From positions 78,101 through 142,100 of the forward strand of contig CACNWE010000005.1 of the NCBI GenBank assembly GCA_902623995.1: a stretch of 64,000 nucleotides of DNA, written 5' to 3'. The notes beneath the pieces are model-generated. The model searched no databases and was not told the DNA's origin. It was given only the letters and a program-made list of their open reading frames with translations. The stretch is from an uncultured SAR116 cluster alpha proteobacterium. Lineage in GTDB: Bacteria > Pseudomonadota > Alphaproteobacteria > Puniceispirillales > Marisalimonadaceae. Shown in pieces: positions 1-64,000 of the stretch (the stretch's first letter is position 1; each line of letters starts with the position of its first letter). The translations under genes and the position numbers were made by a program.

Positions 1-23
1 ATATTTTTCTTATCACTCATCAT
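1..23 (-). CDS. possible 5' end of a leftward gene cut by the window edge
   Basis: Read leftward, the first 23 bases give two consecutive ATG codons followed by an open frame (MMSDKKN) that leaves the window. AAGG lies about 6 nt upstream of the first ATG, a plausible ribosome binding site. The alcohol dehydrogenase gene ends only 24 nt upstream, so this would be the next gene of the same operon. Nothing can be said about its function. Confidence 0.3.
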
Positions 24-47
24 TAATAACCTTAGATGTAATTCTGA

Positions 48-1094
48 TTAACTCGGAATTAAAACTATTCTACCATTAACTTTTCCTGCTCGCAAATCAG
101 ACATTGCTTGGTTTGCTGTAGATAAATCTTGTCTCTTAACTGGCATTAATTTGATTTTTCCTGATTTTATTATATCTACAAGCTCTCTCAACTCTCTAAG
201 TTCACCAACATATGAACCTCTTAATGTAATTGACCTCATTGGGACAAGTGGAAGAGATAGTTTTAGCGAACCACCATATAATCCAATTACAACTACCATT
301 CCACCTTTTTTTACTAGAGACAATGCAAGATCTGAAGTTTCTGGCATTCCAACGAAATCAATGGCTGCTGATGCCCCAATTCCTATAACACTTCTAATTT
401 TTTCTTCCTCGTCAGGATCATATGCTGCATGTGCGCCTGCTTCAATGGCTTTATCTCTTTTTTCCTTATTATTATCTATGACCAAAATTTTTGCTTTATG
501 TACTGCTGATGATAATAAAATACCATTAATGCCAACGCCACCAGCTCCAATTATAATTATCCAATCTTCTGAATGAGTATCAGGTATTTTTTTTAACGCA
601 CTAAAAGCAGTTAAACCTGAACAAGCATATGGAGCAGCCACTGCAGGATCCATATCACCATAAGAAACAAGATATTTACTATCTGGTACAATTATGTGAT
701 CAGAGTAACCTCCATTCAGACGAGCACCTAAATATTTAGGAGCTTCACATAATGTTTCATTTCCTTCTTTGCATGCTTGACATATTCCACATCCGATCCA
801 AGGGAAAACAATCCCACTATCCCCGATATTTACTTCTTTTGCATCTTCACCTTTGGCGACAACTGAACCTGTTATCTCGTGTCCTGGCGTAAATGGTAAT
901 TTCGTTCCTCTATCAGCTAAAGTGATTCTCTTACCATCCCCTAGATCAAAAAATCCATCTGCAAGATGAAGATCACTATGACAGACACCACATGCTAATA
1001 TTTTGATTAGAATTTCCTTACCCTTGGGAATAGGATTTTCATAAACTCTAAGTGCTAATGGTTTTCCAAAGTTGATAACTTGATAACATTTCAT
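48..1094 (-). CDS. zinc-dependent alcohol dehydrogenase (MDR family)
   Basis: This 348-residue medium-chain dehydrogenase should oxidise an alcohol, or reduce an aldehyde, with NAD(P) in the cytoplasm. Visible features are the catalytic zinc ligand region CGVCHSD (Cys38, His39), the GHE motif at about residue 71, four structural-zinc cysteines in CGICQACKEGNETLC, and the Rossmann motif GAGGVG in the second half. Length is normal for the family. It follows the PEP-mutase-family lyase by 26 nt on the same strand, so the two are probably cotranscribed. The alcohol used cannot be read from the sequence. Confidence 0.88.
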   Translation of the reverse strand: MKCYQVINFGKPLALRVYENPIPKGKEILIKILACGVCHSDLHLADGFFDLGDGKRITLADRGTKLPFTPGHEITGSVVAKGEDAKEVNIGDSGIVFPWIGCGICQACKEGNETLCEAPKYLGARLNGGYSDHIIVPDSKYLVSYGDMDPAVAAPYACSGLTAFSALKKIPDTHSEDWIIIIGAGGVGINGILLSSAVHKAKILVIDNNKEKRDKAIEAGAHAAYDPDEEEKIRSVIGIGASAAIDFVGMPETSDLALSLVKKGGMVVVIGLYGGSLKLSLPLVPMRSITLRGSYVGELRELRELVDIIKSGKIKLMPVKRQDLSTANQAMSDLRAGKVNGRIVLIPS

Positions 1095-1120
1095 AAACTA
1101 AACTCCCCTATTTGAAATAT

Positions 1121-1993
1121 CTAACCTCTTCTAGAAGTTTCGTATTTGCTTGATATTTCATAATAATCATCAAATCCAATTTTATGTCTTAAATCATTAA
1201 AATCTAGTAATAACTCAGATCTATCTTCATCTTTCATTAGTAAATTTAATGAGTTTGTCATAGCTTTCATTGCTGAACTCATAACGGTAAGTGGATAAAC
1301 GGCAAGTTTGTAACCAATTTCTGTCAATTCTTTCATGGATAAATTTGGTGTAATACCTCCCTCAACAATGTTAGCTATTTTAACACCAGGAATTTCTTTA
1401 CATATTGTTCTCATTTCTTCTTTGTTTTTTGGAGCTTCAACAAACATGATATCTGCCCCAAGTTCATAAAATTTTTGTGATCTTAATATTGCCTCACTCA
1501 GACCATGAGTGTGATTGGCATCTGTTCTGGCCATAATTAAAATATCATAACCTTCATTTCTCATATCAGTAGCTGCCCTTATTCTATCAAATGCCTCCTC
1601 ACGATTTACCACATCCTTTCCTGGAGTGTGACCACAACGCTTGGGCGCTAATTGATCTTCAATCAATATGCCAGCACAACCTGCCTTAGAACATTCTTTC
1701 AATGTTCTACGAACGTTCATGGCATTCCCATAACCTGTGTCTCCATCTACGATCATCGGTATATCAATTGCGTTACAAATATTATTTGCTTGGTCAAAAA
1801 CTTCTGAGAAGGTCATAAGCCCAAGATCTGGAGATCCTATCCTAGAGGCGGACGCAGCAAAACCTGACATAAAGGTTACATCAAAATTTGCTTGTTGTAT
1901 TAATTTAGCAGATAAAGCATCAAAACAAGACGGTATTGGAATAAAAAGTTTTTCTTTTAAAATCTTTCTTAAATTATCAGGCTTACTCATCAT
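1121..1993 (-). CDS. isocitrate lyase/PEP mutase superfamily carbon-carbon lyase
   Basis: The 290-residue protein carries the superfamily catalytic loop KRCGH (in APKRCGHTPG) and the upstream GDTGYGN metal-site segment typical of 2-methylisocitrate lyase, oxaloacetate decarboxylase and carboxyPEP mutase relatives. These enzymes make or break C-C or C-P bonds next to a carboxylate with Mg2+. Methylcitrate-cycle partners (prpC, prpD) are not adjacent, so a methylisocitrate lyase role is not supported by context; oxaloacetate decarboxylase-like or dimethylmalate lyase-like activity is equally possible. It lies 48 nt downstream of the AceE-like gene on the same strand. Confidence 0.8.
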   Translation of the reverse strand: MMSKPDNLRKILKEKLFIPIPSCFDALSAKLIQQANFDVTFMSGFAASASRIGSPDLGLMTFSEVFDQANNICNAIDIPMIVDGDTGYGNAMNVRRTLKECSKAGCAGILIEDQLAPKRCGHTPGKDVVNREEAFDRIRAATDMRNEGYDILIMARTDANHTHGLSEAILRSQKFYELGADIMFVEAPKNKEEMRTICKEIPGVKIANIVEGGITPNLSMKELTEIGYKLAVYPLTVMSSAMKAMTNSLNLLMKDEDRSELLLDFNDLRHKIGFDDYYEISSKYETSRRG

Positions 1994-2041
1994 TTTATTT
2001 CTTTCTATATAAGTCCTGTATATCTTAATATTAAGAATTAC

Positions 2042-4339
2042 TTAGGCTAAGTTAAAGCCTAGGTTACTTATATTGCCAGAGTCAATTGTAAACTCTGTCA
2101 AAAGTTCTTTTATATTTCCAGTTTGTCCAAAGCGATCAACTCCAAGAGGTATTACTTTATGACCAAGGACAGAGCCTAACCAAGATAATGTTAATTGATG
2201 ACCATCAATTACTGTTAAAATTTTAGTGTCTCTTGGAACATCTTTTAATAAATTTTCAATAAGAGATTCAGTTTTATTTTGATTTGTAGATAAATGTTTA
2301 TCTTTCCAGTTACTTAATAATAAATCTGAACTCGTAATAGCTAAGACTCCAATATCTCTAAATTTTTCTCCTAAATTAGCAGTTGCTTCAATAACTTCTG
2401 CTGCTATAACACCTTGATAGGCTAATATGATTTCTGGATTTGAACCAGGTTGCTTTAACCAATATCCTCCCTTCAAAATTTGATCTTGTAAATCTTTAGT
2501 TAATTCTCTAGATGGTTGATCAATAGATCGAGTGCTTAATCTGATATATACTGAACCACCATTTTCATCTTGCAAATAATTGAAACTATAGTTCATAATA
2601 ATTGACAATTCATCTGCAAAAGCAGGTTCAAAACTTAATAAGCCTGGCTGACTTATTCCAGTTAAAGGAGTTCCTATAGATTGATGTGCGCCGCCCTCTG
2701 GTGCTAGGGAGACACCAGAGGGAGTTCCTACAATTATAAATCTTGCATCTTGATAACAGGCATAGTTTAGGGCATCTAAACCTCGTGCTATAAACGGATC
2801 ATAAACTGTACCTATAGGGAAAAGTCTTTCATTAAACAACTCATGAGAAAGACCAGCAGATCCAAGCATTATAAATAAATTCATTTCAGCTATACCAAGT
2901 TCTATATGCTGGCCATCTGGAGAAAAAATCCATTTTTGAGCTGAAGGTATCTTCCTATCCTTAAAAATATCAGAATTATCTTTTCTACTGAACAATCCTC
3001 TCCTATTAATCCATGATCCAAGGTTAGTAGAAACTGATACATCGGGTGATGTGGTTACAATTCTTTGCGTAAATTCAGTATTGTTTTTTGCATAAGAGTC
3101 TAAAATTTTTCCAAACGCACTTTGAGTAGATATTTTATTATCATTAATCAAAATAGGTTCATCAATTACTACTTTATTTCCACTAAATTTTCTATGACCT
3201 GCTTTTTGAAAAGGTAAGTTTTTAATATATTCATCTATATTTAAATGTTTTTTTTCATCAGAAAAATTATTCCATTCCTCACCATCATTAATTTCTAATT
3301 TAGATTTAAAATCGTTCATTTGAGCTTTCGTCATAAGACCAGCATGATTATCTTTATGGCCCGCTAATGGAGTGCCCCACCCTTTAATTGTGTATGCAAT
3401 AAATGCAGTAGGTTTATCATCTTTTATATTGTTAAATGCTTCACACAATGTTGAAATACAGTGACCACCTAAATTTGACATTAATTCTAAAAAATCAGAA
3501 TCAGATCTTTTGTTAATTAATTTTGAAACCTCAGATTGATCGCCAATATCATCTAAGATTCTTTTTTTAAAAACTTCACCACCTTCAAATATCAAAGCTG
3601 AATATAATTGATTAGGACAATCATCAATCCATTTTTTTAATTTATTTCCACCAGGCTCTTTAAATGCTTCCTCTTGTAATTTTCCATATTTTAATACCAC
3701 AAGGTTCCAATCAAATGCTGAAAAAACAGAGCTTAGTCGCTCTGAAAGTCCTTCATGAACAACACCATCAAGTGACTGCCGATTATAATCAATTATCCAC
3801 CAAACATTTCTTAAATCATGTTTCCAACCTTCTTGAAGACATTCATAAACATTACCCTCATCAAGCTCTGCATCACCAACTAATGCAATCATTCTCCCTA
3901 GAGGTTTATTTTTATAAAATTTTTTTCTTGCAACATAATCCTGAATTAGAGAAATAAAACTTGTCATTGCAACACCCAAACCTACTGATCCAGTTGAAAT
4001 GTCAACATCGTCTATATCTTTTGTTCTAGAAGGGTATGATTGTGCGCCACCAAAACCTCTAAAATTTTGAATTTTTTCTTTAGTTTGCAATCCAGATAAA
4101 TACTGAATAGCATGAAATACTGGACTTGCATGAGGTTTAACTGCAACTCTGTCTTCAGGTCTTAAAATACTAAAATACAAAGCTGTCATTATTGAAACTA
4201 TTGAAGCAGAACTAGCTTGATGACCACCAACTTTAAGTCCATCTTGATTTTCTCTAATGTGATTTGCATTATGAATCATCCAACAAGCAAGCCACAACAC
4301 TTTCTTTTCAATTTTTTTTAAAATATCAACATCATTCAT
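2042..4339 (-). CDS. AceE/MdeB-like thiamine-diphosphate-dependent 2-oxoacid dehydrogenase E1 / transketolase-like protein
   Basis: This 765-residue protein has the full transketolase architecture. The N-terminal ThDP domain holds GHQASSAS and the GDAELDEG...IIDYN ThDP/Mg motif; a pyrimidine-binding domain (LGIAEMN at about 480) and a C-terminal domain follow. The GDAELDEG form is nearer to homodimeric pyruvate dehydrogenase E1 (AceE) than to sugar transketolase, but the protein is shorter than AceE (about 885). The related MdeB of Pseudomonas putida acts on 2-oxobutyrate and is encoded with an Lrp-type regulator; here an Lrp-family gene is divergent, 122 nt away. No E2 or E3 gene is in the window, so it either uses a housekeeping E2 or acts alone. 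Substrate is unproven. Confidence 0.75.
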   Translation of the reverse strand: MNDVDILKKIEKKVLWLACWMIHNANHIRENQDGLKVGGHQASSASIVSIMTALYFSILRPEDRVAVKPHASPVFHAIQYLSGLQTKEKIQNFRGFGGAQSYPSRTKDIDDVDISTGSVGLGVAMTSFISLIQDYVARKKFYKNKPLGRMIALVGDAELDEGNVYECLQEGWKHDLRNVWWIIDYNRQSLDGVVHEGLSERLSSVFSAFDWNLVVLKYGKLQEEAFKEPGGNKLKKWIDDCPNQLYSALIFEGGEVFKKRILDDIGDQSEVSKLINKRSDSDFLELMSNLGGHCISTLCEAFNNIKDDKPTAFIAYTIKGWGTPLAGHKDNHAGLMTKAQMNDFKSKLEINDGEEWNNFSDEKKHLNIDEYIKNLPFQKAGHRKFSGNKVVIDEPILINDNKISTQSAFGKILDSYAKNNTEFTQRIVTTSPDVSVSTNLGSWINRRGLFSRKDNSDIFKDRKIPSAQKWIFSPDGQHIELGIAEMNLFIMLGSAGLSHELFNERLFPIGTVYDPFIARGLDALNYACYQDARFIIVGTPSGVSLAPEGGAHQSIGTPLTGISQPGLLSFEPAFADELSIIMNYSFNYLQDENGGSVYIRLSTRSIDQPSRELTKDLQDQILKGGYWLKQPGSNPEIILAYQGVIAAEVIEATANLGEKFRDIGVLAITSSDLLLSNWKDKHLSTNQNKTESLIENLLKDVPRDTKILTVIDGHQLTLSWLGSVLGHKVIPLGVDRFGQTGNIKELLTEFTIDSGNISNLGFNLA

Positions 4340-4461
4340 TTTTTTACTTTAGCATCTTTCAAATGGAATGAATGACTAAATATTATAAAAATACTTCTAA
4401 AATTAATATTATCTGCTAATATAAATCTATTAGTAAAATATTATATTAAAATAGGATTTTT

Positions 4462-4929
4462 TTGAGCAATATTGATAAAATAGATCAAAAAATTATTTTT
4501 TATCTTCAGCAAAATGGAAAATTAACAAATTTTGAGTTAGCTGAAAAAGTTGGCTTGTCACCTTCTCCTTGCTTAAGAAGAGTAAAAACCTTAGAGCAAA
4601 AAGGTTTAATAGCTGGTTATACAGCTATAATTGATGAAATTGCTTATGGTTATCCGGTAACTGCTTTTGTATCTGTTAGATTAGAGAATCAAACTGATCA
4701 AATTTTAAAATCATTTGAAAAAGAAGTAATATCTTTAGATGCTGTTATGGATTGTTGGTTAGTAACTGGAAATAGAGATTATTTATTAAGAGTTGTTGCG
4801 ACTGACTTAAAAAACTATGAAATATTTATGAGAGAAGAACTCACAAAGGTTAAAGGTATTGCATCAATAGAAACAAATTTTGCGCTAGGAAGAGTTAAAA
4901 CAATAAATACCTTACCTATAAATTATTAA
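4462..4929 (+). CDS. Lrp/AsnC family transcriptional regulator
   Basis: The 155-residue protein has an N-terminal winged helix-turn-helix (DQKIIFYLQQNGKLTNFELAE, then LSPSPCLRRVKTLE) and a C-terminal RAM/ligand domain with the usual G-rich turn (VTGNRDYLLRV). The start is TTG, supported by AGGA about 7 nt upstream. It is divergent from the AceE/MdeB-like gene, which makes that gene the likely target, with an amino acid or 2-oxoacid as effector. The 122-nt intergenic region is extremely A+T-rich, as expected for an Lrp-bound promoter, but no operator is individually recognisable. Confidence 0.88.
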   Translation: MSNIDKIDQKIIFYLQQNGKLTNFELAEKVGLSPSPCLRRVKTLEQKGLIAGYTAIIDEIAYGYPVTAFVSVRLENQTDQILKSFEKEVISLDAVMDCWLVTGNRDYLLRVVATDLKNYEIFMREELTKVKGIASIETNFALGRVKTINTLPINY

Positions 4930-4949
4930 TAATTTATGTTGTTTGAAAA

Positions 4950-5855
4950 TTGATAAAGAATTTAAAAAATATAAATGCTGGAGATTTAAATGTAAGCTAC
5001 TTTGAGGCAGGTTCAAGAAAAGGTTTACCTGTAATACTTCTGCATGGCTTTCCATACGATATTCACGCTTACAAAGAAGTAGCCCCGTTATTAATGTCAA
5101 GCTGCAGAATAATTATTCCTTACTTAAGAGGGTATGGACACACAATTTTTTTACATAATGATACCTTACGTTCAGGTCAACAAGCAGCACTTGGATTTGA
5201 CTTGTTAAAACTTATGGACGCACTCAAAATAGATAAAGCAATTTTAGGAGGATATGATTGGGGCGGCAGGGCAGCTTGCATAGTTGCTGCACTATATCCA
5301 AATAAGTGTTTAGGTATAGTTTCCTGCAACGGCTACAATATTCAAGACATAAAAAAGTCATCAATACCAGTTAAACCAGAAACTGAACAAAAATTGTGGT
5401 ATCAATATTTTTTCCATAGTGAAAGGGGACGAAATGGTCTTTTAAATCAACGTCATGATTTTATAAAATTTATTTGGAAAACATGGTCACCAACCTGGGA
5501 TGTTAATAATAATTTATATAATTTAAGTGCTAATGCTTTTGAGAATCCTGATTTTGTAGAAGTAGTCATTCATAGTTACCGGCATCGATTTGGGCTAGTA
5601 TGTGGAGACAAAAGGTTTGAAAAATTAGAAAAGAAATTATCTAAACAGCCTGTTATTTCTGCGCCCGCCATAACAATTGACGGTGATAATGACGGCGTGA
5701 CCGGATTATCTGATATTGCAAAAATTAAACAAAAATTTTCAAATCATCTCAAACATGAAATTCTTCCAAATATTGGTCATAATGTACCTCAGGAGGACCC
5801 TAAAAATTTTTCCAAAGCCATTTTACATATAATAAAGATTCACAAAAATTTATAA
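4950..5855 (+). CDS. alpha/beta hydrolase, aspartate-nucleophile (epoxide hydrolase / haloacetate dehalogenase-like)
   Basis: This 301-residue alpha/beta hydrolase has the oxyanion motif LLHGFPYD near residue 30 and a nucleophile elbow GGYDWGGRA with Asp instead of Ser. Asp at this position is the hallmark of the haloalkane/haloacetate dehalogenase and epoxide hydrolase branch. A late acid (DGDNDGV) and the catalytic His (NIGHNVPQ) complete the triad. The start is TTG, because the nearer upstream ATG is out of frame and stops at once. It lies 20 nt after the Lrp gene. Its last 6 nt overlap the convergent aminotransferase gene. Confidence 0.8.
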   Translation: MIKNLKNINAGDLNVSYFEAGSRKGLPVILLHGFPYDIHAYKEVAPLLMSSCRIIIPYLRGYGHTIFLHNDTLRSGQQAALGFDLLKLMDALKIDKAILGGYDWGGRAACIVAALYPNKCLGIVSCNGYNIQDIKKSSIPVKPETEQKLWYQYFFHSERGRNGLLNQRHDFIKFIWKTWSPTWDVNNNLYNLSANAFENPDFVEVVIHSYRHRFGLVCGDKRFEKLEKKLSKQPVISAPAITIDGDNDGVTGLSDIAKIKQKFSNHLKHEILPNIGHNVPQEDPKNFSKAILHIIKIHKNL

Positions 5856-7058
5856 ATTTGCAATCTTTGTGGGTATTCCAAATTCTTTTCTACATATTAT
5901 AGCCAAACGTTTAATGCCCTCATCAATTTCTTTAATTGAAGGATTACCAAAGCAAAGTCTCATTTTATGTCTACCACTTTTGTTAATTGACCATTCATTT
6001 CCTGGATTTATAGCCACACCATCTTTTAATGCCAATTCGTAAAGACGAGATGTATCTACTTTTTTATGCATGTCAACCCAAACAAAAATTCCACCATCAG
6101 GTTTTTTATATTCAGCAGAAGAACCAAAATATTTGTCCAAAGCATTGCATATAGCTTCTGATTTTTTTTGCAATTTATTTTTTATTGTTTTGACATGTGA
6201 ATTAAAATTTTCTTTACAAAACTCTGCCAGTGCCATTTGTTCTAATGATCCGCTACCTGCATCAGTTTTATAAGGTAATATTCTTGATAAAACTTCCCAA
6301 TTGGCAATTAAATAACCAACTCTAAGTGCAGGTGCAATTGATTTAGAAAAAGATCCACAGTAAGTAACATATCCTTCTTTATCAAATGACTTTATCGCAG
6401 GGGGTCTTTCTTTTTCAAAAAGAAGATCTGCGTAACAATCATCTTCAAAAATTGGTATTTGATATTTTTTTGATAATTTTATTAGTTGCTTTCTTTTAGC
6501 AACAGACATTACTGTTCCAGTAGGGTTTTGAATTGTTGGGATCGTGTAAATATATCTTGGGATTATTTCTTTTTTCTGAAGATCATTTAACTCTTGCTCT
6601 AGGATTTTTAAATTCATTCCGTCTTTTTCTAGAGGTATTCCGACCATGTTTACACCAAGTCTTCTCAGCCTTGAAATAGTTCCTCCATAATTTTCCTCTT
6701 CAATTATTACTGTATCTCCTTTTCTAAGAAATGTCTGGTTTACAAGATCTAAAGCTTGCAATGAACCAGAAAGAACTAATATCTCTCTTTCGGAACAATT
6801 AATTTTTGAACTAATTTTTAATTGATTTGATATAAATTTTCTTAATGGTAAAAAGCCCTGAGGACCACTTTCTAGTCCATATTTCGCTAGAGTTTTTCCC
6901 TCTTTTAATATTATTTTATTGAGAGAGTCCTTTATAGGTTGCACAGGGATACTATCACTATCAATATGCCCTCCTACAAAATTGTATTTTGGAAAACCTT
7001 TCCATTCCACTGCTGGTTTTAGAGCGTCTAAATGTAAAAAATTATTAATGTTAAACAT
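5850..7058 (-). CDS. PLP-dependent fold-type I aminotransferase (LysN/2-aminoadipate aminotransferase-like)
   Basis: The 402-residue protein matches the class I/II aminotransferase family close to LysN, KAT II and the catalytic domain of MocR regulators. It shows the NPTG turn (TIQNPTGTVMS), the FEDDCYADL segment with Asp and Tyr that contact PLP, and the Schiff-base lysine in GSFSKSIAPALRVGY; a C-terminal Arg (MRLCFGNP) should bind the substrate carboxylate. There is no N-terminal GntR-type DNA-binding domain, so it is an enzyme rather than a MocR regulator. The substrate amino acid is not determinable. Confidence 0.85.
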   Translation of the reverse strand: MFNINNFLHLDALKPAVEWKGFPKYNFVGGHIDSDSIPVQPIKDSLNKIILKEGKTLAKYGLESGPQGFLPLRKFISNQLKISSKINCSEREILVLSGSLQALDLVNQTFLRKGDTVIIEEENYGGTISRLRRLGVNMVGIPLEKDGMNLKILEQELNDLQKKEIIPRYIYTIPTIQNPTGTVMSVAKRKQLIKLSKKYQIPIFEDDCYADLLFEKERPPAIKSFDKEGYVTYCGSFSKSIAPALRVGYLIANWEVLSRILPYKTDAGSGSLEQMALAEFCKENFNSHVKTIKNKLQKKSEAICNALDKYFGSSAEYKKPDGGIFVWVDMHKKVDTSRLYELALKDGVAINPGNEWSINKSGRHKMRLCFGNPSIKEIDEGIKRLAIICRKEFGIPTKIANL

Positions 7059-7150
7059 TTCTTCTCCTATATTATAAACTTATACCAAAGATTCCTTTTG
7101 TAAAATATTTATAAAGATTTATATTTTTACATAATGGAAAGAATATAGTT

Positions 7151-7519
7151 ATGCTATCAATCGAAAATTGGATAAACAACATAAATTCCAATAAAAGATT
7201 AATTGAAAATGGTCGTTGGTTAAATATCACTTTCACATTTGGTATTGGAGAAAAAGATTATTTATTTGAGATCCTAAGTGGAAATGTATTGTCTATAAAT
7301 GAAAGAGAAATTTTAACACAAAGTGGAACTTTTAAAATTTATGGTCAAAGGGATAGTTGGAAAAAACATTGGTTAAAAGTACCTCCAAGAGATTATCATG
7401 ATATCTTTGCTATGCTTGCAAAAAAAATTATATATATAGATGGAGATCTAACCCCATTTATACAAAACCTTCAATATTTCAAGGATCTAATAGCTTCTAA
7501 TAGGGATATGCATGACTGA
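7151..7519 (+). CDS. small SCP2-like protein
   Basis: A 122-residue soluble protein with no signal or membrane segment. The alternating pattern in WLNITFTFGIGEKDYLFEIL and the following TFKIYGQRDSWKKHW block resemble SCP2/sterol-carrier-like small lipid-binding domains, though the match is by eye only. Its stop codon overlaps the next gene by 8 nt (ATG of the hydrolase lies inside its last codons), which implies translational coupling and a shared task, perhaps presenting a hydrophobic acyl substrate to the hydrolase. Confidence 0.55.
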   Translation: MLSIENWINNINSNKRLIENGRWLNITFTFGIGEKDYLFEILSGNVLSINEREILTQSGTFKIYGQRDSWKKHWLKVPPRDYHDIFAMLAKKIIYIDGDLTPFIQNLQYFKDLIASNRDMHD

Positions 7520-8360
7520 TTTAAACTTTGAGGATATTATTGGCAGATATTTTAATTTAAATTTAAAGAAGGACAATTATAGAATTTATGTTGAGGAGGC
7601 AGGACAGGGGACACCTCTATTATGCCTGCATACAGCTGGGTCTGATGGAAGACAATTTCGACATATTTTAAATGATAAAAGAATTACAAATAATTATAGA
7701 GTAATTGTTTTTGATTTGCCTTGGCATGGGAAATCCAACCCACCAGAAGGTTATGAATTGAAAGACTATAAACTAACTACAAATCTTTACAAAGAAATAA
7801 TAATGTCTTTTTGTAAGCAATATGAATTAATTGATCCAGTTATAATGGGTTGCTCAATGGGTGGAAGAGTAGTCTTACATCTTGCCCTAGAACATTGTGA
7901 TTACTTTAAAGCTGTGATTGCACTTGAAGGTTCTGACAAACTTGAACCTTATTATGATCTAGATTGGCTGCACAGACCAGATGTGCATGGTGGTTTAGTT
8001 CAAGCGGCATTTGTTTCCTCACAAATAGCACCTCAGAGCCCAAATAATTTTAAACATGAAACTTTATGGCATTATATGCAAGGAGGGCCCGGCGTTTTCA
8101 AAGGAGATCTTTATTTTTATTGGCATGACGGAGACTTTGATGACCGTTCAAATTTAATAGATACTTCAAAATGTCCAGTATATCTTTTATCAGGTGAATA
8201 TGATTGTTCTTGTACACCTGAGCGGACACTAGAAACAGCAAAAAGAATTAAGGGATCTAAAGCAACTATAATACCAGGAATGGGTCATTTTCCTATGTCA
8301 GAAAACCCAGATTTATTTAAAACTTATATATATCCAATATTAGATGAAATTATAAAATAA
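7512..8360 (+). CDS. alpha/beta hydrolase, serine nucleophile
   Basis: The 282-residue protein has the oxyanion segment LLCLHTAGSDGRQF, a classic nucleophile elbow GCSMGGRV (Ser), the acid in SGEYDCSCTPE and the catalytic histidine in GMGHFPMSENP. This set marks an esterase, lactonase or C-C bond hydrolase of the alpha/beta fold. It is translationally coupled to the preceding SCP2-like gene and ends 2 nt from the convergent SDR gene. The natural ester or thioester is unknown. Confidence 0.82.
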   Translation: MTDLNFEDIIGRYFNLNLKKDNYRIYVEEAGQGTPLLCLHTAGSDGRQFRHILNDKRITNNYRVIVFDLPWHGKSNPPEGYELKDYKLTTNLYKEIIMSFCKQYELIDPVIMGCSMGGRVVLHLALEHCDYFKAVIALEGSDKLEPYYDLDWLHRPDVHGGLVQAAFVSSQIAPQSPNNFKHETLWHYMQGGPGVFKGDLYFYWHDGDFDDRSNLIDTSKCPVYLLSGEYDCSCTPERTLETAKRIKGSKATIIPGMGHFPMSENPDLFKTYIYPILDEIIK

Positions 8361-8362
8361 AC

Positions 8363-9139
8363 TTATCCGGCCTTTTCTATATTCCCACAAACACTTACAG
8401 CTTGACCAGAAATATTTTTCCCAAGAGGGCTACATAAGAAATGAGCTTGCTCTGCTAAATCTTCGTGAGTTACAAATCTATTCAATGACGCACCAGATAA
8501 AATTTCGTCTCTCATTACTTCGAAAGATACTTTTTTAACTTTAGCCTTTGCGTCAATAACTCGGTTTTGTCTCTCGCCTTCAACGATACCTGGTAAAAGT
8601 GCGTTTGCTCTTATACCCCGGGGACCTAATTCAATTGCTAAACTCTTAACCATGCCTATAACCGCCCATTTTGTAGCTGCGTACGGAATTCTGTAAGCAA
8701 AGCCAACTCTACCAGCAACAGAAGATACCGACAGAATTGATCCATCGTTATTCATACGTGGAACAACTAGTCTCATTGTTTCAAAATGACTTGTAATATT
8801 AACTTGTAAACACTCTTGCCAACCTCCTAGCGTTTGCTCACCAACACCAGCAGTCTCTCCTGCAATCCCAGCATTATTCACTATAATGTCAATTTCTTTT
8901 AGGTAATCAAACCCAGCTTCAACCATAGATGAGATCAATTGGGTTTGCCTAAGGTCACATACAACTGCTTTAATATTATCATCAATATCATTGACTTTGT
9001 TCACAGCTTCAGGATTGATATCACATACAAAGACTTTAGCTCCTGCCTTTTCAAATCTTTTAGCTATTGCGTAACCAATCCCATCAGCTCCAGCTGTTAT
9101 AAGAGCTTTTTTACCTTCAAGAAGTTTTTCGTAGTTCAT
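8363..9139 (-). CDS. short-chain dehydrogenase/reductase (SDR)
   Basis: The 258-residue classical SDR contains the dinucleotide motif TAGADGIG near residue 15 (a variant of TGxxxGIG), the NNAG motif at about 90, and catalytic Ser plus YxxxK (SSVAGRVGFAYRIPYAATK). It is the last gene of the leftward operon that starts with the TRAP transporter, 10 nt after the beta-keto acid cleavage enzyme. That context suggests it oxidises or reduces a hydroxy/oxo acid intermediate; SDR specificity cannot be read from sequence. Confidence 0.85.
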   Translation of the reverse strand: MNYEKLLEGKKALITAGADGIGYAIAKRFEKAGAKVFVCDINPEAVNKVNDIDDNIKAVVCDLRQTQLISSMVEAGFDYLKEIDIIVNNAGIAGETAGVGEQTLGGWQECLQVNITSHFETMRLVVPRMNNDGSILSVSSVAGRVGFAYRIPYAATKWAVIGMVKSLAIELGPRGIRANALLPGIVEGERQNRVIDAKAKVKKVSFEVMRDEILSGASLNRFVTHEDLAEQAHFLCSPLGKNISGQAVSVCGNIEKAG

Positions 9140-9149
9140 TTTTAACTTT

Positions 9150-10082
9150 CTAATTTATGTTAGTATTATTTTTTCCTTTTAGCCCTAACATTTCTCTTAC
9201 TTCATCAGGTGATGCAATCTCCAGTGAAAGTCCTTCTAGGATTTCTCTTACCCTTTTTACTTGATCAGCATTTGTTTTAGCTAAATTACCAGGACCGTCC
9301 CATAGAGAATCTTCAAGACCAACACGCACATGAGAACCTAAAGAAGCACCAGTTGCATTCATCCTCATTTGAGTTGCTCCTGCACCGACAACTGACCACT
9401 CATAACCTACTTCACCAAATAATTTATCAGCTGTTTTTTTCATATGTAATAAATTGTCAGCATCAGCACCAATACCACCCATTATTCCCATAACAAATTG
9501 AATAAAGTAAGGACCTTTTAACATACCTTCTCTATGAAAATAATGAAGATTATATAAGTGACCAACATCATAACATTCAAACTCAAATTTAGTTCCATTT
9601 TCATAACCAAATGTCATTATGTTTTCAATATCTTCAAAAGTATTTTTAAAAAGAGAATACTTACTTTTTTCAAGCATTTCTTTTTCCCAAGGATATTTTA
9701 ACTGATTATGTCTTTTGAGCATTGGGAAAAGTCCAAAATTCATTGATCCCATATTCAAGGAAGCAAGTTCTGGTTTAAAATGCATTGCAGGCTTCATTCT
9801 CTCTTCCACTGTCATTTGTGGACCACCTCCAGTTGTAATGTTTATCACTGCATCACACGAGTTGTGAATGGTTGGCAGAAATTTTTGAAATTCTTCCGGA
9901 TCTTGAGTTGGGTGGCCATCATTCTCATCTCGTGCATGCAAATGCAGGACAGCAGCACCAGCTTCATGTGCTGCTAATGAATGTTCAATAACTTCTTCTG
10001 CTGTCACAGGTAAAAACTCTGACATTGAAGGTGTATGTATCGCTCCTGTTACTGCACAGCTGATAATTACTTTTTTAGCCAT
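9150..10082 (-). CDS. beta-keto acid cleavage enzyme (BKACE / DUF849 family)
   Basis: The 310-residue protein is a clear BKACE/Kce family member. It begins with the typical strand KVIISCAVTGAIHTPS, and has the zinc-binding HLHARD motif (His47, His49) followed by a TGGG segment. Members split a beta-keto acid with acetyl-CoA, giving acetoacetate plus a new CoA thioester, for example 3-dehydrocarnitine or 3-keto-5-aminohexanoate. Its upstream neighbour, a 3-hydroxyacyl-CoA-dehydrogenase-like protein, would make the beta-keto acid; the two genes abut with no spacer. This mirrors carnitine-type degradation, but the substrate is inferred. Confidence 0.9.
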   Translation of the reverse strand: MAKKVIISCAVTGAIHTPSMSEFLPVTAEEVIEHSLAAHEAGAAVLHLHARDENDGHPTQDPEEFQKFLPTIHNSCDAVINITTGGGPQMTVEERMKPAMHFKPELASLNMGSMNFGLFPMLKRHNQLKYPWEKEMLEKSKYSLFKNTFEDIENIMTFGYENGTKFEFECYDVGHLYNLHYFHREGMLKGPYFIQFVMGIMGGIGADADNLLHMKKTADKLFGEVGYEWSVVGAGATQMRMNATGASLGSHVRVGLEDSLWDGPGNLAKTNADQVKRVREILEGLSLEIASPDEVREMLGLKGKNNTNIN

Positions 10083-11018
10083 TTAAATATCCTCTCCTAA
10101 TTCAGATTTAAGCTTTCTAATTAATGCAATCATTTTATTTCTTTTTTCTACTCTATTATCTCTTTGATCATAAGATAATCTTTTTCTTTGATCCATTTCT
10201 AATTTATTTAAATATTCTTCTGAATATTCAGGAACACTATTTTGCTCCTTAGCTAAATTTTGTATACCCTTTCTATATCGAGTAAAGGAATCTTTGATAC
10301 CCTCTGGTGCATTTAAATCCATAATCTCAAAGGGACCCATAAATGCCCACCTTATACCTAATGCATGTTTTAAAGCTATATCTATATCTTCCATAGAAGC
10401 AAACCCTCCTTCGTGAAGTCTAACTGCTTCATTAAGAAGAGCACCCTGCAATCTATTTAAGACAAAACCTTCTGCCTCTTTATTTACGGTTATAGCTGCA
10501 TATTTGGCCTTTTTGTATATTGAGACAGCATGTTTAATAATTTTTGAATCGGTGTTTTCCCCACCAGCAACTTCAACAAATGGAACAATATGGGGTGGCA
10601 ACGCTGGATGAGCATTGATACATCTATGCTTGTGTTTAACAAGTTCCGAAATTCTAGAAATTAAGAGGTAAGATGATGATGAGGCAATTATAGTATTTTC
10701 TGATGTTAGTTTATCTAATTGTACAAAAATTTTTTTTTTAATCTCTAAATCTTCTATTACACTTTCCTGGACTAACACAGTGTCATTACAAATTTCTTCA
10801 ATACTACTGTTAAGTTTTATATTAGAATTTATCCTAACTTCGTCAATATCGGAATTAATTATACGTAAATCTTGAATTAATTTGTTTGATGTTTTCTTAA
10901 ATTTTGCAAAAATATTTTGATTTGCGTCATATACAAAACATTTAAAACCAGCATTTGCAAAACCTATTGCCCAGCTTGCTCCAATCAAACCCGCGCCACA
11001 GATCCCAATTTTATCCAT
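10083..11018 (-). CDS. 3-hydroxyacyl-CoA dehydrogenase family protein (L-carnitine / L-gulonate dehydrogenase-like)
   Basis: The 311-residue enzyme has the N-terminal NAD motif GAGLIGASWAIGFA, the catalytic histidine in the INAHPALPPH segment, and the C-terminal dimer domain with FVLNRLQGALLNEA. The HPALPPH form is typical of single-domain relatives that oxidise free beta-hydroxy acids (carnitine, gulonate, hydroxybutyrate) rather than the fused FadB enzymes. Being directly upstream of BKACE, it probably makes the beta-keto acid that BKACE cleaves. Confidence 0.82.
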   Translation of the reverse strand: MDKIGICGAGLIGASWAIGFANAGFKCFVYDANQNIFAKFKKTSNKLIQDLRIINSDIDEVRINSNIKLNSSIEEICNDTVLVQESVIEDLEIKKKIFVQLDKLTSENTIIASSSSYLLISRISELVKHKHRCINAHPALPPHIVPFVEVAGGENTDSKIIKHAVSIYKKAKYAAITVNKEAEGFVLNRLQGALLNEAVRLHEGGFASMEDIDIALKHALGIRWAFMGPFEIMDLNAPEGIKDSFTRYRKGIQNLAKEQNSVPEYSEEYLNKLEMDQRKRLSYDQRDNRVEKRNKMIALIRKLKSELGEDI

Positions 11019-11065
11019 TTATTGATCCTAAAAAAACAGCATCAAGATGCGGGTTTTGTTAATTT

Positions 11066-12457
11066 CTAAATTAGTCGTGGCAGCCACAAAGCCATTTCTG
11101 GCTGGTATATAACGAAGCCTAGACCTATTAACTGTATAATAACAAAAGGTATAACACCTCTATAAATACTTAATGTAGCAACTTCTGGTGGAGCAACTCC
11201 TTTTAAGTAAAATAGGGCAAAACCAAATGGTGGTGTAAGAAATGAAGTTTGAAGGTTAATCGCCATCAAGACTAAAAACCACACCATAGTTTCTTTACGA
11301 CCGTCAAGGCCAGTTAATTGCGAAACATGATCACCAAAATCCAGTAGAACCACAAGTGGAGCGAATATTGGAAGAATAATTAAAGTGATTTCAACCCAAT
11401 CTAAGAAAAATCCAAGTAAAAATGTCATTCCCATTAAAAGAAATAATAAACCCCAGGATCCAAGACCAGCCTTTTCGATGAGCTCCTCCACAATATAGTC
11501 TCCACCAAGCGATCTAAACACATACGCAAAACATGTAGCACTTAAAATGATCATAAAGACCATAGAAATAGTCAGACCAGAGGAATGCAAAACGCTCCTT
11601 AACATAGGTATAGTGAATTTATTTCCAATTATAGCTAATATAGTTGCTCCAAAAGCTCCAACTGCACCAGCTTCACTAGGTGTTGCCCATCCAAGCAGAA
11701 TTGAACCCTTGATAAGAACAATCAATGCAACTGGGGGTAGAAATGCCTTTAAGACCATTTGGGGTAATTTACCCTTTTCATATTCCAAATCACCTTCTTT
11801 TAGGGCTGGCGCAACATTTCGGTCAATAGAACACCATACAAAAATAAATATTAAATACATTAAGGCCAATGTTAATCCAGGAATAACTGCTCCCATAAAC
11901 AAGTTCCCGACAGAAACCTGCATAATGTCAGCCATAATAATTAACATAATACTTGGAGGAATAAGTATACCTAGGGTACCTGATGCAGCAATTACTCCAG
12001 TAGAAAGTGCATGGCTATATTTATTTTTTAACATTGTAGGTAATGCTAGTGCTGTCATCATAGTAACTGAAGCGCCAATGATACCAGTCATAGCTGCCAA
12101 AACGGTACCCATAACTGTCACAGACATAGCCAATCCACCAGGAACTTTTCTAAGTAAAATCTGTGTTGTTCTTAATAAGTCATTAGCAATACCACTTCTT
12201 TCCATCATGGTTCCCATAAAAACAAAGCTTGGTATGGCTACTAATATTAGGTTTTCTGCAGAAAACCCCCACATTCGAGGAACAAAGTTAAAAAACTCTG
12301 CAATTTTGAAAACTCCAAATAGATAACCTATAAATCCGTAAGTTATAGCTACACCACCAAGTATGAAACCAACAGGATATCCAATAAATAATAGTACACC
12401 CATCGTAAGGAACATAAAAATTGGGAGATATTCTATGATAATATCAACAAAATCCAT
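11066..12457 (-). CDS. dctM: TRAP transporter large permease subunit
   Basis: The 463-residue hydrophobic protein is a TRAP DctM subunit, the roughly 12-TM, ion-coupled channel of the transporter. Typical segments are VAIPSFVFMGTMMERSG, the ASGTLGILIPPSIM motif and the late FLTPPFGFALFYLKG motif. It is the last transport gene of the operon; the 4-TM protein gene ends 8 nt upstream and the dehydrogenase starts 47 nt downstream. It works with DctQ and the periplasmic DctP encoded upstream. Confidence 0.95.
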   Translation of the reverse strand: MDFVDIIIEYLPIFMFLTMGVLLFIGYPVGFILGGVAITYGFIGYLFGVFKIAEFFNFVPRMWGFSAENLILVAIPSFVFMGTMMERSGIANDLLRTTQILLRKVPGGLAMSVTVMGTVLAAMTGIIGASVTMMTALALPTMLKNKYSHALSTGVIAASGTLGILIPPSIMLIIMADIMQVSVGNLFMGAVIPGLTLALMYLIFIFVWCSIDRNVAPALKEGDLEYEKGKLPQMVLKAFLPPVALIVLIKGSILLGWATPSEAGAVGAFGATILAIIGNKFTIPMLRSVLHSSGLTISMVFMIILSATCFAYVFRSLGGDYIVEELIEKAGLGSWGLLFLLMGMTFLLGFFLDWVEITLIILPIFAPLVVLLDFGDHVSQLTGLDGRKETMVWFLVLMAINLQTSFLTPPFGFALFYLKGVAPPEVATLSIYRGVIPFVIIQLIGLGFVIYQPEMALWLPRLI

Positions 12458-12465
12458 AACTGCAC

Positions 12466-12942
12466 CTATGCTTTCTCTTTTTTAAAATTATAATTTTCAT
12501 ATTCTCCAGTATATCTTTGCCAAGCAACAATCCTTGAAATTCTCCAGCCATATTTAAGCGAGAGAAGAAGCAAACAAACAAAAATAGTCATCGTTAATAA
12601 AGATGAATTTTTTATAATTGCTTCGTAGAAGCAGAATAATACTATAACAGACGGAGCTAAAGAAATTATATAAGATGAAAATAATTCATAATTTCGTATG
12701 ACGCTGAATATCGAATAAATTACTGAAACAGAAGCTAATAACCAGATATAGTAAATCCAATTATTACCTTCAAATATTGATAACATTGCGGCTAATCCAA
12801 TAATTCCATAAATAGTTCCAACAAACACTCCGTAAGCAGTCAACTCATATTGAGATTGAGCCAAACTTAGTTCCTTAGCTTCAGTTAAGTACGGTGTTTT
12901 TTGTTTATCAAAAATATAACCTGGAACTTTTGAAAACCACAT
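12466..12942 (-). CDS. four-TM membrane protein inserted in the TRAP operon
   Basis: A 158-residue protein I do not recognise. About four hydrophobic segments are visible (AYGVFVGTIYGIIGLAAML, IYYIWLLASVSVIYSIF, IISLAPSVIVLFCFYEA, LLTMTIFVCLLLLSL), with short charged ends. It lies between dctQ and dctM, where a permease operon normally has no gene, so it may be an accessory subunit or stability factor of this transporter. It is not a second DctQ by eye: that family's conserved features are absent and dctQ is already present. Confidence 0.65.
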   Translation of the reverse strand: MWFSKVPGYIFDKQKTPYLTEAKELSLAQSQYELTAYGVFVGTIYGIIGLAAMLSIFEGNNWIYYIWLLASVSVIYSIFSVIRNYELFSSYIISLAPSVIVLFCFYEAIIKNSSLLTMTIFVCLLLLSLKYGWRISRIVAWQRYTGEYENYNFKKEKA

Positions 12943-12982
12943 TGTTTATCTCGTAGAAATCTTGGTAAATAATTTTTTAATC

Positions 12983-13594
12983 TTACTTACTTTTATCATA
13001 ATCAAGTACCATAAGATCAAGTTTCTTTTTATTATCGCCCCAAATTACAGCGATTAATTGTATCATAACAGACATTCCACCCAAGAATAAAAAGAAATAT
13101 CCAATAGGCAGGAATGTTTTTATAATCCATCTATTACTTAAACCAACTAATGATGCGGATACTTCTTTAATTATGTATGAATCTACCATATAAATCCAAG
13201 AAAAATATACACAAATAAGTGTGAAAGGTAGCATAAAAAATATATTTCCATAAAATTCAACTTTCGCCTTTGATCGAAAGTTAAAATTTTCTCTTAGAAA
13301 ATCCACTCTTACATGCCTGTTGTGAGTATATCCATAACCCAAAACCAAACAGAAAACTACTGTATGAAGGTGCCATTCCATTTCTTGCATTAAAGTTGAT
13401 TCAAAGAAAGAGCCAAAATTAGCCACCATCCAAATTTGTATCCAAACCAATTTTCTGGCAACCACATCCCACATTGTAATTATCACTAAGGGTACTAACA
13501 ACCATGTACTAGCCCGTCCAACTCTATTTACAATTTCACGAAGTTTTTCGCTAACTGAAATTAGACCTTCCATATTTTGCTCTGTAAGTGCCAT
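12983..13594 (-). CDS. dctQ: TRAP transporter small permease subunit
   Basis: The 203-residue protein has about four TM segments and the DctQ-type segment EMEWHLHTVVFCLVLGYGYTHNRHVRVD, including the conserved HVRVD after the second helix. DctQ is an essential 4-TM partner of DctM. It is longer than the usual 160-180 residues, mainly because of an N-terminal extension before the first helix. A strong hairpin separates it from dctP upstream. Confidence 0.9.
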   Translation of the reverse strand: MALTEQNMEGLISVSEKLREIVNRVGRASTWLLVPLVIITMWDVVARKLVWIQIWMVANFGSFFESTLMQEMEWHLHTVVFCLVLGYGYTHNRHVRVDFLRENFNFRSKAKVEFYGNIFFMLPFTLICVYFSWIYMVDSYIIKEVSASLVGLSNRWIIKTFLPIGYFFLFLGGMSVMIQLIAVIWGDNKKKLDLMVLDYDKSK

Positions 13595-13674
13595 TATTCC
13601 CCCCAGAAAAGTAGACCGTTTGTAATTTTAATTAACTTATTAAATACAAAAATTCAATTTATTTATCAAAAAAA

Positions 13675-13709
13675 AAGTACACTTGTTAGCATAAATAACA
13701 AGTGTACTT
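13675..13709 (-). terminator. hairpin with U-tract between dctP and dctQ
   Basis: A perfect 14-bp inverted repeat (AAGTACACTTGTTA / TAACAAGTGTACTT) with a 7-nt loop lies just downstream of dctP. Read leftward it is followed by an A-run on the plus strand (13668-13676), that is, a U-tract. It has the form of an intrinsic terminator, probably partial: it would let the binding protein be made in excess over the permease. Confidence 0.85.
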
Positions 13710-13726
13710 AAAATTAAGTAATATAA

Positions 13727-14785
13727 TTAGTACTTTTTAGCTTTTAGATAAGCTCTTGATGACCAAATACTGTAGTCTTCTCTGAACTTGTTATAGCTAG
13801 CAGTAATTTCTTTGAAAAGAGGGTCAGATGCTGACTTCTCTTCAACAACAGCATCCCAAGCTCTCTTAAACTTAGAAATTTCTGAGTCAGGCCAAGTCAC
13901 AAATGTAACACCTTTTTTCTCAAGCTCTGCCATAGCAGGAACCTGCTTAGCATCGGATCTAACTAAAGCCCACCACATTGTGTCACGACATGCTGTGTTA
14001 ATAACTGCTTGTTGTGTCTTAGTTAGGCCACCCCATCCTTTAGTGCTCATTAGAAGCTCACCAATTGATGTTTGCTGATGCCAACCTGGAAAATAGTTAA
14101 ATTTTGCTAACTGATAGAAACCATAACTTAAGTCATGAGTAGGCATAGAAAATTCTGTTGCATCAATAACACCTTTTTCAAGTGCTGGATAAATATCACC
14201 ACCTGCTAATAATTGTGTTGATACTCCTAATTTACTCATAACCATAGCACCAAGACCGAAGAAACGCATTTTCATACCTTTCAACTCTTCAACATTGTTG
14301 ATTTTCTTTCTAAACCAACCTGATGTCTCAGGAGCGTGAGTTAGGCAGTTAAGAGCTTTAAGGCCATACTCGCCATAAATTCTATCTTTCAACTGCTGAC
14401 CTCCACCATATTCCATCCAACCATGGTACTCACTAGCACCTGGACCAAAAGGAACAGCTGTGAAGTAAGAAACTGCAGGGATTTTACCAGCATGGTATCC
14501 AGGTGTTGTATAACCTGCATCTACTGATCCATTCTTAACAGCATCCCAAACTTCTAATGAAGGTACAAGAGCGTTTGGCTCGTGAAATCTCAACTGAACG
14601 TCGCCACCTGAAATTGACTTAACTTTGTTGGAAAAATAAACAGCAGCTTCGCCATTAATTGCGACCTGGCTACCCCACGTGCTTTGCATTTTCCAACGTA
14701 GCTTGTCAGCATTTGCTGAAACAGCTACTAAACTAGTTGCAGCTAAAGCTACAGCGCCTACAAATAGGCTTGATTTGAATTTCAT
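13727..14785 (-). CDS. dctP: TRAP transporter substrate-binding protein (DctP, TakP-like)
   Basis: The 352-residue protein has a clear Sec signal (MKFKSS, hydrophobic core, cleavage after VSANA). The mature part matches DctP proteins of the TakP/2-oxoacid branch: WGSQ near the start, MKMRFFGLGA with the conserved Arg for the carboxylate, and GGDIYPALEKGVIDATEF. Family knowledge therefore favours a 2-oxo or hydroxy monocarboxylate ligand. It heads the operon and is followed by a terminator-like hairpin, so it is probably the most strongly expressed gene of the set. Confidence 0.93.
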   Translation of the reverse strand: MKFKSSLFVGAVALAATSLVAVSANADKLRWKMQSTWGSQVAINGEAAVYFSNKVKSISGGDVQLRFHEPNALVPSLEVWDAVKNGSVDAGYTTPGYHAGKIPAVSYFTAVPFGPGASEYHGWMEYGGGQQLKDRIYGEYGLKALNCLTHAPETSGWFRKKINNVEELKGMKMRFFGLGAMVMSKLGVSTQLLAGGDIYPALEKGVIDATEFSMPTHDLSYGFYQLAKFNYFPGWHQQTSIGELLMSTKGWGGLTKTQQAVINTACRDTMWWALVRSDAKQVPAMAELEKKGVTFVTWPDSEISKFKRAWDAVVEEKSASDPLFKEITASYNKFREDYSIWSSRAYLKAKKY

Positions 14786-15152
14786 GAAATTCCTCCCTAG
14801 TATTGTAATAGGCTGTAAAGAAATTATAAAAAATAATTCAATAAAGCCAAAATAAAAGAAACATTAGTTTCTCAACTGATTCATATCTTTCTTAATAATT
14901 TCAATAAAGGCAAGAAAAAACTTATAAAATTTCAATTATTTTTTTTTGCTTGACAGACTTTAGTTTTAATATTGCCTAAATTATGTTCTAATCTAATTAG
15001 AAAATATATTTTGATTAAATTTCAGACAAATTTAATTAAAAGTAACACTTGTTTTTTAGTTAATTAAAATTAAGAGAATTATACCTACAAGTTATTGATT
15101 ATTAATAATTTTTTATAAAAACTAAAATTTTGGTTGCAATTTTATGCTTGAT
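14786..15152. other. 367-nt intergenic region upstream of dctP
   Basis: No gene is visible on either strand. It should hold the leftward promoter of the TRAP operon and the 3' end of the uronate-dehydrogenase-like operon. It is strongly A+T-rich, and I could not single out an operator, RNA or terminator with confidence. Confidence 0.5.
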
Positions 15153-15962
15153 CTAATCATCAAAGTGACCTGAAGATGCAAAATAACCACCATGAGTTGT
15201 AACTAAAGAATCTGTAGAAGCAATAAATCCATCTTTTTTTTCAATTAAACTTCTGAATTCTTCTGCATTATCTTTTGGCTTATAACCAATGTGTTTGGCA
15301 TATTTGTTATCGATTAGCACCGAATCGTTATTTGATACTCCAAAAATTACAGAGTGTTGTACATTAGGACAATTTATACACGCAATAATAAGGCTCCTCA
15401 AATCATCATAACTTAACCATGTTGAGAGCATTCTATGATCTTTAGGCTCAGGAACACATGAGTAAATTCTTACTGATACGGTTTCTATTTTGTATTTGTC
15501 CCAATAATACTGAGCCAAGGACTCTCCAAAGACCTTTGACAAACCATAATTGCTATCTGCTCTAGGCATTACTTTACTATCTATAACTTCGGATCTTGGA
15601 TAAAAACCAACTGTATGAACTGAACTAGCCCAAATAACTCTTTTAATTTTATTCTTTCTGCATGCCTCATATAGATTATACATGCCTATAATGTTTGAAT
15701 TTAAAACATTATCCCAAGAACCTTCTATACTTTGACCACCCATATGAACTATGCAGTCTATATCTTTTGTTAATTTTAATATTGATTCTGTTGAGGCAAG
15801 ATCAGCAATTTCAACTTTCTCATTATGAAATTTTTTTTCTAAATTTACCTTGTCAGAAATTTTAAGCGAATCACATTCTTTAGATAATGTTTCCCTTAGT
15901 TGATTGCCTAAGGCCCCAGCTGCACCGGTTAAAAGAATATTTTTATATTTATGTTTAGACAA
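15153..15962 (-). CDS. NAD-dependent epimerase/dehydratase, uronate dehydrogenase-like
   Basis: The 269-residue extended-SDR protein has the NAD motif TGAAGALG near residue 13 and the catalytic YGLSK (Tyr-x-x-x-Lys) at about 140. The VIWASSVHTVGFYPRSE block and the MGGQSIEGSW segment resemble uronate dehydrogenase, which oxidises glucuronate or galacturonate to the aldarolactone. It is the last gene of a leftward operon whose first gene is an esterase-like hydrolase. Specificity is inferred from motif resemblance only. Confidence 0.72.
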   Translation of the reverse strand: MSKHKYKNILLTGAAGALGNQLRETLSKECDSLKISDKVNLEKKFHNEKVEIADLASTESILKLTKDIDCIVHMGGQSIEGSWDNVLNSNIIGMYNLYEACRKNKIKRVIWASSVHTVGFYPRSEVIDSKVMPRADSNYGLSKVFGESLAQYYWDKYKIETVSVRIYSCVPEPKDHRMLSTWLSYDDLRSLIIACINCPNVQHSVIFGVSNNDSVLIDNKYAKHIGYKPKDNAEEFRSLIEKKDGFIASTDSLVTTHGGYFASSGHFDD

Positions 15963-16856
15963 TTAATTAATCCCCTCATTAATTTGGTTTTTTATATATT
16001 CTCTCCAAAAAGTGAATAGCCCTGCTGAAATTACAATTAATGATCCTATGACTATTTCACTCTCCAATTTCTCATTAAACATTAATACACCAATTATAGA
16101 AACAAAAACTAACTGAAGATATGTAAATGGCTGTAATATTGAAGCCTCACTATGTTTGAAAGCAGTTATCATCAAAAAATGCCCTCCAGCTCCGAGCATG
16201 CAAACTAGTAACAAATATATCCAATGCGCGTTATCAACGAGTGTGTAAAAGAAAGGCCCTACAGAACCTAATATTACAAATCCTGTAATACCAGTATAAA
16301 AAAGACTAGTGTCAGGACTATCTTCACTAGAAACATATCTTGTTAAAATTTGATAAATAGCGAATGCAATTGCGCACCCCAATGCTATTAGAGATAAAGG
16401 GTCAAAGACTTTAGTACCTGGCCGTAGCATAATTAAGATACCCATAAAGCCAATCAATATTGCACTCCACCTTCTCCAACCTACTTTTTCTCCTAAAAAA
16501 ATTACTGATAATGCCGCAACTATTAGAGGACAACTTGCAAAAATAGCATGTGTCTCTATGAGACCAATTTTTAAAAAAAGATAGTGAGCAAAACACATCT
16601 CTACAGCAAGAATAGTACCTCTCAAAATTTGGATGAGTTTAAACTTACTTTTTGAAACAAGAATAACACTTTTGTTTCCTATACTGTTAATTGATATTAC
16701 AAATAGAAATAAAAACAAATATCGAAACATATTAATTGCTATTACATTATAATAATCTGTTAGGTATCTTGTAACCCCATCCATTACAGACAAACATGAT
16801 ACAGCAGCAATAATAAATAATATGCCCTTTGCATTAGAAGAAATATTTAGAGGCAT
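15963..16856 (-). CDS. EamA/DMT family transporter
   Basis: The protein has about ten TM helices in two EamA repeats, for example ILFIIAAVSCLSVMDGV, and HAIFASCPLIVAALSVIFLGEKVGWRRW at the end of repeat 1. I place the start at the ATG giving MPLNISSNAKG: this gives 297 residues, the family norm, and avoids a 95-nt overlap with the upstream gene that a longer reading frame (to 16973) would need. It is likely a metabolite exporter; its substrate is unknown. Confidence 0.83.
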   Translation of the reverse strand: MPLNISSNAKGILFIIAAVSCLSVMDGVTRYLTDYYNVIAINMFRYLFLFLFVISINSIGNKSVILVSKSKFKLIQILRGTILAVEMCFAHYLFLKIGLIETHAIFASCPLIVAALSVIFLGEKVGWRRWSAILIGFMGILIMLRPGTKVFDPLSLIALGCAIAFAIYQILTRYVSSEDSPDTSLFYTGITGFVILGSVGPFFYTLVDNAHWIYLLLVCMLGAGGHFLMITAFKHSEASILQPFTYLQLVFVSIIGVLMFNEKLESEIVIGSLIVISAGLFTFWREYIKNQINEGIN

Positions 16857-16878
16857 AATTAATTTTTCTTTCAAAGTT

Positions 16879-17763
16879 TTAATAAAAATCGATTGTCCTT
16901 TTAATCCCATCTTCAAGGGAAGTATACTTAAATTTTTTAAATATGTTAGAGGGCTCATTTCCTCGTATTTCATCTACTACACTTAATGGATTGCCCTTGA
17001 TACCTATACTCGCCAGTGGTATATTTTTTTTAATTAAATTTATAAAATGGCTAACATCGGTTGTTATTCCGTTTATATTAATAGTTAATGCACCTGAGGG
17101 AATTTGATCTATTGATATTTCAACTAAATCCGCAACATCTTGAACATAAACAAAACCTGCCTTGCCTGTAAAGTTTACAGTGTAACTATCTCCTAGTTTT
17201 GCCGCCTTGCAGGCTAAGGTTACTCCTGCAGTTCCCCCAACTTCTCTTCCTGGCCCATAAATTACATATGGCCTAATTCCAACACTTGAAATTCCAGATT
17301 CATTAAAATACGCCCTTGCAACCCCCTCAACCGCCAACTTATATGCACCGTAATGAGTTTCTGGAAATGGGTTATAATGATCTTTTAGCCCAAAAACACC
17401 TGCACTGCTTGCATAAACTAAAAACTTAATATTATTTTTTTTCAAAGCTTCAAAAACATTAATTGAGCCGAGGAGATTTACTTTGGCACCTAAAATAGGG
17501 TTTGAACTACAATCTGGGGTCATTAACCCAGCTAAATTTATAACATGGTCCATATTATTTGTTGCTTCTTGGACCTGATTATAAATTGTTATATCACCAT
17601 TAATAAATTTGATTTTATTAATATCCTCACCAACAACAAGGCTGACTAATTCTTTTTTGATTTTTAAGTCAAAAATTGAAACACTATAACCCTTTTTTAA
17701 AAATGCTCTTACTATCCAGCTTCCTAAAAAACCACATCCTCCAAAAATAATTACTTTTTCCAT
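16879..17763 (-). CDS. NAD-dependent epimerase/dehydratase
   Basis: The 294-residue extended SDR has the N-terminal NAD motif GGCGFLG, VINLAGLM in the cofactor domain, and YGAYK as catalytic Tyr/Lys. A late segment (FVYVQDVADLVE) is typical of nucleotide-sugar and sugar-acid epimerases. It abuts the upstream esterase gene (no spacer) and precedes the EamA gene by 22 nt, so it belongs to the same operon. I cannot distinguish epimerase, dehydratase and reductase activities. Confidence 0.8.
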   Translation of the reverse strand: MEKVIIFGGCGFLGSWIVRAFLKKGYSVSIFDLKIKKELVSLVVGEDINKIKFINGDITIYNQVQEATNNMDHVINLAGLMTPDCSSNPILGAKVNLLGSINVFEALKKNNIKFLVYASSAGVFGLKDHYNPFPETHYGAYKLAVEGVARAYFNESGISSVGIRPYVIYGPGREVGGTAGVTLACKAAKLGDSYTVNFTGKAGFVYVQDVADLVEISIDQIPSGALTININGITTDVSHFINLIKKNIPLASIGIKGNPLSVVDEIRGNEPSNIFKKFKYTSLEDGIKRTIDFY

Positions 17764-18720
17764 TTAACCTCTCTTATTCAATACCATTGAATTAGCAGCC
17801 TTTCCTATTTCTTTTATACATTCAGCAGCTTTAGGAAAATGTGCAGAATTGGACAAAAAACCATGGATCTGACCAGGATATAATTTATAAGTCACTTTAT
17901 TGCCAAAGGCCTTTAATCTGCTTGTGTAAGCTATTCCTTCATCTAGCAAAGGATCCAATCCTGCCGCAAAGATAAATGTTTCAGGTAGATTATATAAATC
18001 CTTGGCAAAAAGCGGTGATGCTTCCCAGTTAACTCCATCATTACTTGAATTAAGATAATGTTTAACGAAATAGTCCATAGTATCAAAAGTTAAAGTCATG
18101 CCTTCTAGAAAAACATCCATAGATCTCATCGTTAGCGTTAGATCGACACAAGGATATACTAACAACTGACCTCTTATCGGAATTACTTTTTTATCCCTTG
18201 AGTTAATACTCAAAACAGTTGCCAAATTACCACCAGCGCTGTCACCACATACGAAAATATTTTTAAGATCAATAAAAAATTCTTTTTCAAAATTTACAAG
18301 GCTATTTAGAACATCCTTTACCTCTTCTACCGCATAGGGAAACTTATGTTCTGGAGACAAACTATAATCCACAGCCACAACAATCATTTGAGACGCTAAG
18401 CAAATTGATCTGCATGTAAAGTCATGAGTATCTAAATCTCCCATGACAAATCCACCTCCATGAAAGAAAACTATAATTGGAATTTTAGTTTTTTTATTGA
18501 AGTTATTTGGAAAATAAAATCTTAATTTAACATCTTTGTTAAAGCGGTTTTTTATTTTTAAATTTTCTACATCATAAACTTTTGGAGGTGTTAAATTATC
18601 TTCCTTTAACTGTCTCAAACGTTCAGTTCTTAATTGTACTGGATCTAATAAATGATGTAATTTTGAATTATTTTTAATTCGATTTTTTAAAAAAATATCA
18701 GTTTCTTTATCAATTATCAT
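17764..18720 (-). CDS. alpha/beta hydrolase, hormone-sensitive-lipase-like esterase
   Basis: The 318-residue protein is a family IV (HSL) esterase: HGGG oxyanion motif in FFHGGGFVMGD, nucleophile GDSAGGN, acid in AAGLDPLLDEG, and catalytic His in GQIHGFL. The length is normal. It leads the leftward operon and is divergent from the DHDPS-like gene, with 107 nt between. In context it could open a lactone or deacylate a sugar derivative, but the typical activity of the family is on short-chain esters. Confidence 0.85.
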   Translation of the reverse strand: MIIDKETDIFLKNRIKNNSKLHHLLDPVQLRTERLRQLKEDNLTPPKVYDVENLKIKNRFNKDVKLRFYFPNNFNKKTKIPIIVFFHGGGFVMGDLDTHDFTCRSICLASQMIVVAVDYSLSPEHKFPYAVEEVKDVLNSLVNFEKEFFIDLKNIFVCGDSAGGNLATVLSINSRDKKVIPIRGQLLVYPCVDLTLTMRSMDVFLEGMTLTFDTMDYFVKHYLNSSNDGVNWEASPLFAKDLYNLPETFIFAAGLDPLLDEGIAYTSRLKAFGNKVTYKLYPGQIHGFLSNSAHFPKAAECIKEIGKAANSMVLNKRG

Positions 18721-18827
18721 TGATCTATATTTTCCTATACTGATTTGTTGTGTTCTTTTAGCTTTATATTTTTAATAAAGTTTATTTATAATAAAAAATC
18801 TAGTGAATTTTTTTAAAGGAGAAAAGC

Positions 18828-19712
18828 ATGACTACATTAAAAGGAATTATAGCACCTTTTACAACTCCATTTAAGGCTAATGGAGAAATTGATCTTACTT
18901 TGATAAAGCCACAAGTGGATTGGTTAATTGAAAATGGTGTTCATGGTTTAGCTGCTGGAGGTAGCACAGGTGAAGGTCATGCTTTAAGTCGAGAAGAGTA
19001 TTTATCCCTAATGACAGAAACCGCTTCATCTTTAAATGGCAGGGTCCCTTTGGTTGCTGGTATTATTGCGAATTCGACATCTGAAGTAATTGTAAGAGGT
19101 AAGTCAGTAAAGTCTCTAAACGTTGCAGCCCTTCAAATAACACCACCAAGCTATTTATTTAGGCCTGATGATGATGCAATGGTCAGACATTTTAGAGAGA
19201 TACATGATGAATGCCAGATACCAATATTAATTTATAATGTTGTTCCTTGGTGCTATTTATCACCAGATTTACTTTTAAGAATTATGGATGAAGTCCCAGG
19301 AGTTTTGGGGGTAAAACAAAGCGCCGGTGATATGAAACTTTTTGCTGACCTAATTAGAAGAGCAAACCCTAAAAATATGATTTTTAGTGCTGTTGATGCT
19401 CTACTTTACTTATCATACAAATTGGGAGCCCCAGGATCAATTGCAGCGATTTTAACTGCTGCCCCAGGTCCATCTGTTAAATTATGGGACGCTGTCATTG
19501 ATCAAGATTGGGAAACGGCAAAGGATCTTCATGAAAAACTAATGCCTTTATGGGATGCAATTGGCTTAGATAATATGCCATCTTTATGTAAATATGCTCA
19601 AAGTTTTCAAGGTCTTGAAAGTGGCTTTGCCAGAAGACCAACCTCTCCTGCAACCGATGATCAGAAAGAAAAAGTCAAGGAGGCCCTAATTAATCTAAAC
19701 CTTATAAAGTAA
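18828..19712 (+). CDS. dihydrodipicolinate synthase/N-acetylneuraminate lyase family aldolase
   Basis: The 294-residue TIM-barrel aldolase has the pyruvate-binding GGSTGEGHAL loop near residue 45, the YNVVPW tyrosine at about 135, and the Schiff-base lysine in GVKQSAGD at about 163. AGGAG lies shortly before the ATG. Because it heads a catabolic-looking operon (dioxygenase, MFS) and faces a uronate-dehydrogenase-like operon, a 2-keto-3-deoxy sugar-acid aldolase or dehydratase is more likely than lysine biosynthesis. Confidence 0.8.
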   Translation: MTTLKGIIAPFTTPFKANGEIDLTLIKPQVDWLIENGVHGLAAGGSTGEGHALSREEYLSLMTETASSLNGRVPLVAGIIANSTSEVIVRGKSVKSLNVAALQITPPSYLFRPDDDAMVRHFREIHDECQIPILIYNVVPWCYLSPDLLLRIMDEVPGVLGVKQSAGDMKLFADLIRRANPKNMIFSAVDALLYLSYKLGAPGSIAAILTAAPGPSVKLWDAVIDQDWETAKDLHEKLMPLWDAIGLDNMPSLCKYAQSFQGLESGFARRPTSPATDDQKEKVKEALINLNLIK

Positions 19713-19728
19713 GATTGGGAGGATAAAC

Positions 19729-20688
19729 ATGAAACTTAATTATCCAAAGCCAACAGAATCAATACAGGCTGCAAAAACTGACTTAAAAAAATGGGGTTAT
19801 TGTTTACTTAAAAACGCTATTCCACCAGATCTAAATAGCAGGGCTATGGAAAGATTAATTGAACAAGCTAATGCAGAAAAAGAATTAAATCTTGCATATG
19901 AGGATGGCAGTGAAAAAAAGAAATGGGGTGATTTCAATAATAATGCTGATGCTCCTGGAGTAAACCAACGAGTATGGATGTTGCCAAATAAAGGTAAAGT
20001 ATTTTTAGATATTTTAGCAAAACACAATTATGTGGATTGCGTAAAAGAAATTGTTGGAGATGAATTCCTAGTTTCAAGCTTTGGAGCAAATATTGCTAAG
20101 CCAGGTGGCGTTGCAATGGATCTTCATACTGATCAATGGTGGTTTCCAGACCCAGTTAGTCGAAATGATGATTTTCTGCCTCCAGGATCTATTAAAAGAA
20201 ATAAATTTAATATCAAAATCAATGAAAATATTAGTAACAACAACGAACTTATTTCAAGGCCAGCTGTAACTAATGTTTTAATAATGCTAAATGGAATGAG
20301 TAAAGAAAATGGTGGTACGCGTATTGTCCCAGGATCTCATTTATTTGGACGTCATCCAGATAAAGTTTTAGATAAAGATATAGAAGTTATATCTGCTGAA
20401 GGCCCTCCTGGTTGTGCTATTATTACTGATGGTAGGGTATGGCACGGAACAGGTGCAAATATTACAAAGGATAATAGGCTTGCGCTATTAATAACTTTTT
20501 GTGGTCCACAATTTAGGCCTCAAGAGAATTTTACCTTAGGTATTAAAAAAGATGTTTTTTCAAATTTAAATGATTATCAAAAAGAATTACTGGGGTTTAA
20601 AGTTTGGAATGGATATGGAAGAATTGGAAACCCTACTGATACATTTCTTGATATAGAAAATCATGAAATTGGTGAATTAAAAATTTAA
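19729..20688 (+). CDS. phytanoyl-CoA dioxygenase family Fe(II)/2-oxoglutarate oxygenase
   Basis: The 319-residue protein has the facial triad of PhyH-type oxygenases: HxD in DLHTDQWWF at about residue 132 and a distal His in GRVWHGTGANIT, followed by the 2-oxoglutarate-binding Arg (NRLALL). A GTRIVPGSH segment lies between. These enzymes hydroxylate small molecules using 2-oxoglutarate and O2. It starts 16 nt after the aldolase gene, so it is cotranscribed, and probably acts on an intermediate of the same pathway. Confidence 0.85.
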   Translation: MKLNYPKPTESIQAAKTDLKKWGYCLLKNAIPPDLNSRAMERLIEQANAEKELNLAYEDGSEKKKWGDFNNNADAPGVNQRVWMLPNKGKVFLDILAKHNYVDCVKEIVGDEFLVSSFGANIAKPGGVAMDLHTDQWWFPDPVSRNDDFLPPGSIKRNKFNIKINENISNNNELISRPAVTNVLIMLNGMSKENGGTRIVPGSHLFGRHPDKVLDKDIEVISAEGPPGCAIITDGRVWHGTGANITKDNRLALLITFCGPQFRPQENFTLGIKKDVFSNLNDYQKELLGFKVWNGYGRIGNPTDTFLDIENHEIGELKI

Positions 20689-20749
20689 ACTATTGCCTTA
20701 ACTTTGTTTAAGTATCATAAAATCTAGCTAACGATTAGATTGGTATCTT

Positions 20750-21979
20750 ATGAATTTTATAATTGAAAATGCTAGGTGGTTGTTAGCAACAGCTCTTTTG
20801 TATTTTAGTTCCTGTTTTGGACAAACTTTTTTTATCTCATTATTTGCTGGTGAAATTAGACAAGCATTTGATTTATCTCATGGTGATTGGGGCGCCATCT
20901 ATTCTGGAGGAACATTAGTTTCTGCTATGGCCATGTTAGTTTGTGGGGGGTACATTGATAAATATAAAATTACATCAAATATAAAAATTGTAATTATTTG
21001 CTTAAGCCTCCTTTGCTTAAGCATGACCTTTATTGAGATTGTTTGGCTTCTTCCATTTATAATTTTTGGTCTCAGATTTTTTGGTCAAGGAATGTTAATA
21101 CACATACCTGCAGTGGCTATCGGTAAATGGTATGGGAAAAACAAAGGTAAAGCTCTATCTTTATCAATAATGGGATTTTCCATTGGTGAAGCAATTTTCC
21201 CTGTAATATTTGTAAGTTTGTTCACAATTATTGGCTGGAGAAATAGTTGGATTGTGGGGATGATTATTCTAGTATTATTATTACCAATAATATTGAAATT
21301 ATTATCCAATGAAAGAATTCCTAATAGCAAACAAGAAAATATTTCTAATCAATTAGGAATGCATAATAAGCATTGGACGAGAAAAGAAGCTCTTAATCAT
21401 TGGGTATTTTGGGCTGTAATAGTCCCCTTTTTAATTCCTCCAATTTTTTCTACTGCCTTCTTTTTTAATATGGTTCACTTAACAGAAATTAAAGATTGGT
21501 CTTTAATTTCTTTTACTGCCCTATTCCCATTCTATACTTCAATGTCCATTTTCACTACGTTATGCTCTGGTTGGATACTTGACAAATTTGGTGTTGAAAA
21601 ACTTTTACCATTCTACTTACTACCAATGTCCTTGGGATTGTTAATAATTTCTTTCGGTAACATATATCTTCATGCAATGATTGGACTTGCCTTTCTAGGA
21701 ATGACCCAAGGATTAGCAATGACAATCGGGGGAACTTTTTGGCCAAATTACTACGGAACAAAAAATTTGGGATCTGTTAGATCTTTATCAACATCAACAA
21801 TGGTGTTTGGGACTTCATTAGGTCCAGCAATAGTAGGCATGCTATTAGATTTTGGACATAATTATAATTCTATTTTATTAGGAATGTGTATATTAGCTAT
21901 GATTGCAAGCATTTCTTTGGCTATTACCATGAAGCATGCACCAAAACTATTATCTAACAATATCAAGAAGGGAGCTTAA
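20750..21979 (+). CDS. MFS transporter
   Basis: The 409-residue protein has twelve predicted TM helices in two halves and MFS features: an N-terminal TLVSAMAMLVCGGYIDKYK (motif A region after helix 2) and the matching SGWILDKFG in the second half. It follows the dioxygenase by 61 nt and is followed after 1 nt by ytoQ. It is probably the importer for the substrate of this operon. Confidence 0.88.
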   Translation: MNFIIENARWLLATALLYFSSCFGQTFFISLFAGEIRQAFDLSHGDWGAIYSGGTLVSAMAMLVCGGYIDKYKITSNIKIVIICLSLLCLSMTFIEIVWLLPFIIFGLRFFGQGMLIHIPAVAIGKWYGKNKGKALSLSIMGFSIGEAIFPVIFVSLFTIIGWRNSWIVGMIILVLLLPIILKLLSNERIPNSKQENISNQLGMHNKHWTRKEALNHWVFWAVIVPFLIPPIFSTAFFFNMVHLTEIKDWSLISFTALFPFYTSMSIFTTLCSGWILDKFGVEKLLPFYLLPMSLGLLIISFGNIYLHAMIGLAFLGMTQGLAMTIGGTFWPNYYGTKNLGSVRSLSTSTMVFGTSLGPAIVGMLLDFGHNYNSILLGMCILAMIASISLAITMKHAPKLLSNNIKKGA

Positions 21980-21980
21980 G

Positions 21981-22430
21981 ATGTTGAACATTTATCTTTC
22001 AGGAGAAATTCACACTGATTGGCGTGAAGAAATAATCAATTTATGCAAAAATGAAAATTTAAATATTTCTTTTTCCTCACCAATAACAAATCATGAAGCA
22101 TCTGATAATTGTGGAGTCGAAATATTAGGACAAGAAGAAAAAAATTTCTGGAAAGACAGTAAAGGTGCAAATATTAACTCTATAAAAACAAGAAAAGCAA
22201 TTAAAGATGCTGATATTGTTATTGTTAAATTTGGAGAAAAATATAAACAATGGAATGCAGCTTTTGATGCAGGTTTTGCTGCAGCTTTAAACAAATCTAT
22301 AATTGTAATCCATAATGATGAACATCAACATGCATTGAAAGAAGTTGATGCGGCAGCATCTGCTGTTGCAAAAGATCAATATCAAGTTGTAAGAATCCTG
22401 AAATATATTCTAGAAGGTTCTCTAAATTAA
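21981..22430 (+). CDS. ytoQ: YtoQ family protein
   Basis: The 149-residue protein matches the YtoQ family: LNIYLSGEIHTDWREEI at the start, a central DADIVIVKFGEKYKQWNAAFDAG, and GKSIIV-like strand. The fold resembles nucleoside 2-deoxyribosyltransferases, but no function is established. I chose the ATG at 21981 because it directly follows the MFS stop codon and has GGGAG upstream; the longer frame overlaps the MFS gene. Confidence 0.85.
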   Translation: MLNIYLSGEIHTDWREEIINLCKNENLNISFSSPITNHEASDNCGVEILGQEEKNFWKDSKGANINSIKTRKAIKDADIVIVKFGEKYKQWNAAFDAGFAAALNKSIIVIHNDEHQHALKEVDAAASAVAKDQYQVVRILKYILEGSLN

Positions 22431-22449
22431 ACTAAGTTAGAAAATTTTA

Positions 22450-22914
22450 ATGTTTCATATAATTTTATATAATCCTGAAATCCCGCCTAATACTGGTAAT
22501 ATTATAAGGTTAGCAGCTAATACTGGCACTCAATTACATTTAATTAGACCATTAGGTTTTAATCTAAGTAATAATTCACTGAAAAGAGCGGGGCTAGATT
22601 ATAAAAAAGATGCAGATTTTTTTTTACATGATAGCTTTGATTTATGTTTAAATTCAATAAAGTTTAATGAAATTTATGCATTCACCAAATTTGCTAAAAA
22701 AACTTTTACTAAAATAAAATTTAAAAGAAATGATTGCTTCTTATTTGGAAGTGAAACCAGCGGATTACCTGATAACATCTTAGATAAAATAAAAGTTACA
22801 AATAAGCTTAGGATACCAATGATTATGAATAGTAGAAGTCTTAATCTAAGTAACTCCGTGGCAATAACAGTTTATGAAGGACTAAGACAAAATAAGTTTG
22901 AAAATTTAGTTTAA
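22450..22914 (+). CDS. trmL: tRNA (cytidine/uridine(34)-2'-O)-methyltransferase
   Basis: The 154-residue SPOUT methyltransferase matches TrmL. It has the N-terminal FHIILYNPEIPPNTGNIIRLAANTG block (abridged: YNPEIPPNTGN), the SAM-knot FGSETSGLP and the C-terminal LNLSNSVAITVYE. TrmL 2'-O-methylates wobble position 34 of tRNA-Leu in the cytoplasm. It stands 19 nt after ytoQ. Length is normal. Confidence 0.93.
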   Translation: MFHIILYNPEIPPNTGNIIRLAANTGTQLHLIRPLGFNLSNNSLKRAGLDYKKDADFFLHDSFDLCLNSIKFNEIYAFTKFAKKTFTKIKFKRNDCFLFGSETSGLPDNILDKIKVTNKLRIPMIMNSRSLNLSNSVAITVYEGLRQNKFENLV

Positions 22915-22941
22915 AGTTTAGTTTAAGGTTTAAGTTTTAAT

Positions 22942-23574
22942 ATGGGTATTTATGAATGGTTGTCTATTGCACTTATTTGTGTAGCAGGTGCAACAACACC
23001 TGGACCAAGTGTTTTAGTAATTATTTACATAAATAATACTAGAGGCTTTTTGTCAGGAATAATTGCTTCATTAGCGCATGGGTTTGGTATATTTATTTAT
23101 GCCCTAATCTCTATTTTCACCATAAGTTTAATTGATAAAAATTTACCCTCTATAATACCATTCATTCAATTGATGGGTGCAATATTTCTTATATTTTTTG
23201 GTTATAAAATGATGTTTTTTAAAACAAATGAAAAAAACATAAACGAAAATTATATAATATCAAAAAAAGTTACAGATAGTTTTTTTTGGGGACTTACAAC
23301 ATCTTTAATAAACCCTAAAATTCTAATTTTTTTTACATCTGTATTTAGTCAGTTTATAAAAAATGACTTTAATGACTATAACAAAGTTGGGATTGGATTA
23401 TTAGCAGGAATAATTGACACAGTCTGGTATATTTTAGTTTCTTACTCAGTTAACCTTCCAAAATTAAAAAACTACATTATCGTTAATCAAAAAATAATTT
23501 TTTTATTTTTTGGGTTTATTTTAATTATCTTTTCTATTTATTTAGTTAGTATGTCAATTGAGTATTTTATTTGA
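22942..23574 (+). CDS. LysE/RhtB family amino acid exporter
   Basis: The 210-residue protein has about six TM helices and the LysE signature near its start (CVAGATTPGPSVLVII) plus GLTTSLINPKILIFF in the middle. Such proteins export amino acids or their derivatives by proton antiport. Its last 21 nt overlap the convergent hemY gene. The spacer before it holds short GTTTAA near-repeats. Confidence 0.87.
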   Translation: MGIYEWLSIALICVAGATTPGPSVLVIIYINNTRGFLSGIIASLAHGFGIFIYALISIFTISLIDKNLPSIIPFIQLMGAIFLIFFGYKMMFFKTNEKNINENYIISKKVTDSFFWGLTTSLINPKILIFFTSVFSQFIKNDFNDYNKVGIGLLAGIIDTVWYILVSYSVNLPKLKNYIIVNQKIIFLFFGFILIIFSIYLVSMSIEYFI

Positions 23575-24948
23575 TAATCTATTAGACCCATTATCTGATG
23601 ATATTTTTAAAACATCAAAATTTTGATTATTTTCTATTTTAATCCAATCAATAGTACTTAATTGATCACATTTTGGGCAATGTAATTCCCAATTATTATT
23701 TTTATTACCACAGGAATAACAAAAATAATTAAATCCTTCTTTAGCGTTTGCAGCTTTTTCAAGATAATTCTTAACTACTTCAGGATTGTTTTGAGATCCA
23801 GCTATATCAGCCAACCCTTGATATGCTTTTGTTGTAAGTTTTTCCTCTGGAATATCTTTTAATAGTTTTTCAGCCTCTCCCCAAATTTCCTCTGAAATAG
23901 CGTAACATGCCACTTCTATTTTAAGATCATTGTTAATTTCTTGGGAAGATTTTTTATTCAAAAGATTAATCGCTTTTGAAACACGAGATCCTGGTGTTTT
24001 TAAATTCCATTTTTTTGATAGTTCTTCTAAAATATCTGGGTTGGCAGTTAACAGAAAAGTTTTTTCTAATTGATCGATTGACTTTGTCTTTGAACCAATA
24101 CCTCTAAGCAGGCCTGACAACTTTACAGAAACCCCAATATGACTTGGTTTTTGCTTAAAGGCTTCTTTTAAATGATTGGTAGCAAGATAACTTTTTTCAT
24201 CTTCTAAGTAATCTAATGCCATTAAGTAATTTAAATCCGCAGATATATTTTTGTATATATTATCTTCGATATAATTCAGTTTTTTTAATTTATTGAGATA
24301 TACAAGAGAATTTGAAATGTCTTTCAGCTTTGCATATGAAAATAATAAAACTTCTAGAATTTGTTTTGACTTAGGTTCAAATTTAAGAGCCTTTAGACCT
24401 TCATTAATAATTTCATTTAAATCTTTTTTATCAAATATTGCTTGTCTCATAAGTGCCAAATGACCAACAAATGCTGTAGATGGTTCATCAGTAAGCTGTT
24501 TAAAATAATTTTTTGATAATTTTTCATTTTCATTAGAGTTTTTATTTATTTTGTTAAAGACATTAATGTGTGTGTTTAATAATTTACCCAAGTTTTTATC
24601 CTTGGTATTCCTTGATACTAAAGCAGCTTCTTTTGCTGCAGTTTCTAATTCTCCATGACTTGCTAATAAAAATGCCTTTACTAATTTTTGTTCGACTTTT
24701 TTATTATTGTTAGCTTCAAATCGTCTTAATGTCGCTTTTGGCAAATTCAAAAAAGCTAGCCAAATTCTGTCAATAAAAATTAAAATTACAGAAAATAAAA
24801 TAATAATTAGAATAAACCTGTCTGTAGGTATTTGAATTCCCCACTCCATCCAATTTATAGATGTTACTCCTGGATCCTCAGAAAAGAACTCTGATAAATA
24901 CCATATGATGGAAATAAATATAATTAGTTTTAAGATTTTTAAAATCAC
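23554..24948 (-). CDS. HemY-like TPR membrane protein
   Basis: The 464-residue protein begins with two TM segments (an N-terminal helix and FILIIILFSVILIFI) followed by a long helical TPR-like part, and ends with a zinc-ribbon CYSCG...CPKC. This layout and the position after hemC-hemD-mic60 match alphaproteobacterial HemY N-terminal-domain proteins. These are membrane proteins traditionally named for heme biosynthesis; the molecular role is unclear. They are not the eukaryotic/Bacillus HemY protoporphyrinogen oxidase. Start codon is GTG. Confidence 0.8.
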   Translation of the reverse strand: MILKILKLIIFISIIWYLSEFFSEDPGVTSINWMEWGIQIPTDRFILIIILFSVILIFIDRIWLAFLNLPKATLRRFEANNNKKVEQKLVKAFLLASHGELETAAKEAALVSRNTKDKNLGKLLNTHINVFNKINKNSNENEKLSKNYFKQLTDEPSTAFVGHLALMRQAIFDKKDLNEIINEGLKALKFEPKSKQILEVLLFSYAKLKDISNSLVYLNKLKKLNYIEDNIYKNISADLNYLMALDYLEDEKSYLATNHLKEAFKQKPSHIGVSVKLSGLLRGIGSKTKSIDQLEKTFLLTANPDILEELSKKWNLKTPGSRVSKAINLLNKKSSQEINNDLKIEVACYAISEEIWGEAEKLLKDIPEEKLTTKAYQGLADIAGSQNNPEVVKNYLEKAANAKEGFNYFCYSCGNKNNNWELHCPKCDQLSTIDWIKIENNQNFDVLKISSDNGSNRLSNKILN

Positions 24949-24963
24949 TTATTCACTCTTTTT

Positions 24964-25821
24964 TTAATTTTGATTTAATGCTCTTTCAAACCTATTTATT
25001 GAGTCTTTTATAGTTTCTTTCCAATTCTCAGGAAGTGTCTTTATGATAGATAAAAAATTATTAAATTTTTTGTTTTCAAGTTCTTTTTCTGCCATTGTAA
25101 TTAATCCTCTAGGAGTGGTGTTGTCTGAAAACTTTCTAAGCTTTACAAAACCTGCAAAATAATTTTTCAATCTATTCAAATAGGTTTGTTCACTTAAAAC
25201 TTCCTCGTAATTGGAAGATGAACCAAAGTCTTTTTTTGAGAGAAGTTTCTCTATTATTATTTCGCCTTCTTTTATAAGTTCTTTTTGAGATTTCTCATTA
25301 TTTTGTGAAAACTTTATGAGTTCGTAAGAATTTTCAACTTGAACAGCATTATTATTTTGTTCTATTTCTTTATTTGCTGTTTTAGTTTTGTTTTCTAAAA
25401 TTTTAATTTTATTTGAGATTTTATCTAGCTCTTCTTTTATCATTAATAATGAATTACCTTGATTTTCAATTTCGAGATTTATTGTTTCGCTAGTATTGGA
25501 ATCAAGAGTATTAAGCTTATTTTTTAGTAATTTAATTTCTGTAATAATTTCATTAATTTTTAAATTTTCTTTACCTTTTAAAGCCTCAATCTCATTGTTT
25601 AGTTGAATGATTTTATTTGACTGTTGTTCAATATGATTTGGCAAATAATATACTGTTAACCAAATTAAAATTATAATAAACGAAAAGACGGTTATAAATG
25701 GTATTAAAAAAATAGGATTTTTTAAAATAATTGTTTTTTGTTTTTCATTTACTGGCTCCATATCGATGATTGTCTCTTTATCACTCTTAGCTTTATGAGT
25801 TTTGGCTTTTATCATCGTCAT
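24964..25821 (-). CDS. Mic60/mitofilin-like inner membrane protein
   Basis: The 285-residue protein has a charged N-terminus, one TM helix (FLIPFITVFSFIIILIWLTVYY region), a long coiled coil rich in Asn, Glu and Lys, and a C-terminal helical domain. Alphaproteobacterial Mic60 homologues, ancestors of mitochondrial cristae proteins, have this layout and sit between hemD and hemY, as here. The conserved C-terminal domain is short and weakly scored by eye. AGGGAC precedes the ATG. Confidence 0.78.
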   Translation of the reverse strand: MTMIKAKTHKAKSDKETIIDMEPVNEKQKTIILKNPIFLIPFITVFSFIIILIWLTVYYLPNHIEQQSNKIIQLNNEIEALKGKENLKINEIITEIKLLKNKLNTLDSNTSETINLEIENQGNSLLMIKEELDKISNKIKILENKTKTANKEIEQNNNAVQVENSYELIKFSQNNEKSQKELIKEGEIIIEKLLSKKDFGSSSNYEEVLSEQTYLNRLKNYFAGFVKLRKFSDNTTPRGLITMAEKELENKKFNNFLSIIKTLPENWKETIKDSINRFERALNQN

Positions 25822-25832
25822 GTCCCTGTTGA

Positions 25833-26582
25833 CTAAGGTAATTTAATTATATTATCTAAAAATTCTTTAGTAAAATTTTTCTTGATAATTTTTATATTTT
25901 TCCAACCTAAACTCTCTGCTTTTTTAGCAACATTTTCACTATTAACATATAAAGTTGCTTTATTTTTAACAATGTTGAATAAATTGTAATTTTCTAAAAT
26001 TTGTTTTGTAATTGATACATTTCTTGACGAAAATAAGACTAAATTTAAGAAATCATATTCAATTAAATCCGTTTGCAAAGGTTTTGGTAATTCTAAAATT
26101 GGATGGGTGCTATAACCTTCGATAATTTCTATTTTTCTGTTGTTATTTAATAAATTTTTTTCAAATTCAATACTTCTATTTTTAGCAGCAATCCATAAAC
26201 CATAATCTTCCTTTTTAGTGTTAATTACAATTAAGTTATGTAGAGATTGAGAATTATTATTTGCTTGTAAAATATTAGTATAAGATAATTTTTTCAATTG
26301 ATATGTGGTTTCAAATCCTACAGAAAAAATTCTTATATCTTTATTGAAATTGCCTATTGTTTCTAAAATTATCTTTTCAAGAATTTTTAATGCTTTAGGA
26401 CTTGTTATAATAATATAATTAAAATCATTTTTAGAAATATTTAAGCTTTTAAAATGTTCATATTTTAATGTTGTTATAGGAAACGGTTTTGAAAAAAAAC
26501 CATTATCATTTAGATATTGTGAATTCCTTTCAGCGTCTTTTTTCTCTCGAAGTACAAAAGTTATTGTTTTTGATTTTTTAAT
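25833..26582 (-). CDS. hemD: uroporphyrinogen-III synthase, apparently with an ATT start codon
   Basis: HemD cyclises hydroxymethylbilane to uroporphyrinogen III, the step after HemC. The reading frame continues upstream of the first TTG (26297) without a stop to 26582 and gives a full-length 249-residue protein. Recognisable HemD features are TITFVLREKKDAE at the start, the strand IIITSPKALKIL (the usual TSxxA segment) and VLFSSRNV in the second half. The frame has no ATG, GTG or TTG before that point. ATT at 26582 sits 7 nt after a perfect AAGGAG. A 1-nt indel that restores the nearby ATG is the alternative explanation. hemC ends 24 nt upstream. Confidence 0.82.
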   Translation of the reverse strand: MKKSKTITFVLREKKDAERNSQYLNDNGFFSKPFPITTLKYEHFKSLNISKNDFNYIIITSPKALKILEKIILETIGNFNKDIRIFSVGFETTYQLKKLSYTNILQANNNSQSLHNLIVINTKKEDYGLWIAAKNRSIEFEKNLLNNNRKIEIIEGYSTHPILELPKPLQTDLIEYDFLNLVLFSSRNVSITKQILENYNLFNIVKNKATLYVNSENVAKKAESLGWKNIKIIKKNFTKEFLDNIIKLP

Positions 26583-26606
26583 CCATCAACTCCTTGTTTA
26601 ATGAAG

Positions 26607-27521
26607 TTATTTAAATAAAAAGTCACCGTTAGTTTGAGCTTTAATTTCATTTCCTAACTCTTTACCTAACTGAATTGCGTTTTTAATCGATCCTTTAATT
26701 TTAGATTTAATTACTTTCTTACCATCTAAAGTTGCAATTGCTCCATACAATATCAATTCTTTACTATCAGTAAAATATGCGCTTGCTGAAATTGGAGATC
26801 TACAAGATCCATCTAAAGTTTTTAATAGACTTCTTTCAGCTAAAGTTTCAAAAAAAGCCCTTTCATCGTTAATTTTATTTAAAAGCATCTTTAATTGTTT
26901 TTGATATTCACTATTACCATTTATAGTAGATTGAATTGCAATAACCCCTTGAGAAGATGCTGGAGGAATAATTTCATTTGGAATTATGTTACCAACGTTA
27001 ATACTTAACCTATCCAAACCTGCTTTGGCTAATATAATTGCATCATACAATCCAGAGTTTAGCTTTTCAATTCGAGTTTCAACATTACCTCTCAGAAACT
27101 TTATGATTAAATCAGGTCTATAATATTTAGCAAAAGCAGCTCTTCTTACAGAACTTGTTCCCACAATTGCTTTATCTGGCAAATTATCGAATGAATCATA
27201 ATTTCCTAACAAGACATCACTTCTATCACCTCTTGGAAGAACAGCTGAGATTTCAGTATTTTTTGCAATATCTGTTTCCATATCTTTCATTGAGTGAACA
27301 GCAATGTCTGCAAATCCATTTAAAATAAAATACTCTAATTCCTTAATAAAAAGACCTTTACCTCCAATGTCAGATAAAGATTTATCTAAAATTTTGTCCC
27401 CTGATGTAGTAACTTTGATAGTTTCAGTTTGAACATCTTCTCCAAAATAACTTTTAACAATATCGACTTGTCGTAAAGCGAGTTCTGATTTTCGAGTAGC
27501 AATTCTTATTTTAAGTGTCAT
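26607..27521 (-). CDS. hemC: porphobilinogen deaminase (hydroxymethylbilane synthase)
   Basis: The 304-residue enzyme condenses four porphobilinogens into hydroxymethylbilane. It has the N-terminal IATRKSELALRQ, the central SVRRAAF and LRGNVETR segments, and the dipyrromethane cofactor cysteine in LDGSCRSPI near residue 240. It begins the leftward hemC-hemD-mic60-hemY run and is divergent from tsaD across 158 nt of A+T-rich DNA that must hold both promoters. Confidence 0.96.
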   Translation of the reverse strand: MTLKIRIATRKSELALRQVDIVKSYFGEDVQTETIKVTTSGDKILDKSLSDIGGKGLFIKELEYFILNGFADIAVHSMKDMETDIAKNTEISAVLPRGDRSDVLLGNYDSFDNLPDKAIVGTSSVRRAAFAKYYRPDLIIKFLRGNVETRIEKLNSGLYDAIILAKAGLDRLSINVGNIIPNEIIPPASSQGVIAIQSTINGNSEYQKQLKMLLNKINDERAFFETLAERSLLKTLDGSCRSPISASAYFTDSKELILYGAIATLDGKKVIKSKIKGSIKNAIQLGKELGNEIKAQTNGDFLFK

Positions 27522-27679
27522 TTTAATTTATTAATCTTTTATATTATCAAGTTATTTATTAATTCTTGAATATTTCTATACACTTATAGTAAATCGTAAA
27601 ACATACAATATTAATTTATATTGCATTACTTAGTTTTAAATTTAATTTATAGTATAATTTTAATTTACTTAGGAATTTT

Positions 27680-28774
27680 ATGCGTGGTTCTAATGACATA
27701 AAGATACTTGGTATTGAAACAAGTTGTGATGATACAGCAATTGGCGTAGTTACTTCAAAAAAAGATATTTTATCTAATGTTGTAATCAATCAGGACTCAA
27801 ATTTAAATAATTATGGTGGCGTTGTGCCTGAAATAGCAGCTAGAGACCATCTATCTAACTTAGATCAAGCAATTAATAGAGCATTAGATGAATCAAAGCT
27901 AGATTTAAAAGAAATTGACTTAATTGCAGCTACGGGAGGACCAGGATTAATTGGTGGCGTAATTGTAGGTACTGTATTTGCTAAATCTTTAGCTATGTCT
28001 CTTAAAAAACCTTACGTTGCTGTAAATCATTTAGAAGGACATGCATTAACCGCCCGTTTAACAGATAATATTGAATATCCTTATCTTCTGCTTTTAGTTT
28101 CTGGAGGACATACTCAAATAATAGCTGTAATAGAATATGGGAAATATACCAGAATAAGTTCGACCTTAGACGATGCAGCTGGAGAAACTTTTGATAAAGC
28201 TGCAAAAATACTTGGCATAGGTTTTCCAGGTGGACCCATGATAGAAAAAATGTCTAAAGATGGAGATCCAACGAGTTTTAATTTACCAAGACCAATGCAT
28301 AAATCTAATAATCCAAATTTCTCTTTTTCAGGTCTCAAAACAGCTTTTAATCAGATAGCAATGAAAAACAAATTAAACAACAAAATAATAAGTGATTTGT
28401 CAGCAAGCATTCAAAAATCTATAACTGATTGTTTAATTGATAGAACTAGATTAGGAATTAAAAAATTTAAGGATATTCTTGGTAAAATGTCTAATATTCA
28501 ACTTGTAGTTTCAGGTGGAGTTGCTGCAAATTTACATATAAGAGAAGAACTAAAAAAACTATGTTTAGAAACAGATAGCACTTTTTTTGCGCCTCCATTA
28601 AATTTATGCACAGATAATGGAGCAATGATAGCATGGGCAGGCTTCGAAAAATATAATAATGAAGGTGAAAGTAATTTAAATTTTAAGCCAAGACCAAGGT
28701 GGCCATTAGATCCCAATGCACATTTAATAAACCCTATACATCAAAATATTGGGAAAAGTGGAGCAAAAGCGTAA
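27680..28774 (+). CDS. tsaD: tRNA N6-adenosine threonylcarbamoyltransferase
   Basis: The 364-residue Kae1/TsaD protein transfers threonylcarbamoyl to A37 of ANN-decoding tRNAs. Visible motifs are ILGIETSCDDTAIGV at the N-terminus, the metal-binding HLEGHA, LLLVSGGHTQ, and the ASGA-fold GGVAANL late in the protein. Its stop codon is directly followed by the gpsA start, so the two genes are coupled. The position next to hemC is typical of alphaproteobacteria. Confidence 0.96.
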   Translation: MRGSNDIKILGIETSCDDTAIGVVTSKKDILSNVVINQDSNLNNYGGVVPEIAARDHLSNLDQAINRALDESKLDLKEIDLIAATGGPGLIGGVIVGTVFAKSLAMSLKKPYVAVNHLEGHALTARLTDNIEYPYLLLLVSGGHTQIIAVIEYGKYTRISSTLDDAAGETFDKAAKILGIGFPGGPMIEKMSKDGDPTSFNLPRPMHKSNNPNFSFSGLKTAFNQIAMKNKLNNKIISDLSASIQKSITDCLIDRTRLGIKKFKDILGKMSNIQLVVSGGVAANLHIREELKKLCLETDSTFFAPPLNLCTDNGAMIAWAGFEKYNNEGESNLNFKPRPRWPLDPNAHLINPIHQNIGKSGAKA

Positions 28775-29758
28775 ATGTCAATTTATTCAAATATATGTTT
28801 TTATGGAGGCGGCGCATGGGGGCAAGCATTAGCAATTACACTTTCCACGTTAAATCATAATTCTACTATATTAGTATCCGATAAAAGACGAGAAACACAA
28901 ATAAATAATTGTAAATCAGAGAGATTCCCTAATTTAAAATTAAGTCCTTTAATACAATCTACCACAAATAAAGAAAAAGCCATAAAAGGTAGTGATTTAA
29001 TTTTTATTACCACAGAAAGCAATAGAGTTTTAATGGCTATCGAAGAAATCTCATCTTTTTCTAAAAACAAAATAAATGTAATTGTTACTTCAAAAGGTTT
29101 TGCAACAAAAAAAGGTGAAACTTTTAATAAAATTGTAGCAAATAGATTTCATAACATATCACTTTCTATACTAACCGGACCCACTTTTGCTGATGAGATT
29201 GCTAAAAACAAGCCAGCAGCTGCGATAGTGGCTAATAAAGATATTGATGCAGCCACTTCTATTTGCGAATTATTTCACAATTCCAATTTAAGACTTTATC
29301 CTAGTAATGATCCAAGTGGGGCATCTATTGCAGGTGCAATAAAAAATATAATTGCTATTGGTGCTGGTATTGTTGAAGGTTTAGAATTAGGTGATAATGC
29401 TAAAGCTGCGCTTATTACTAGAGGTATTTCGGAAACATGCGAATTAATTAAAAAATCAGGTGGGGATCACGCAACCGCCTTTGGTCTTGCTGGAATTGGA
29501 GATATGAGCCTAACATGTAGTGGGCCGCATTCTAGAAATATGGCATATGGGATTAATTTAATAAAAAATAATTTTCAGCGTCCTACTCGTCTAGTAGAAG
29601 GTTTAAACGCTCTAGATGCTGCCATTTCTTTGTCCAAAGAACTTAATGTAGAGCTACCAATCGTGGACGCAATTTATAAAATAATAAACAAAAAATCAGA
29701 TATCAAAGACATTATAAAAAACTTACTTGCCAGACCAATTAAAAATGAATTCTCATAA
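28775..29758 (+). CDS. gpsA: NAD(P)-dependent glycerol-3-phosphate dehydrogenase
   Basis: The 327-residue enzyme reduces dihydroxyacetone phosphate to sn-glycerol 3-phosphate for phospholipid synthesis. It has the Rossmann motif GGGAWGQALA, the conserved SGPT-like segment LTGPTFADEIA, the catalytic lysine region GAIKNIIAIGAG, and GLAGIGDMSLTC. It starts immediately after the tsaD stop. Length is normal. Confidence 0.95.
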   Translation: MSIYSNICFYGGGAWGQALAITLSTLNHNSTILVSDKRRETQINNCKSERFPNLKLSPLIQSTTNKEKAIKGSDLIFITTESNRVLMAIEEISSFSKNKINVIVTSKGFATKKGETFNKIVANRFHNISLSILTGPTFADEIAKNKPAAAIVANKDIDAATSICELFHNSNLRLYPSNDPSGASIAGAIKNIIAIGAGIVEGLELGDNAKAALITRGISETCELIKKSGGDHATAFGLAGIGDMSLTCSGPHSRNMAYGINLIKNNFQRPTRLVEGLNALDAAISLSKELNVELPIVDAIYKIINKKSDIKDIIKNLLARPIKNEFS

Positions 29759-29780
29759 ATCTAGCCTCAAGATTAATATA

Positions 29781-30173
29781 CTAAAAAGTTCTTTGAGAAT
29801 TATTTCCTAGTTTTTTTTCTCTATGTATAAAATATAAATTCCTAGCGTATATAAATACACCAACCGACTGTCCAGCAATTATAACTGGATCTTGTCTCCA
29901 AATTGCATAAGTTAATAAAACCAGTCCACCTGAAATTGAAAAATACCAAAAAGCTATGGGTATAACTGACTTACCTGCATTTTCACTGCTTATCCATTGT
30001 ATGATAAAACGTGTTGCAAATAATGCCTGCCCTCCAAAACCTATAGTAATCATAATTGCTTCTGGGTGATCTAATAAATAAGGCTCCATAAATGGTAGAA
30101 TAACGATTATAAACTCATTTAAAAAAATTGCACCTTTTTCTATCTGGGTTGATAAGAATGATATAAAATTCAT
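29781..30173 (-). CDS. lipid-A-disaccharide synthase N-terminal-domain (LAB_N) membrane protein
   Basis: The 130-residue protein has about three TM helices and the LAB_N hallmarks FGGQALFATRFIIQWISSE and PIAFWYFSISGGLVLL, ending with the short HREKK tail. These small membrane proteins are found next to dolichol-phosphate-mannose-synthase-like GT2 and ArnT-like genes, exactly as here, and are thought to help in lipid A or undecaprenyl-sugar modification. It lies 13 nt after the GT2 gene. Confidence 0.87.
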   Translation of the reverse strand: MNFISFLSTQIEKGAIFLNEFIIVILPFMEPYLLDHPEAIMITIGFGGQALFATRFIIQWISSENAGKSVIPIAFWYFSISGGLVLLTYAIWRQDPVIIAGQSVGVFIYARNLYFIHREKKLGNNSQRTF

Positions 30174-30186
30174 TACAAATTCCTAA

Positions 30187-30918
30187 TTATTTTAAAATCT
30201 CTCTAAAGGAAGTATTTTTTGGCATTCTATTTCTAAGCCAGATTACACCTAGCACATCAAAAAGGCCAACTAGGAATCTTCCTAAATTAGTATAATTTGA
30301 AGTTCCTACTACTCTTTCTCTATGATTAACATTAAATTTTAACACCTTGGCTCCTTCACGTAAGGCTAAAGCTGATAAAAATCTATGCATATGGTCAAAA
30401 TAAGGAAGCCTTAAAAATAACTCTTTATGAAATACTTTTATTCCACAACCTGAATCAGGGTGAGTGTCCTTAAGCAAAATAAATCTACAATATTTTGCAA
30501 AAGATGATGCCCATAACCTTGTAATACTATCCTTACGATTTACTCTAACTCCGCCAATTAATATTAACTCATCTTTACAGCTCTTGAGTGTGTCAATCAT
30601 TTTAGGAAGATCTGATGGATCATTTTGACCGTCTCCATCCAAAGTTGCTATTAGTATTGAATTTGATGCTTTAATACCTGTCCTTAAAGCTGCAGATTGA
30701 CCTTGACTGTTTTCATGACTAATAACCCTTAACTTTTTGTTATTTTTCATATTATTTTTCAATTCTAATTCAGTATTATCTACTGAGCCGTCATTTACGT
30801 ATATTATTTCATAACTAAACTTTTTTAATGCCTGATGAATTTCACTTACTAAAGTATCAATATTTCCTGCTTCATTTTTAACAGGAATAACTACAGATAT
30901 TTCGGTTGTTTTGGACAT
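30187..30918 (-). CDS. GT2 family glycosyltransferase (ArnC/Dpm1-like)
   Basis: The protein of about 243 residues is a GT-A fold glycosyltransferase with ISVVIPVKNEAGNI, IIYVNDGSVDNT, and TLDGDGQNDPSDLP (DxD-like metal site). It lacks the C-terminal TM helices of ArnC. It probably transfers a sugar to undecaprenyl phosphate for use by the GT39-type enzyme encoded upstream. The start is uncertain: ATG at 30918 gives MSKTTEISVV, the normal N-terminus, while a TTG at 30954 would add 12 residues. Neither has a strong ribosome binding site. Confidence 0.87.
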   Translation of the reverse strand: MSKTTEISVVIPVKNEAGNIDTLVSEIHQALKKFSYEIIYVNDGSVDNTELELKNNMKNNKKLRVISHENSQGQSAALRTGIKASNSILIATLDGDGQNDPSDLPKMIDTLKSCKDELILIGGVRVNRKDSITRLWASSFAKYCRFILLKDTHPDSGCGIKVFHKELFLRLPYFDHMHRFLSALALREGAKVLKFNVNHRERVVGTSNYTNLGRFLVGLFDVLGVIWLRNRMPKNTSFREILK

Positions 30919-30962
30919 GTTTAGTATTGCAATAATTGAATGTATAGAAATCAATAGCTATT

Positions 30963-32690
30963 TTAATTAGTCAGGTCAAACAATTGATTTTGAAAAATGT
31001 ATATTTCTACATGTCTACCTTTAGCTATATTGAAACCTTTTACTATAAATATTTCATTTATTTTCAAATTAAGATCATTTGTTGTTTCTAAGAATAGTTT
31101 TAGATCATTTTTTTCTATTAACGCTACATTGTTTTTACCCTCTGCCATAAAAATAGCAGCTTCATGAGGATTAGATAGTAAAACATTACCATTTAATAAA
31201 AAAACAAGACTTGGTTCACTATAGCCTGAAGACACAACCGCATCAGCCTTAGCTTTTTTTAATTTCTTTATGATAGCCTTACTTGGATGTAAATAATCTA
31301 ATTCAGGTAAAACAAAATTGTAGTTAATTATATTAAAAATTGATCCAAGAGCAATGATTGCAAATAAGATATTGTAAAAACTTTTACTAATATCTAGGTA
31401 TAAAGTTTTGAAATTAAAAATCAAAGTATGTGACAAAATAAAAATAACAATCGCAATTAAGACAAGCAACATTGTAAAAAATGTTAAAATATAATCGTTT
31501 TCAATATTAAACTTAGAAGAAATATAAAAAATTCCTCCACTTAAAATAATTCCTCCAAAGCTAAATAAAATAGAAGAGACATAGGTAATTTTACGAAGTA
31601 ATACACTATTTATTTTTTTGATATTAGATTTAAACTGCAATAGCCCACCTATTGATAGAATTGCAATTGCTGGCAGAACTGGAAGTGGATAATGAAGAAG
31701 TTTTGTTGGAATTAATTCGATAATACCCCAAAATGGTAATATCCAACACATTAAAAATTTTATAATTATATTAGTTTTATTTTGTAAAATAAATAAAATC
31801 AAGCAAGGTAAAAAAGTGGCTATAGGCCATATTGAAATTGATAATGTTAATAAATGAGTTCCTGGCATTGCACCATGTCCCTCTTGACCACTCTCCAATT
31901 TACTAAAAAAATCTTCTTGAAAAGCTTTTTGTAAAAACATACTGTTTGTTGCTTCATCAATCGCCAAAAACCATGGCAGAATAACTAAAGTACATATTAA
32001 AAAACCTAACATGGGTCTTAAAGATTTTATCAGACTTATAGATTTCTGAATTATGGAAAAGGCAATGACTGTAGGAAATAGTATAGCTATTGAAACAGGA
32101 CCTTTTACCAAAACTCCAAAAGAAAAAGCTAGCCATACTAATATTGGGTAAAGGTATTTTACTTTGAAAGTATTGTCTTGATCCAAAATTATTTTGAGTA
32201 AAAAATATTGCTGAACACAGATTAAACACAAAAGAGTAGCATCAGTTTTGGCAAGGTGGGCTTCTCCCATAAATACAATTGATGATGCAAATAATAATGT
32301 TACGATAAGGGTCTGATAAAGAGGAAAAATCAACCTAGTTATTAAACCAACAAAAACTAGTGTTATAATAGAGCTTAATAAAGATGGTATTCTATACGAA
32401 CCAATATCTTCCTGACCAAATATTTTTGCCGAAAACGCTTGAAGCCAATAAATGCCAATTGGTTTCTTGGCTCTAATTTCGTCTTGAAATTTAATATTTA
32501 CATAATCACCAGTCTGAATCATTTGACTGCTAGCTTGAGCAAAACGGGCTTCATCCCGATCTATAGGAGGTATTGAGTATTGCCCAGAGAAAAGAGCTAA
32601 AATTATTAAAATAATCAAGGAACCAAAAATTAAATAATTCAATTTTTTTAATTTTTTAAAAAATGCTGAAAATTCTAAAATACTATTCAT
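30963..32690 (-). CDS. ArnT-like GT39/GT83 glycosyltransferase, multi-TM
   Basis: The 575-residue protein has a first periplasmic loop with PPIDRDEARFAQAS (the DE catalytic pair) and AKKPIGIYWLQA, followed by about a dozen TM helices. This matches ArnT-like enzymes, which move a sugar from a polyprenyl phosphate to lipid A on the outer face of the inner membrane. With the downstream GT2 and LAB_N genes it forms a lipid A sugar-modification module. The exact sugar, such as aminoarabinose, galactosamine or mannose, is not given by the sequence. Confidence 0.85.
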   Translation of the reverse strand: MNSILEFSAFFKKLKKLNYLIFGSLIILIILALFSGQYSIPPIDRDEARFAQASSQMIQTGDYVNIKFQDEIRAKKPIGIYWLQAFSAKIFGQEDIGSYRIPSLLSSIITLVFVGLITRLIFPLYQTLIVTLLFASSIVFMGEAHLAKTDATLLCLICVQQYFLLKIILDQDNTFKVKYLYPILVWLAFSFGVLVKGPVSIAILFPTVIAFSIIQKSISLIKSLRPMLGFLICTLVILPWFLAIDEATNSMFLQKAFQEDFFSKLESGQEGHGAMPGTHLLTLSISIWPIATFLPCLILFILQNKTNIIIKFLMCWILPFWGIIELIPTKLLHYPLPVLPAIAILSIGGLLQFKSNIKKINSVLLRKITYVSSILFSFGGIILSGGIFYISSKFNIENDYILTFFTMLLVLIAIVIFILSHTLIFNFKTLYLDISKSFYNILFAIIALGSIFNIINYNFVLPELDYLHPSKAIIKKLKKAKADAVVSSGYSEPSLVFLLNGNVLLSNPHEAAIFMAEGKNNVALIEKNDLKLFLETTNDLNLKINEIFIVKGFNIAKGRHVEIYIFQNQLFDLTN

Positions 32691-32775
32691 TTCTCTAACT
32701 TTTTTATTAATTTAGAAATACCATATTTTGAGAGTAATGTTATAATTTTAAATTTTAATACGAGGTAATTAAATA

Positions 32776-34239
32776 ATGGCATATAATTTCAATGAGATTC
32801 TAAATGGATTTTGCGAAAATAGAAAAATCAAATCAATTCCTCTTTATCTTTTTAACGATATAAAAAGTTTAAATTCAAGTAAGTTAATATCCAAAAAACA
32901 AAAAAAATTTTTAAATACAAGTTTTGCTCTAGAAACGCAGCATTTTGGATTTTTCCCAGATGAGGAATTTGCTCTTGGTGGAGCAATTGCTATAATTAAA
33001 AAATCGCATGAACCGAAAAAAAGCTTAATTGACCAAGCAGCAAAACTATCACAAAAACTTCCAAAGAAAAAATGGAGTGTTCAATTTGTTGACGAATTTG
33101 AAAGCTTTGACAAGTTAAACTTTATTTTAGGGTGGGGTTTAGCATTCTATAATTTTTCCATGAAAAAAATAACCAAAAATTCTCATACAAAGCAGTCCTT
33201 ATGCTTGTCTCAATGTAGAAAAGAACTTTCAAAAAATTCATTGCAAAAATGCTTTGCAGAAATGCGAGGTATCTTTCTAGCAAGAGATTTAATAAATTTA
33301 CCACCAAACATCCTAACGCCATTAAACTATGAAAAAATAATTAAAAAATTATTTAAAAAATTTTCACCTATAATTTCAACATTTAAAGACAAACAACTAG
33401 AAAAGAATTTCCCCTTAATAGATATTGTTGGTAGATCTTCTGAAAACAAACCTGTACTCATTGATCTTCAATGGAATAAAAATAAAAAAAACAATTATCC
33501 TAACATTGTTTTGGTTGGTAAAGGAGTTACTTTTGATAGTGGTGGTTTGGATATAAAATCTTCCAATAATATGTTATTAATGAAAAAAGATATGGGGGGT
33601 AGTGCAGTAGTTCTTGGAATAGCATATGCATTAATGTCAATAAACTGTCCTATTAATTTAAGAGTAATTTTACCACTTGCTGAGAATGCAGTCTCTGAAA
33701 AATCTATGAGACCATTAGATATTGTTTATTCAAGAAACCAAACTCCTGTTGAAATTGGTAATACCGACGCGGAAGGCAGATTATTACTTGCAGACTCACT
33801 CACTTATTGTCAGGAAAGCAAAATAAAAAGTGATTTTATTTTAGATTTCGCCACTTTAACGGGAGCTGCAAGAGTGGCTTTAGGTACAGAATTACCTGCA
33901 TTATTTACAAACAATGATACTTTGGGGGAAGATATAATAAATGAGGGGATAAAACAAATTGACCCAATGTGGAGATTACCTTTATTTAAACCTTATAATA
34001 AACAACTTGATAAAAATAATAATACAATAAGCAGTACAGGATCATCAGGAACAGGTGGTGCAATAACTGCAGCATTATTCCTAAATAGATTTATAGATAA
34101 AAATACAAATTGGGCACATGTTGATCTTATGGCTTGGAATATTTCATCACGGCCTGGCTTTCCTATAGGTGGAGAAGCTATGGGATTAAGAAGCATAGTA
34201 AATATGATTATTAAGTATTGTTCAAAAATTAAATTTTAA
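32776..34239 (+). CDS. leucyl aminopeptidase family protein (M17)
   Basis: The 487-residue peptidase has the two-metal site of family M17: VGKGVTFDSGGLDIK (Lys and Asp) and the diagnostic NTDAEGRLLLADSL, plus GAARVALGTELPALF. The N-terminal domain is divergent, as usual. It removes N-terminal residues from cytoplasmic peptides. It stands alone, divergent from the ArnT-like gene and convergent with the phosphatase gene (1 nt between). Confidence 0.92.
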   Translation: MAYNFNEILNGFCENRKIKSIPLYLFNDIKSLNSSKLISKKQKKFLNTSFALETQHFGFFPDEEFALGGAIAIIKKSHEPKKSLIDQAAKLSQKLPKKKWSVQFVDEFESFDKLNFILGWGLAFYNFSMKKITKNSHTKQSLCLSQCRKELSKNSLQKCFAEMRGIFLARDLINLPPNILTPLNYEKIIKKLFKKFSPIISTFKDKQLEKNFPLIDIVGRSSENKPVLIDLQWNKNKKNNYPNIVLVGKGVTFDSGGLDIKSSNNMLLMKKDMGGSAVVLGIAYALMSINCPINLRVILPLAENAVSEKSMRPLDIVYSRNQTPVEIGNTDAEGRLLLADSLTYCQESKIKSDFILDFATLTGAARVALGTELPALFTNNDTLGEDIINEGIKQIDPMWRLPLFKPYNKQLDKNNNTISSTGSSGTGGAITAALFLNRFIDKNTNWAHVDLMAWNISSRPGFPIGGEAMGLRSIVNMIIKYCSKIKF

Positions 34240-34240
34240 A

Positions 34241-35032
34241 TTAATTCATATAATTAATTGCTGTGTCATGAATATTCTTATCTCTTGCAACAACTACAGA
34301 GTACTTGCTGAATAAATCATTCTTAAGATCAATTTTTTTAGATTTCCAGTCGGTTACAATAATATCTTTTGATTTTAATATAGGTATCAATGGGAAGATA
34401 TCATATGAAGAAAGACCTTCTTCAACTACTAAATCTAATCCTCCTTTGACTACCAAACAATAATTATGACAATCTCCTGACCAAACATGATACTTGGATT
34501 TTTTTATCAAAGTTTCATATTTTTGTTTACCAATTTCAGAAAATAAATGTGGTCCTGTAGAACCAACTGTTGCTTCAGATATATTTGTGATGGATTTATA
34601 ATTTTTTTTAAAAGCTAAGTTGTTAAGTATACATTTATTTTTATAACCAATCCATCTTTCATCTAGAGCAGGAAAATCAGCCATGCCAATAATTGGTTCA
34701 CCTTTAAATGCAAGTGATATTAATGTACCCCATAAAGGCCTTCCAATAACATAGCTACGAGTACCGTCTATTGGATCTATAATCCAGGTATAATCGGAGT
34801 TATTTGATGTAAATCCCATCTCTTCCGCAAATATATTATGATTCGGAAATTTGGCTGATATAATGTCTCTTAATATTTTCTCAGAATTTATGTCATAGTC
34901 TGTTACAGGACTTCCGTCATCTTTAACTTGTAGAGTTAGATTTGAATTAAAACCTTCTAAAGTTATAACTTTTGAACGATCAGCCAACAAATTCATAAAA
35001 TCTGAAATTTCAATAAATTCAGCTTCATTCAT
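34241..35032 (-). CDS. inositol monophosphatase family phosphatase, HisN-like
   Basis: The 263-residue protein has the Mg2+ motifs of the family: AEEMGF (Glu), WIIDPIDGTRSYV (DPIDGT) and WSGDCHNYCLV (the late Asp). GRPLWGTLISLA resembles HisN histidinol-phosphate phosphatases. Its role in histidine synthesis is inferred from similarity; other sugar phosphates are possible. The spacer to the cycM gene carries a short CCTTTT/AAAAGG palindrome. Confidence 0.83.
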   Translation of the reverse strand: MNEAEFIEISDFMNLLADRSKVITLEGFNSNLTLQVKDDGSPVTDYDINSEKILRDIISAKFPNHNIFAEEMGFTSNNSDYTWIIDPIDGTRSYVIGRPLWGTLISLAFKGEPIIGMADFPALDERWIGYKNKCILNNLAFKKNYKSITNISEATVGSTGPHLFSEIGKQKYETLIKKSKYHVWSGDCHNYCLVVKGGLDLVVEEGLSSYDIFPLIPILKSKDIIVTDWKSKKIDLKNDLFSKYSVVVARDKNIHDTAINYMN

Positions 35033-35077
35033 AAAAAGGACCTTTTCAAAAAGGATTTTTGTTCATTTCTATTTTAT

Positions 35078-35611
35078 CTATGGCAAGGCTACAGGACTAT
35101 CGCTTTTTGTTCTTAACCAAGCAATTAGATCAGCTCTATCTTTTGTTTTTGATAAACCTGCATAATTCATTTTAGTGCCTTTATAAAATAGTTTTGGTTT
35201 ATACAAAAATTTATTCAGCTCTTCGTAAGTCCATTTACCAGATAATGTTGCAAGTGTTTTAGAATATGCATAGTCAGCTTTACCTTGTTCTTTGTTAACG
35301 ATATTATACAGGTTAGGCCCAACTTTGTTTGCACCTCCAGCCTCAAATCCATGACAAGCAGTGCATTTTTTAGAAATTTTCTGACCACTATCTATGTCTG
35401 CATTGGCTAAAAGAGCAAGTATAGGTTCAACAACTATTTCTTTAGTTTCTTTTAATTTTGTTTCAGCTTTTTCTGGAACTTCGATTGGGTATGCGTTTGA
35501 GACTTCCGTATTTGGATTAACAAGTAAATTGCCAATTTTTCCAAAAACCATTATCAACAAAACACCTGATAATAAAGCTGCTGCTATCTTGTTAAATCTC
35601 AATGCATCCAT
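35078..35611 (-). CDS. cycM: membrane-anchored cytochrome c (CycM type)
   Basis: The 177-residue protein has an uncleaved N-terminal TM helix (IAAALLSGVLLIMVFGKIG), a Pro/Glu-rich linker of about 40 residues, and a class I cytochrome c domain with heme motif CTACHG and late methionine in GTKMNYAGL. Such CycM proteins carry electrons between the bc1 complex and cytochrome oxidase in the periplasm. It is divergent from kdsB, the usual alphaproteobacterial order. Confidence 0.92.
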   Translation of the reverse strand: MDALRFNKIAAALLSGVLLIMVFGKIGNLLVNPNTEVSNAYPIEVPEKAETKLKETKEIVVEPILALLANADIDSGQKISKKCTACHGFEAGGANKVGPNLYNIVNKEQGKADYAYSKTLATLSGKWTYEELNKFLYKPKLFYKGTKMNYAGLSKTKDRADLIAWLRTKSDSPVALP

Positions 35612-35752
35612 AAATTAACCCACAAAAAAAATTCCAATAAATAATTATTTACATGCAAGAAATGCTTTCTTCAAGTATAAAAGTCAAAAAGGGTAATAAA
35701 TTATTTCCAAGAAACTTTAAATATTATTATAGATGATTCATGGAGCCTAAAA

Positions 35753-36511
35753 TTGGAATATACTGATACCATAATTATGATACCTGCTAGGTTAGGTTCA
35801 TCAAGATTACCTAATAAACCACTACTTAAGATTAATGGTATCCCATTAATAATTCATGCATACAATTGTGCAAAAAACGCAAAATTAAATGCTCCAATAG
35901 TTGTCGCAACTGATGATAAATTGATTTTTAAAACTGTAAGTGAATATGGTGGAACTGCATTAATGACTTCTCATCAACATGAAAGTGGATCAGATAGGAT
36001 ATTAGAAGCTCTTGAAAAGTTTGATCATGAAAAAAAATATAAAATTATTATTCATCTACAAGGCGACCTACCAAATATTTCAGGAAATTTAATTCAAAAA
36101 TTAGCTCAAGTAGCAAATGATCCATTAAAGGAAATTACTACAGTAATTGTTAAAGCCTATCCAGATGAGTTTGATGACCCATCAGTTGTGAAAGTAGCAA
36201 CAACTTTCACAAACAATAATCCAAAAGTGGACGATGTTGGAAGAGCATTATATTTTAGTAGAGCATGTATTCCAACTGGAAGTGAAAATATTTGGCATCA
36301 TATTGGGATTTATGCATGGCGAAGAGATATTTTAGAAAAATTTGTAAAACTAAAACCCTCCCCACTAGAAAAATCAGAGAAACTTGAACAGCTTCGAGCA
36401 CTAGAATCTGGAATACAGATACACACAATTATTACTTCAGAACACCCGATTGGAGTAGATACTAAATCAGATTTAAAGAAAGCAGAAAATTATTTTAAAG
36501 ACTTAACCTAG
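35753..36511 (+). CDS. kdsB: 3-deoxy-manno-octulosonate cytidylyltransferase
   Basis: The 252-residue enzyme makes CMP-Kdo for lipopolysaccharide. It has IIMIPARLGSSRLPNKPL near the start, VATDD, HESGSDRI, IHLQGDLP and the late GVDTKSDL. The start is TTG at 35753 with GGAG about 8 nt upstream; the ATG at 35740 is out of frame. Its presence shows a Kdo-containing outer membrane. pheA follows after 43 nt. Confidence 0.95.
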   Translation: MEYTDTIIMIPARLGSSRLPNKPLLKINGIPLIIHAYNCAKNAKLNAPIVVATDDKLIFKTVSEYGGTALMTSHQHESGSDRILEALEKFDHEKKYKIIIHLQGDLPNISGNLIQKLAQVANDPLKEITTVIVKAYPDEFDDPSVVKVATTFTNNNPKVDDVGRALYFSRACIPTGSENIWHHIGIYAWRRDILEKFVKLKPSPLEKSEKLEQLRALESGIQIHTIITSEHPIGVDTKSDLKKAENYFKDLT

Positions 36512-36554
36512 TTATTCATATAATAAATTAAGTCAAACAAAATAGAGATAAAAA

Positions 36555-37403
36555 ATGAATGATAAAAGTAAACTTATAATTGCTTTTCAAGGTATGGCTG
36601 GCGCATATTCAAATATGGCATGTGAAGCTTATTTTCCTAGCTCTAAAACTCTAGCATGTAATTCATTTGAAGACATGCTTAACTCCACTAAAAATGGTGA
36701 ATCAGATTATGCAATGGTCCCTGTTGAAAATTCTTTGGCTGGAAGAGTGGCAGATATTCATCATTTAATACCAGAAAGTGGTTTATTTATTGTTGGCGAA
36801 CATTTTCAAAGAGTGAATCATCAATTACTTGGACTTAAAACTTCCAAAATAGAGGATTTGAAATATGTTAAAAGTCATGCACAAGGACTTGCTCAATGTA
36901 GAAAATTTATAAAAAAACATAACCTAATACCAATACAACATATAGATACTGCTGGAGCAGCGGAAGAAGTTTCAAAGTTAGAAGATCCTAAAATCGCTGC
37001 AATTGCGTCAAATATGGCAGCAAAAATCTATGACTTACAAATATTGAAAAATAATATTGAAGATGCAGAACATAATACAACTAGATTTTTGATAATGGCT
37101 AGAGATCCCCAGACACCATCTGTAGACATACCAATTCCTGTGACTACTATAATTTTTGAAGTTAGATCTGTTCCTGCTGCATTATATAAAGTATTAGGTG
37201 GATTTGCTACTAACGGAATAAATCTTACTAAACTTGAAAGCTATATTGGTGGTAAGGAGATGAACGCAGCAAGATTTTATGTTGATGCAGAAGGTCATCC
37301 TGATACAAAACCTATGCAAAACGCTCTTGAAGAGATGTATTTCTATAGCGAACCTAATTCAGTTAAAATTATTGGAACTTACTCTAGAGCAAAGAAAAAC
37401 TAA
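36555..37403 (+). CDS. pheA: prephenate dehydratase
   Basis: The 282-residue protein converts prephenate to phenylpyruvate in phenylalanine synthesis. It has AFQGMAGAYSNMAC at the start, PVENSLAGRV and the catalytic NTTRFLIMAR, followed by an ACT domain with NLTKLESYIGG, the region that binds phenylalanine for feedback control. There is no chorismate mutase domain, as is normal outside the enteric bifunctional enzyme. Confidence 0.95.
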   Translation: MNDKSKLIIAFQGMAGAYSNMACEAYFPSSKTLACNSFEDMLNSTKNGESDYAMVPVENSLAGRVADIHHLIPESGLFIVGEHFQRVNHQLLGLKTSKIEDLKYVKSHAQGLAQCRKFIKKHNLIPIQHIDTAGAAEEVSKLEDPKIAAIASNMAAKIYDLQILKNNIEDAEHNTTRFLIMARDPQTPSVDIPIPVTTIIFEVRSVPAALYKVLGGFATNGINLTKLESYIGGKEMNAARFYVDAEGHPDTKPMQNALEEMYFYSEPNSVKIIGTYSRAKKN

Positions 37404-37457
37404 TTCAAAAGCACAGAAATTCTTGCATATTATAACTATTTATAACATATATATTTG

Positions 37458-37548
37458 TGAAGGGTCACACGGACGTAATTCTTGCCAATCCGGTCAGGTC
37501 CGAAAGGAAGCAGCCGTAACAATGATAGCGGGTTGTGAGGCCCTTCGT
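37458..37548 (+). ncRNA. ffs: signal recognition particle RNA, small bacterial (4.5S) type
   Basis: The universally conserved apical segment GGTCAGGTCCGAAAGGAAGC and the matching GCAGCCGTAACAATGATAGCGGG strand (the asymmetric loop that binds Ffh) are both present. GAAGGG at 37459 pairs with CCCTTC at 37541-37546 to close the helix of about 90 nt, and T-runs follow. It lies just before dnaX, the usual alphaproteobacterial position. Confidence 0.95.
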
Positions 37549-37583
37549 TTTACTGATTATAAACGAGATATCAAATAAATAAT

Positions 37584-39284
37584 ATTAATGAACAAAGCAA
37601 TTATAGAGTTTTAGCTCGTAAATATAGACCAAATGATTTTAGTGAATTAATTGGACAAGACACACTAGTCAAAACTTTTAATAACGCTCTTAACAAAGGC
37701 AGATTAGCTCACGCATTTCTCTTAACTGGGATAAGAGGTGTTGGGAAAACTACCACAGCAAGAATAATAGCTAAAGCCTTAAATTGTATCGGCGATGGCA
37801 GTAAAGAGGATCCCTCTTTTGAAATTTGTAATAATTGTTCACCGTGCAAATCCATAAATAATGGAAATTTTCTTGATGTCATTGAGGTTGATGCCGCTAG
37901 TAGAACTGGTGTTGATGGCATAAGAGAAATAATTGACTCTGTTATATATTCACCAAATAATGCAAGATACAAGGTTTACATTATTGATGAAGTTCATATG
38001 TTGTCTAACGCAGCATTTAATGCTCTTTTAAAAACCTTAGAAGAACCTCCACAAAATGTTAAATTCATTTTTGCAACAACTGAAATAAAAAAAATACCAG
38101 CAACAATAATTTCAAGATGTCAAAAATTTGATCTTCAAAAAGTTGATTTAAAAACATTATCAAATCATTTAAAAAACATTTGTCAAAATGAAAGTATTTC
38201 TTATGAGAATGATTCTATCTCACATATTTGTAAAGCAAGTGAAGGATCTGTAAGAGATGCTTTATCGTTACTAGATCAAGCAGCATCTCTATGTGGCGAC
38301 GACATTAAGGAACAAACAGTCTTAAATATGCTTGGATTAAATGGTTATGAAAAAAACATTGAATTGTTTGAACTATGTTTATCAAATCAATGTAGCGAAG
38401 CTTTAAAAGTTTATGATGATATTTTACAAAATGGTGTGCAACCACTTCAAATCATATCAAATCTTTTGGAAATAAGTCATTTAGCATCAAAAATTAATGT
38501 TATTGAATCAGACACTAATATGACTGAGTCGATCCAGAAAAAAATTTCTGAAATTTCTGCAAATGGGTTACCAAAACTTGTAAGATTATGGCAAATTTTA
38601 ATTAAAAGTTTTGAAGAATTAAAATATGCTCCTAATGAGGAACAAGCTGGTTCAATGGCAATAATAAAATTATGTTATGGGTCATCACTTCCAGATCCAA
38701 GTCAATTTTTAGAAAAAATATCAGAGCAAACAAATACTCAATCAGAGAATAAACAAACTAAAGTTTCTGAGAATACAGACTCTAAAGAAAATATAACAAA
38801 TTATAAAGAAGAGAAATCAGAAAATGATCAAATTAGAGTTTCTGAGGCATCATATTCTCAAGACAAGTTAAACAAAGAAGTTATAGTTAATAATGAAGAA
38901 AAATCAGAAAATTTCAAAAATCCTGAATCTTTTGAAGATATGTTAGATTTACTTTTAAAAAACAAAGAGGCTCTGCTCCATGCTCAATTGATCAATAATG
39001 TTCATTTAATATCTTTTGAAGAAAGTAGTATAAAGCTAAGGTTAAAATTAAAATCTGATACAGAAATTCTAAGAAACTTATCTTCCACTTTAGAAAAAAT
39101 AACAAAAAATAAATGGAATGTTACCCATTCTGAGGAAGATGGAGAAAAAACTATAGTTGAAAAACAAAATATTAAATTGAATGAGCAGAAAGAACAAATA
39201 AAAGCAAATCCTCATTTTGCAGAAGTATTTAAACATTTTCCTCAGGCTGAGATAACTTCAATTGAAGATAAAAAATCAAATTAA
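37584..39284 (+). CDS. dnaX: DNA polymerase III subunit gamma/tau, apparently with an ATT start codon
   Basis: The frame encodes the full N-terminus YRVLARKYRPNDFSELIGQD, Walker A GIRGVGKTTTA, zinc-binding cysteines (C...CNNCSPC), EVDAASRTGVD and the Walker B IDEVHML. The only in-frame ATG lies much later (37998) and would delete the ATPase core. Between the last stop (37560) and YRVL no ATG, GTG or TTG is in frame; ATT at 37584 gives an N-terminus of usual length (566 residues in total). The C-terminal linker is rich in Glu, Lys and Ser. A 1-nt error that puts the nearby out-of-frame ATG (37588) in frame is the alternative. Confidence 0.85.
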   Translation: MNEQSNYRVLARKYRPNDFSELIGQDTLVKTFNNALNKGRLAHAFLLTGIRGVGKTTTARIIAKALNCIGDGSKEDPSFEICNNCSPCKSINNGNFLDVIEVDAASRTGVDGIREIIDSVIYSPNNARYKVYIIDEVHMLSNAAFNALLKTLEEPPQNVKFIFATTEIKKIPATIISRCQKFDLQKVDLKTLSNHLKNICQNESISYENDSISHICKASEGSVRDALSLLDQAASLCGDDIKEQTVLNMLGLNGYEKNIELFELCLSNQCSEALKVYDDILQNGVQPLQIISNLLEISHLASKINVIESDTNMTESIQKKISEISANGLPKLVRLWQILIKSFEELKYAPNEEQAGSMAIIKLCYGSSLPDPSQFLEKISEQTNTQSENKQTKVSENTDSKENITNYKEEKSENDQIRVSEASYSQDKLNKEVIVNNEEKSENFKNPESFEDMLDLLLKNKEALLHAQLINNVHLISFEESSIKLRLKLKSDTEILRNLSSTLEKITKNKWNVTHSEEDGEKTIVEKQNIKLNEQKEQIKANPHFAEVFKHFPQAEITSIEDKKSN

Positions 39285-39304
39285 ATTATATTTGGAAAAT
39301 TAAA

Positions 39305-39898
39305 ATGTCTGAACAATATTTAGAAAAACTAATAAAAAAAGTTTCAAAACTACCTGGTTTGGGCCCTAGATCATCCAGAAGGGTTGTTTTACACTTATTA
39401 AAAGATAAAGAAAAATTACTATTACCACTTATTGAAGATTTGACTACAGTAGCTAATAACATAACAAGTTGTATCGAATGTGGTAATTTAGATGAAAATG
39501 AAATCTGTCAAATTTGTAAAGATTCTTCTAGAAATCAAAACTTATTATGCGTAGTTGAAACTGTTGCAGATTTATGGGCCTTAGAAAGATCAAATGTTTA
39601 TAATGGAAAATATCATATATTAGGTGGTGTTTTGTCAGCAATAGATGGTGTCAATCCAGAGCAACTTAATATTGCTTCTTTAGAAAAAAGATTAGAAAAC
39701 AAATCTATTACAGAAATAATTATTGCAATCTCGGCTACACTTGACGGACAAACAACCGCGCATTATTTGGCAGAAATATTGAGTAAATTTAATATTAACA
39801 TCACAAGATTAGCCCATGGATTACCAGTTGGTGGAGAATTAGATTTTTTGGACGATGGAACAATTGCTCAAGCTTTAAAAGCTAGAAATAAATTATAA
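39305..39898 (+). CDS. recR: recombination mediator RecR
   Basis: The 197-residue protein has the helix-hairpin-helix KLPGLGPRSSRRVV, the four-cysteine zinc finger (CIECGNLDENEICQIC), and the Toprim segment LLCVVETVADLWALE. RecR loads RecA with RecO in gap repair. It follows dnaX by 20 nt; the ebfC/ybaB gene usually found between them is missing. Confidence 0.96.
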   Translation: MSEQYLEKLIKKVSKLPGLGPRSSRRVVLHLLKDKEKLLLPLIEDLTTVANNITSCIECGNLDENEICQICKDSSRNQNLLCVVETVADLWALERSNVYNGKYHILGGVLSAIDGVNPEQLNIASLEKRLENKSITEIIIAISATLDGQTTAHYLAEILSKFNINITRLAHGLPVGGELDFLDDGTIAQALKARNKL

Positions 39899-39899
39899 T

Positions 39900-40940
39900 T
39901 TATTCAGTCAATTTTTTTTTGTCACTTACATCAATAGAAGTTATAACATTGCCTCTATTTTCAATTTTTCTATGAGAAATTTTAATTTCATCTAAGTCTT
40001 TTCTTGCCAAGTCAAAATGTTTGTCGAGTTTTAAGATTCTGTCTGCTAATAAATTTAAATCATTAGTTAACTTATCTACTTCAATTTGTATTTTTCCTGC
40101 TGTTTGACTCATCGTTGCATCTCTTAATATAGCCCTAACAGTATGCAAAAGAAGCATTAAATTATCAGGACCTGCCATGTAAACTTTCTTATTTCTACTT
40201 TCATTGACTAGTCTTGGAAACCTAATATTAATTTCTGAATATATTGATTCACTAGGAAGAAACATTATGGCTGAATCTGCTGTTTCACCTGGTGAAATAT
40301 ATTTATCAGCAATATCTTTAATATGCTTTTGAACTGCATTATGAAATGATTTTAAATTATCTTTTTTTTCTTGTTCATTTGAAGAATTTGCAAATTTTTT
40401 ATAATCTTCTAGTGGAAACTTTGAATCTATACAAATTGAACCAGGTGGTTGTGGCATTTTTACAATGCAGTCAACTCTAGTATTAGATATTAGTGTATAT
40501 TGAAATTGGTATGCATTCTGAGGAAGTGCATCTTTAACTATATTTTCAAGTTGAACCTCGCCAAAAGCTCCTCTGAGTTGTTTATTTGACAAAATATTTT
40601 GCAGGTCATTTACCTGAGTTGATAAGGAATGGATATTCTCTTGAGCTCTGTCAATAATTGCTAATCTCTCATGCATCTCCATAAGAGATTTTTGTGTATT
40701 TTGTGTTTGTTGTGTAAGACTATTACCAATAGAGGTCCCAAAGTTACCCAACCTCTCTTCAATGCTACTGCTCAATTGAGACACTGCTCCTTTTAATTCA
40801 GTGATTTGGTTTAATTCATGATTTAAAGGTGTGTTAAGATTTTTATTTTTATTTTCAAAATATAATTTACATATTAAAAAAATTATGATTGAGAGTATAA
40901 ATAAAGAAATGATAAATATAATTAAATATTTTAAATCCAT
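39900..40940 (-). CDS. rmuC: DNA recombination protein RmuC-like
   Basis: The 346-residue protein has one N-terminal TM helix, a coiled coil of about 80 residues, and the RmuC nuclease-like domain (GAFGEVQLENIVKD, RVDCIVKMP, CIDSKFPLEDYKKF, and DNLMLLLHTVRA). RmuC limits inversions between short repeats in E. coli. It is convergent with recR and stops 2 nt away. Confidence 0.9.
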   Translation of the reverse strand: MDLKYLIIFIISLFILSIIIFLICKLYFENKNKNLNTPLNHELNQITELKGAVSQLSSSIEERLGNFGTSIGNSLTQQTQNTQKSLMEMHERLAIIDRAQENIHSLSTQVNDLQNILSNKQLRGAFGEVQLENIVKDALPQNAYQFQYTLISNTRVDCIVKMPQPPGSICIDSKFPLEDYKKFANSSNEQEKKDNLKSFHNAVQKHIKDIADKYISPGETADSAIMFLPSESIYSEINIRFPRLVNESRNKKVYMAGPDNLMLLLHTVRAILRDATMSQTAGKIQIEVDKLTNDLNLLADRILKLDKHFDLARKDLDEIKISHRKIENRGNVITSIDVSDKKKLTE

Positions 40941-41020
40941 TTTGTCTCCATATTAAGATAATATAATATTACAAATTGTTTTTAAATTAACTAGCATAAA
41001 ATACATAAGGATTTTGCTAA

Positions 41021-41587
41021 ATGAGCCTAAGAGAAATTATTAAAGTACCTAATCCTTTTTTGAAAGTTACTGCTAAGCCTGTAACAGTTATTGATGAAGA
41101 TATTTTAATCATTCTAGATGACATGATGGAAACTATGTATCATGCAAATGGTATTGGTTTAGCCGCCACACAAATTGCAATTGATAAGAGATTAATTGTA
41201 ATGGATTGTGGAAAAACTAAGTATGAAACTCAAAATAATTCTGAAGAACAATATGATAAAAAAATAAAGGATGAAAAATTTGAACCTTTTCCAATTAAAA
41301 TGATTAACCCAGAAATAATAAGTTTAGGTAAAAATCTTGAAGAAAGAGAAGAGGGTTGCTTGTCTATACCTGGATACAATGCAAAAATCAAAAGACCATC
41401 AACCTTAAAAGTAAAGTATACTGACGAAAATAAAAAAGATAATATCATTGATGCTGAGGGATTGTTAGCAACTTGCATTCAACATGAAATAGATCATTTA
41501 AATGGTATTCTTTTTATTGATCATCTATCAAAATTAAAAAGAGAAATAATTCTTAAAAAAGCTATCAAAGAATACTCTAAAAATTAA
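41021..41587 (+). CDS. def: peptide deformylase
   Basis: The 188-residue metalloenzyme removes N-formyl from new proteins. All three motifs are present: GIGLAATQ, EEGCLSIPG (Cys metal ligand) and QHEIDHLNG (HExxH). It is slightly long because of a charged insertion of about 15 residues between the second and third strands (about residues 70-88). fmt follows after 23 nt, the standard pairing of formyl removal and formyl addition. Confidence 0.95.
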   Translation: MSLREIIKVPNPFLKVTAKPVTVIDEDILIILDDMMETMYHANGIGLAATQIAIDKRLIVMDCGKTKYETQNNSEEQYDKKIKDEKFEPFPIKMINPEIISLGKNLEEREEGCLSIPGYNAKIKRPSTLKVKYTDENKKDNIIDAEGLLATCIQHEIDHLNGILFIDHLSKLKREIILKKAIKEYSKN

Positions 41588-41610
41588 AACGTTACGAAAA
41601 CGAGGGTTAG

Positions 41611-42540
41611 TTGAATATAATATTTATGGGAACTCCTGATTTTGCTGTACCCAGCCTAAGGTTTATGGAGAAAAATTATAATATTGTTGCTGTTTATTCA
41701 CAACCTGCTCGCCCTAGTGGAAGAGGTATGAAAACAAAACTTTCTCCAGTTGAAAAAAATGCAAAAGAATTAAATTTAAAAACAATTACTCCTTCAACTT
41801 TAAAACAGGAAGATGTGTTTCTCCAATTTAAAAAACTTAAGCCAGATTTAGTTGTAGTCGTAGCATATGGTTTGCTTCTACCTGAAAGGTTCTTGTTAAC
41901 ACCCAAATTTGGTTGTATTAACGGTCATGCTAGCCTTTTACCAAGGTGGCGTGGCGCTGCTCCAATACAAAGAGCTATAGAAGCAGGTGATCGTAAAACT
42001 GGTTCATGTATAATGTTAATGGAAAAGGGTATGGATACTGGACCAATATTATCTTCAAAATCAATCAATATTCATACTAGTGATACTTCTAAAACTATAC
42101 ATGATAAACTATCTAATTTAACAGCTGAAATGCTTGTGAAGACTATAAAAGAATATATTGATGGAAAAGTTGTGCCAATTAAGCAAAAAGAGGATGATGT
42201 TAAATATGCAGAAAAAATTGTTAAAGATGAGGCTATCATAAACTGGAGTTTGCCCTCGATTAATATTTTTAATAAAGTAAGAGCTTTTAATCCCTTTCCA
42301 AGCACTTATACATTTTTATCTGGTGTTAAAATTAAAATTTTTGAAACCAAACTTTGTGAAGATAGTCATCAATTTGAACCAGGTACAATAATTGAATGTA
42401 ACAACAAAATAATTGTAGCATGTGGAAATAAATCGTCGTTAGAAATTAAATACCTTCAAAAATCTGGGAAAAATCTCATGTCTGTAAAAGATTTTCTCAA
42501 TGGAACTAAAATAAGTATTGGTGAAAAATTTGGAAGTTAA
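41611..42540 (+). CDS. fmt: methionyl-tRNA formyltransferase
   Basis: The 309-residue enzyme formylates initiator Met-tRNA. It has FMGTPDFAVPSL, the catalytic block NGHASLLPRWRGAAPIQ, and METGP-like MDTGPI, followed by the C-terminal OB-like domain. The start is TTG at 41611 preceded by GAGGG. It overlaps truA by up to 23 nt. Confidence 0.95.
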   Translation: MNIIFMGTPDFAVPSLRFMEKNYNIVAVYSQPARPSGRGMKTKLSPVEKNAKELNLKTITPSTLKQEDVFLQFKKLKPDLVVVVAYGLLLPERFLLTPKFGCINGHASLLPRWRGAAPIQRAIEAGDRKTGSCIMLMEKGMDTGPILSSKSINIHTSDTSKTIHDKLSNLTAEMLVKTIKEYIDGKVVPIKQKEDDVKYAEKIVKDEAIINWSLPSINIFNKVRAFNPFPSTYTFLSGVKIKIFETKLCEDSHQFEPGTIIECNNKIIVACGNKSSLEIKYLQKSGKNLMSVKDFLNGTKISIGEKFGS

Positions 42541-43354
42541 TAAGAATGTTAGATTTGCTTTACTAATTGAGTATGATGGCAATAATTTAGTTGGCTGGCA
42601 AAAGCAAAACGAAGGAATTTCTGTCCAAGGCAGTTTAGAAGAAGCTGCTAAAAATATTTTTAATCAAGAATTTGAAATTCAAGGTTCTGGTAGAACTGAT
42701 GCTGGAGTTCATGCTCTTGGACAAGTAGCTCATATAAATCTTCCAAAAAATCATAAATTAACAACTAAACATCCATTTTATATAATTTCTGCTTTCAACT
42801 CACATTTAAGAAAATCTAATATTAGGGTAGTTTCTACTAAACAAGTTGAACCAGAGTTTAACGCCAGGTTCAGTGCTATAAAACGTCATTATAAGTATAG
42901 AATTTTATGTCGTGCCGCACCGCCTGGTATTGAAAAGGGAAAAGTTTGGCATTCAAGAAAAAAATTAAATATTCGATTAATGGAAGAAGGAGCCAAACAC
43001 TTAATTGGGAAGCATGATTTTACAAGTTTTAGAACTATAAACTGTCAAGCCAAATCTCCCATTAGAACATTAAACAAAATATCACTATCATGTGTAGGTG
43101 ATGAAATTATTATAAATATATCAGCAAAAAGTTTTTTACATAGTCAAGTAAGAATTATTGTGGGAACAATTTACAAAGTAGGTGACGAAACATTGGAACC
43201 TTATGATATAAAAAACATTCTTGAAGGTAAAGATAGAAATCTTTCAGGGCCCACTGCTCCAGCAGAAGGTCTATATCTTGAGAAAGTAGAATATCCAAAT
43301 AATTTACTTGATGATAATTGGCCAATTATTTATGACAGTAATCAGTATAATTAA
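42518..43354 (+). CDS. truA: tRNA pseudouridine synthase A
   Basis: The protein modifies U38-U40 in tRNA anticodon stems. It has LIEYDGNNLVGWQ at the start, the catalytic Asp in GSGRTDAGVHALGQ, and FLHSQVRIIVGTI late. The frame overlaps the end of fmt. Start choice is open between TTG 42518, GTG 42521 and TTG 42530; the last gives MEVNKNVRFALLIEYDG and the smallest overlap. No clear ribosome binding site decides this. Confidence 0.93.
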   Translation: MVKNLEVNKNVRFALLIEYDGNNLVGWQKQNEGISVQGSLEEAAKNIFNQEFEIQGSGRTDAGVHALGQVAHINLPKNHKLTTKHPFYIISAFNSHLRKSNIRVVSTKQVEPEFNARFSAIKRHYKYRILCRAAPPGIEKGKVWHSRKKLNIRLMEEGAKHLIGKHDFTSFRTINCQAKSPIRTLNKISLSCVGDEIIINISAKSFLHSQVRIIVGTIYKVGDETLEPYDIKNILEGKDRNLSGPTAPAEGLYLEKVEYPNNLLDDNWPIIYDSNQYN

Positions 43355-43355
43355 A

Positions 43356-43946
43356 TCAAATTGTCATTGATAATGAACGTGAAAACATTCCTAAACTTGC
43401 TTCAATAATAACAGATAAGAAAATCATACCCGTGGCTCCCCAACCAGTCAAACCAACCTCTTCTTTTCCAATACGCCATAAAGAAAAAGTAACCCAAATT
43501 ACTACCATAATTCCAAAAAATATAAAAATCGATGGAGGTAAAATCAAACCTAAAACAGCAAAACTTAGCATTAAAATAGCCTGAAAAGACTGTATCCAAT
43601 TAAATGGTATTATAAATTCAAAGAACTTATCACCCTTCCCAATTTTTTCAAAAATTGAGTTGACTAAGATTGAGAATAAACTTATGTCTATAATTGTAAT
43701 TAGAAGTAATCTAGGTAATATTCCACTTTGAATATCACCATCAATATTAGCTTTAATTCCATATGAAGCTAAAGTTGATACAACTGCATTCACAAAAAAA
43801 ACTATCCAACAGCTATCCCAAAAACCATTTAAATTTAAGTTGAATAATTGAGAAGAATTACCTTTTTTCGACATAAATTGAAAAGCAGAAAAAAACCCAT
43901 CTTTTATTACAAAAGGATTTGGAGGAAATTTAATCATTTTTTTCAA
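43356..43946 (-). CDS. conserved four- to five-TM membrane protein
   Basis: The 196-residue protein is hydrophobic, with about five TM segments, such as WIVFFVNAVVSTLASYG, LLITIIDISLFSILV, AILMLSFAVLGLILPPSIFIFFG and GMIFLSVIIEAS. The pattern loosely recalls Yip1-type proteins, but I would not assign a function. It overlaps the end of dapE by 17 nt on the same strand, and ends 2 nt from the convergent truA, so it is probably cotranscribed with dapE. Confidence 0.7.
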   Translation of the reverse strand: MKKMIKFPPNPFVIKDGFFSAFQFMSKKGNSSQLFNLNLNGFWDSCWIVFFVNAVVSTLASYGIKANIDGDIQSGILPRLLLITIIDISLFSILVNSIFEKIGKGDKFFEFIIPFNWIQSFQAILMLSFAVLGLILPPSIFIFFGIMVVIWVTFSLWRIGKEEVGLTGWGATGMIFLSVIIEASLGMFSRSLSMTI

Positions 43947-45096
43947 CTCTGAAATAATTTTTAAGGAACCTATTATAAATACTTGTTAACTTCATAATAT
44001 CATCAACTTCAACATTTTCATCTATCTTATGCATTGTTTTTCCTACCAAACCAAACTCTATTACAGGACATATTTTTGTTATGAACCTTGCATCTGAAGT
44101 GCCACCTGTTGTAGATTTTTTGGGATTAACATTTACAACTTTTTTGATTGCATTTTGAAGAGTTGATTTGAGATCTTCATCACTTGTAAGGAAAGGTTCA
44201 GCATTACAAAAATAATCAAACTCATAGTTTTTAGTAATAGAATCAAACTGGTTTTTTAGCATGGATTTTAGCGAAGCAACAGAATGTAAGGTATTAAATC
44301 TTATGTTAAATTTTGCTTTTACTTCCTCAGGAATAACATTACTTGCATCATTATTCACATCAATTGTAGTAATCATTACAGTACTAGGTTGGAATTCACT
44401 AGTTCCTTTATCTAAATATATTTTTGTAAAAGGCTCTAGCATTTTAAAAAGTGAATTTATTGGATTTTCTGCTAAATCAGGATAACCAACATGACCTTGA
44501 ATACCTTTCACAATTAAAGAGCCAGTAAAACTTCCTCTTCTACCAATTTTAATTGTATCACCCATTTGGTTCACATTAGTTGGTTCACCAACAAGACAAC
44601 CAGAAATTTTTTCTGACTTGTTTATAAGCCATTCAACTACCTTTTTTGTACCGTTTATGGCCTTTCCTTCTTCATCACTTGTTATTATAAAGGAGATACT
44701 ACCATAATCTTTTAGATTCTTGTTTGTTTCCATAAACTCTGATACAGCCGCTATAAAGGCCGCTATCCCAGATTTCATGTCTGCAGCACCTCTTCCCCAT
44801 ATTTTTCCTTTTTTAATTTCCCCACCAAAAGGATCTATGGACCAACTTTGTTCATCACCAGTAGGAACAACATCCACATGACCTGCAAAGCAAATATTTG
44901 GTTCTAAGGAACCAAATCTTGCATATAAATTTTCAACCTTTTCATCAGCCTGTCCAAAATTAATTTTTGTGCAGGTAAATCCCATAGGTTCTAAATATGA
45001 AATAATTAAGTCAATAGAACCTGCAGATTTTGGAGTTATACTTTTACACTTAATTAAAGCTGAAGTTAACTCTAACGGGTTTAAAACATTAGACAT
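43930..45096 (-). CDS. dapE: succinyl-diaminopimelate desuccinylase
   Basis: The 388-residue M20 metallopeptidase hydrolyses N-succinyl-LL-diaminopimelate. It has FAGHVDVVPTG (metal His/Asp), GRGAADMKSG, the catalytic TSDEEGKA and STTGGTSDARFI. It starts 12 nt after dapD, giving two consecutive succinylase-branch steps of lysine and peptidoglycan precursor synthesis in one operon. Confidence 0.95.
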   Translation of the reverse strand: MSNVLNPLELTSALIKCKSITPKSAGSIDLIISYLEPMGFTCTKINFGQADEKVENLYARFGSLEPNICFAGHVDVVPTGDEQSWSIDPFGGEIKKGKIWGRGAADMKSGIAAFIAAVSEFMETNKNLKDYGSISFIITSDEEGKAINGTKKVVEWLINKSEKISGCLVGEPTNVNQMGDTIKIGRRGSFTGSLIVKGIQGHVGYPDLAENPINSLFKMLEPFTKIYLDKGTSEFQPSTVMITTIDVNNDASNVIPEEVKAKFNIRFNTLHSVASLKSMLKNQFDSITKNYEFDYFCNAEPFLTSDEDLKSTLQNAIKKVVNVNPKKSTTGGTSDARFITKICPVIEFGLVGKTMHKIDENVEVDDIMKLTSIYNRFLKNYFRVEKND

Positions 45097-45108
45097 AAAA
45101 GGCCTTAA

Positions 45109-45969
45109 CTAATCTCTTAAAAGTTCGTTTACAGATGTCTTTGAACGTGTCTGAGCATCAACTTTTTTTACAATTACGGCACAATATAAACTTGGTCCTT
45201 GGGAACCCTCAGTTAGCGTTTTCCCAGGAAGAGAACCTGGAACTACAACAGAATATGCAGGTACCCTACCTATATAGATTTCACCTGTGTTTCTATCAAT
45301 AACTTTTGTAGATGCACCAATAAATACTCCCATAGATAAAACTGCACCTGTTTCGATAACTACACCCTCTGCTACTTCAGATCTTGCTCCAATAAAACAG
45401 TTATCTTCAATTATAACTGGTCCTGCTTGAACAGGTTCTAAAACACCCCCAATACCTGCGCCGCCAGAAATATGAACATTTTTACCAATTTGTGCGCATG
45501 ATCCAACAGTTGCCCACGTATCAATCATACTTCCACTATCAACATAAGCACCAATATTTACAAATGATGGCATTAACACAACACTGGGTGCAATATAAGC
45601 AGAACGTCTTACCACACTTCCAGGAACTGCTCTAAAACCAGCTTTTTTAAAATTTTCTTTATTCCATCCTGAAAACTTAGAGGGAATTTTGTCCCACCAA
45701 TTAGCTGGACCAGTGTTTTTACTTTTTGGTCCTCCAGAAATTACGTCCATATCATTTATCTTAAAAGATAATAAAACAGCTTTTTTAAGCCATTGATTTA
45801 CTTGCCATTTACTATTTCCCAATGGCTCAGCTACTCTTAATTTACCCTTATCTAAGTAATCTAAAGCAGTTTCAATAGAGTCTCTGATTTCACCAGTAGT
45901 ATTTGGATTAATATTTTCATTATTATCGAAAACTCTCTCTATAACTGACTTCATATTCTCTATATCCAT
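45109..45969 (-). CDS. dapD: 2,3,4,5-tetrahydropyridine-2,6-dicarboxylate N-succinyltransferase
   Basis: The 286-residue protein has an N-terminal helical domain and a left-handed beta-helix of hexapeptide repeats ([34 protein letters not shown]). [10 protein letters not shown] completes the trimeric acyltransferase active site. It succinylates tetrahydrodipicolinate in lysine/DAP synthesis and precedes dapE. Confidence 0.96.
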
Positions 45970-45998
45970 GACTATACCTTCAATTAAATTAAAACAAA

Positions 45999-46709
45999 TT
46001 ACAATTTTTCACATTTTAACATATTACTTAAAATAGATTTTATGTCTGATCCAGTGAAATTAATATATTCTCCTAAAATATTAGCTTCTTTTCTGTTAAA
46101 ATCATTTTCAATCCATGCAGTACTCATTCCTAATTCACTAGCAGGCTTTAAGTTTTTAGCTGTATCTTCGAAAAAAATACTTTTAGAAATATTATCATCA
46201 TTAAGACCAAGTTTTTTTTTCATCATAAGATAAGAGTTAAGATCTGGTTTGGCTATATAATTTGCATCTTTAATGTCAAAAATAATCTCAAATTCTTCAA
46301 ATATTCCCATTGATTTTAATATATTTTTCGCATGTTTAAATGACGCATTAGTGTAAATTGATTTCTTGCCTTTAATTTTACCTAGTAATGTTTTAAGGGT
46401 AATATCTTCATCTAATTCACTAAAATCTACATCATGTACAAACTCAAGAAATGGCTCTGGGTCAATTTTTTTTTCAATTATTAGACCTCTTAAAGTTAGT
46501 CCATATTTTTTATACATATTTCTTTGAAGTATAAGTGCATCAACATCATTTAAATCAAAAAAATCTTTAATGTACTCTGTCATTCTTGAAGAGACTCTAG
46601 AAAATAAACCTAAATTAAAATCATAAATTGTATTATCTAAGTCAAAAATCCAATGATCATATTGTTCATTAAAGTCTATGGCATCTTTATTATTAAAAAT
46701 CGGTTTCAT
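45999..46709 (-). CDS. HAD-family pyrimidine 5'-nucleotidase
   Basis: The 236-residue HAD phosphatase has the nucleophile motif [11 protein letters not shown], the motif II Thr/Ser in SIYTNAS, and the late FFEDTAKNL. This form is that of the alphaproteobacterial pyrimidine 5'-nucleotidase family commonly found between argB and dapD, as here. Its role in nucleotide pool balance is inferred from family annotation. Confidence 0.87.
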
Positions 46710-46720
46710 AAAAATAAAAA

Positions 46721-47635
46721 CTAATTAGTACCTTTTCTAATGATAGTTCCAACGCCATGTTCTGTAAAAAGTTCTAACAACAGAGAATGAGGCATTCTTC
46801 CATCCATAATTACTGATGCCTCTGCACCACCTAAAACTGCATCGATACATGTTTTAATTTTTGGGATCATGCCCCCAACAACAATTTTATTTTTAATTAA
46901 TTCTTGTGCTTCAGAAATTGTTAATTCTGGGATCAACTTGCCTTTTTGGTCAAGAACTCCCGCAACATCAGTTAACATTATCATTCTAGAAGCTTTCATT
47001 GCAGCTGAAATAGAACCTGCTGCCGTATCAGCATTTATATTATATGTTAAGCCATCGGTTCCAATCCCAACAGGCGCAATTACAGGTATCATTTTTTCAT
47101 TAATTAAAGCATGAATAACTTGAGGATCAATTGTTTCTGGTTCACCTACATAACCAAGATCAATTGCTTTTTCTACATTAGAGTCAGAATTGGTATCAAC
47201 TTTATTTAATCTTTTGGCAGTTATTAAGTTTCCATCTTTACCAGAAATTCCAACTGATTTTGCACCAGAATTAGCAATGGCTGAAACTATAGATTTATTT
47301 GTTACTCCACTAAGAACCATTTCGACTACATCAATTGTTGCAGCATCAGTTATTCGAAGTCCATTTATAAACTCGGTTTTTATTTGAAGCTTAGATAACA
47401 TTTCACCTATTTGTGGTCCACCTCCATGTACTACAACAGGAAGCATCCCTACTTGTTGTAATAAAACAATATCTTTTGCAAAGTTTTTTACATATTCCTT
47501 TTTACCCATTGCGTTTCCACCAAACTTTACAACAATAACCTTGTTTGCATAACGTTTCATAAAAGGTAAAGTTTCTGTAAGTAAATCAGCTTTTTTTAGC
47601 CATTCAGTTTGAATTTGATCTTTATTTTTTTTCAA
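46721..47635 (-). CDS. argB: acetylglutamate kinase
   Basis: The 304-residue enzyme phosphorylates N-acetylglutamate in arginine synthesis. It has VVKFGGNAMG, the glycine-rich VVVHGGGPQIGEML, and the late GGMIPKIKTCIDAV that binds the substrate. The N-terminal extension of about 25 residues is like arginine-inhibited family members, so feedback control is likely. It precedes the nucleotidase by 11 nt. Confidence 0.96.
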   Translation of the reverse strand: MKKNKDQIQTEWLKKADLLTETLPFMKRYANKVIVVKFGGNAMGKKEYVKNFAKDIVLLQQVGMLPVVVHGGGPQIGEMLSKLQIKTEFINGLRITDAATIDVVEMVLSGVTNKSIVSAIANSGAKSVGISGKDGNLITAKRLNKVDTNSDSNVEKAIDLGYVGEPETIDPQVIHALINEKMIPVIAPVGIGTDGLTYNINADTAAGSISAAMKASRMIMLTDVAGVLDQKGKLIPELTISEAQELIKNKIVVGGMIPKIKTCIDAVLGGAEASVIMDGRMPHSLLLELFTEHGVGTIIRKGTN

Positions 47636-47709
47636 TGCTTTAACCGTCTAAAATTTATTCCACTATTATTATCATATATTTTTGAATTTAATTATTATTT
47701 TATCTTTTT

Positions 47710-48345
47710 TTATGCAAAGCTTGATAAATATGTTCTCAAAATTTCAATACCATTATTTTTGAGACTTGAAGTGACCATAATTTCTGGGAAAGCAGCTGTA
47801 TATTTAGAAATAATATTATTTGAATTATCTTTTACCTTTATTATTTCTTCATCACTCAATTTATCAATTTTTGTAAGAACTAAAACCCAACTTACTGCTG
47901 CTGTATCAAGTTCTTTCATTATAGTTTTATCTAAATCTCCAATTCCTCGCCTACTATCAATTAACAAACATACAGTTCTTAGTGTTGGTCTACCTTTTAA
48001 ATACTTTAAAGTAAGAGATGTCCATGATTTTATATCTTTCTTTGGTGCTTTTGCATAACCATAACCAGGTAGATCAACTAATCTAAGCCTATTGCTTTGA
48101 TAAACAAGGTCAAAAAATATCAATTGTCTAGTTCTTCCAGGTGTTTGGCTAGTTCTAGCTAAGGTTTTTCTATTTGTAAGGGCATTAACAAGTGAACTTT
48201 TACCAACATTAGATCTTCCTGCAAATGCTACCTCATTACCTTCTTGAGGAGGTATTAAATTAATATCAAGAGCTGCAGCTATGAATTTACATTCCCCTGA
48301 AAATATTTTTCTAGCTTTTTCAATTTCGAGATCATCATATAACAA
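47710..48345 (-). CDS. engB: ribosome biogenesis GTPase EngB (YihA/YsxC)
   Basis: The 211-residue protein has G1 AGRSNVGKSSL, G3 DLPGYG, and G4 TKIDKL of the TrmE-Era-like EngB family, which helps large ribosomal subunit assembly. The start is TTG (48345), with TAGG just upstream. It follows yidC by 13 nt and precedes argB. Confidence 0.94.
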   Translation of the reverse strand: MLYDDLEIEKARKIFSGECKFIAAALDINLIPPQEGNEVAFAGRSNVGKSSLVNALTNRKTLARTSQTPGRTRQLIFFDLVYQSNRLRLVDLPGYGYAKAPKKDIKSWTSLTLKYLKGRPTLRTVCLLIDSRRGIGDLDKTIMKELDTAAVSWVLVLTKIDKLSDEEIIKVKDNSNNIISKYTAAFPEIMVTSSLKNNGIEILRTYLSSFA

Positions 48346-48358
48346 GAATTCAACCTAC

Positions 48359-50083
48359 TTATTTTGACTCTTTATTCATCTTATTCATAATTACCCATTG
48401 CTGACATATTGAAAGCAGATTATTCCATGTCCAATATATAACTAAACCAGCAGGGAAAGTTGCTAATAAAAATGTAAACGCAACTGGCATCCACGCAAAT
48501 ATTTTTGCTTGTATAGGGTCCGGTGGAGTTGGGTTTAGTCTTTGCTGTAAAAACATTGTCACACCCATTAACAATGGCCAAATACCAATATTTAAAAAGT
48601 CTGGTAAAAATGATGTACTATAGGGAAGCAAACCAAATAAGTTAAAAATACTGGTTGGATCTTGAACAGATAAATCTTTAATCCACCCAAAAAAAGGTGT
48701 TTGCCTCATTTCAATTGAAACAAATAAAACCTTATATAGAGCAAAGAACACTGGAATCTGGACTAAAATTGGCAAACATCCTGCTGCAGGATTCACTTTT
48801 TCTTTTTTATAAAGATTCATCATCTCTTGGTTTAATTTTTGTCGATCACCACCAACTCTTTCTCTCAATTTTTGAATCTGAGGTGTCAGCACTCTCATTT
48901 TAGCCATGCTTTTGTAAGATTTATTTGCTAATGGAAAAAATAATAATTTAACAATTACTGTTATAGCTAAAATTGCCAATCCAAAATTACCTAAATAATC
49001 ATTTGCCCAAGATAAAGCATAAAAGAAAGGTTTTGTTAAAAAATAAAACCAACCAAAATCAATAGCCAAGTCAAAATGTTGAATATTAAACTTTTGTTCA
49101 TATTCATCAAACAAAGCTAATCTTTTTGCTCCTGCAAATGTTCTTGATAGAAACTCACCTTTAGAGTTTGAAGGAATTGTTACAGCATTTCCTAAAAAAT
49201 CCGTTTGATATTGTCCACCATTTGAACTTAATTTTCTAAAAGTGAAGTTATATTTCTGGTTTTGATCAGGTAATAGAGCTGTCATCCAATATTTGTCAGT
49301 CAATCCAATCCAACCCCCTGATTCTTCAGGTTTTATATTAATACCTTTTTTGCCAGCCTCTGTTAAATCACCATAACTTTGTTCAGACAATGTTCTGTCA
49401 AAAACTCCAAGTGGCCCCTCGTGCAATACAAAAAAATCAATTGTTTCTGGTTCACCAGCTCTTCTAATTAAACCATATGGATATAAAGTAACTGACTTAG
49501 CAGAACTATTTTCTACCCTCTGGTTAACAGTGATCATAAAAGTATCGTCAATACTTATGTCTTGATAAAAATTAATTCCTTCACCATTATTCCATTTTAA
49601 AGTAACAGTTTTTTCAGGATTTAAAAGATTACTTGATGACTGCCATAATGTTTTACCATTAGGGACTTTAACCCCATCCGGGCTACTCCATCCAAATTCA
49701 ATAAAATATGGTGTCCTACCATTAGACTTTAATAATAATTTAATCATATCGCTCTCAGGCTCTAGCGATTCTCGATACTGTGTTAAAGTAATATCATCGA
49801 TTCTTGCACCCCTTAATGAGATGGACCCAGATACCTCTTTACTTTCCATTGAAATTCTAGGAACTGTTTTATTTTGATCTGTTGGCTCAGTATTATCTGG
49901 TGTAGTAATCCCATTACCTACATTTTCAGGTAAAGGAATGTTTGAGGTGTCATTATTTTCTTTAGCGATTTTTTCTTGTTGATATAAATCTTTTTTGGGG
50001 TCAACAAATAATATTTGATAGCCTATGAGTACAGCCATAGATAAGCAAATTGCTGCAACTAAATTTCTTGTTTCTGGGTTCAT
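48359..50083 (-). CDS. yidC: membrane protein insertase YidC
   Basis: The 574-residue protein has an N-terminal TM helix (LVAAICLSMAVLIGYQILF), a large periplasmic beta-domain, and the conserved five-TM core (FFYALSWANDYLGNFGLAI, YKKEKVNPAAGCLPILVQIPVFFALYKVL-type region, FPAGLVIYWTWNNLL). It inserts and folds inner-membrane proteins with or without SecYEG. The length is typical of Gram-negative YidC. Confidence 0.96.
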   Translation of the reverse strand: MNPETRNLVAAICLSMAVLIGYQILFVDPKKDLYQQEKIAKENNDTSNIPLPENVGNGITTPDNTEPTDQNKTVPRISMESKEVSGSISLRGARIDDITLTQYRESLEPESDMIKLLLKSNGRTPYFIEFGWSSPDGVKVPNGKTLWQSSSNLLNPEKTVTLKWNNGEGINFYQDISIDDTFMITVNQRVENSSAKSVTLYPYGLIRRAGEPETIDFFVLHEGPLGVFDRTLSEQSYGDLTEAGKKGINIKPEESGGWIGLTDKYWMTALLPDQNQKYNFTFRKLSSNGGQYQTDFLGNAVTIPSNSKGEFLSRTFAGAKRLALFDEYEQKFNIQHFDLAIDFGWFYFLTKPFFYALSWANDYLGNFGLAILAITVIVKLLFFPLANKSYKSMAKMRVLTPQIQKLRERVGGDRQKLNQEMMNLYKKEKVNPAAGCLPILVQIPVFFALYKVLFVSIEMRQTPFFGWIKDLSVQDPTSIFNLFGLLPYSTSFLPDFLNIGIWPLLMGVTMFLQQRLNPTPPDPIQAKIFAWMPVAFTFLLATFPAGLVIYWTWNNLLSICQQWVIMNKMNKESK

Positions 50084-50181
50084 TTTTCTCGCTCAATTTA
50101 TATCTAATAGAATTACATATCTTATTTTTAATATTTTTTTAACCTAAAGTACCTTTTATTAAAAGGAATGAATTAAATAAT

Positions 50182-50406
50182 TCATTTTATGGGATCATGT
50201 CCACTTTTCCCCCATGGATGACATTTAATAATTCTTTTAAAACCTAACCAAATCCCTTTTTTTAAACCAAACTTGATTATCGAATCTTTTGTGTATTCAG
50301 AGCAAGTGGGTAAGTATCTACAATTATTTCCTAATAAAGGTGAAATAATATATTTATAAGCATCAATTAAAGTAATTGAGGAAGATGTTAAAAATCTTTT
50401 CATCAT
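50182..50406 (-). CDS. yidD: membrane protein insertion efficiency factor YidD
   Basis: The 74-residue protein has the YidD core YKYIISPLLGNNCRYLPTCSEYT and the C-terminal RIIKCHPWGKSGHDPI. It supports YidC-dependent insertion. Its start overlaps the rnpA stop by 4 nt, indicating translational coupling in the rpmH-rnpA-yidD-yidC operon. Confidence 0.95.
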   Translation of the reverse strand: MMKRFLTSSSITLIDAYKYIISPLLGNNCRYLPTCSEYTKDSIIKFGLKKGIWLGFKRIIKCHPWGKSGHDPIK

Positions 50407-50744
50407 AATCTACTCAAACATTGTTTCAATTGGTTATGCATCTCAAAAAAGGAAGCCTTCAAAATTGACTGTTTTGCTATTAAAACATAACTATATTTTT
50501 CTTTAAATAAAATATTATGTTCTTTTAATAAGCTTGAGATTAATGCTCTCATTCTTCTTTTTGCCCTATTTCTTTTTACTGCATTACCAATTCTTTTAGT
50601 TGCTGTGAAACCAAACATAGGCCCGTGACCTGAAATATTAGGGTTGCAATACTCTTGTAAAATGAAATCTTTGTTATGGGTTTTTTGCCCATACTTATTT
50701 GATAAAACAAAATCTTTTCTCTTCTTTAAAGTAACAAATTTCAT
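50403..50744 (-). CDS. rnpA: ribonuclease P protein component
   Basis: The 113-residue basic protein carries the RNR motif of RnpA in KRIGNAVKRNRAKRRMR and FGFTATKRIG. It helps the RNase P RNA cleave 5' leaders from tRNA precursors. It lies between rpmH and yidD, as in nearly all proteobacteria. Confidence 0.94.
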   Translation of the reverse strand: MKFVTLKKRKDFVLSNKYGQKTHNKDFILQEYCNPNISGHGPMFGFTATKRIGNAVKRNRAKRRMRALISSLLKEHNILFKEKYSYVLIAKQSILKASFFEMHNQLKQCLSRL

Positions 50745-50804
50745 TTTACCATCTCATAAGCTATTTAACTTTAACAAACAAGATATAGATACGATTAAAA
50801 AAAT

Positions 50805-50939
50805 TTAAGCTGAGAGCTTTTTTCTTCCTTTAGCTCTTCTACTACGAATTACATTTCTTCCACCAACAGTAGACATCCTGGATCTATATCCATGTCTTCT
50901 TTTTCTTACTAAATTACTAGGTTGAAATGTACGCTTCAT
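50805..50939 (-). CDS. rpmH: 50S ribosomal protein L34
   Basis: A 44-residue basic protein reads [20 protein letters not shown] at its start, the universal L34 sequence, and ends GRKKLSA. It is the first gene of the leftward rpmH-rnpA-yidD-yidC run, 60 nt before rnpA. Confidence 0.97.
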
Positions 50940-51015
50940 TGTTTTCCCGTATTAAATACAGCCTTTCAAATTATTTAGGGTGTTTTAGACGCTTTGTATC
51001 AGTTAGTCAATATGA

Positions 51016-51507
51016 TTATTTTTGTGTACGTTCAGAAATTGTAGGGGCTGGCTTCATTTCCATATCCCAAGGAAAATATATCCATGTATCTTGAGAAACT
51101 TCTGTTATGAATGTATCGACTTGTTCCCTACCACTTGGCTTAGCATATACTGTTGCATAATGCGCATTAGGTAAACTGGATCTTATAGCTTTAATAGTTT
51201 CACCAGTATCAACGAGATCATCAACAATTAGCCAACCTTCGCCATTATTTGCAACATTAGATTCTTTTAAAACTTTTATTTCACCCTTAGTTTTTTGATT
51301 ATAAGATAAAACACAAAAAGTATCGATTAATCTGATATCTAGTTCTCTAGCTACTATGGCCGCAGGTACCAGCCCTCCTCTTGTAACAGCAATTATTCCT
51401 CTATAAGGCTTCAGTTCCGATAAACGCCAAGCCAAAGCTTTACTATTTCTGTGGATTTCTTCCCAAGACACTGGAAAAGATTTGTCATATGTATTTGTGT
51501 TACTCAT
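51016..51507 (-). CDS. gpt: xanthine phosphoribosyltransferase
   Basis: The 163-residue type I phosphoribosyltransferase has the PRPP loop [13 protein letters not shown] and a [13 protein letters not shown] segment. [16 protein letters not shown] at the start and the late WIYFPWDME match the XGPRT family, which salvages xanthine and guanine. It is divergent from the tRNA-Arg gene. Confidence 0.92.
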
Positions 51508-51626
51508 GTATTATATATAAATGTAAAGTTAATATTTTCTACACTAAAATTAACAAAAATAATATTTATTTTCTTACTTGATTATAACTATTTATGTAGA
51601 TAACTATTATAAACATTTTATAAAGT

Positions 51627-51703
51627 GCGCTCGTAGCTCAGCTGGATAGAGCACTAGACTACGAATCTAGGGGTCAGGGGTTCGAATCCTCTCGAGCGCA
51701 CCA
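51627..51703 (+). tRNA. tRNA-Arg (anticodon ACG)
   Basis: A complete 77-nt cloverleaf is present: acceptor GCGCTCG/CGAGCGC, D-arm GCTCAGCTGGATAGAGC, anticodon stem CTAGA/TCTAG around CTACGAA, T-arm GGGGTTCGAATCCTC, discriminator A and an encoded CCA. The ACG anticodon, read as ICG after deamination, decodes CGU, CGC and CGA. Its last 14 nt are part of the 57-bp inverted repeat that flanks the integrase gene, so the tRNA is the likely attachment site. Confidence 0.97.
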
Positions 51704-51746
51704 AAAACATCCGTGAACCATGGTTAAGTGTCTGAATTCCTTGAAT
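51690..51746 (+). repeat. left arm of a perfect 57-bp inverted repeat (putative att site)
   Basis: This arm begins in the tRNA-Arg T-arm, runs through its CCA end and continues 43 nt downstream. It is the exact reverse complement of 52941-52997, with no mismatch over 57 bp. The arm contains an internal palindrome AACCATGGTT. The pair encloses the integrase gene. Confidence 0.97.
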
Positions 51747-51779
51747 TAATTTTTAGGACCTCGGAGGCTGTAGACAAGG

Positions 51780-52934
51780 ATGTATACAAGATCACCACAT
51801 TATTTATATCAAAGAAATGGTATTTATTACTTTACAAGACAGGTGCCATCAGACTTAAAAACAAAATTTAATAAGAATAGAGTTGTAATTTCTCTAAGAA
51901 CATCGTCAAAACAAAAAGCTATAGAATCTGCTAATAAATTAACTGATCGTCTTGAAACTTATTGGAACACGCTAAGACTAGAATTGTTCCACACCAAAGA
52001 ATTAAAGCTTAGTTTTCTTGATAACCAAAAGTCAAAAACAGAAACAGTAAAACTAAGTAAAGCATTAGACACTTACATCAAGTTAAAAGGTAATGGTAAA
52101 GGTGAGCTTTTTCATCGAACTGCTTTAAGAAATATATCTTATACAATAGAATGCTTTGGTGACGTAGATATCACCTCCTTAAAGTCTATTGATGCTGCAA
52201 AGTATAGAGATTTCTTATTTAAAAAAGGATTATCAACTTCTTCTGTTAAACGCATATTTTCGTCTATCAACGCAGTGATCAACATCACTGTAAATGAATT
52301 TGGTATTAATATGAAAAATCCATTTTCAGGAACATTCATTCCAGACGACAATAAGAAAAAGATTAGACTCCCAATTCCAATTAAAAATATAAGAAATATT
52401 CAAACTGAATGTAAACACTTAGACGATGACAACAGGTGGTTAATTGCCTTAATTAGTGACACTGGGATGCGTTTATCAGAAGCAGTTGGTTTACTCACAA
52501 GTGATATAATATTAAGTACAGAAATACCTCATGTAAATATTATCAATCACCCATGGAGACGACTTAAGACCAAAGGGAGTAATAGAACTATTCCTCTTGT
52601 AGGAGTATCTCTATGGGCAGCAAAAAAAATTATAAGTGATAACAACCAATTTGCTTTCCCAAGGTACACAAATGATGAAAAGTGCAATGCTAACTCAGCT
52701 AGTAATGGACTTAACAAATGGCTGAAGCCAAGAATACCAGATGATTGCGTAATTCATTCTTTTAGACATAGCTTGAGAGATAGACTTAGAGCCGTCCAAT
52801 GTCCCTCTGATATTGTTGACGCGATTGGAGGTTGGTCAACAAAAACTGTAGGACAATCTTATGGATCTGGATATACGTTAGAAGTTAAATATGATTGGAT
52901 GAATAAGATTAAACTAAAGGTCAATGGTCCGTGA
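51780..52934 (+). CDS. tyrosine recombinase / site-specific integrase
   Basis: The 384-residue protein starts with a short beta-rich module (HYLYQRNGIYYFTRQVP) typical of phage and island integrases, then a core-binding SAM-like domain (LSKALDTYIKLK, SVKRIFSSINAVIN). The catalytic domain shows Arg in DTGMRLSEAVGL, Lys in KTKGSNRTIPL, HxxR in HSFRHSLRDR, and the tyrosine in VGQSYGSGY. It is intact. The start at 51780 is preceded by GGAGG about 12 nt upstream. Its final codons contain the repeat GGTCAATGGTCC found elsewhere in the island. It should act on the adjacent tRNA-Arg. Confidence 0.93.
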   Translation: MYTRSPHYLYQRNGIYYFTRQVPSDLKTKFNKNRVVISLRTSSKQKAIESANKLTDRLETYWNTLRLELFHTKELKLSFLDNQKSKTETVKLSKALDTYIKLKGNGKGELFHRTALRNISYTIECFGDVDITSLKSIDAAKYRDFLFKKGLSTSSVKRIFSSINAVINITVNEFGINMKNPFSGTFIPDDNKKKIRLPIPIKNIRNIQTECKHLDDDNRWLIALISDTGMRLSEAVGLLTSDIILSTEIPHVNIINHPWRRLKTKGSNRTIPLVGVSLWAAKKIISDNNQFAFPRYTNDEKCNANSASNGLNKWLKPRIPDDCVIHSFRHSLRDRLRAVQCPSDIVDAIGGWSTKTVGQSYGSGYTLEVKYDWMNKIKLKVNGP

Positions 52935-52940
52935 AACGTC

Positions 52941-52997
52941 ATTCAAGGAATTCAGACACTTAACCATGGTTCACGGATGTTTTTGGTGCGCTCGAGA
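52941..52997 (-). repeat. right arm of the 57-bp inverted repeat
   Basis: This stretch is the exact reverse complement of 51690-51746, including an inverted copy of the last 14 nt of tRNA-Arg. It begins 6 nt after the integrase stop codon. Outside the arms both flanks diverge at once, so the repeat boundaries are sharp. Confidence 0.97.
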
Positions 52998-53091
52998 TGA
53001 GGTGTGATGCCTAACCAGAGCAATGGTTTTATCTAAACTCCAACAATATCAATAGCTTAGCAAATACAGTGAGTCCGTCAATGATAAAAAG

Positions 53092-53120
53092 CTTGTCTAC
53101 AACCTTGTCTACAGTAGACA
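53092..53120. repeat. CTTGTCTACA direct repeats and palindrome (candidate integrase arm sites)
   Basis: Two direct copies of CTTGTCTACA (53092-53101 and 53104-53113) are followed by a perfect palindrome TGTCTACAGTAGACA (53106-53120). The reverse complement GTAGACAAG also occurs at 51770-51778, directly before the integrase ATG. Such short repeats near an integrase gene may be arm-type binding sites. Confidence 0.55.
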
Positions 53121-53121
53121 C

Positions 53122-53209
53122 AGTCCATGGTCCGGGGTTACTGCACCGTTTTCCTAGTCAACAATGGTCAATGGTCAGGGGGTGGTCTGCCCATTGACCT
53201 TAGTCCATG
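53122..53209. repeat. island intergenic repeat, copy A
   Basis: The stretch combines two blocks. 53136-53176 matches 63197-63237 at 37 of 41 positions, and 53185-53209 matches 56598-56622 at 24 of 25. GGTCAATGG (53166-53174) and CCATTGACC (53191-53199) can pair with each other, so the copy may form a hairpin. It lies between the integrase and the LysR gene. Confidence 0.85.
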
Positions 53210-53232
53210 TAAAATGGATGGTGCATAATTTT

Positions 53233-54123
53233 TCAACTAAGGTGTCTTTTTATTGCATCTATAAATAACTTTACTTTAATTGGAAGATATCTTCTATCAG
53301 GATAAACCGCATATACACTTTTTTCTGGGAATAATGTAAAATTAGGAAGTAAAGTTATTAATTCACCAGTTTTGATTTTATCTTTACAAAATACTTCTGG
53401 AAGCAAGCAATACCCAATACCTTCAATTGTACTTTTAAGCATTAAAGCTAATGTATTAGTCGTAAGAATAGGATTTGTATTAATTGTTATATCTTCTTTG
53501 GTATTTTTGTTTTTAAAACTTAAACTATATGGTGAACTAGAATTTTTATAATTTATTGAAGGCATTTTGATTAAATCCTCTGGGTTTGATGGCTCTCCAT
53601 ATTTATTTATAAATCCTGGACTTGCACAAATATATGCAGGAAAATCACAAATCCTCCTAGCAATTAAACCAGAGTCTTTTAATTTACCAATACGAATTAC
53701 CAGATCGTAACCTTCTTCTATTACATTTATAAACTTGTCATCAAAATCTACGTCTAATTTAACATCTGGATAATCTTTTGAGTAATCAGCTATTACATTT
53801 ACTAAAAATCTTTCTCCAAATGCCATAGGTGCATTAATTCGTAATTTTCCTGAAGGATGCTCAAGACCTTTAGTAATTTTTTTTATAACACCAGTAATTT
53901 CCTCTTCGCTCCTAGTGAGGGTTTCATATAACTGTTCTCCAGCGTCAGTTAATGTAACCACTCTTGTGGTTCTGTTAAATAGAACTAATTGTAAACGGTC
54001 TTCTAAAGCTTTTACTTGTTTACTTACCGCAGCCCCAGATATTCCAAGTTTATTAGCTGCTTTCGCAAAACTTTTATGTTTTGAAACCTCTATCATCACA
54101 TCAAAACTATTTTGAAAAACCAT
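53233..54123 (-). CDS. LysR family transcriptional regulator
   Basis: The 296-residue protein has an N-terminal winged HTH (SFAKAANKLGISGAAVSKQVKALE, then LFNRTTRVVTLTDAGE) and a periplasmic-binding-like effector domain (LRINAPMAFGERFL onward) typical of the branch of LysR regulators that includes AaeR/DsdC-like and quinone- or stress-related members. It is divergent from the DoxX-pirin-flavin reductase-YciI genes and is likely to control them. Confidence 0.92.
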   Translation of the reverse strand: MVFQNSFDVMIEVSKHKSFAKAANKLGISGAAVSKQVKALEDRLQLVLFNRTTRVVTLTDAGEQLYETLTRSEEEITGVIKKITKGLEHPSGKLRINAPMAFGERFLVNVIADYSKDYPDVKLDVDFDDKFINVIEEGYDLVIRIGKLKDSGLIARRICDFPAYICASPGFINKYGEPSNPEDLIKMPSINYKNSSSPYSLSFKNKNTKEDITINTNPILTTNTLALMLKSTIEGIGYCLLPEVFCKDKIKTGELITLLPNFTLFPEKSVYAVYPDRRYLPIKVKLFIDAIKRHLS

Positions 54124-54225
54124 GTATTATTAACCAATTGTTATTAATATAATAACTTTTAAACACATTAACATTTTATAATCAATAATATATTTACACC
54201 ATGTAAATTATTAATGGAGATATAA

Positions 54226-54669
54226 ATGTCAAATTCAAACTCAAAAACAAATGATCAATCATGGGGATTAAGTATTTTAAGAATTCATTTAGGAATAATT
54301 TTACTTGCCCATGGATGGCTAAAAATATCTGTTTTCACTATAGCTGGTACAGTCGGTTATTTTGCAAGTCTTGGGCTACCAAGTTTTTTTGCTTATTTAG
54401 TCATATTTGGCGAAATCATAGGTGGTATAACATTAATTTTAGGAATACAAACACGTCTTACAGCTTTGTTCTGTTTGCCAATCTTAATTGGAGCAACATT
54501 TGTTCACTTAAATAATGGTTGGCTTTTTTCAGCTGAGGGTGGCGGATGGGAATTTCCAGCATCTTTATCTATTATAGCACTTGCCACTATCTTTATGGGT
54601 TCTGGTAATAGAATAAATTTAAAGTTTAATCCTTTGAATACATTTCTTCCAACTCAACTTCAAAATTAA
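54226..54669 (+). CDS. DoxX family membrane protein
   Basis: The 147-residue protein has four TM helices and DoxX features: LRIHLGIILLAHGWLK, LPSFFAYLVIFGEIIGGITLILG and VHLNNGWLFSAEGGGWEFP. DoxX proteins are linked to thiol and quinone redox stress. Start ATG has GGAGAT just upstream. It leads the module downstream of the LysR gene, and a good terminator follows it. Confidence 0.9.
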   Translation: MSNSNSKTNDQSWGLSILRIHLGIILLAHGWLKISVFTIAGTVGYFASLGLPSFFAYLVIFGEIIGGITLILGIQTRLTALFCLPILIGATFVHLNNGWLFSAEGGGWEFPASLSIIALATIFMGSGNRINLKFNPLNTFLPTQLQN

Positions 54670-54685
54670 AGCTTAACTATCATTT

Positions 54686-54712
54686 GGGACAAATTAATTT
54701 TGTCCCTTTTAT
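54686..54712 (+). terminator. intrinsic terminator after doxX
   Basis: GGGACAAA (54686-54693) pairs with TTTGTCCC (54699-54706) across a 5-nt loop and is followed by TTTTATT. It separates the DoxX gene from the pirin gene, which therefore probably has its own promoter or depends on read-through. Confidence 0.8.
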
Positions 54713-54740
54713 TAAATTATAAATTAAAAGGAGATAAATT

Positions 54741-55445
54741 ATGATTACTCATCACAAATTTGAAAATCTTGGAGGAGCCAATCATGGATGGTTGAATGCT
54801 AAGCATCATTTTAGCTTTGCTAACTACTATGATCCACAAAAATTATGCCATGGAGAATTAATGGTAATTAATGATGATAGAATTGCCCCTAATACAGGTT
54901 TTGATACACATCCACATCAGAATATGGAGATTATCACGTACGTTCGCAAAGGAGCTATTACACACAAAGATAATAAAGGAAATCAAGGAAGGACTACTGC
55001 AGGAAATGTTCAAGTTATGAGTGCCGGAACCGGGATATATCATTCTGAGTTTAATTTGGAAAATGAAGAAACTAATATTTATCAGATTTGGATAAAGCCT
55101 AAAACAGTTGGTATTGAACCTGAATGGAATATGGCTGAATTCCCCAAAGAACCAGTTGAAGATTCTTTGCAGCTATTAGTTTCAGGAGACAAAACAGCTC
55201 CCCTAAATATAAACCAAGATGCCAGAATTTATGCTGGCAGATTGAACAAGGGTATAAAAGTAAAACACAATGTAATTGGTAAAGCTTATGTTCTAATATC
55301 CGAAGGAAATATTGACGTTAACGGTAATAAAACTGAAAAAGGAGATGGTCTTTCTATTTCAGATGAAACATCTTTAGAATTTGAAGCATTAAATGATGCT
55401 GAGTTACTCATAATTGAAGTGCCTGGTAAAGAAAATGCACGTTAA
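54741..55445 (+). CDS. pirin family protein (quercetinase/YhhW-like)
   Basis: The 234-residue bicupin has the pirin metal site: FDTHPHQNMEIITYV (two His), GTGIYHSEFN (His) and the following Glu. LGGANHGWLNAKHHFSFA is the usual N-terminus. YhhW-type pirins oxidise flavonols in vitro, but their natural role is stress-linked and unclear. AAAAGGAGA precedes the ATG. Confidence 0.92.
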   Translation: MITHHKFENLGGANHGWLNAKHHFSFANYYDPQKLCHGELMVINDDRIAPNTGFDTHPHQNMEIITYVRKGAITHKDNKGNQGRTTAGNVQVMSAGTGIYHSEFNLENEETNIYQIWIKPKTVGIEPEWNMAEFPKEPVEDSLQLLVSGDKTAPLNINQDARIYAGRLNKGIKVKHNVIGKAYVLISEGNIDVNGNKTEKGDGLSISDETSLEFEALNDAELLIIEVPGKENAR

Positions 55446-55523
55446 CTCTTAAGTACTATCTGGATGAGTTTTTCTTATTAAATAACTATCTTTTAAACCT
55501 ATTTTTACTAATGGAGATAAAAA

Positions 55524-56075
55524 ATGAAAAAAAATATATTAATTATTGGCGGAAGCCTGCGAGCAAAGTCTTTTAACAAATATCTGGCATCAAATTTAAT
55601 TGAAATTGGAAAGGAAAAATTTAATTTTGAAATATTTTCTAATTTTAATCTCCTGCCCCATTATAACACAGATGATCACAACCAAGATAATTGGCCAAAA
55701 ACCTTATTAGAATTAGAAGAAAAGATAAAAAAAGCCGATGGAGTTATATTTGTAACACCTGAATATAATTTTTCAGTACCAGGTTACTTAAAAAACTGTA
55801 TTGATTGGATTTCTAGATTGCCCAATCAACCTCTAGACAGGAAACCAGTTTGTATCCAGTCTGCTTCTTTAGGACCTCTTGGAGGAGCGAGAGTGCAGTA
55901 TCACTTAAGACAAATACTAGTATTCTTAAATGCAAAGGTAATGAATAAAAATGAAATATTTGTTACGTTTGCAAAGCAGAAATTTGATGAAAATTCTGGT
56001 AAATTGACCGATGCAATAACAATTGATTTTATAAGAAAACAGCTTGATGCTTTTTATATTTTTATAGATGAATAA
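55524..56075 (+). CDS. NADPH-dependent FMN reductase / quinone reductase
   Basis: The 183-residue flavodoxin-like protein has IIGGSLRAKSFNKYLA (FMN phosphate site), VIFVTPEYNFSVPGYLKNCIDW and SASLGPLGGARVQYHL. These match the NAD(P)H-dependent FMN/quinone reductase (ChrR/YieF-like) family. Reducing quinones by two electrons fits the redox-stress theme of the neighbouring DoxX, pirin and YciI genes. Confidence 0.92.
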   Translation: MKKNILIIGGSLRAKSFNKYLASNLIEIGKEKFNFEIFSNFNLLPHYNTDDHNQDNWPKTLLELEEKIKKADGVIFVTPEYNFSVPGYLKNCIDWISRLPNQPLDRKPVCIQSASLGPLGGARVQYHLRQILVFLNAKVMNKNEIFVTFAKQKFDENSGKLTDAITIDFIRKQLDAFYIFIDE

Positions 56076-56092
56076 TTTAATAGGAGTAAAAA

Positions 56093-56485
56093 ATGAATGA
56101 ACCAAAGATCACAAAACAAGATGTTTTAAATGCTTCAAGCGAAATGCTTAACAAGGATTTATATGTAGTATTTACAAAACCTACAAATGGAATGATTCCT
56201 GTTATGGAAAATCTAGAAGAACATCTTAAATTCCAAGTTTCGCTTGAAAAAAAAGGAATAATGTTTGGCGCTGGACCTTTTTGGGAAGATAATGAAATTG
56301 ACTGGAATGGAGAAGGAATGGTTATCATAAGAGCAAATTCTATTGAACATGCCAAAGAGATAGCCAGTTCCGATCCTATGCACAAGTCAGGCGCAAGAAG
56401 CTTTACAGTCAGGCCATGGTTACTTAACGAGGGCAACATTCAAGTAACTCTGGATTACTCAACAGGGAAATTTAAGTTGAAATAA
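56093..56485 (+). CDS. YciI family protein
   Basis: The 130-residue protein has a ferredoxin-like fold pattern; HLKFQVSLEKKGIMFGAGPF is the YciI-like His-containing segment, and MVIIRANSIEHAKEIASSDPMHKSGARSF follows (DP, the expected acidic turn). YciI proteins are thought to be small dehalogenase- or dehydratase-like enzymes. It starts 17 nt after the flavin reductase gene and ends the module. Confidence 0.85.
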   Translation: MNEPKITKQDVLNASSEMLNKDLYVVFTKPTNGMIPVMENLEEHLKFQVSLEKKGIMFGAGPFWEDNEIDWNGEGMVIIRANSIEHAKEIASSDPMHKSGARSFTVRPWLLNEGNIQVTLDYSTGKFKLK

Positions 56486-56597
56486 TTTAAATTTTTTGAA
56501 TTATCATATGTAATGGAAATTAATTTCTGTATTTTTTAATATTTTCTAGGACATATTAAAATGTAACAAATACTAATCTCCCCAGGTTCTTTGGTTA

Positions 56598-56650
56598 GTC
56601 TGCCCATTGACCGTAGTCCATGGAACACTGACCAGGGTTCATTGATGGGT
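56598..56650. repeat. island intergenic repeat, copy B
   Basis: Block 56598-56622 matches copy A with one mismatch in 25 nt (CCATTGACC and TAGTCCATG). It is followed by a partial reverse match ending in TTCATTGATGGG. It lies in the 249-nt gap between the YciI gene and the DUF1289 gene; I see no gene in that gap. Confidence 0.75.
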
Positions 56651-56734
56651 TATTGGAGTTTGTAATTAGTAGTTTTGTTTAAAGTCTTTAATGATTTCAG
56701 TAACTTTTAAAAAAAATTATGTGTATTTACATTA

Positions 56735-56917
56735 TCACATTTGATCTTTAACTATCTTCATTCTTTTATTTAAAACTTTTTGTAAATTTTTAATATCATA
56801 GGGTTTTAAACTTTTCCATTTTCTAGTTTCACCTTTAGTACGACCACATCCCAAACACCATCCATTAGGACCAATAAATTTACAAACGTCTATGCAAGGA
56901 CTTTTAGCTTTTTTCAT
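56735..56917 (-). CDS. DUF1289 small cysteine-rich protein
   Basis: The 60-residue protein has the DUF1289 pattern: PCIDVCKFIGPNGWCLGCGRTKGE, with four conserved Cys (CxxxC...CxxC), then a WKSL-type aromatic. The family is probably metal-binding; function unknown. It is the last gene of the leftward ABC importer run, starting 38 nt after the permease stop. Confidence 0.88.
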   Translation of the reverse strand: MKKAKSPCIDVCKFIGPNGWCLGCGRTKGETRKWKSLKPYDIKNLQKVLNKRMKIVKDQM

Positions 56918-56954
56918 TTTACTCTACTAGACAAAATTATAGTTTAATCATGTG

Positions 56955-58001
56955 TTATTTTCTTCTCAAAAGCCATACAAAAAAAATTCCTCCTACTAAT
57001 CCAGTAACGATTCCAATTGGCATATCCTCTGGAGGCATTATTGTTCGAGCAGCAATATCTGCCCAAAGTAAAAATATTGATCCCAGCAATGCTGAAAGAG
57101 GTAAAACTCGAAAATAATCTCCTCCAACGAACATTCTTACTATATGAGGAACCATTAAACCAACAAATCCGATTATACCAGAAAATGCTACCATAACACC
57201 AGTTATGAGCGCGCATACTACAAAAATAATAAAACGAAATTTAGTTACATTAATTCCAAGAGTTGAAGCTGTCTCATCACCAACAGTCATGGCATTTAAT
57301 ACTCTTGCTTGACTAAAAAGCCAAAGTCCACAAATTAATAAAACTGTAAGGGGATAAATTAGTTGGTTCCATTGAGCTAAACCTAAGCCACCTAACATCC
57401 AAAAAACAACTGTATGAGTGGCTTTTGGATCACCAAGGAAAATCAAAATATTGGCACATGACATGATTATAAAAGATACTGCCACGCCAGCTAAAACTAA
57501 ACGATCTGCACTTGTAGAACTAGTAAATCGTGAGACCATTAATACTATAAATGTTGCAAAAAGAGCACCTAGGAAGGCTAACAAAGGTACTGTTAACAAA
57601 CCAATAAATAAACCTGTGTGTAATAAAGCTAAAATTGCTCCAAAAGCACCACCAGAAGAAATGCCTAACAAATGTGGATCAGCAAGTAGATTACGGGTTA
57701 CTGATTGCAAACTAGCCCCAACAATTGCAAGTCCTGAGCCAACCATTATTGCTAATAAAGTGCGAGGGAATCGAATGTCCCAGACAATTGCCTCTCTTCC
57801 TTTTGACCAAGTCTGTTCAACAAGATCTGGTGAGAATTTATTTAATATAATTCCCCAAACAGTACTGGTATGGACAGAAACAGCGCCTACAGATATTCCA
57901 ATTGATAATGATATAATCAATAAAATTGATCCCAAACAGAAAAATGAAATTACTTTTCTGTTTGGTTTCATCATTTCATAATTTACTACTTTTGAAGCCA
58001 A
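56955..58001 (-). CDS. FecCD/BtuC-type ABC transporter permease
   Basis: The 348-residue protein has about ten TM helices. FPRTLLAIMVGSGLAIVGASLQ and NPLADPxxLG-like NLLADPHLLGISSGG are the FecCD signature, and GFVGLMVPHIVRMFVGGDY is the coupling-helix region. The family imports Fe-siderophores, heme, cobalamin and, in some Zur regulons, zinc complexes. The Zur-box context here favours zinc. Confidence 0.93.
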   Translation of the reverse strand: MASKVVNYEMMKPNRKVISFFCLGSILLIISLSIGISVGAVSVHTSTVWGIILNKFSPDLVEQTWSKGREAIVWDIRFPRTLLAIMVGSGLAIVGASLQSVTRNLLADPHLLGISSGGAFGAILALLHTGLFIGLLTVPLLAFLGALFATFIVLMVSRFTSSTSADRLVLAGVAVSFIIMSCANILIFLGDPKATHTVVFWMLGGLGLAQWNQLIYPLTVLLICGLWLFSQARVLNAMTVGDETASTLGINVTKFRFIIFVVCALITGVMVAFSGIIGFVGLMVPHIVRMFVGGDYFRVLPLSALLGSIFLLWADIAARTIMPPEDMPIGIVTGLVGGIFFVWLLRRK

Positions 58002-58006
58002 AACAT

Positions 58007-58957
58007 CTATTGCCTGAATGCCTTAGCTAATTTTTTGATTGCTTTAATGTTACGTGGACCAGGTGTGGCTTCCACATATTCCAATGTTACAAAGCGATCA
58101 TTTTTGACTGCATCTATATTTGCGAAGGCTGGATTAGACATCATGAATTTTCTTTTTTGTTCTGCTGTAACTTTTCCATAATTAACAATAACAACTACCT
58201 CAGGATTTCTATCAATTACTTCTTCCCAAGTTACTGTGCCCCAACTTTTTTGAAAATCATTCATTATGTTGATTCCTCCTGCAGCTTCAATAAGAGCGGT
58301 TGGCATAGCATAGCGTCCAGCTGTAAAAGGAGTGTCTTCCCCACTGTCATAAACAAAAACTTTTTTTGCGGATGTGGTTTTAAGTTTTTGAGTAAATTTA
58401 TTAAGATCTGATCGATATGCATCAACTAATTTTTTAGCACGATTTTCAATTTGAAATATACGACCCAAATTTAAAAGATCATTATACATATCATCCATAC
58501 TAACTTTTTTCTTAGTCATTATGTGGATACAACTTTCAGTTAATTCATAAACATTAATTCCAAATGGTTTTAATGTTTCTGGTGTAACTTCTCCGCCAAC
58601 CTTCATACCATAATTCCAGCCAGCAAAGAAAAAATCCGCATCTGCTCCAACTAAAACTTCTTTTGTTGGGTACTTTGGTGATAATTCTGGTAATTGCTTA
58701 ACTCCTAAACGCATTTCTTCATCTAATGTTTTCCAACCAGATATACCCGTATATCCAACCATCTTGTCAGAGAGACCAAGAACAAGCATCATTTCTGTTA
58801 AATTAACATCATTAGATATTGCCCTTTGGGGAGGACTGTCAAAAGTCACAGTTCGATTACAACTATCTACTGAAACTTTACTTAAAGCCAAACTATTAAA
58901 ACTTATTATTAGAAAAAAACTCAAAATAAATATTTTTAATTTAAAAGCTAAATTCAT
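58007..58957 (-). CDS. ABC transporter substrate-binding protein (BtuF/FecB type)
   Basis: The 316-residue protein has a Sec signal (KLKIFILSFFLIISFNSLALS) and then two globular lobes linked by a helix, as in class III binding proteins. DSCNRTVTFDSPPQRAI and NDVNLTEMMLVLGL open the mature part; PGPRNIKAI closes it. It lacks the His-rich loop of ZnuA-type zinc binders, so it more likely binds a metal chelate than a bare ion. It precedes the permease gene by 5 nt. Confidence 0.88.
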   Translation of the reverse strand: MNLAFKLKIFILSFFLIISFNSLALSKVSVDSCNRTVTFDSPPQRAISNDVNLTEMMLVLGLSDKMVGYTGISGWKTLDEEMRLGVKQLPELSPKYPTKEVLVGADADFFFAGWNYGMKVGGEVTPETLKPFGINVYELTESCIHIMTKKKVSMDDMYNDLLNLGRIFQIENRAKKLVDAYRSDLNKFTQKLKTTSAKKVFVYDSGEDTPFTAGRYAMPTALIEAAGGINIMNDFQKSWGTVTWEEVIDRNPEVVVIVNYGKVTAEQKRKFMMSNPAFANIDAVKNDRFVTLEYVEATPGPRNIKAIKKLAKAFRQ

Positions 58958-58967
58958 AATTTTCTCC

Positions 58968-59753
58968 TTAATGTAAATGAAATGTTATTTGTTTGGAGTT
59001 ACTTGGTGTCAACAATTCGTGACACGCTTTCACCCTAAAAGCTTCTGAGATGTTACTTTCAGAAAGAATTAAATTTGGTTTACCAAAACCTAAAGCGCAA
59101 CCATCCTTCAATAGAAGGATTTCATCGCAATTACTTCTAGCCATATTCAGGTCATGAAGAGATGTAATAACAGTAATTGATAAATCTTTTAAAAGATTTA
59201 AGATTTCAAGTTGTTGACGAATATCTAAATGATTAGTTGGTTCGTCTAAAATTAATATATCAGGTTCTTGAGCTAACGCTCTAGCAATCATTACACGCTG
59301 ACGTTCACCACCAGATAAAGTATTTAAGTGTCGATTTTCGAATTTATTTAAAGAAAGACGATCAATTGATGATTGCACAATTTTTTTATCATTTTTACTG
59401 TTTGAATTACTTAACCATTTAGAATAAGGAGTACGCCCTAAAGTAACAATTTCTCTCACAGTTAATGAAAAATCTGAGAAATTTTCTTGTAAAACTGTTG
59501 CAACAGAACAAGCTACCTGACGAGAAGTCAATTTCCATATATCAATACCATTAATTTTAACTTTTCCTGTTGTTGGCTTATAATAACGATACAACAACCT
59601 CAATAGAGTTGATTTTCCTGCACCATTTGGCCCTACTACGCCAAGTATTTTTCTTGGGCTTAATTTAAAACTTAAAGGATAGAGAATTTTCTGTTTTTTT
59701 TGTTTAACAGACCAACTTACATCATCAACAGTAATACCCAAACCTTTTTGCAT
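58968..59753 (-). CDS. ABC transporter ATP-binding protein (FecE/BtuD type)
   Basis: The 261-residue ATPase has Walker A GPNGAGKSTLLR, the Q-loop, signature LSGGERQRVMIARAL, Walker B ILILDEPTNHLD and the switch His. It drives the FecCD-type permease. It follows the DUF1636 gene by 4 nt and precedes the binding protein by 10 nt, so the four genes form one operon starting at the Zur operators. Confidence 0.95.
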   Translation of the reverse strand: MQKGLGITVDDVSWSVKQKKQKILYPLSFKLSPRKILGVVGPNGAGKSTLLRLLYRYYKPTTGKVKINGIDIWKLTSRQVACSVATVLQENFSDFSLTVREIVTLGRTPYSKWLSNSNSKNDKKIVQSSIDRLSLNKFENRHLNTLSGGERQRVMIARALAQEPDILILDEPTNHLDIRQQLEILNLLKDLSITVITSLHDLNMARSNCDEILLLKDGCALGFGKPNLILSESNISEAFRVKACHELLTPSNSKQITFHLH

Positions 59754-59757
59754 TTTC

Positions 59758-60171
59758 TTAACTTTTATATAGATATGTTACTAGATCGGAGTTACTTACG
59801 ATAGAAGGAAGCCTTCCAAGTATGTTAGATCTGAAAAGTTGGGGTCTTTCTCCTCTTCTTAAAAACCCATTAGGAGAGTTTGAATACCTTCTTATTAAAT
59901 CAATTAATTCACTCGTATATTCTTGATTATCAGGGATTATATCACCAAAAACATAGGTAAAATTATTTTCTGATGTTAGAGAAATTACGCATGGTCTTTT
60001 ACACTGACTCATACAAGCGACTGATCTCACTTTTAAATTTAGTATTTTATTATTTTTTATTTTATTAAGAAAATTATCTAAAAATCTTTGTCCACCACGA
60101 CTTTTTAGATCATCCTCTTTGCCATCTCGGCATCTGTTACAGATTGATAATATTGTTTTATTCGTATTCAT
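59758..60171 (-). CDS. DUF1636 metal-binding protein
   Basis: The 137-residue protein matches DUF1636: an N-terminal CNRCRDG, a central CMSQCKRPCVISL, and the late FLRRGERPQLFRSNILGRLP. The cysteine set (C..C and C...C...C) resembles thioredoxin-like [2Fe-2S] ferredoxin or zinc sites. It is the first gene of the leftward operon, directly next to the Zur operators. Its function is unknown; the context suggests a role in zinc or zinc-chelate handling. Confidence 0.87.
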   Translation of the reverse strand: MNTNKTILSICNRCRDGKEDDLKSRGGQRFLDNFLNKIKNNKILNLKVRSVACMSQCKRPCVISLTSENNFTYVFGDIIPDNQEYTSELIDLIRRYSNSPNGFLRRGERPQLFRSNILGRLPSIVSNSDLVTYLYKS

Positions 60172-60181
60172 GATTTAAATT

Positions 60182-60199
60182 ATGTTATGTTATAACATT
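60182..60199. promoter_or_regulatory. Zur-type operator 1
   Basis: The 18-mer ATGTTATGTTATAACATT contains the palindrome ATGTTATAACAT and matches the proteobacterial Zur box core TGTTATAACA. It starts 11 nt from the DUF1636 start codon and probably blocks that promoter when zinc is sufficient. Confidence 0.85.
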
Positions 60200-60233
60200 A
60201 CATTTATTATTTAAAAGTCCGGCTGTCAATAAA

Positions 60234-60251
60234 ATGTTATGTTATAACATT
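60234..60251. promoter_or_regulatory. Zur-type operator 2
   Basis: This is an exact second copy of the 18-mer at 60182, 52 bp away and in the same orientation. It lies 61 nt before the regulator gene, where it would control the rightward operon. Two copies in a divergent promoter fit dual, autoregulated control. Confidence 0.85.
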
Positions 60252-60311
60252 GCAATATTAAAAACGAGTTGATATAATATCTTTAGAGGTATCAAAATTG
60301 AGGGTCAATTG

Positions 60312-60707
60312 ATGTCAGTTACAAACAAACGTTTAACACACTCGGATAGAGTTTTTAATTTTTTGAAAAAACAAAAACAACCATTAACAGCCTACGAAAT
60401 TTTAGATCTTTTAAGATCAGAAGGTATCACAGCTGCTACAACTGTTTACAGAGCATTAGACAAATTACATAAAGATGGACTTATTCATCGCATTGAGTCA
60501 TTAAATGCTTGGACAAAATGTTGTGGATCTCATAAAAACAAAATCCCAGTGTTTGAAATCTGTAATGATTGTGGCGATGTTAAAGAACATCTAGATCAGA
60601 AATTAACAGATAATATCAAAAATCTCTCTGATAGAACAGGATTTAAAGCCAACAATCCTGTTTTCGAAATACATGGCCTATGTGGCAATTGCTCATCAAA
60701 TATATAA
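60312..60707 (+). CDS. zur: Fur family transcriptional regulator, Zur-like
   Basis: The 131-residue protein has the Fur winged helix (QPLTAYEILDLLRSEGITAATTVYRALDKL) and the dimerisation domain with structural cysteines (FEICNDCGD and GLCGNC) and metal His. Zur rather than Fur or PerR is favoured by TTVYRALDKL, the downstream COG0523 gene and the two flanking Zur boxes. I chose ATG 60312, preceded by GAGGG 8 nt upstream; a TTG one codon earlier also exists. Confidence 0.9.
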   Translation: MSVTNKRLTHSDRVFNFLKKQKQPLTAYEILDLLRSEGITAATTVYRALDKLHKDGLIHRIESLNAWTKCCGSHKNKIPVFEICNDCGDVKEHLDQKLTDNIKNLSDRTGFKANNPVFEIHGLCGNCSSNI

Positions 60708-60723
60708 TTAAAAGGATAAAGAC

Positions 60724-61698
60724 ATGAATAATACTTCTGAACAAGTCCCAGTTACAGTTTTGACTGGATTTCTAGGAGCCGGAAAAACAACTCTTCTTAA
60801 CAGAATTCTAACAGAACAACACGGTAAGCGCTATGCAGTAATCGTAAATGAATTTGGAGAACAAGGTATTGACAATGATCTTGTCGTTGATGCTGATGAA
60901 GAAGTTTTTGAAATGAATAATGGATGTATTTGCTGCACTGTTAGGGGTGATTTAATTCGCATTCTAGGTGGACTTATGAAAAGGGCTGATAAACTAGATG
61001 CTATTATTGTGGAAACAACAGGACTGGCAGATCCTGCTCCAGTTGCGCAAACTTTTTTTGTTGACCAGGATGTATCTGATAAAACTAAATTGGATGCAAT
61101 AGTCACCGTTGCAGACGCAGTGCATCTTAGTAATCAGCTTGGTGAACACCATGAAGCTGAAGAACAGATAGCATTCGCTGACATTGTTTTACTTAATAAA
61201 ATTGATCTTGTAGATGACAACTCGATTGATAATGTTAAAGCAAGAATTAAAAAAATTAATCCATATGCAAAAATAGTCAAAACTAATCGTTGTGATATTC
61301 CACTTAATGAAGTTTTAGGACTTAATGCATTTAGTTTAGATCGTGTTTTAGAAGTTGAACCTGATTTCTTAGATTCTGATCATGACCACGAGCACGATGA
61401 TGATGTAACAAGCATGTCATTTGTCTCTGAAACACCCCTAGATATGGATAAATTTCAAACTTGGTTTGGTAATTTATTGCAAACACACGGACAAGATATT
61501 CTGAGGTCAAAGGGCATATTAAGTTTTGAAGGTAAAGATGACCGTTATGTTTTTCAAGGTGTCCATATGCTCATGGATGCATCTCCAATGGGCACTTGGC
61601 CTGAAGGAAAAGAGCGCAATTCAAGAGTAGTTTTTATAGGTCGAAATCTTGAAAACATGGGTCTTGATGAAGGTTTTGAGGGATGTAAATTGAATTAA
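60724..61698 (+). CDS. COG0523 (CobW/ZigA-like) GTP-binding metallochaperone
   Basis: The 324-residue protein has Walker A GFLGAGKTTLLN, the metal-binding GCICCTV (CxCC), G4 NKID and a His/Asp-rich stretch (DHDHEHDDD) before the CobW C-terminal domain. COG0523 GTPases under Zur control deliver zinc to key enzymes in zinc starvation. It starts 16 nt after zur, so it is in the same operon. Confidence 0.95.
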   Translation: MNNTSEQVPVTVLTGFLGAGKTTLLNRILTEQHGKRYAVIVNEFGEQGIDNDLVVDADEEVFEMNNGCICCTVRGDLIRILGGLMKRADKLDAIIVETTGLADPAPVAQTFFVDQDVSDKTKLDAIVTVADAVHLSNQLGEHHEAEEQIAFADIVLLNKIDLVDDNSIDNVKARIKKINPYAKIVKTNRCDIPLNEVLGLNAFSLDRVLEVEPDFLDSDHDHEHDDDVTSMSFVSETPLDMDKFQTWFGNLLQTHGQDILRSKGILSFEGKDDRYVFQGVHMLMDASPMGTWPEGKERNSRVVFIGRNLENMGLDEGFEGCKLN

Positions 61699-61730
61699 AT
61701 AACTATAATTTACTTCAATAATAATTCAAA

Positions 61731-62783
61731 ATGTCAGATAGAGAAAAATTTTTAGAGCAAAAAATATCTTACTTAGAGCCTGAAGAAACAGAACTAGAAG
61801 GTAGAGGTAAGGAATTAGAAATAAATGCTCCAGTTACTGGTGCAGTTACAATTCCTGAGGCTGTTGTTGCAGGATTTGGTGACGGTACTGTAAGATTTTT
61901 TAGGTCAGAAGAAACACCAAAAATAATTGATGCGCATCATGGTGTGGTACTCTGTATAGCCACAAATGGTAGTGAGGTGTTTACTGGTGGTGATGATGGT
62001 CGATTTTTACAAATATCTCCTGATGGAACAATAACTGAAATTGCTAATTTTGGAACTCGTTGGGTTGATACAGTAGCGGCAACAAAAGATAATATGGTTT
62101 GTTCATCAGGTAAAAATGCTTATTTGTGGTCTAGTGGTAATACAAAAGAAAAAATTTTAGAACATACAAGCACTATAGGAGGTATGGCATTTGATAGAAA
62201 TGGAAAACGTTTGGCAGTTGCCAGCTATGGAGGGGTTACTCTTTGGGAGCAAGGTAACAGACGATGGAAATCTTCACGGCTTGTATGGAAAGGATCTCAC
62301 AGCAAAGTAAGTTTTAGCCCTGATGGAAAATATATCGTGACTACCATGCAAGAAAGTGAACTTCATGGATGGCGTATACGAGATAAAGTAGATTTAGCTA
62401 TGAGAGGGTATCCAGCAAAGATAAAAAGTTTTGCATGGGTAGGTGACATTCCTCACCTTGCTACTGCTGGTGACCATCAAGCAATTTGTTGGCCGTTTGA
62501 TGGTAAAGACGGACCACTTGGTAGAGAACCAGTTTGTGTTGCTGATTGTGGTAAAAAAATCTCAACTTTTATAGAACCCTTAACAGGCGAAAAGGCTATT
62601 TTTGTGGGCTTTAATGATGGTACAGTTTTATTATCAGAGGTAGATGATAGAAAAAATCCATTTGTTGTTAGAAATCCTAAAGGTTATGAAATATCTGCAA
62701 TATCACTTTCATCAGATCGTTCTTATATTTTGATAGGCGACTTAGGTGGTAATATATTGTGGTCTCCATTATGGGCAAATTAA
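61731..62783 (+). CDS. WD40 repeat protein of the Zur operon
   Basis: The 350-residue protein is a beta-propeller with several WD-like blades, for example FGDGTVRFFRSEE, GRFLQISPDGT, VSFSPDGKYIVTT and GFNDGTVLLSEVD, and no signal peptide or TM helix. Such proteins are frequently found next to Zur-linked COG0523 genes in alphaproteobacteria, which suggests a scaffold or partner for the GTPase or its client. Catalysis is not expected. It follows the COG0523 gene by 32 nt. Confidence 0.87.
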   Translation: MSDREKFLEQKISYLEPEETELEGRGKELEINAPVTGAVTIPEAVVAGFGDGTVRFFRSEETPKIIDAHHGVVLCIATNGSEVFTGGDDGRFLQISPDGTITEIANFGTRWVDTVAATKDNMVCSSGKNAYLWSSGNTKEKILEHTSTIGGMAFDRNGKRLAVASYGGVTLWEQGNRRWKSSRLVWKGSHSKVSFSPDGKYIVTTMQESELHGWRIRDKVDLAMRGYPAKIKSFAWVGDIPHLATAGDHQAICWPFDGKDGPLGREPVCVADCGKKISTFIEPLTGEKAIFVGFNDGTVLLSEVDDRKNPFVVRNPKGYEISAISLSSDRSYILIGDLGGNILWSPLWAN

Positions 62784-62787
62784 AAAA

Positions 62788-63045
62788 ATGAATGACATGT
62801 TTAATCAAAAAAAAGCAAAACCTGAAAATATTAGATATTTAAAAGATATAATCTCTAAAAAATTAAACTTACCTGAAACCACAATATTAAGTATTGCTGA
62901 ACTTAGCTGTCACGAGCCTGGTTGTCCTCCAAAAGAGACAGTAATTACCACTAATGCAAATGATGGAACAAGTAAAACTTGGAAAATTGAAAAACCAATA
63001 GATCAGATTGATAATTTTGATGTTGAAAATTTATTGGAGAGTTGA
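62788..63045 (+). CDS. small CxxxxC protein (possible metal-binding)
   Basis: The 85-residue protein has one notable motif, SCHEPGCPPKETVI (two Cys and one His), which could bind zinc. It starts 4 nt after the WD40 stop, so it belongs to the zur operon. I chose ATG 62788; an earlier ATG would overlap the WD40 gene. I recognise no established function, though similar small proteins accompany COG0523 genes. Confidence 0.7.
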   Translation: MNDMFNQKKAKPENIRYLKDIISKKLNLPETTILSIAELSCHEPGCPPKETVITTNANDGTSKTWKIEKPIDQIDNFDVENLLES

Positions 63046-63568
63046 TTTTAACATGAGAAGAGAAAATTATTTTTAATAAATTTAATTAATGAAACTGCAT
63101 TACATATACCTAATATTAATATTCGTTAAACTAAATATGTGAATAATATAGATAAAAACCCAGTAACTCTTTTCAGTATTTTAGATTTCAAACTGAGGTT
63201 GCTGCACCCTTTTACTAATCAACAATGGTCAATGGTCCATGGTTTTATTTTAAGTAATGTAAATATATTAAACTAAGTTTACCATATCTTTTAAACTTAC
63301 ATTATTAAACCCCAACCAAGTGAAGAAACCAAAACTTGAATAAAGGTTTCAGTGGTAATGCCAATCAGTACTGAAATTAGGACGTTAGGTATTGGAAATA
63401 ATGTCATAATAAAACTTATCATAAGTCTTTTTTTTTGTGAATTTTTGAAATGACGTAAAATAGAGAGGTAGTTAATCTGACATAATTCAATAATCTATAA
63501 ATGTAATAAAGATACTGAAATAATTTGAAAATTAACTAAAATCTCCATTAAGGTGTGGTGTGAGATTA
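63046..63568. other. 523-nt non-coding stretch with repeat copy C
   Basis: No convincing gene is visible. The stretch holds repeat copy C at 63197-63245 and is otherwise A+T-rich. It is the largest gene-free gap in the window and follows the zur operon. Confidence 0.6.
63197..63245. repeat. island intergenic repeat, copy C
   Basis: 63197-63237 matches copy A (53136-53176) at 37 of 41 positions, including TCAACAATGGTCAATGGTC, and ends in GGTCCATGG, an arrangement also seen in copies A and B. It lies downstream of the zinc module. Confidence 0.85.
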
Positions 63569-64000
63569 ATGATGAAACCAGAAGATGTTGCTGAAATAAT
63601 AATAAATAACATTAAAGTTAAATTTTTAAATACTAAGTATGTAAATGAAAATTTTGAATTAAAACTGCCTTACCAATTTTATGAACAACCATATATTGTT
63701 GGATATATAAGTAACTTTGCAAGATGGAGTTATGTACTTAATGCTCAATTAGTTCTTGGAAAAGAAAACATCTCAAAAAAAGAACAATTAGATTTTAGTG
63801 CAAAAGTTTATAAATTTTTAAATCTTCCAATTAGTTCATTACAAACCTATTTAAAATTAGATAACAGTAAACATTTTGCAGACAATTATTTTTCTAACAA
63901 AAATAATCGCCTTTGGTTATTAGGTTACAGACAGGCTAAAGTTTCTATTTTTGCATCCTATCATTTTAAATCAAAAAATTTATCTGACGAAGAAAGAGAA
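63569..64000 (+). CDS. unrecognised protein, 5' part, cut by the window edge
   Basis: An open frame of 144 codons starts with two ATGs (MMKPEDVAEIIINNIKVKF) and runs off the window. It has no signal peptide or TM helix and is rich in Asn, Lys, Phe and Tyr. Codon use looks like the rest of the window. I see no family motif. It lies beyond repeat copy C, so it may be another cargo gene or flanking chromosome. Confidence 0.6.
   Translation, partial: MMKPEDVAEIIINNIKVKFLNTKYVNENFELKLPYQFYEQPYIVGYISNFARWSYVLNAQLVLGKENISKKEQLDFSAKVYKFLNLPISSLQTYLKLDNSKHFADNYFSNKNNRLWLLGYRQAKVSIFASYHFKSKNLSDEERE

Follow-up and report, generated by a model that had tools for sequence, protein, structure and literature searches.

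In an uncultured SAR116-cluster alphaproteobacterium, a tyrosine recombinase gene (int) next to a tRNA-Arg gene is enclosed by a perfect inverted repeat, and equivalent repeats are found around related genes in many other genomes. This repeat is probably a second, inverted attachment site of an integrative element that targets tRNA genes, and the excised circle of such an element would carry two opposed attP sites recombined by the integrase (Int). The inverted repeat around int is a conserved trait of the DUF6538-type recombinase family, extending beyond the window, i.e., the whole stretch of 64,000 nucleotides analyzed here.

The integrase locus of the window

The two arms of the repeat (51690-51746 and 52941-52997) are exact reverse complements over 57 of 57 nt. 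With mismatches allowed, the inverted match covers 51687-51753 and 52934-53000 (67 nt, 94%), and BLAST inside the window gave the inverted pair an E value of 9e-25, much too low to be due to chance. The left arm, on the forward strand, is composed of a core (51690-51703) and a P region (51704-51746), and relatives are laid out alike. The core corresponds to the final 14 nt, CCA among them, of a tRNA-Arg(ACG) gene located by ARAGORN at 51627-51703 (forward strand), which is the target gene and forms attL together with the core. The int gene (51780-52934, forward strand, 384 aa) lies entirely between the arms, with its stop codon 6 nt away from the right arm. The latter (52941-52997, reverse strand) consists of P' (52941-52983) and core' (52984-52997) and would be the inverted second attachment site (attP2). 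Its Q flank (52998-53133, forward strand) is kept in L062 and L064 and is seen as Q'-core in L181. The sequence-only reading had described a perfect 57-bp inverted repeat around the whole recombinase gene, with arms that carry the last 14 nt of the tRNA including CCA and would leave tRNA-Arg intact in either orientation, and all of this holds.

A putative arm-type integrase site, CTGTAGACAAGG, is located directly before the int start (51768-51779, forward strand). It is not within the inverted arm and has an inverted partner in Q, where putative arm-type sites are found at 53092-53114. In 12 of the 20 family rows examined, short repeats near the int start have inverted counterparts in Q, at a depth of about 100 nt, and both are putative arm-type sites to which Int may bind. 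The protein has the DUF6538 and Phage_integrase domains of Pfam (for the latter, PF00589, 49.7 bits against a cut-off of 27.1), and residues R231, H326, R329, and Y361, which we take to be the catalytic residues of tyrosine recombinases, were unchanged across 16 aligned sequences. The window Int also extends 7 residues (52911-52934) beyond the stop position of its near relatives (L002-L005), ending before the inverted arm, by either the loss of a stop codon or a sequencing error.

The five closest relatives have an Int 97 to 98% identical; four belong to the SAR116 cluster, and the other is "Alpha proteobacterium SCGC AAA536-K22." At the site of the window element, the relatives compared carry other DNA, and no empty site could be aligned. 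A direct-repeat attR and an inverted partner of Q were found neither in the window nor in its assembly, and there is no second Q within the 64 kb, the sequence ending at 64000. The same tRNA-Arg also hosts a different kind of element, with a 66-nt tRNA-derived direct repeat (L063, 7921-9924; L173, L176, L179, and L181). These direct repeats were set aside, as they appear to belong to another element type.

Inverted repeats and complete elements in the integrase family

The locus set comprised the window, L031-L050, L060-L142, and L012, L016, L018, L020, L022, L025, L026, L029, and L030. Matches shorter than 331 residues and those with identical int DNA were dropped, giving 105 rows, among which near-duplicates (anonymous genomes versus named contigs) may remain. 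Loci with at least 110 nt upstream and at least 600 nt downstream were taken as evaluable (n = 74), right arms were sought up to 5 kb, and inverted repeats had to span at least 30 nt and begin more than 40 nt upstream of int. Such a repeat was found in 56 of the 74 evaluable loci (42 of 51 with an upstream tRNA and 14 of 23 without). As controls, 23 further tyrosine recombinases from the same order, five of them adjacent to a tRNA, were searched identically, and none had it. The remaining 18 loci include three (L088, L107, and L029) with an inverted match of 30 to 38 nt that starts no more than 40 nt from int, four with only 17 to 20 nt, and 11 with none. A tRNA is located directly upstream of int in 71 of the 105 loci, 32 have no tRNA on either side, and 13 different anticodons are used. 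Of the 54 loci with both a tRNA and the repeat, 43 have an arm that starts 14 to 18 nt inside the tRNA, and the other 11 have starts between about 33 nt outside it and 140 nt inside it. The right arm is found at the int stop or from 250 nt to 4 kb past it.

Relatives of int were present in 47 of the 61 genomes of the first search and also in other Alphaproteobacteria. Among 398 genomes sampled across the phylum, five, including the window's own, gave a strong Int match, and searches elsewhere gave four loci in viral contigs, two weak matches in phages, and one in plasmids. Among loci outside the counts, the inverted repeat is present in L266, L267, and L272 and absent from L268, L269, and L271, and L265 was too short; two viral loci with partial matches, equally outside the counts, gave a weak 32-nt hit at 84% (L140) and none (L142).

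Many of the surveyed loci come from single-cell genomes or MAGs, which carry a risk of inverted chimeras, and in 10 of 105 loci a contig end is found within 120 nt of the int stop. An assembly or MDA artifact was considered as a general cause and ruled out, because the same anatomy appears in single-contig genomes and in isolates. The duplicated arm, for which an assembly artifact had been named as the refuting outcome, recurs in independent genomes, three single-contig ones and named isolates among them. Single-contig genomes and named isolates supply fifteen inverted repeats (82 to 100% identical), and isolates with the repeat include BAL199, IMCC14465, Ruegeria conchae TW15, and Maritalea mobilis DP3N28-3.

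The complete anatomy can be read in ten elements, in the order tRNA, core, P, int, P', core', Q, cargo, Q', core, and chromosome, i.e., the right arm is the whole attP reversed. In tandem arrays, the left side reads Q'-core-P in place of tRNA-core-P. Both P/P' and Q/Q' are inverted pairs in these ten, mostly near-identical. A Q partner was found in 13 of the 72 loci with an inverted repeat, and L039, which is under the repeat cut-off, brings these to 14. In ten of them (L036, L037, L039, L040, L043, L046, L082, L102, L108, and L126), the partner has the core at the far end, and in the other four (L042, L085, L106, and L117), it is present without ending in the core. As for the rest of the 72, 18 had too little sequence and 41, the window among them, showed no Q partner in the sequence available, which was at least 8 kb for 15 of these 41.

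The clearest case is the megaplasmid of Ruegeria sp. TM1040, with a tRNA-Phe, P arms of 85 bp, and Q arms of 1,148 bp, both 100% identical. Each Q arm contains a BRO-family gene, with one common protein accession, and type I restriction-modification genes are located between the arms. Here attR is 12.8 kb away from attL, so that short contigs can miss the far end, and at some loci the far end has likely been lost. In BAL199 (L108), attL reads tRNA-Gly, core, and P; the inverted site, Q', core, and P; and the far end, Q' and core followed by other DNA, with Q and Q' 100% identical over 618 bp. Tandem arrays and degenerate copies were seen as well (L036, L039, and L064), and in L036 the orientation of the core alternates.

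A direct-repeat attR was seen at the far end in ten relatives and in TM1040, and on this layout the inverted copy is a predicted third, extra site beside the direct-repeat pair of attL and attR. The window had been read as a departure from islands flanked by direct repeats; the layout does differ, but relatives also have direct-repeat attL/attR at the far end of the island. Another candidate, an insertion sequence of 1.3 kb with the arms as its terminal inverted repeats, is ruled out, since complete relatives reach a far direct-repeat attR. When pairs of elements were compared (61 loci), 26 were alike in both P and Q, one in P only, and none in Q only, a joint similarity that would be expected for the two arms of a single attP. 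The only pair with high P and low Q (L046/L072) looks like a register error, and among the pairs compared there was no sign of P and Q being swapped between dissimilar elements. Genes found between int and the inverted site may run towards int, from or near P' (L085, 11127-11540; L043, 5171-7404; L044, about 2900-3880), and one of them opens with residues of the extended Int ORF (MCAWRVDQM) because P' carries the int start region.

The core of the inverted site follows the target. In 49 of 51 testable loci, it holds the final 14 nt of its own tRNA, and the two exceptions (L111 and L030) are truncated by the end of the available sequence; L033, L071, and L018, in which the tRNA end is outside the arm, were left out of this count. 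A quick tree of Int (70 proteins, 19 of 66 inner branches open) requires at least 38 changes of tRNA. In 13 pairs with P and Q at least 80% similar and different tRNAs, which overlap and include only loci agreeing with their own tRNA, 3 to 8 of the 14 core positions differ. Such agreement despite so many tRNA changes makes the inverted site look rewritten along with the real one and not a relic, and we infer from the sequences that the two must be kept alike either by selection or by exchange between them. As the inverted site changed too when lineages moved to a new tRNA, it is probably used by Int. The first element of L046 (reverse strand, 61-2176) is an exception, as its core is Arg-type at attL but Phe-type at both the inverted site and attR; it is possibly a chimera or the result of a recent switch of target.

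The constancy of this core and the presence of one inverted copy 3' of int, at 56 of 74 loci but at none of the 23 controls, speak against P' and Q' being passive by-products, i.e., functionless leftovers of nested or head-to-head insertions that gene conversion keeps alike. Tandem arrays and degenerate copies do exist (L036, L039, and L064), the Q partner was not found at most loci, and the R repeats described below point to heavy cargo shuffling, all of which would fit such an origin, but the match between the inverted core and the neighboring tRNA, seen at 49 of 51 loci, makes it very improbable.

Cargo and the R repeat

Past Q, the DNA of the window is made up of two multi-gene units that are found elsewhere in the genus and are delimited by whole or half copies of R, an 85-bp dispersed repeat with a hairpin (DNA fold z-score of -2.46). 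The whole copy, detected with nhmmer as were the half copies, is at the outer end of Q (53134-53218, forward strand). It is followed by unit 1 (53233-56583), coding for a LysR regulator, DoxX, pirin, an FMN reductase, and a YCII-related protein; a half copy of R (56584-56631, forward strand, model positions 39-86); unit 2 (56632-63194), coding for an FecCD permease, a periplasmic binding protein, an ABC ATPase, DUF1636, a Fur-family regulator, a CobW GTPase, and a WD40 protein; and another half copy (63195-63242, forward strand, model positions 2-49). Unit 1 is also present elsewhere in G003, G014, and G020 with 92 to 99% DNA identity, and unit 2 in G014, G019, and G063 with near 95%.

In total, 43 whole or half copies of R were found in 20 of the scanned loci (the window, L062, and L201-L214 among those with R). 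All 23 neighboring pairs are co-oriented and spaced 1.3 to 11 kb, with multi-gene units in between, and the half copies are split near model positions 39-49. The series looks like a cassette-type array. There are also R series without a DUF6538-type int, which start about 105 to 120 nt past the 3' end of a tRNA-Ser or tRNA-Met (L204, 12928-13208; L205, 18365-18645; L201, 2711-2988). In G014, a different integrase is located beside tRNA-Ser(GCT), upstream on the contig of unit 1, and unit 1 is preceded there by a leader that elsewhere sits between tRNA-Ser and its first R. The cargo of the window may have been acquired through a second, R-based shuffling process.

We compared 41 cargo ORFs from 11 elements with Pfam. 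Matches included transporters, a methyltransferase, a thymidine kinase, a glycosyltransferase, a fatty acid hydroxylase, a cupin, an acetyltransferase, an inverse autotransporter, and a transposase, among others, and many ORFs were without a family. No relaxase domain was found in these 41 ORFs. Replication domains were found in only one of the 11 elements, the complete element L043, whose cargo loop (13139-15481) contains AlpA, Prim-Pol/PriCT_1, and AAA_25 genes, a set that resembles a satellite-type replication module. In L064, a relative of the window, a D5_N domain of the primase-helicase type is found beyond attP2 (15192-16418). A protein of about 110 aa is repeated in the cargo of L082 (11579-11917 and 12450-12791), L085 (12628-12969), and L126 (11263-11586 and 15582-15908), and the one copy searched matched DUF6974.

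Integrase orientation and the possible role of the second site

With convergent tRNAs sought up to 3 kb, int points away from the tRNA (proximal) at 71 loci and towards it (distal) at a single clear one. The latter (L044/L086) has a tRNA-Arg(CCG), another gene, and int facing the tRNA, with the core at both ends. In L097, there is a predicted selenocysteine tRNA downstream, convergent with int, and the sequence opens with an adapter-like stretch, so that its orientation is not judgeable. In the window and its five nearest relatives, int is proximal in six of six, counting L063 with a truncated tRNA body, as it is in all 22 tRNA-adjacent loci with the inverted arm no more than 5 nt from the int start.

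These counts bear directly on the proposal, made in the sequence-only reading, that Int turns over the 1.3-kb segment that encodes it, switching int expression with respect to the tRNA promoter. The arms look indeed like recombination sites, int is flanked by two inverted copies of them, and in L044/L086 int is distal with another gene proximal to the tRNA. However, the flipped int that was to be looked for in related genomes appeared in none of the six loci of the window group, and the family ratio of 71 to 1 has a binomial P of ~3e-20 (rows not being independent). Besides, in the ten complete elements the repeat continues past core', with Q/Q' enclosing the cargo, an extension for which a local switch has no need. 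A free on/off switch of int is not supported, and we regard the self-inverting cassette as unlikely. The inversion of the segment between the two copies, considered more generally, may take place, but none was observed, and the orientation ratio is difficult to reconcile with unrestricted inversion or with both sites being freely used. The orientation may be fixed by the mechanism, through extra one-sided arm sites or a single-stranded intermediate; otherwise, the opposite state must have been lost. Rather than the 1.3-kb segment, the relevant unit is probably the complete element, whose circle would carry two inverted attP.

Under the reading that we prefer, a second attachment site in an integrative element, recombination of attL with attR would excise a circle with two identical attP (Q'-core-P) in opposite orientation flanking int. 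This circle would have two unique loops, one with int and the other with the cargo, split by inverted repeats that bear recombinase sites, and Int would recombine the two inverted attP. Sequence would pass between the sites through the action of Int or through homologous recombination along the long repeat, with the circle offering the best opportunity, and the circle could invert, integrate via either site, and possibly amplify. Amplification, exchange of the cargo loop, and a folded single-stranded attP are candidate roles of the second site.

The first of these roles has a model in the yeast 2-micron plasmid (Flp/FRT), a circle with recombinase-site-bearing inverted repeats of 599 bp each (PMC3147054). 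The predicted circle resembles it in having two unique regions between long, site-bearing inverted repeats. In contrast, the elements described here are bacterial, integrate at tRNAs, and have a biased int orientation when integrated, their circle is predicted from sequence, and inversion and amplification are hypothetical. By analogy, inversion driven by Int during replication could convert the forks to a double rolling circle and amplify the cargo before its re-entry into a tRNA, a bacterial counterpart that we put forward as a tentative and rather doubtful possibility. The Prim-Pol primase, AAA_25 ATPase, and AlpA of the L043 cargo loop indicate that at least one element has genes of replication type.

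A simple inversion model is weakest in accounting for the orientation bias, which keeps alive the single-stranded alternative, in which the inverted attP copies would pair to form a double-stranded site for insertion into the tRNA by Int, so that the orientation would be fixed. Its precedent is the phage CTXphi, in which two inverted attP copies pair on single-stranded DNA and both persist in the integrated element (PMC4246890). The elements share with attP1/attP2 of CTXphi the retention of two inverted copies after integration, and the identity of core, P, and Q would allow pairing. Unlike CTXphi, which according to the same text relies on the host XerC/D with 90 bp between the sites, they have their own integrase and loops of kilobases (at least 1.2 kb between the sites), and a single-stranded stage is hypothetical for them. 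The 41 scanned cargo ORFs included no relaxase, and no phage structural gene was noticed there, while the Q arms far exceed the length needed for a recombination site. All in all, the folded attP appears improbable.

Like other tRNA-targeted islands with a tyrosine recombinase, the elements have int adjoining the tRNA, an attL with the tRNA 3' end, and, in complete relatives, a far direct-repeat attR; they differ in the third, inverted attP 3' of int and, when complete, in the cargo enclosed between long inverted repeats. Tycheposons, as described in the available part of PMC10872708, have a tRNA border, a tyrosine recombinase, and cargo, with sizes of 4 to 200 kb. They are alike in border, recombinase, and metabolic cargo in planktonic bacteria, and many loci of the int family would fit the description; the difference, compared by description only, is that the one given in that part of PMC10872708 has no inverted att copy. 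Elements of the SE, GInt, RIT, and Tn554 groups also have tyrosine recombinases, and the SE joint and the Tn554 ends are imperfect inverted repeats (PMC10214605), but three or four conserved genes are found there, as opposed to tRNA targeting and a single recombinase per int loop here. In the window and in 11 elements, each int loop contained one recombinase of the DUF6538-type family, unlike the multiple recombinases of RIT, SE, GInt, and Tn554.

Inverted attP pairs (CTXphi) and site-bearing inverted repeats on a circle (2-micron) were already known separately. In the literature searched (titles and openings of abstracts, few subscription journals), no bacterial element was described that targets tRNA genes and has an inverted attP at the int end. 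Integrative elements are usually described with one attP, which becomes attL and attR. The elements found here are probably to be interpreted as integrative elements with a conserved twin attP, whose anatomy is seen in the relatives and whose recombination we infer. A conserved third, inverted attP, if true, would couple excision, inversion, reintegration, and perhaps amplification, outside the standard model. The megaplasmid of Ruegeria sp. TM1040 provides a named, fully sequenced test case, and the sequence signature can be searched for elsewhere. The finding bears on the swapping of metabolic genes in streamlined marine bacteria.
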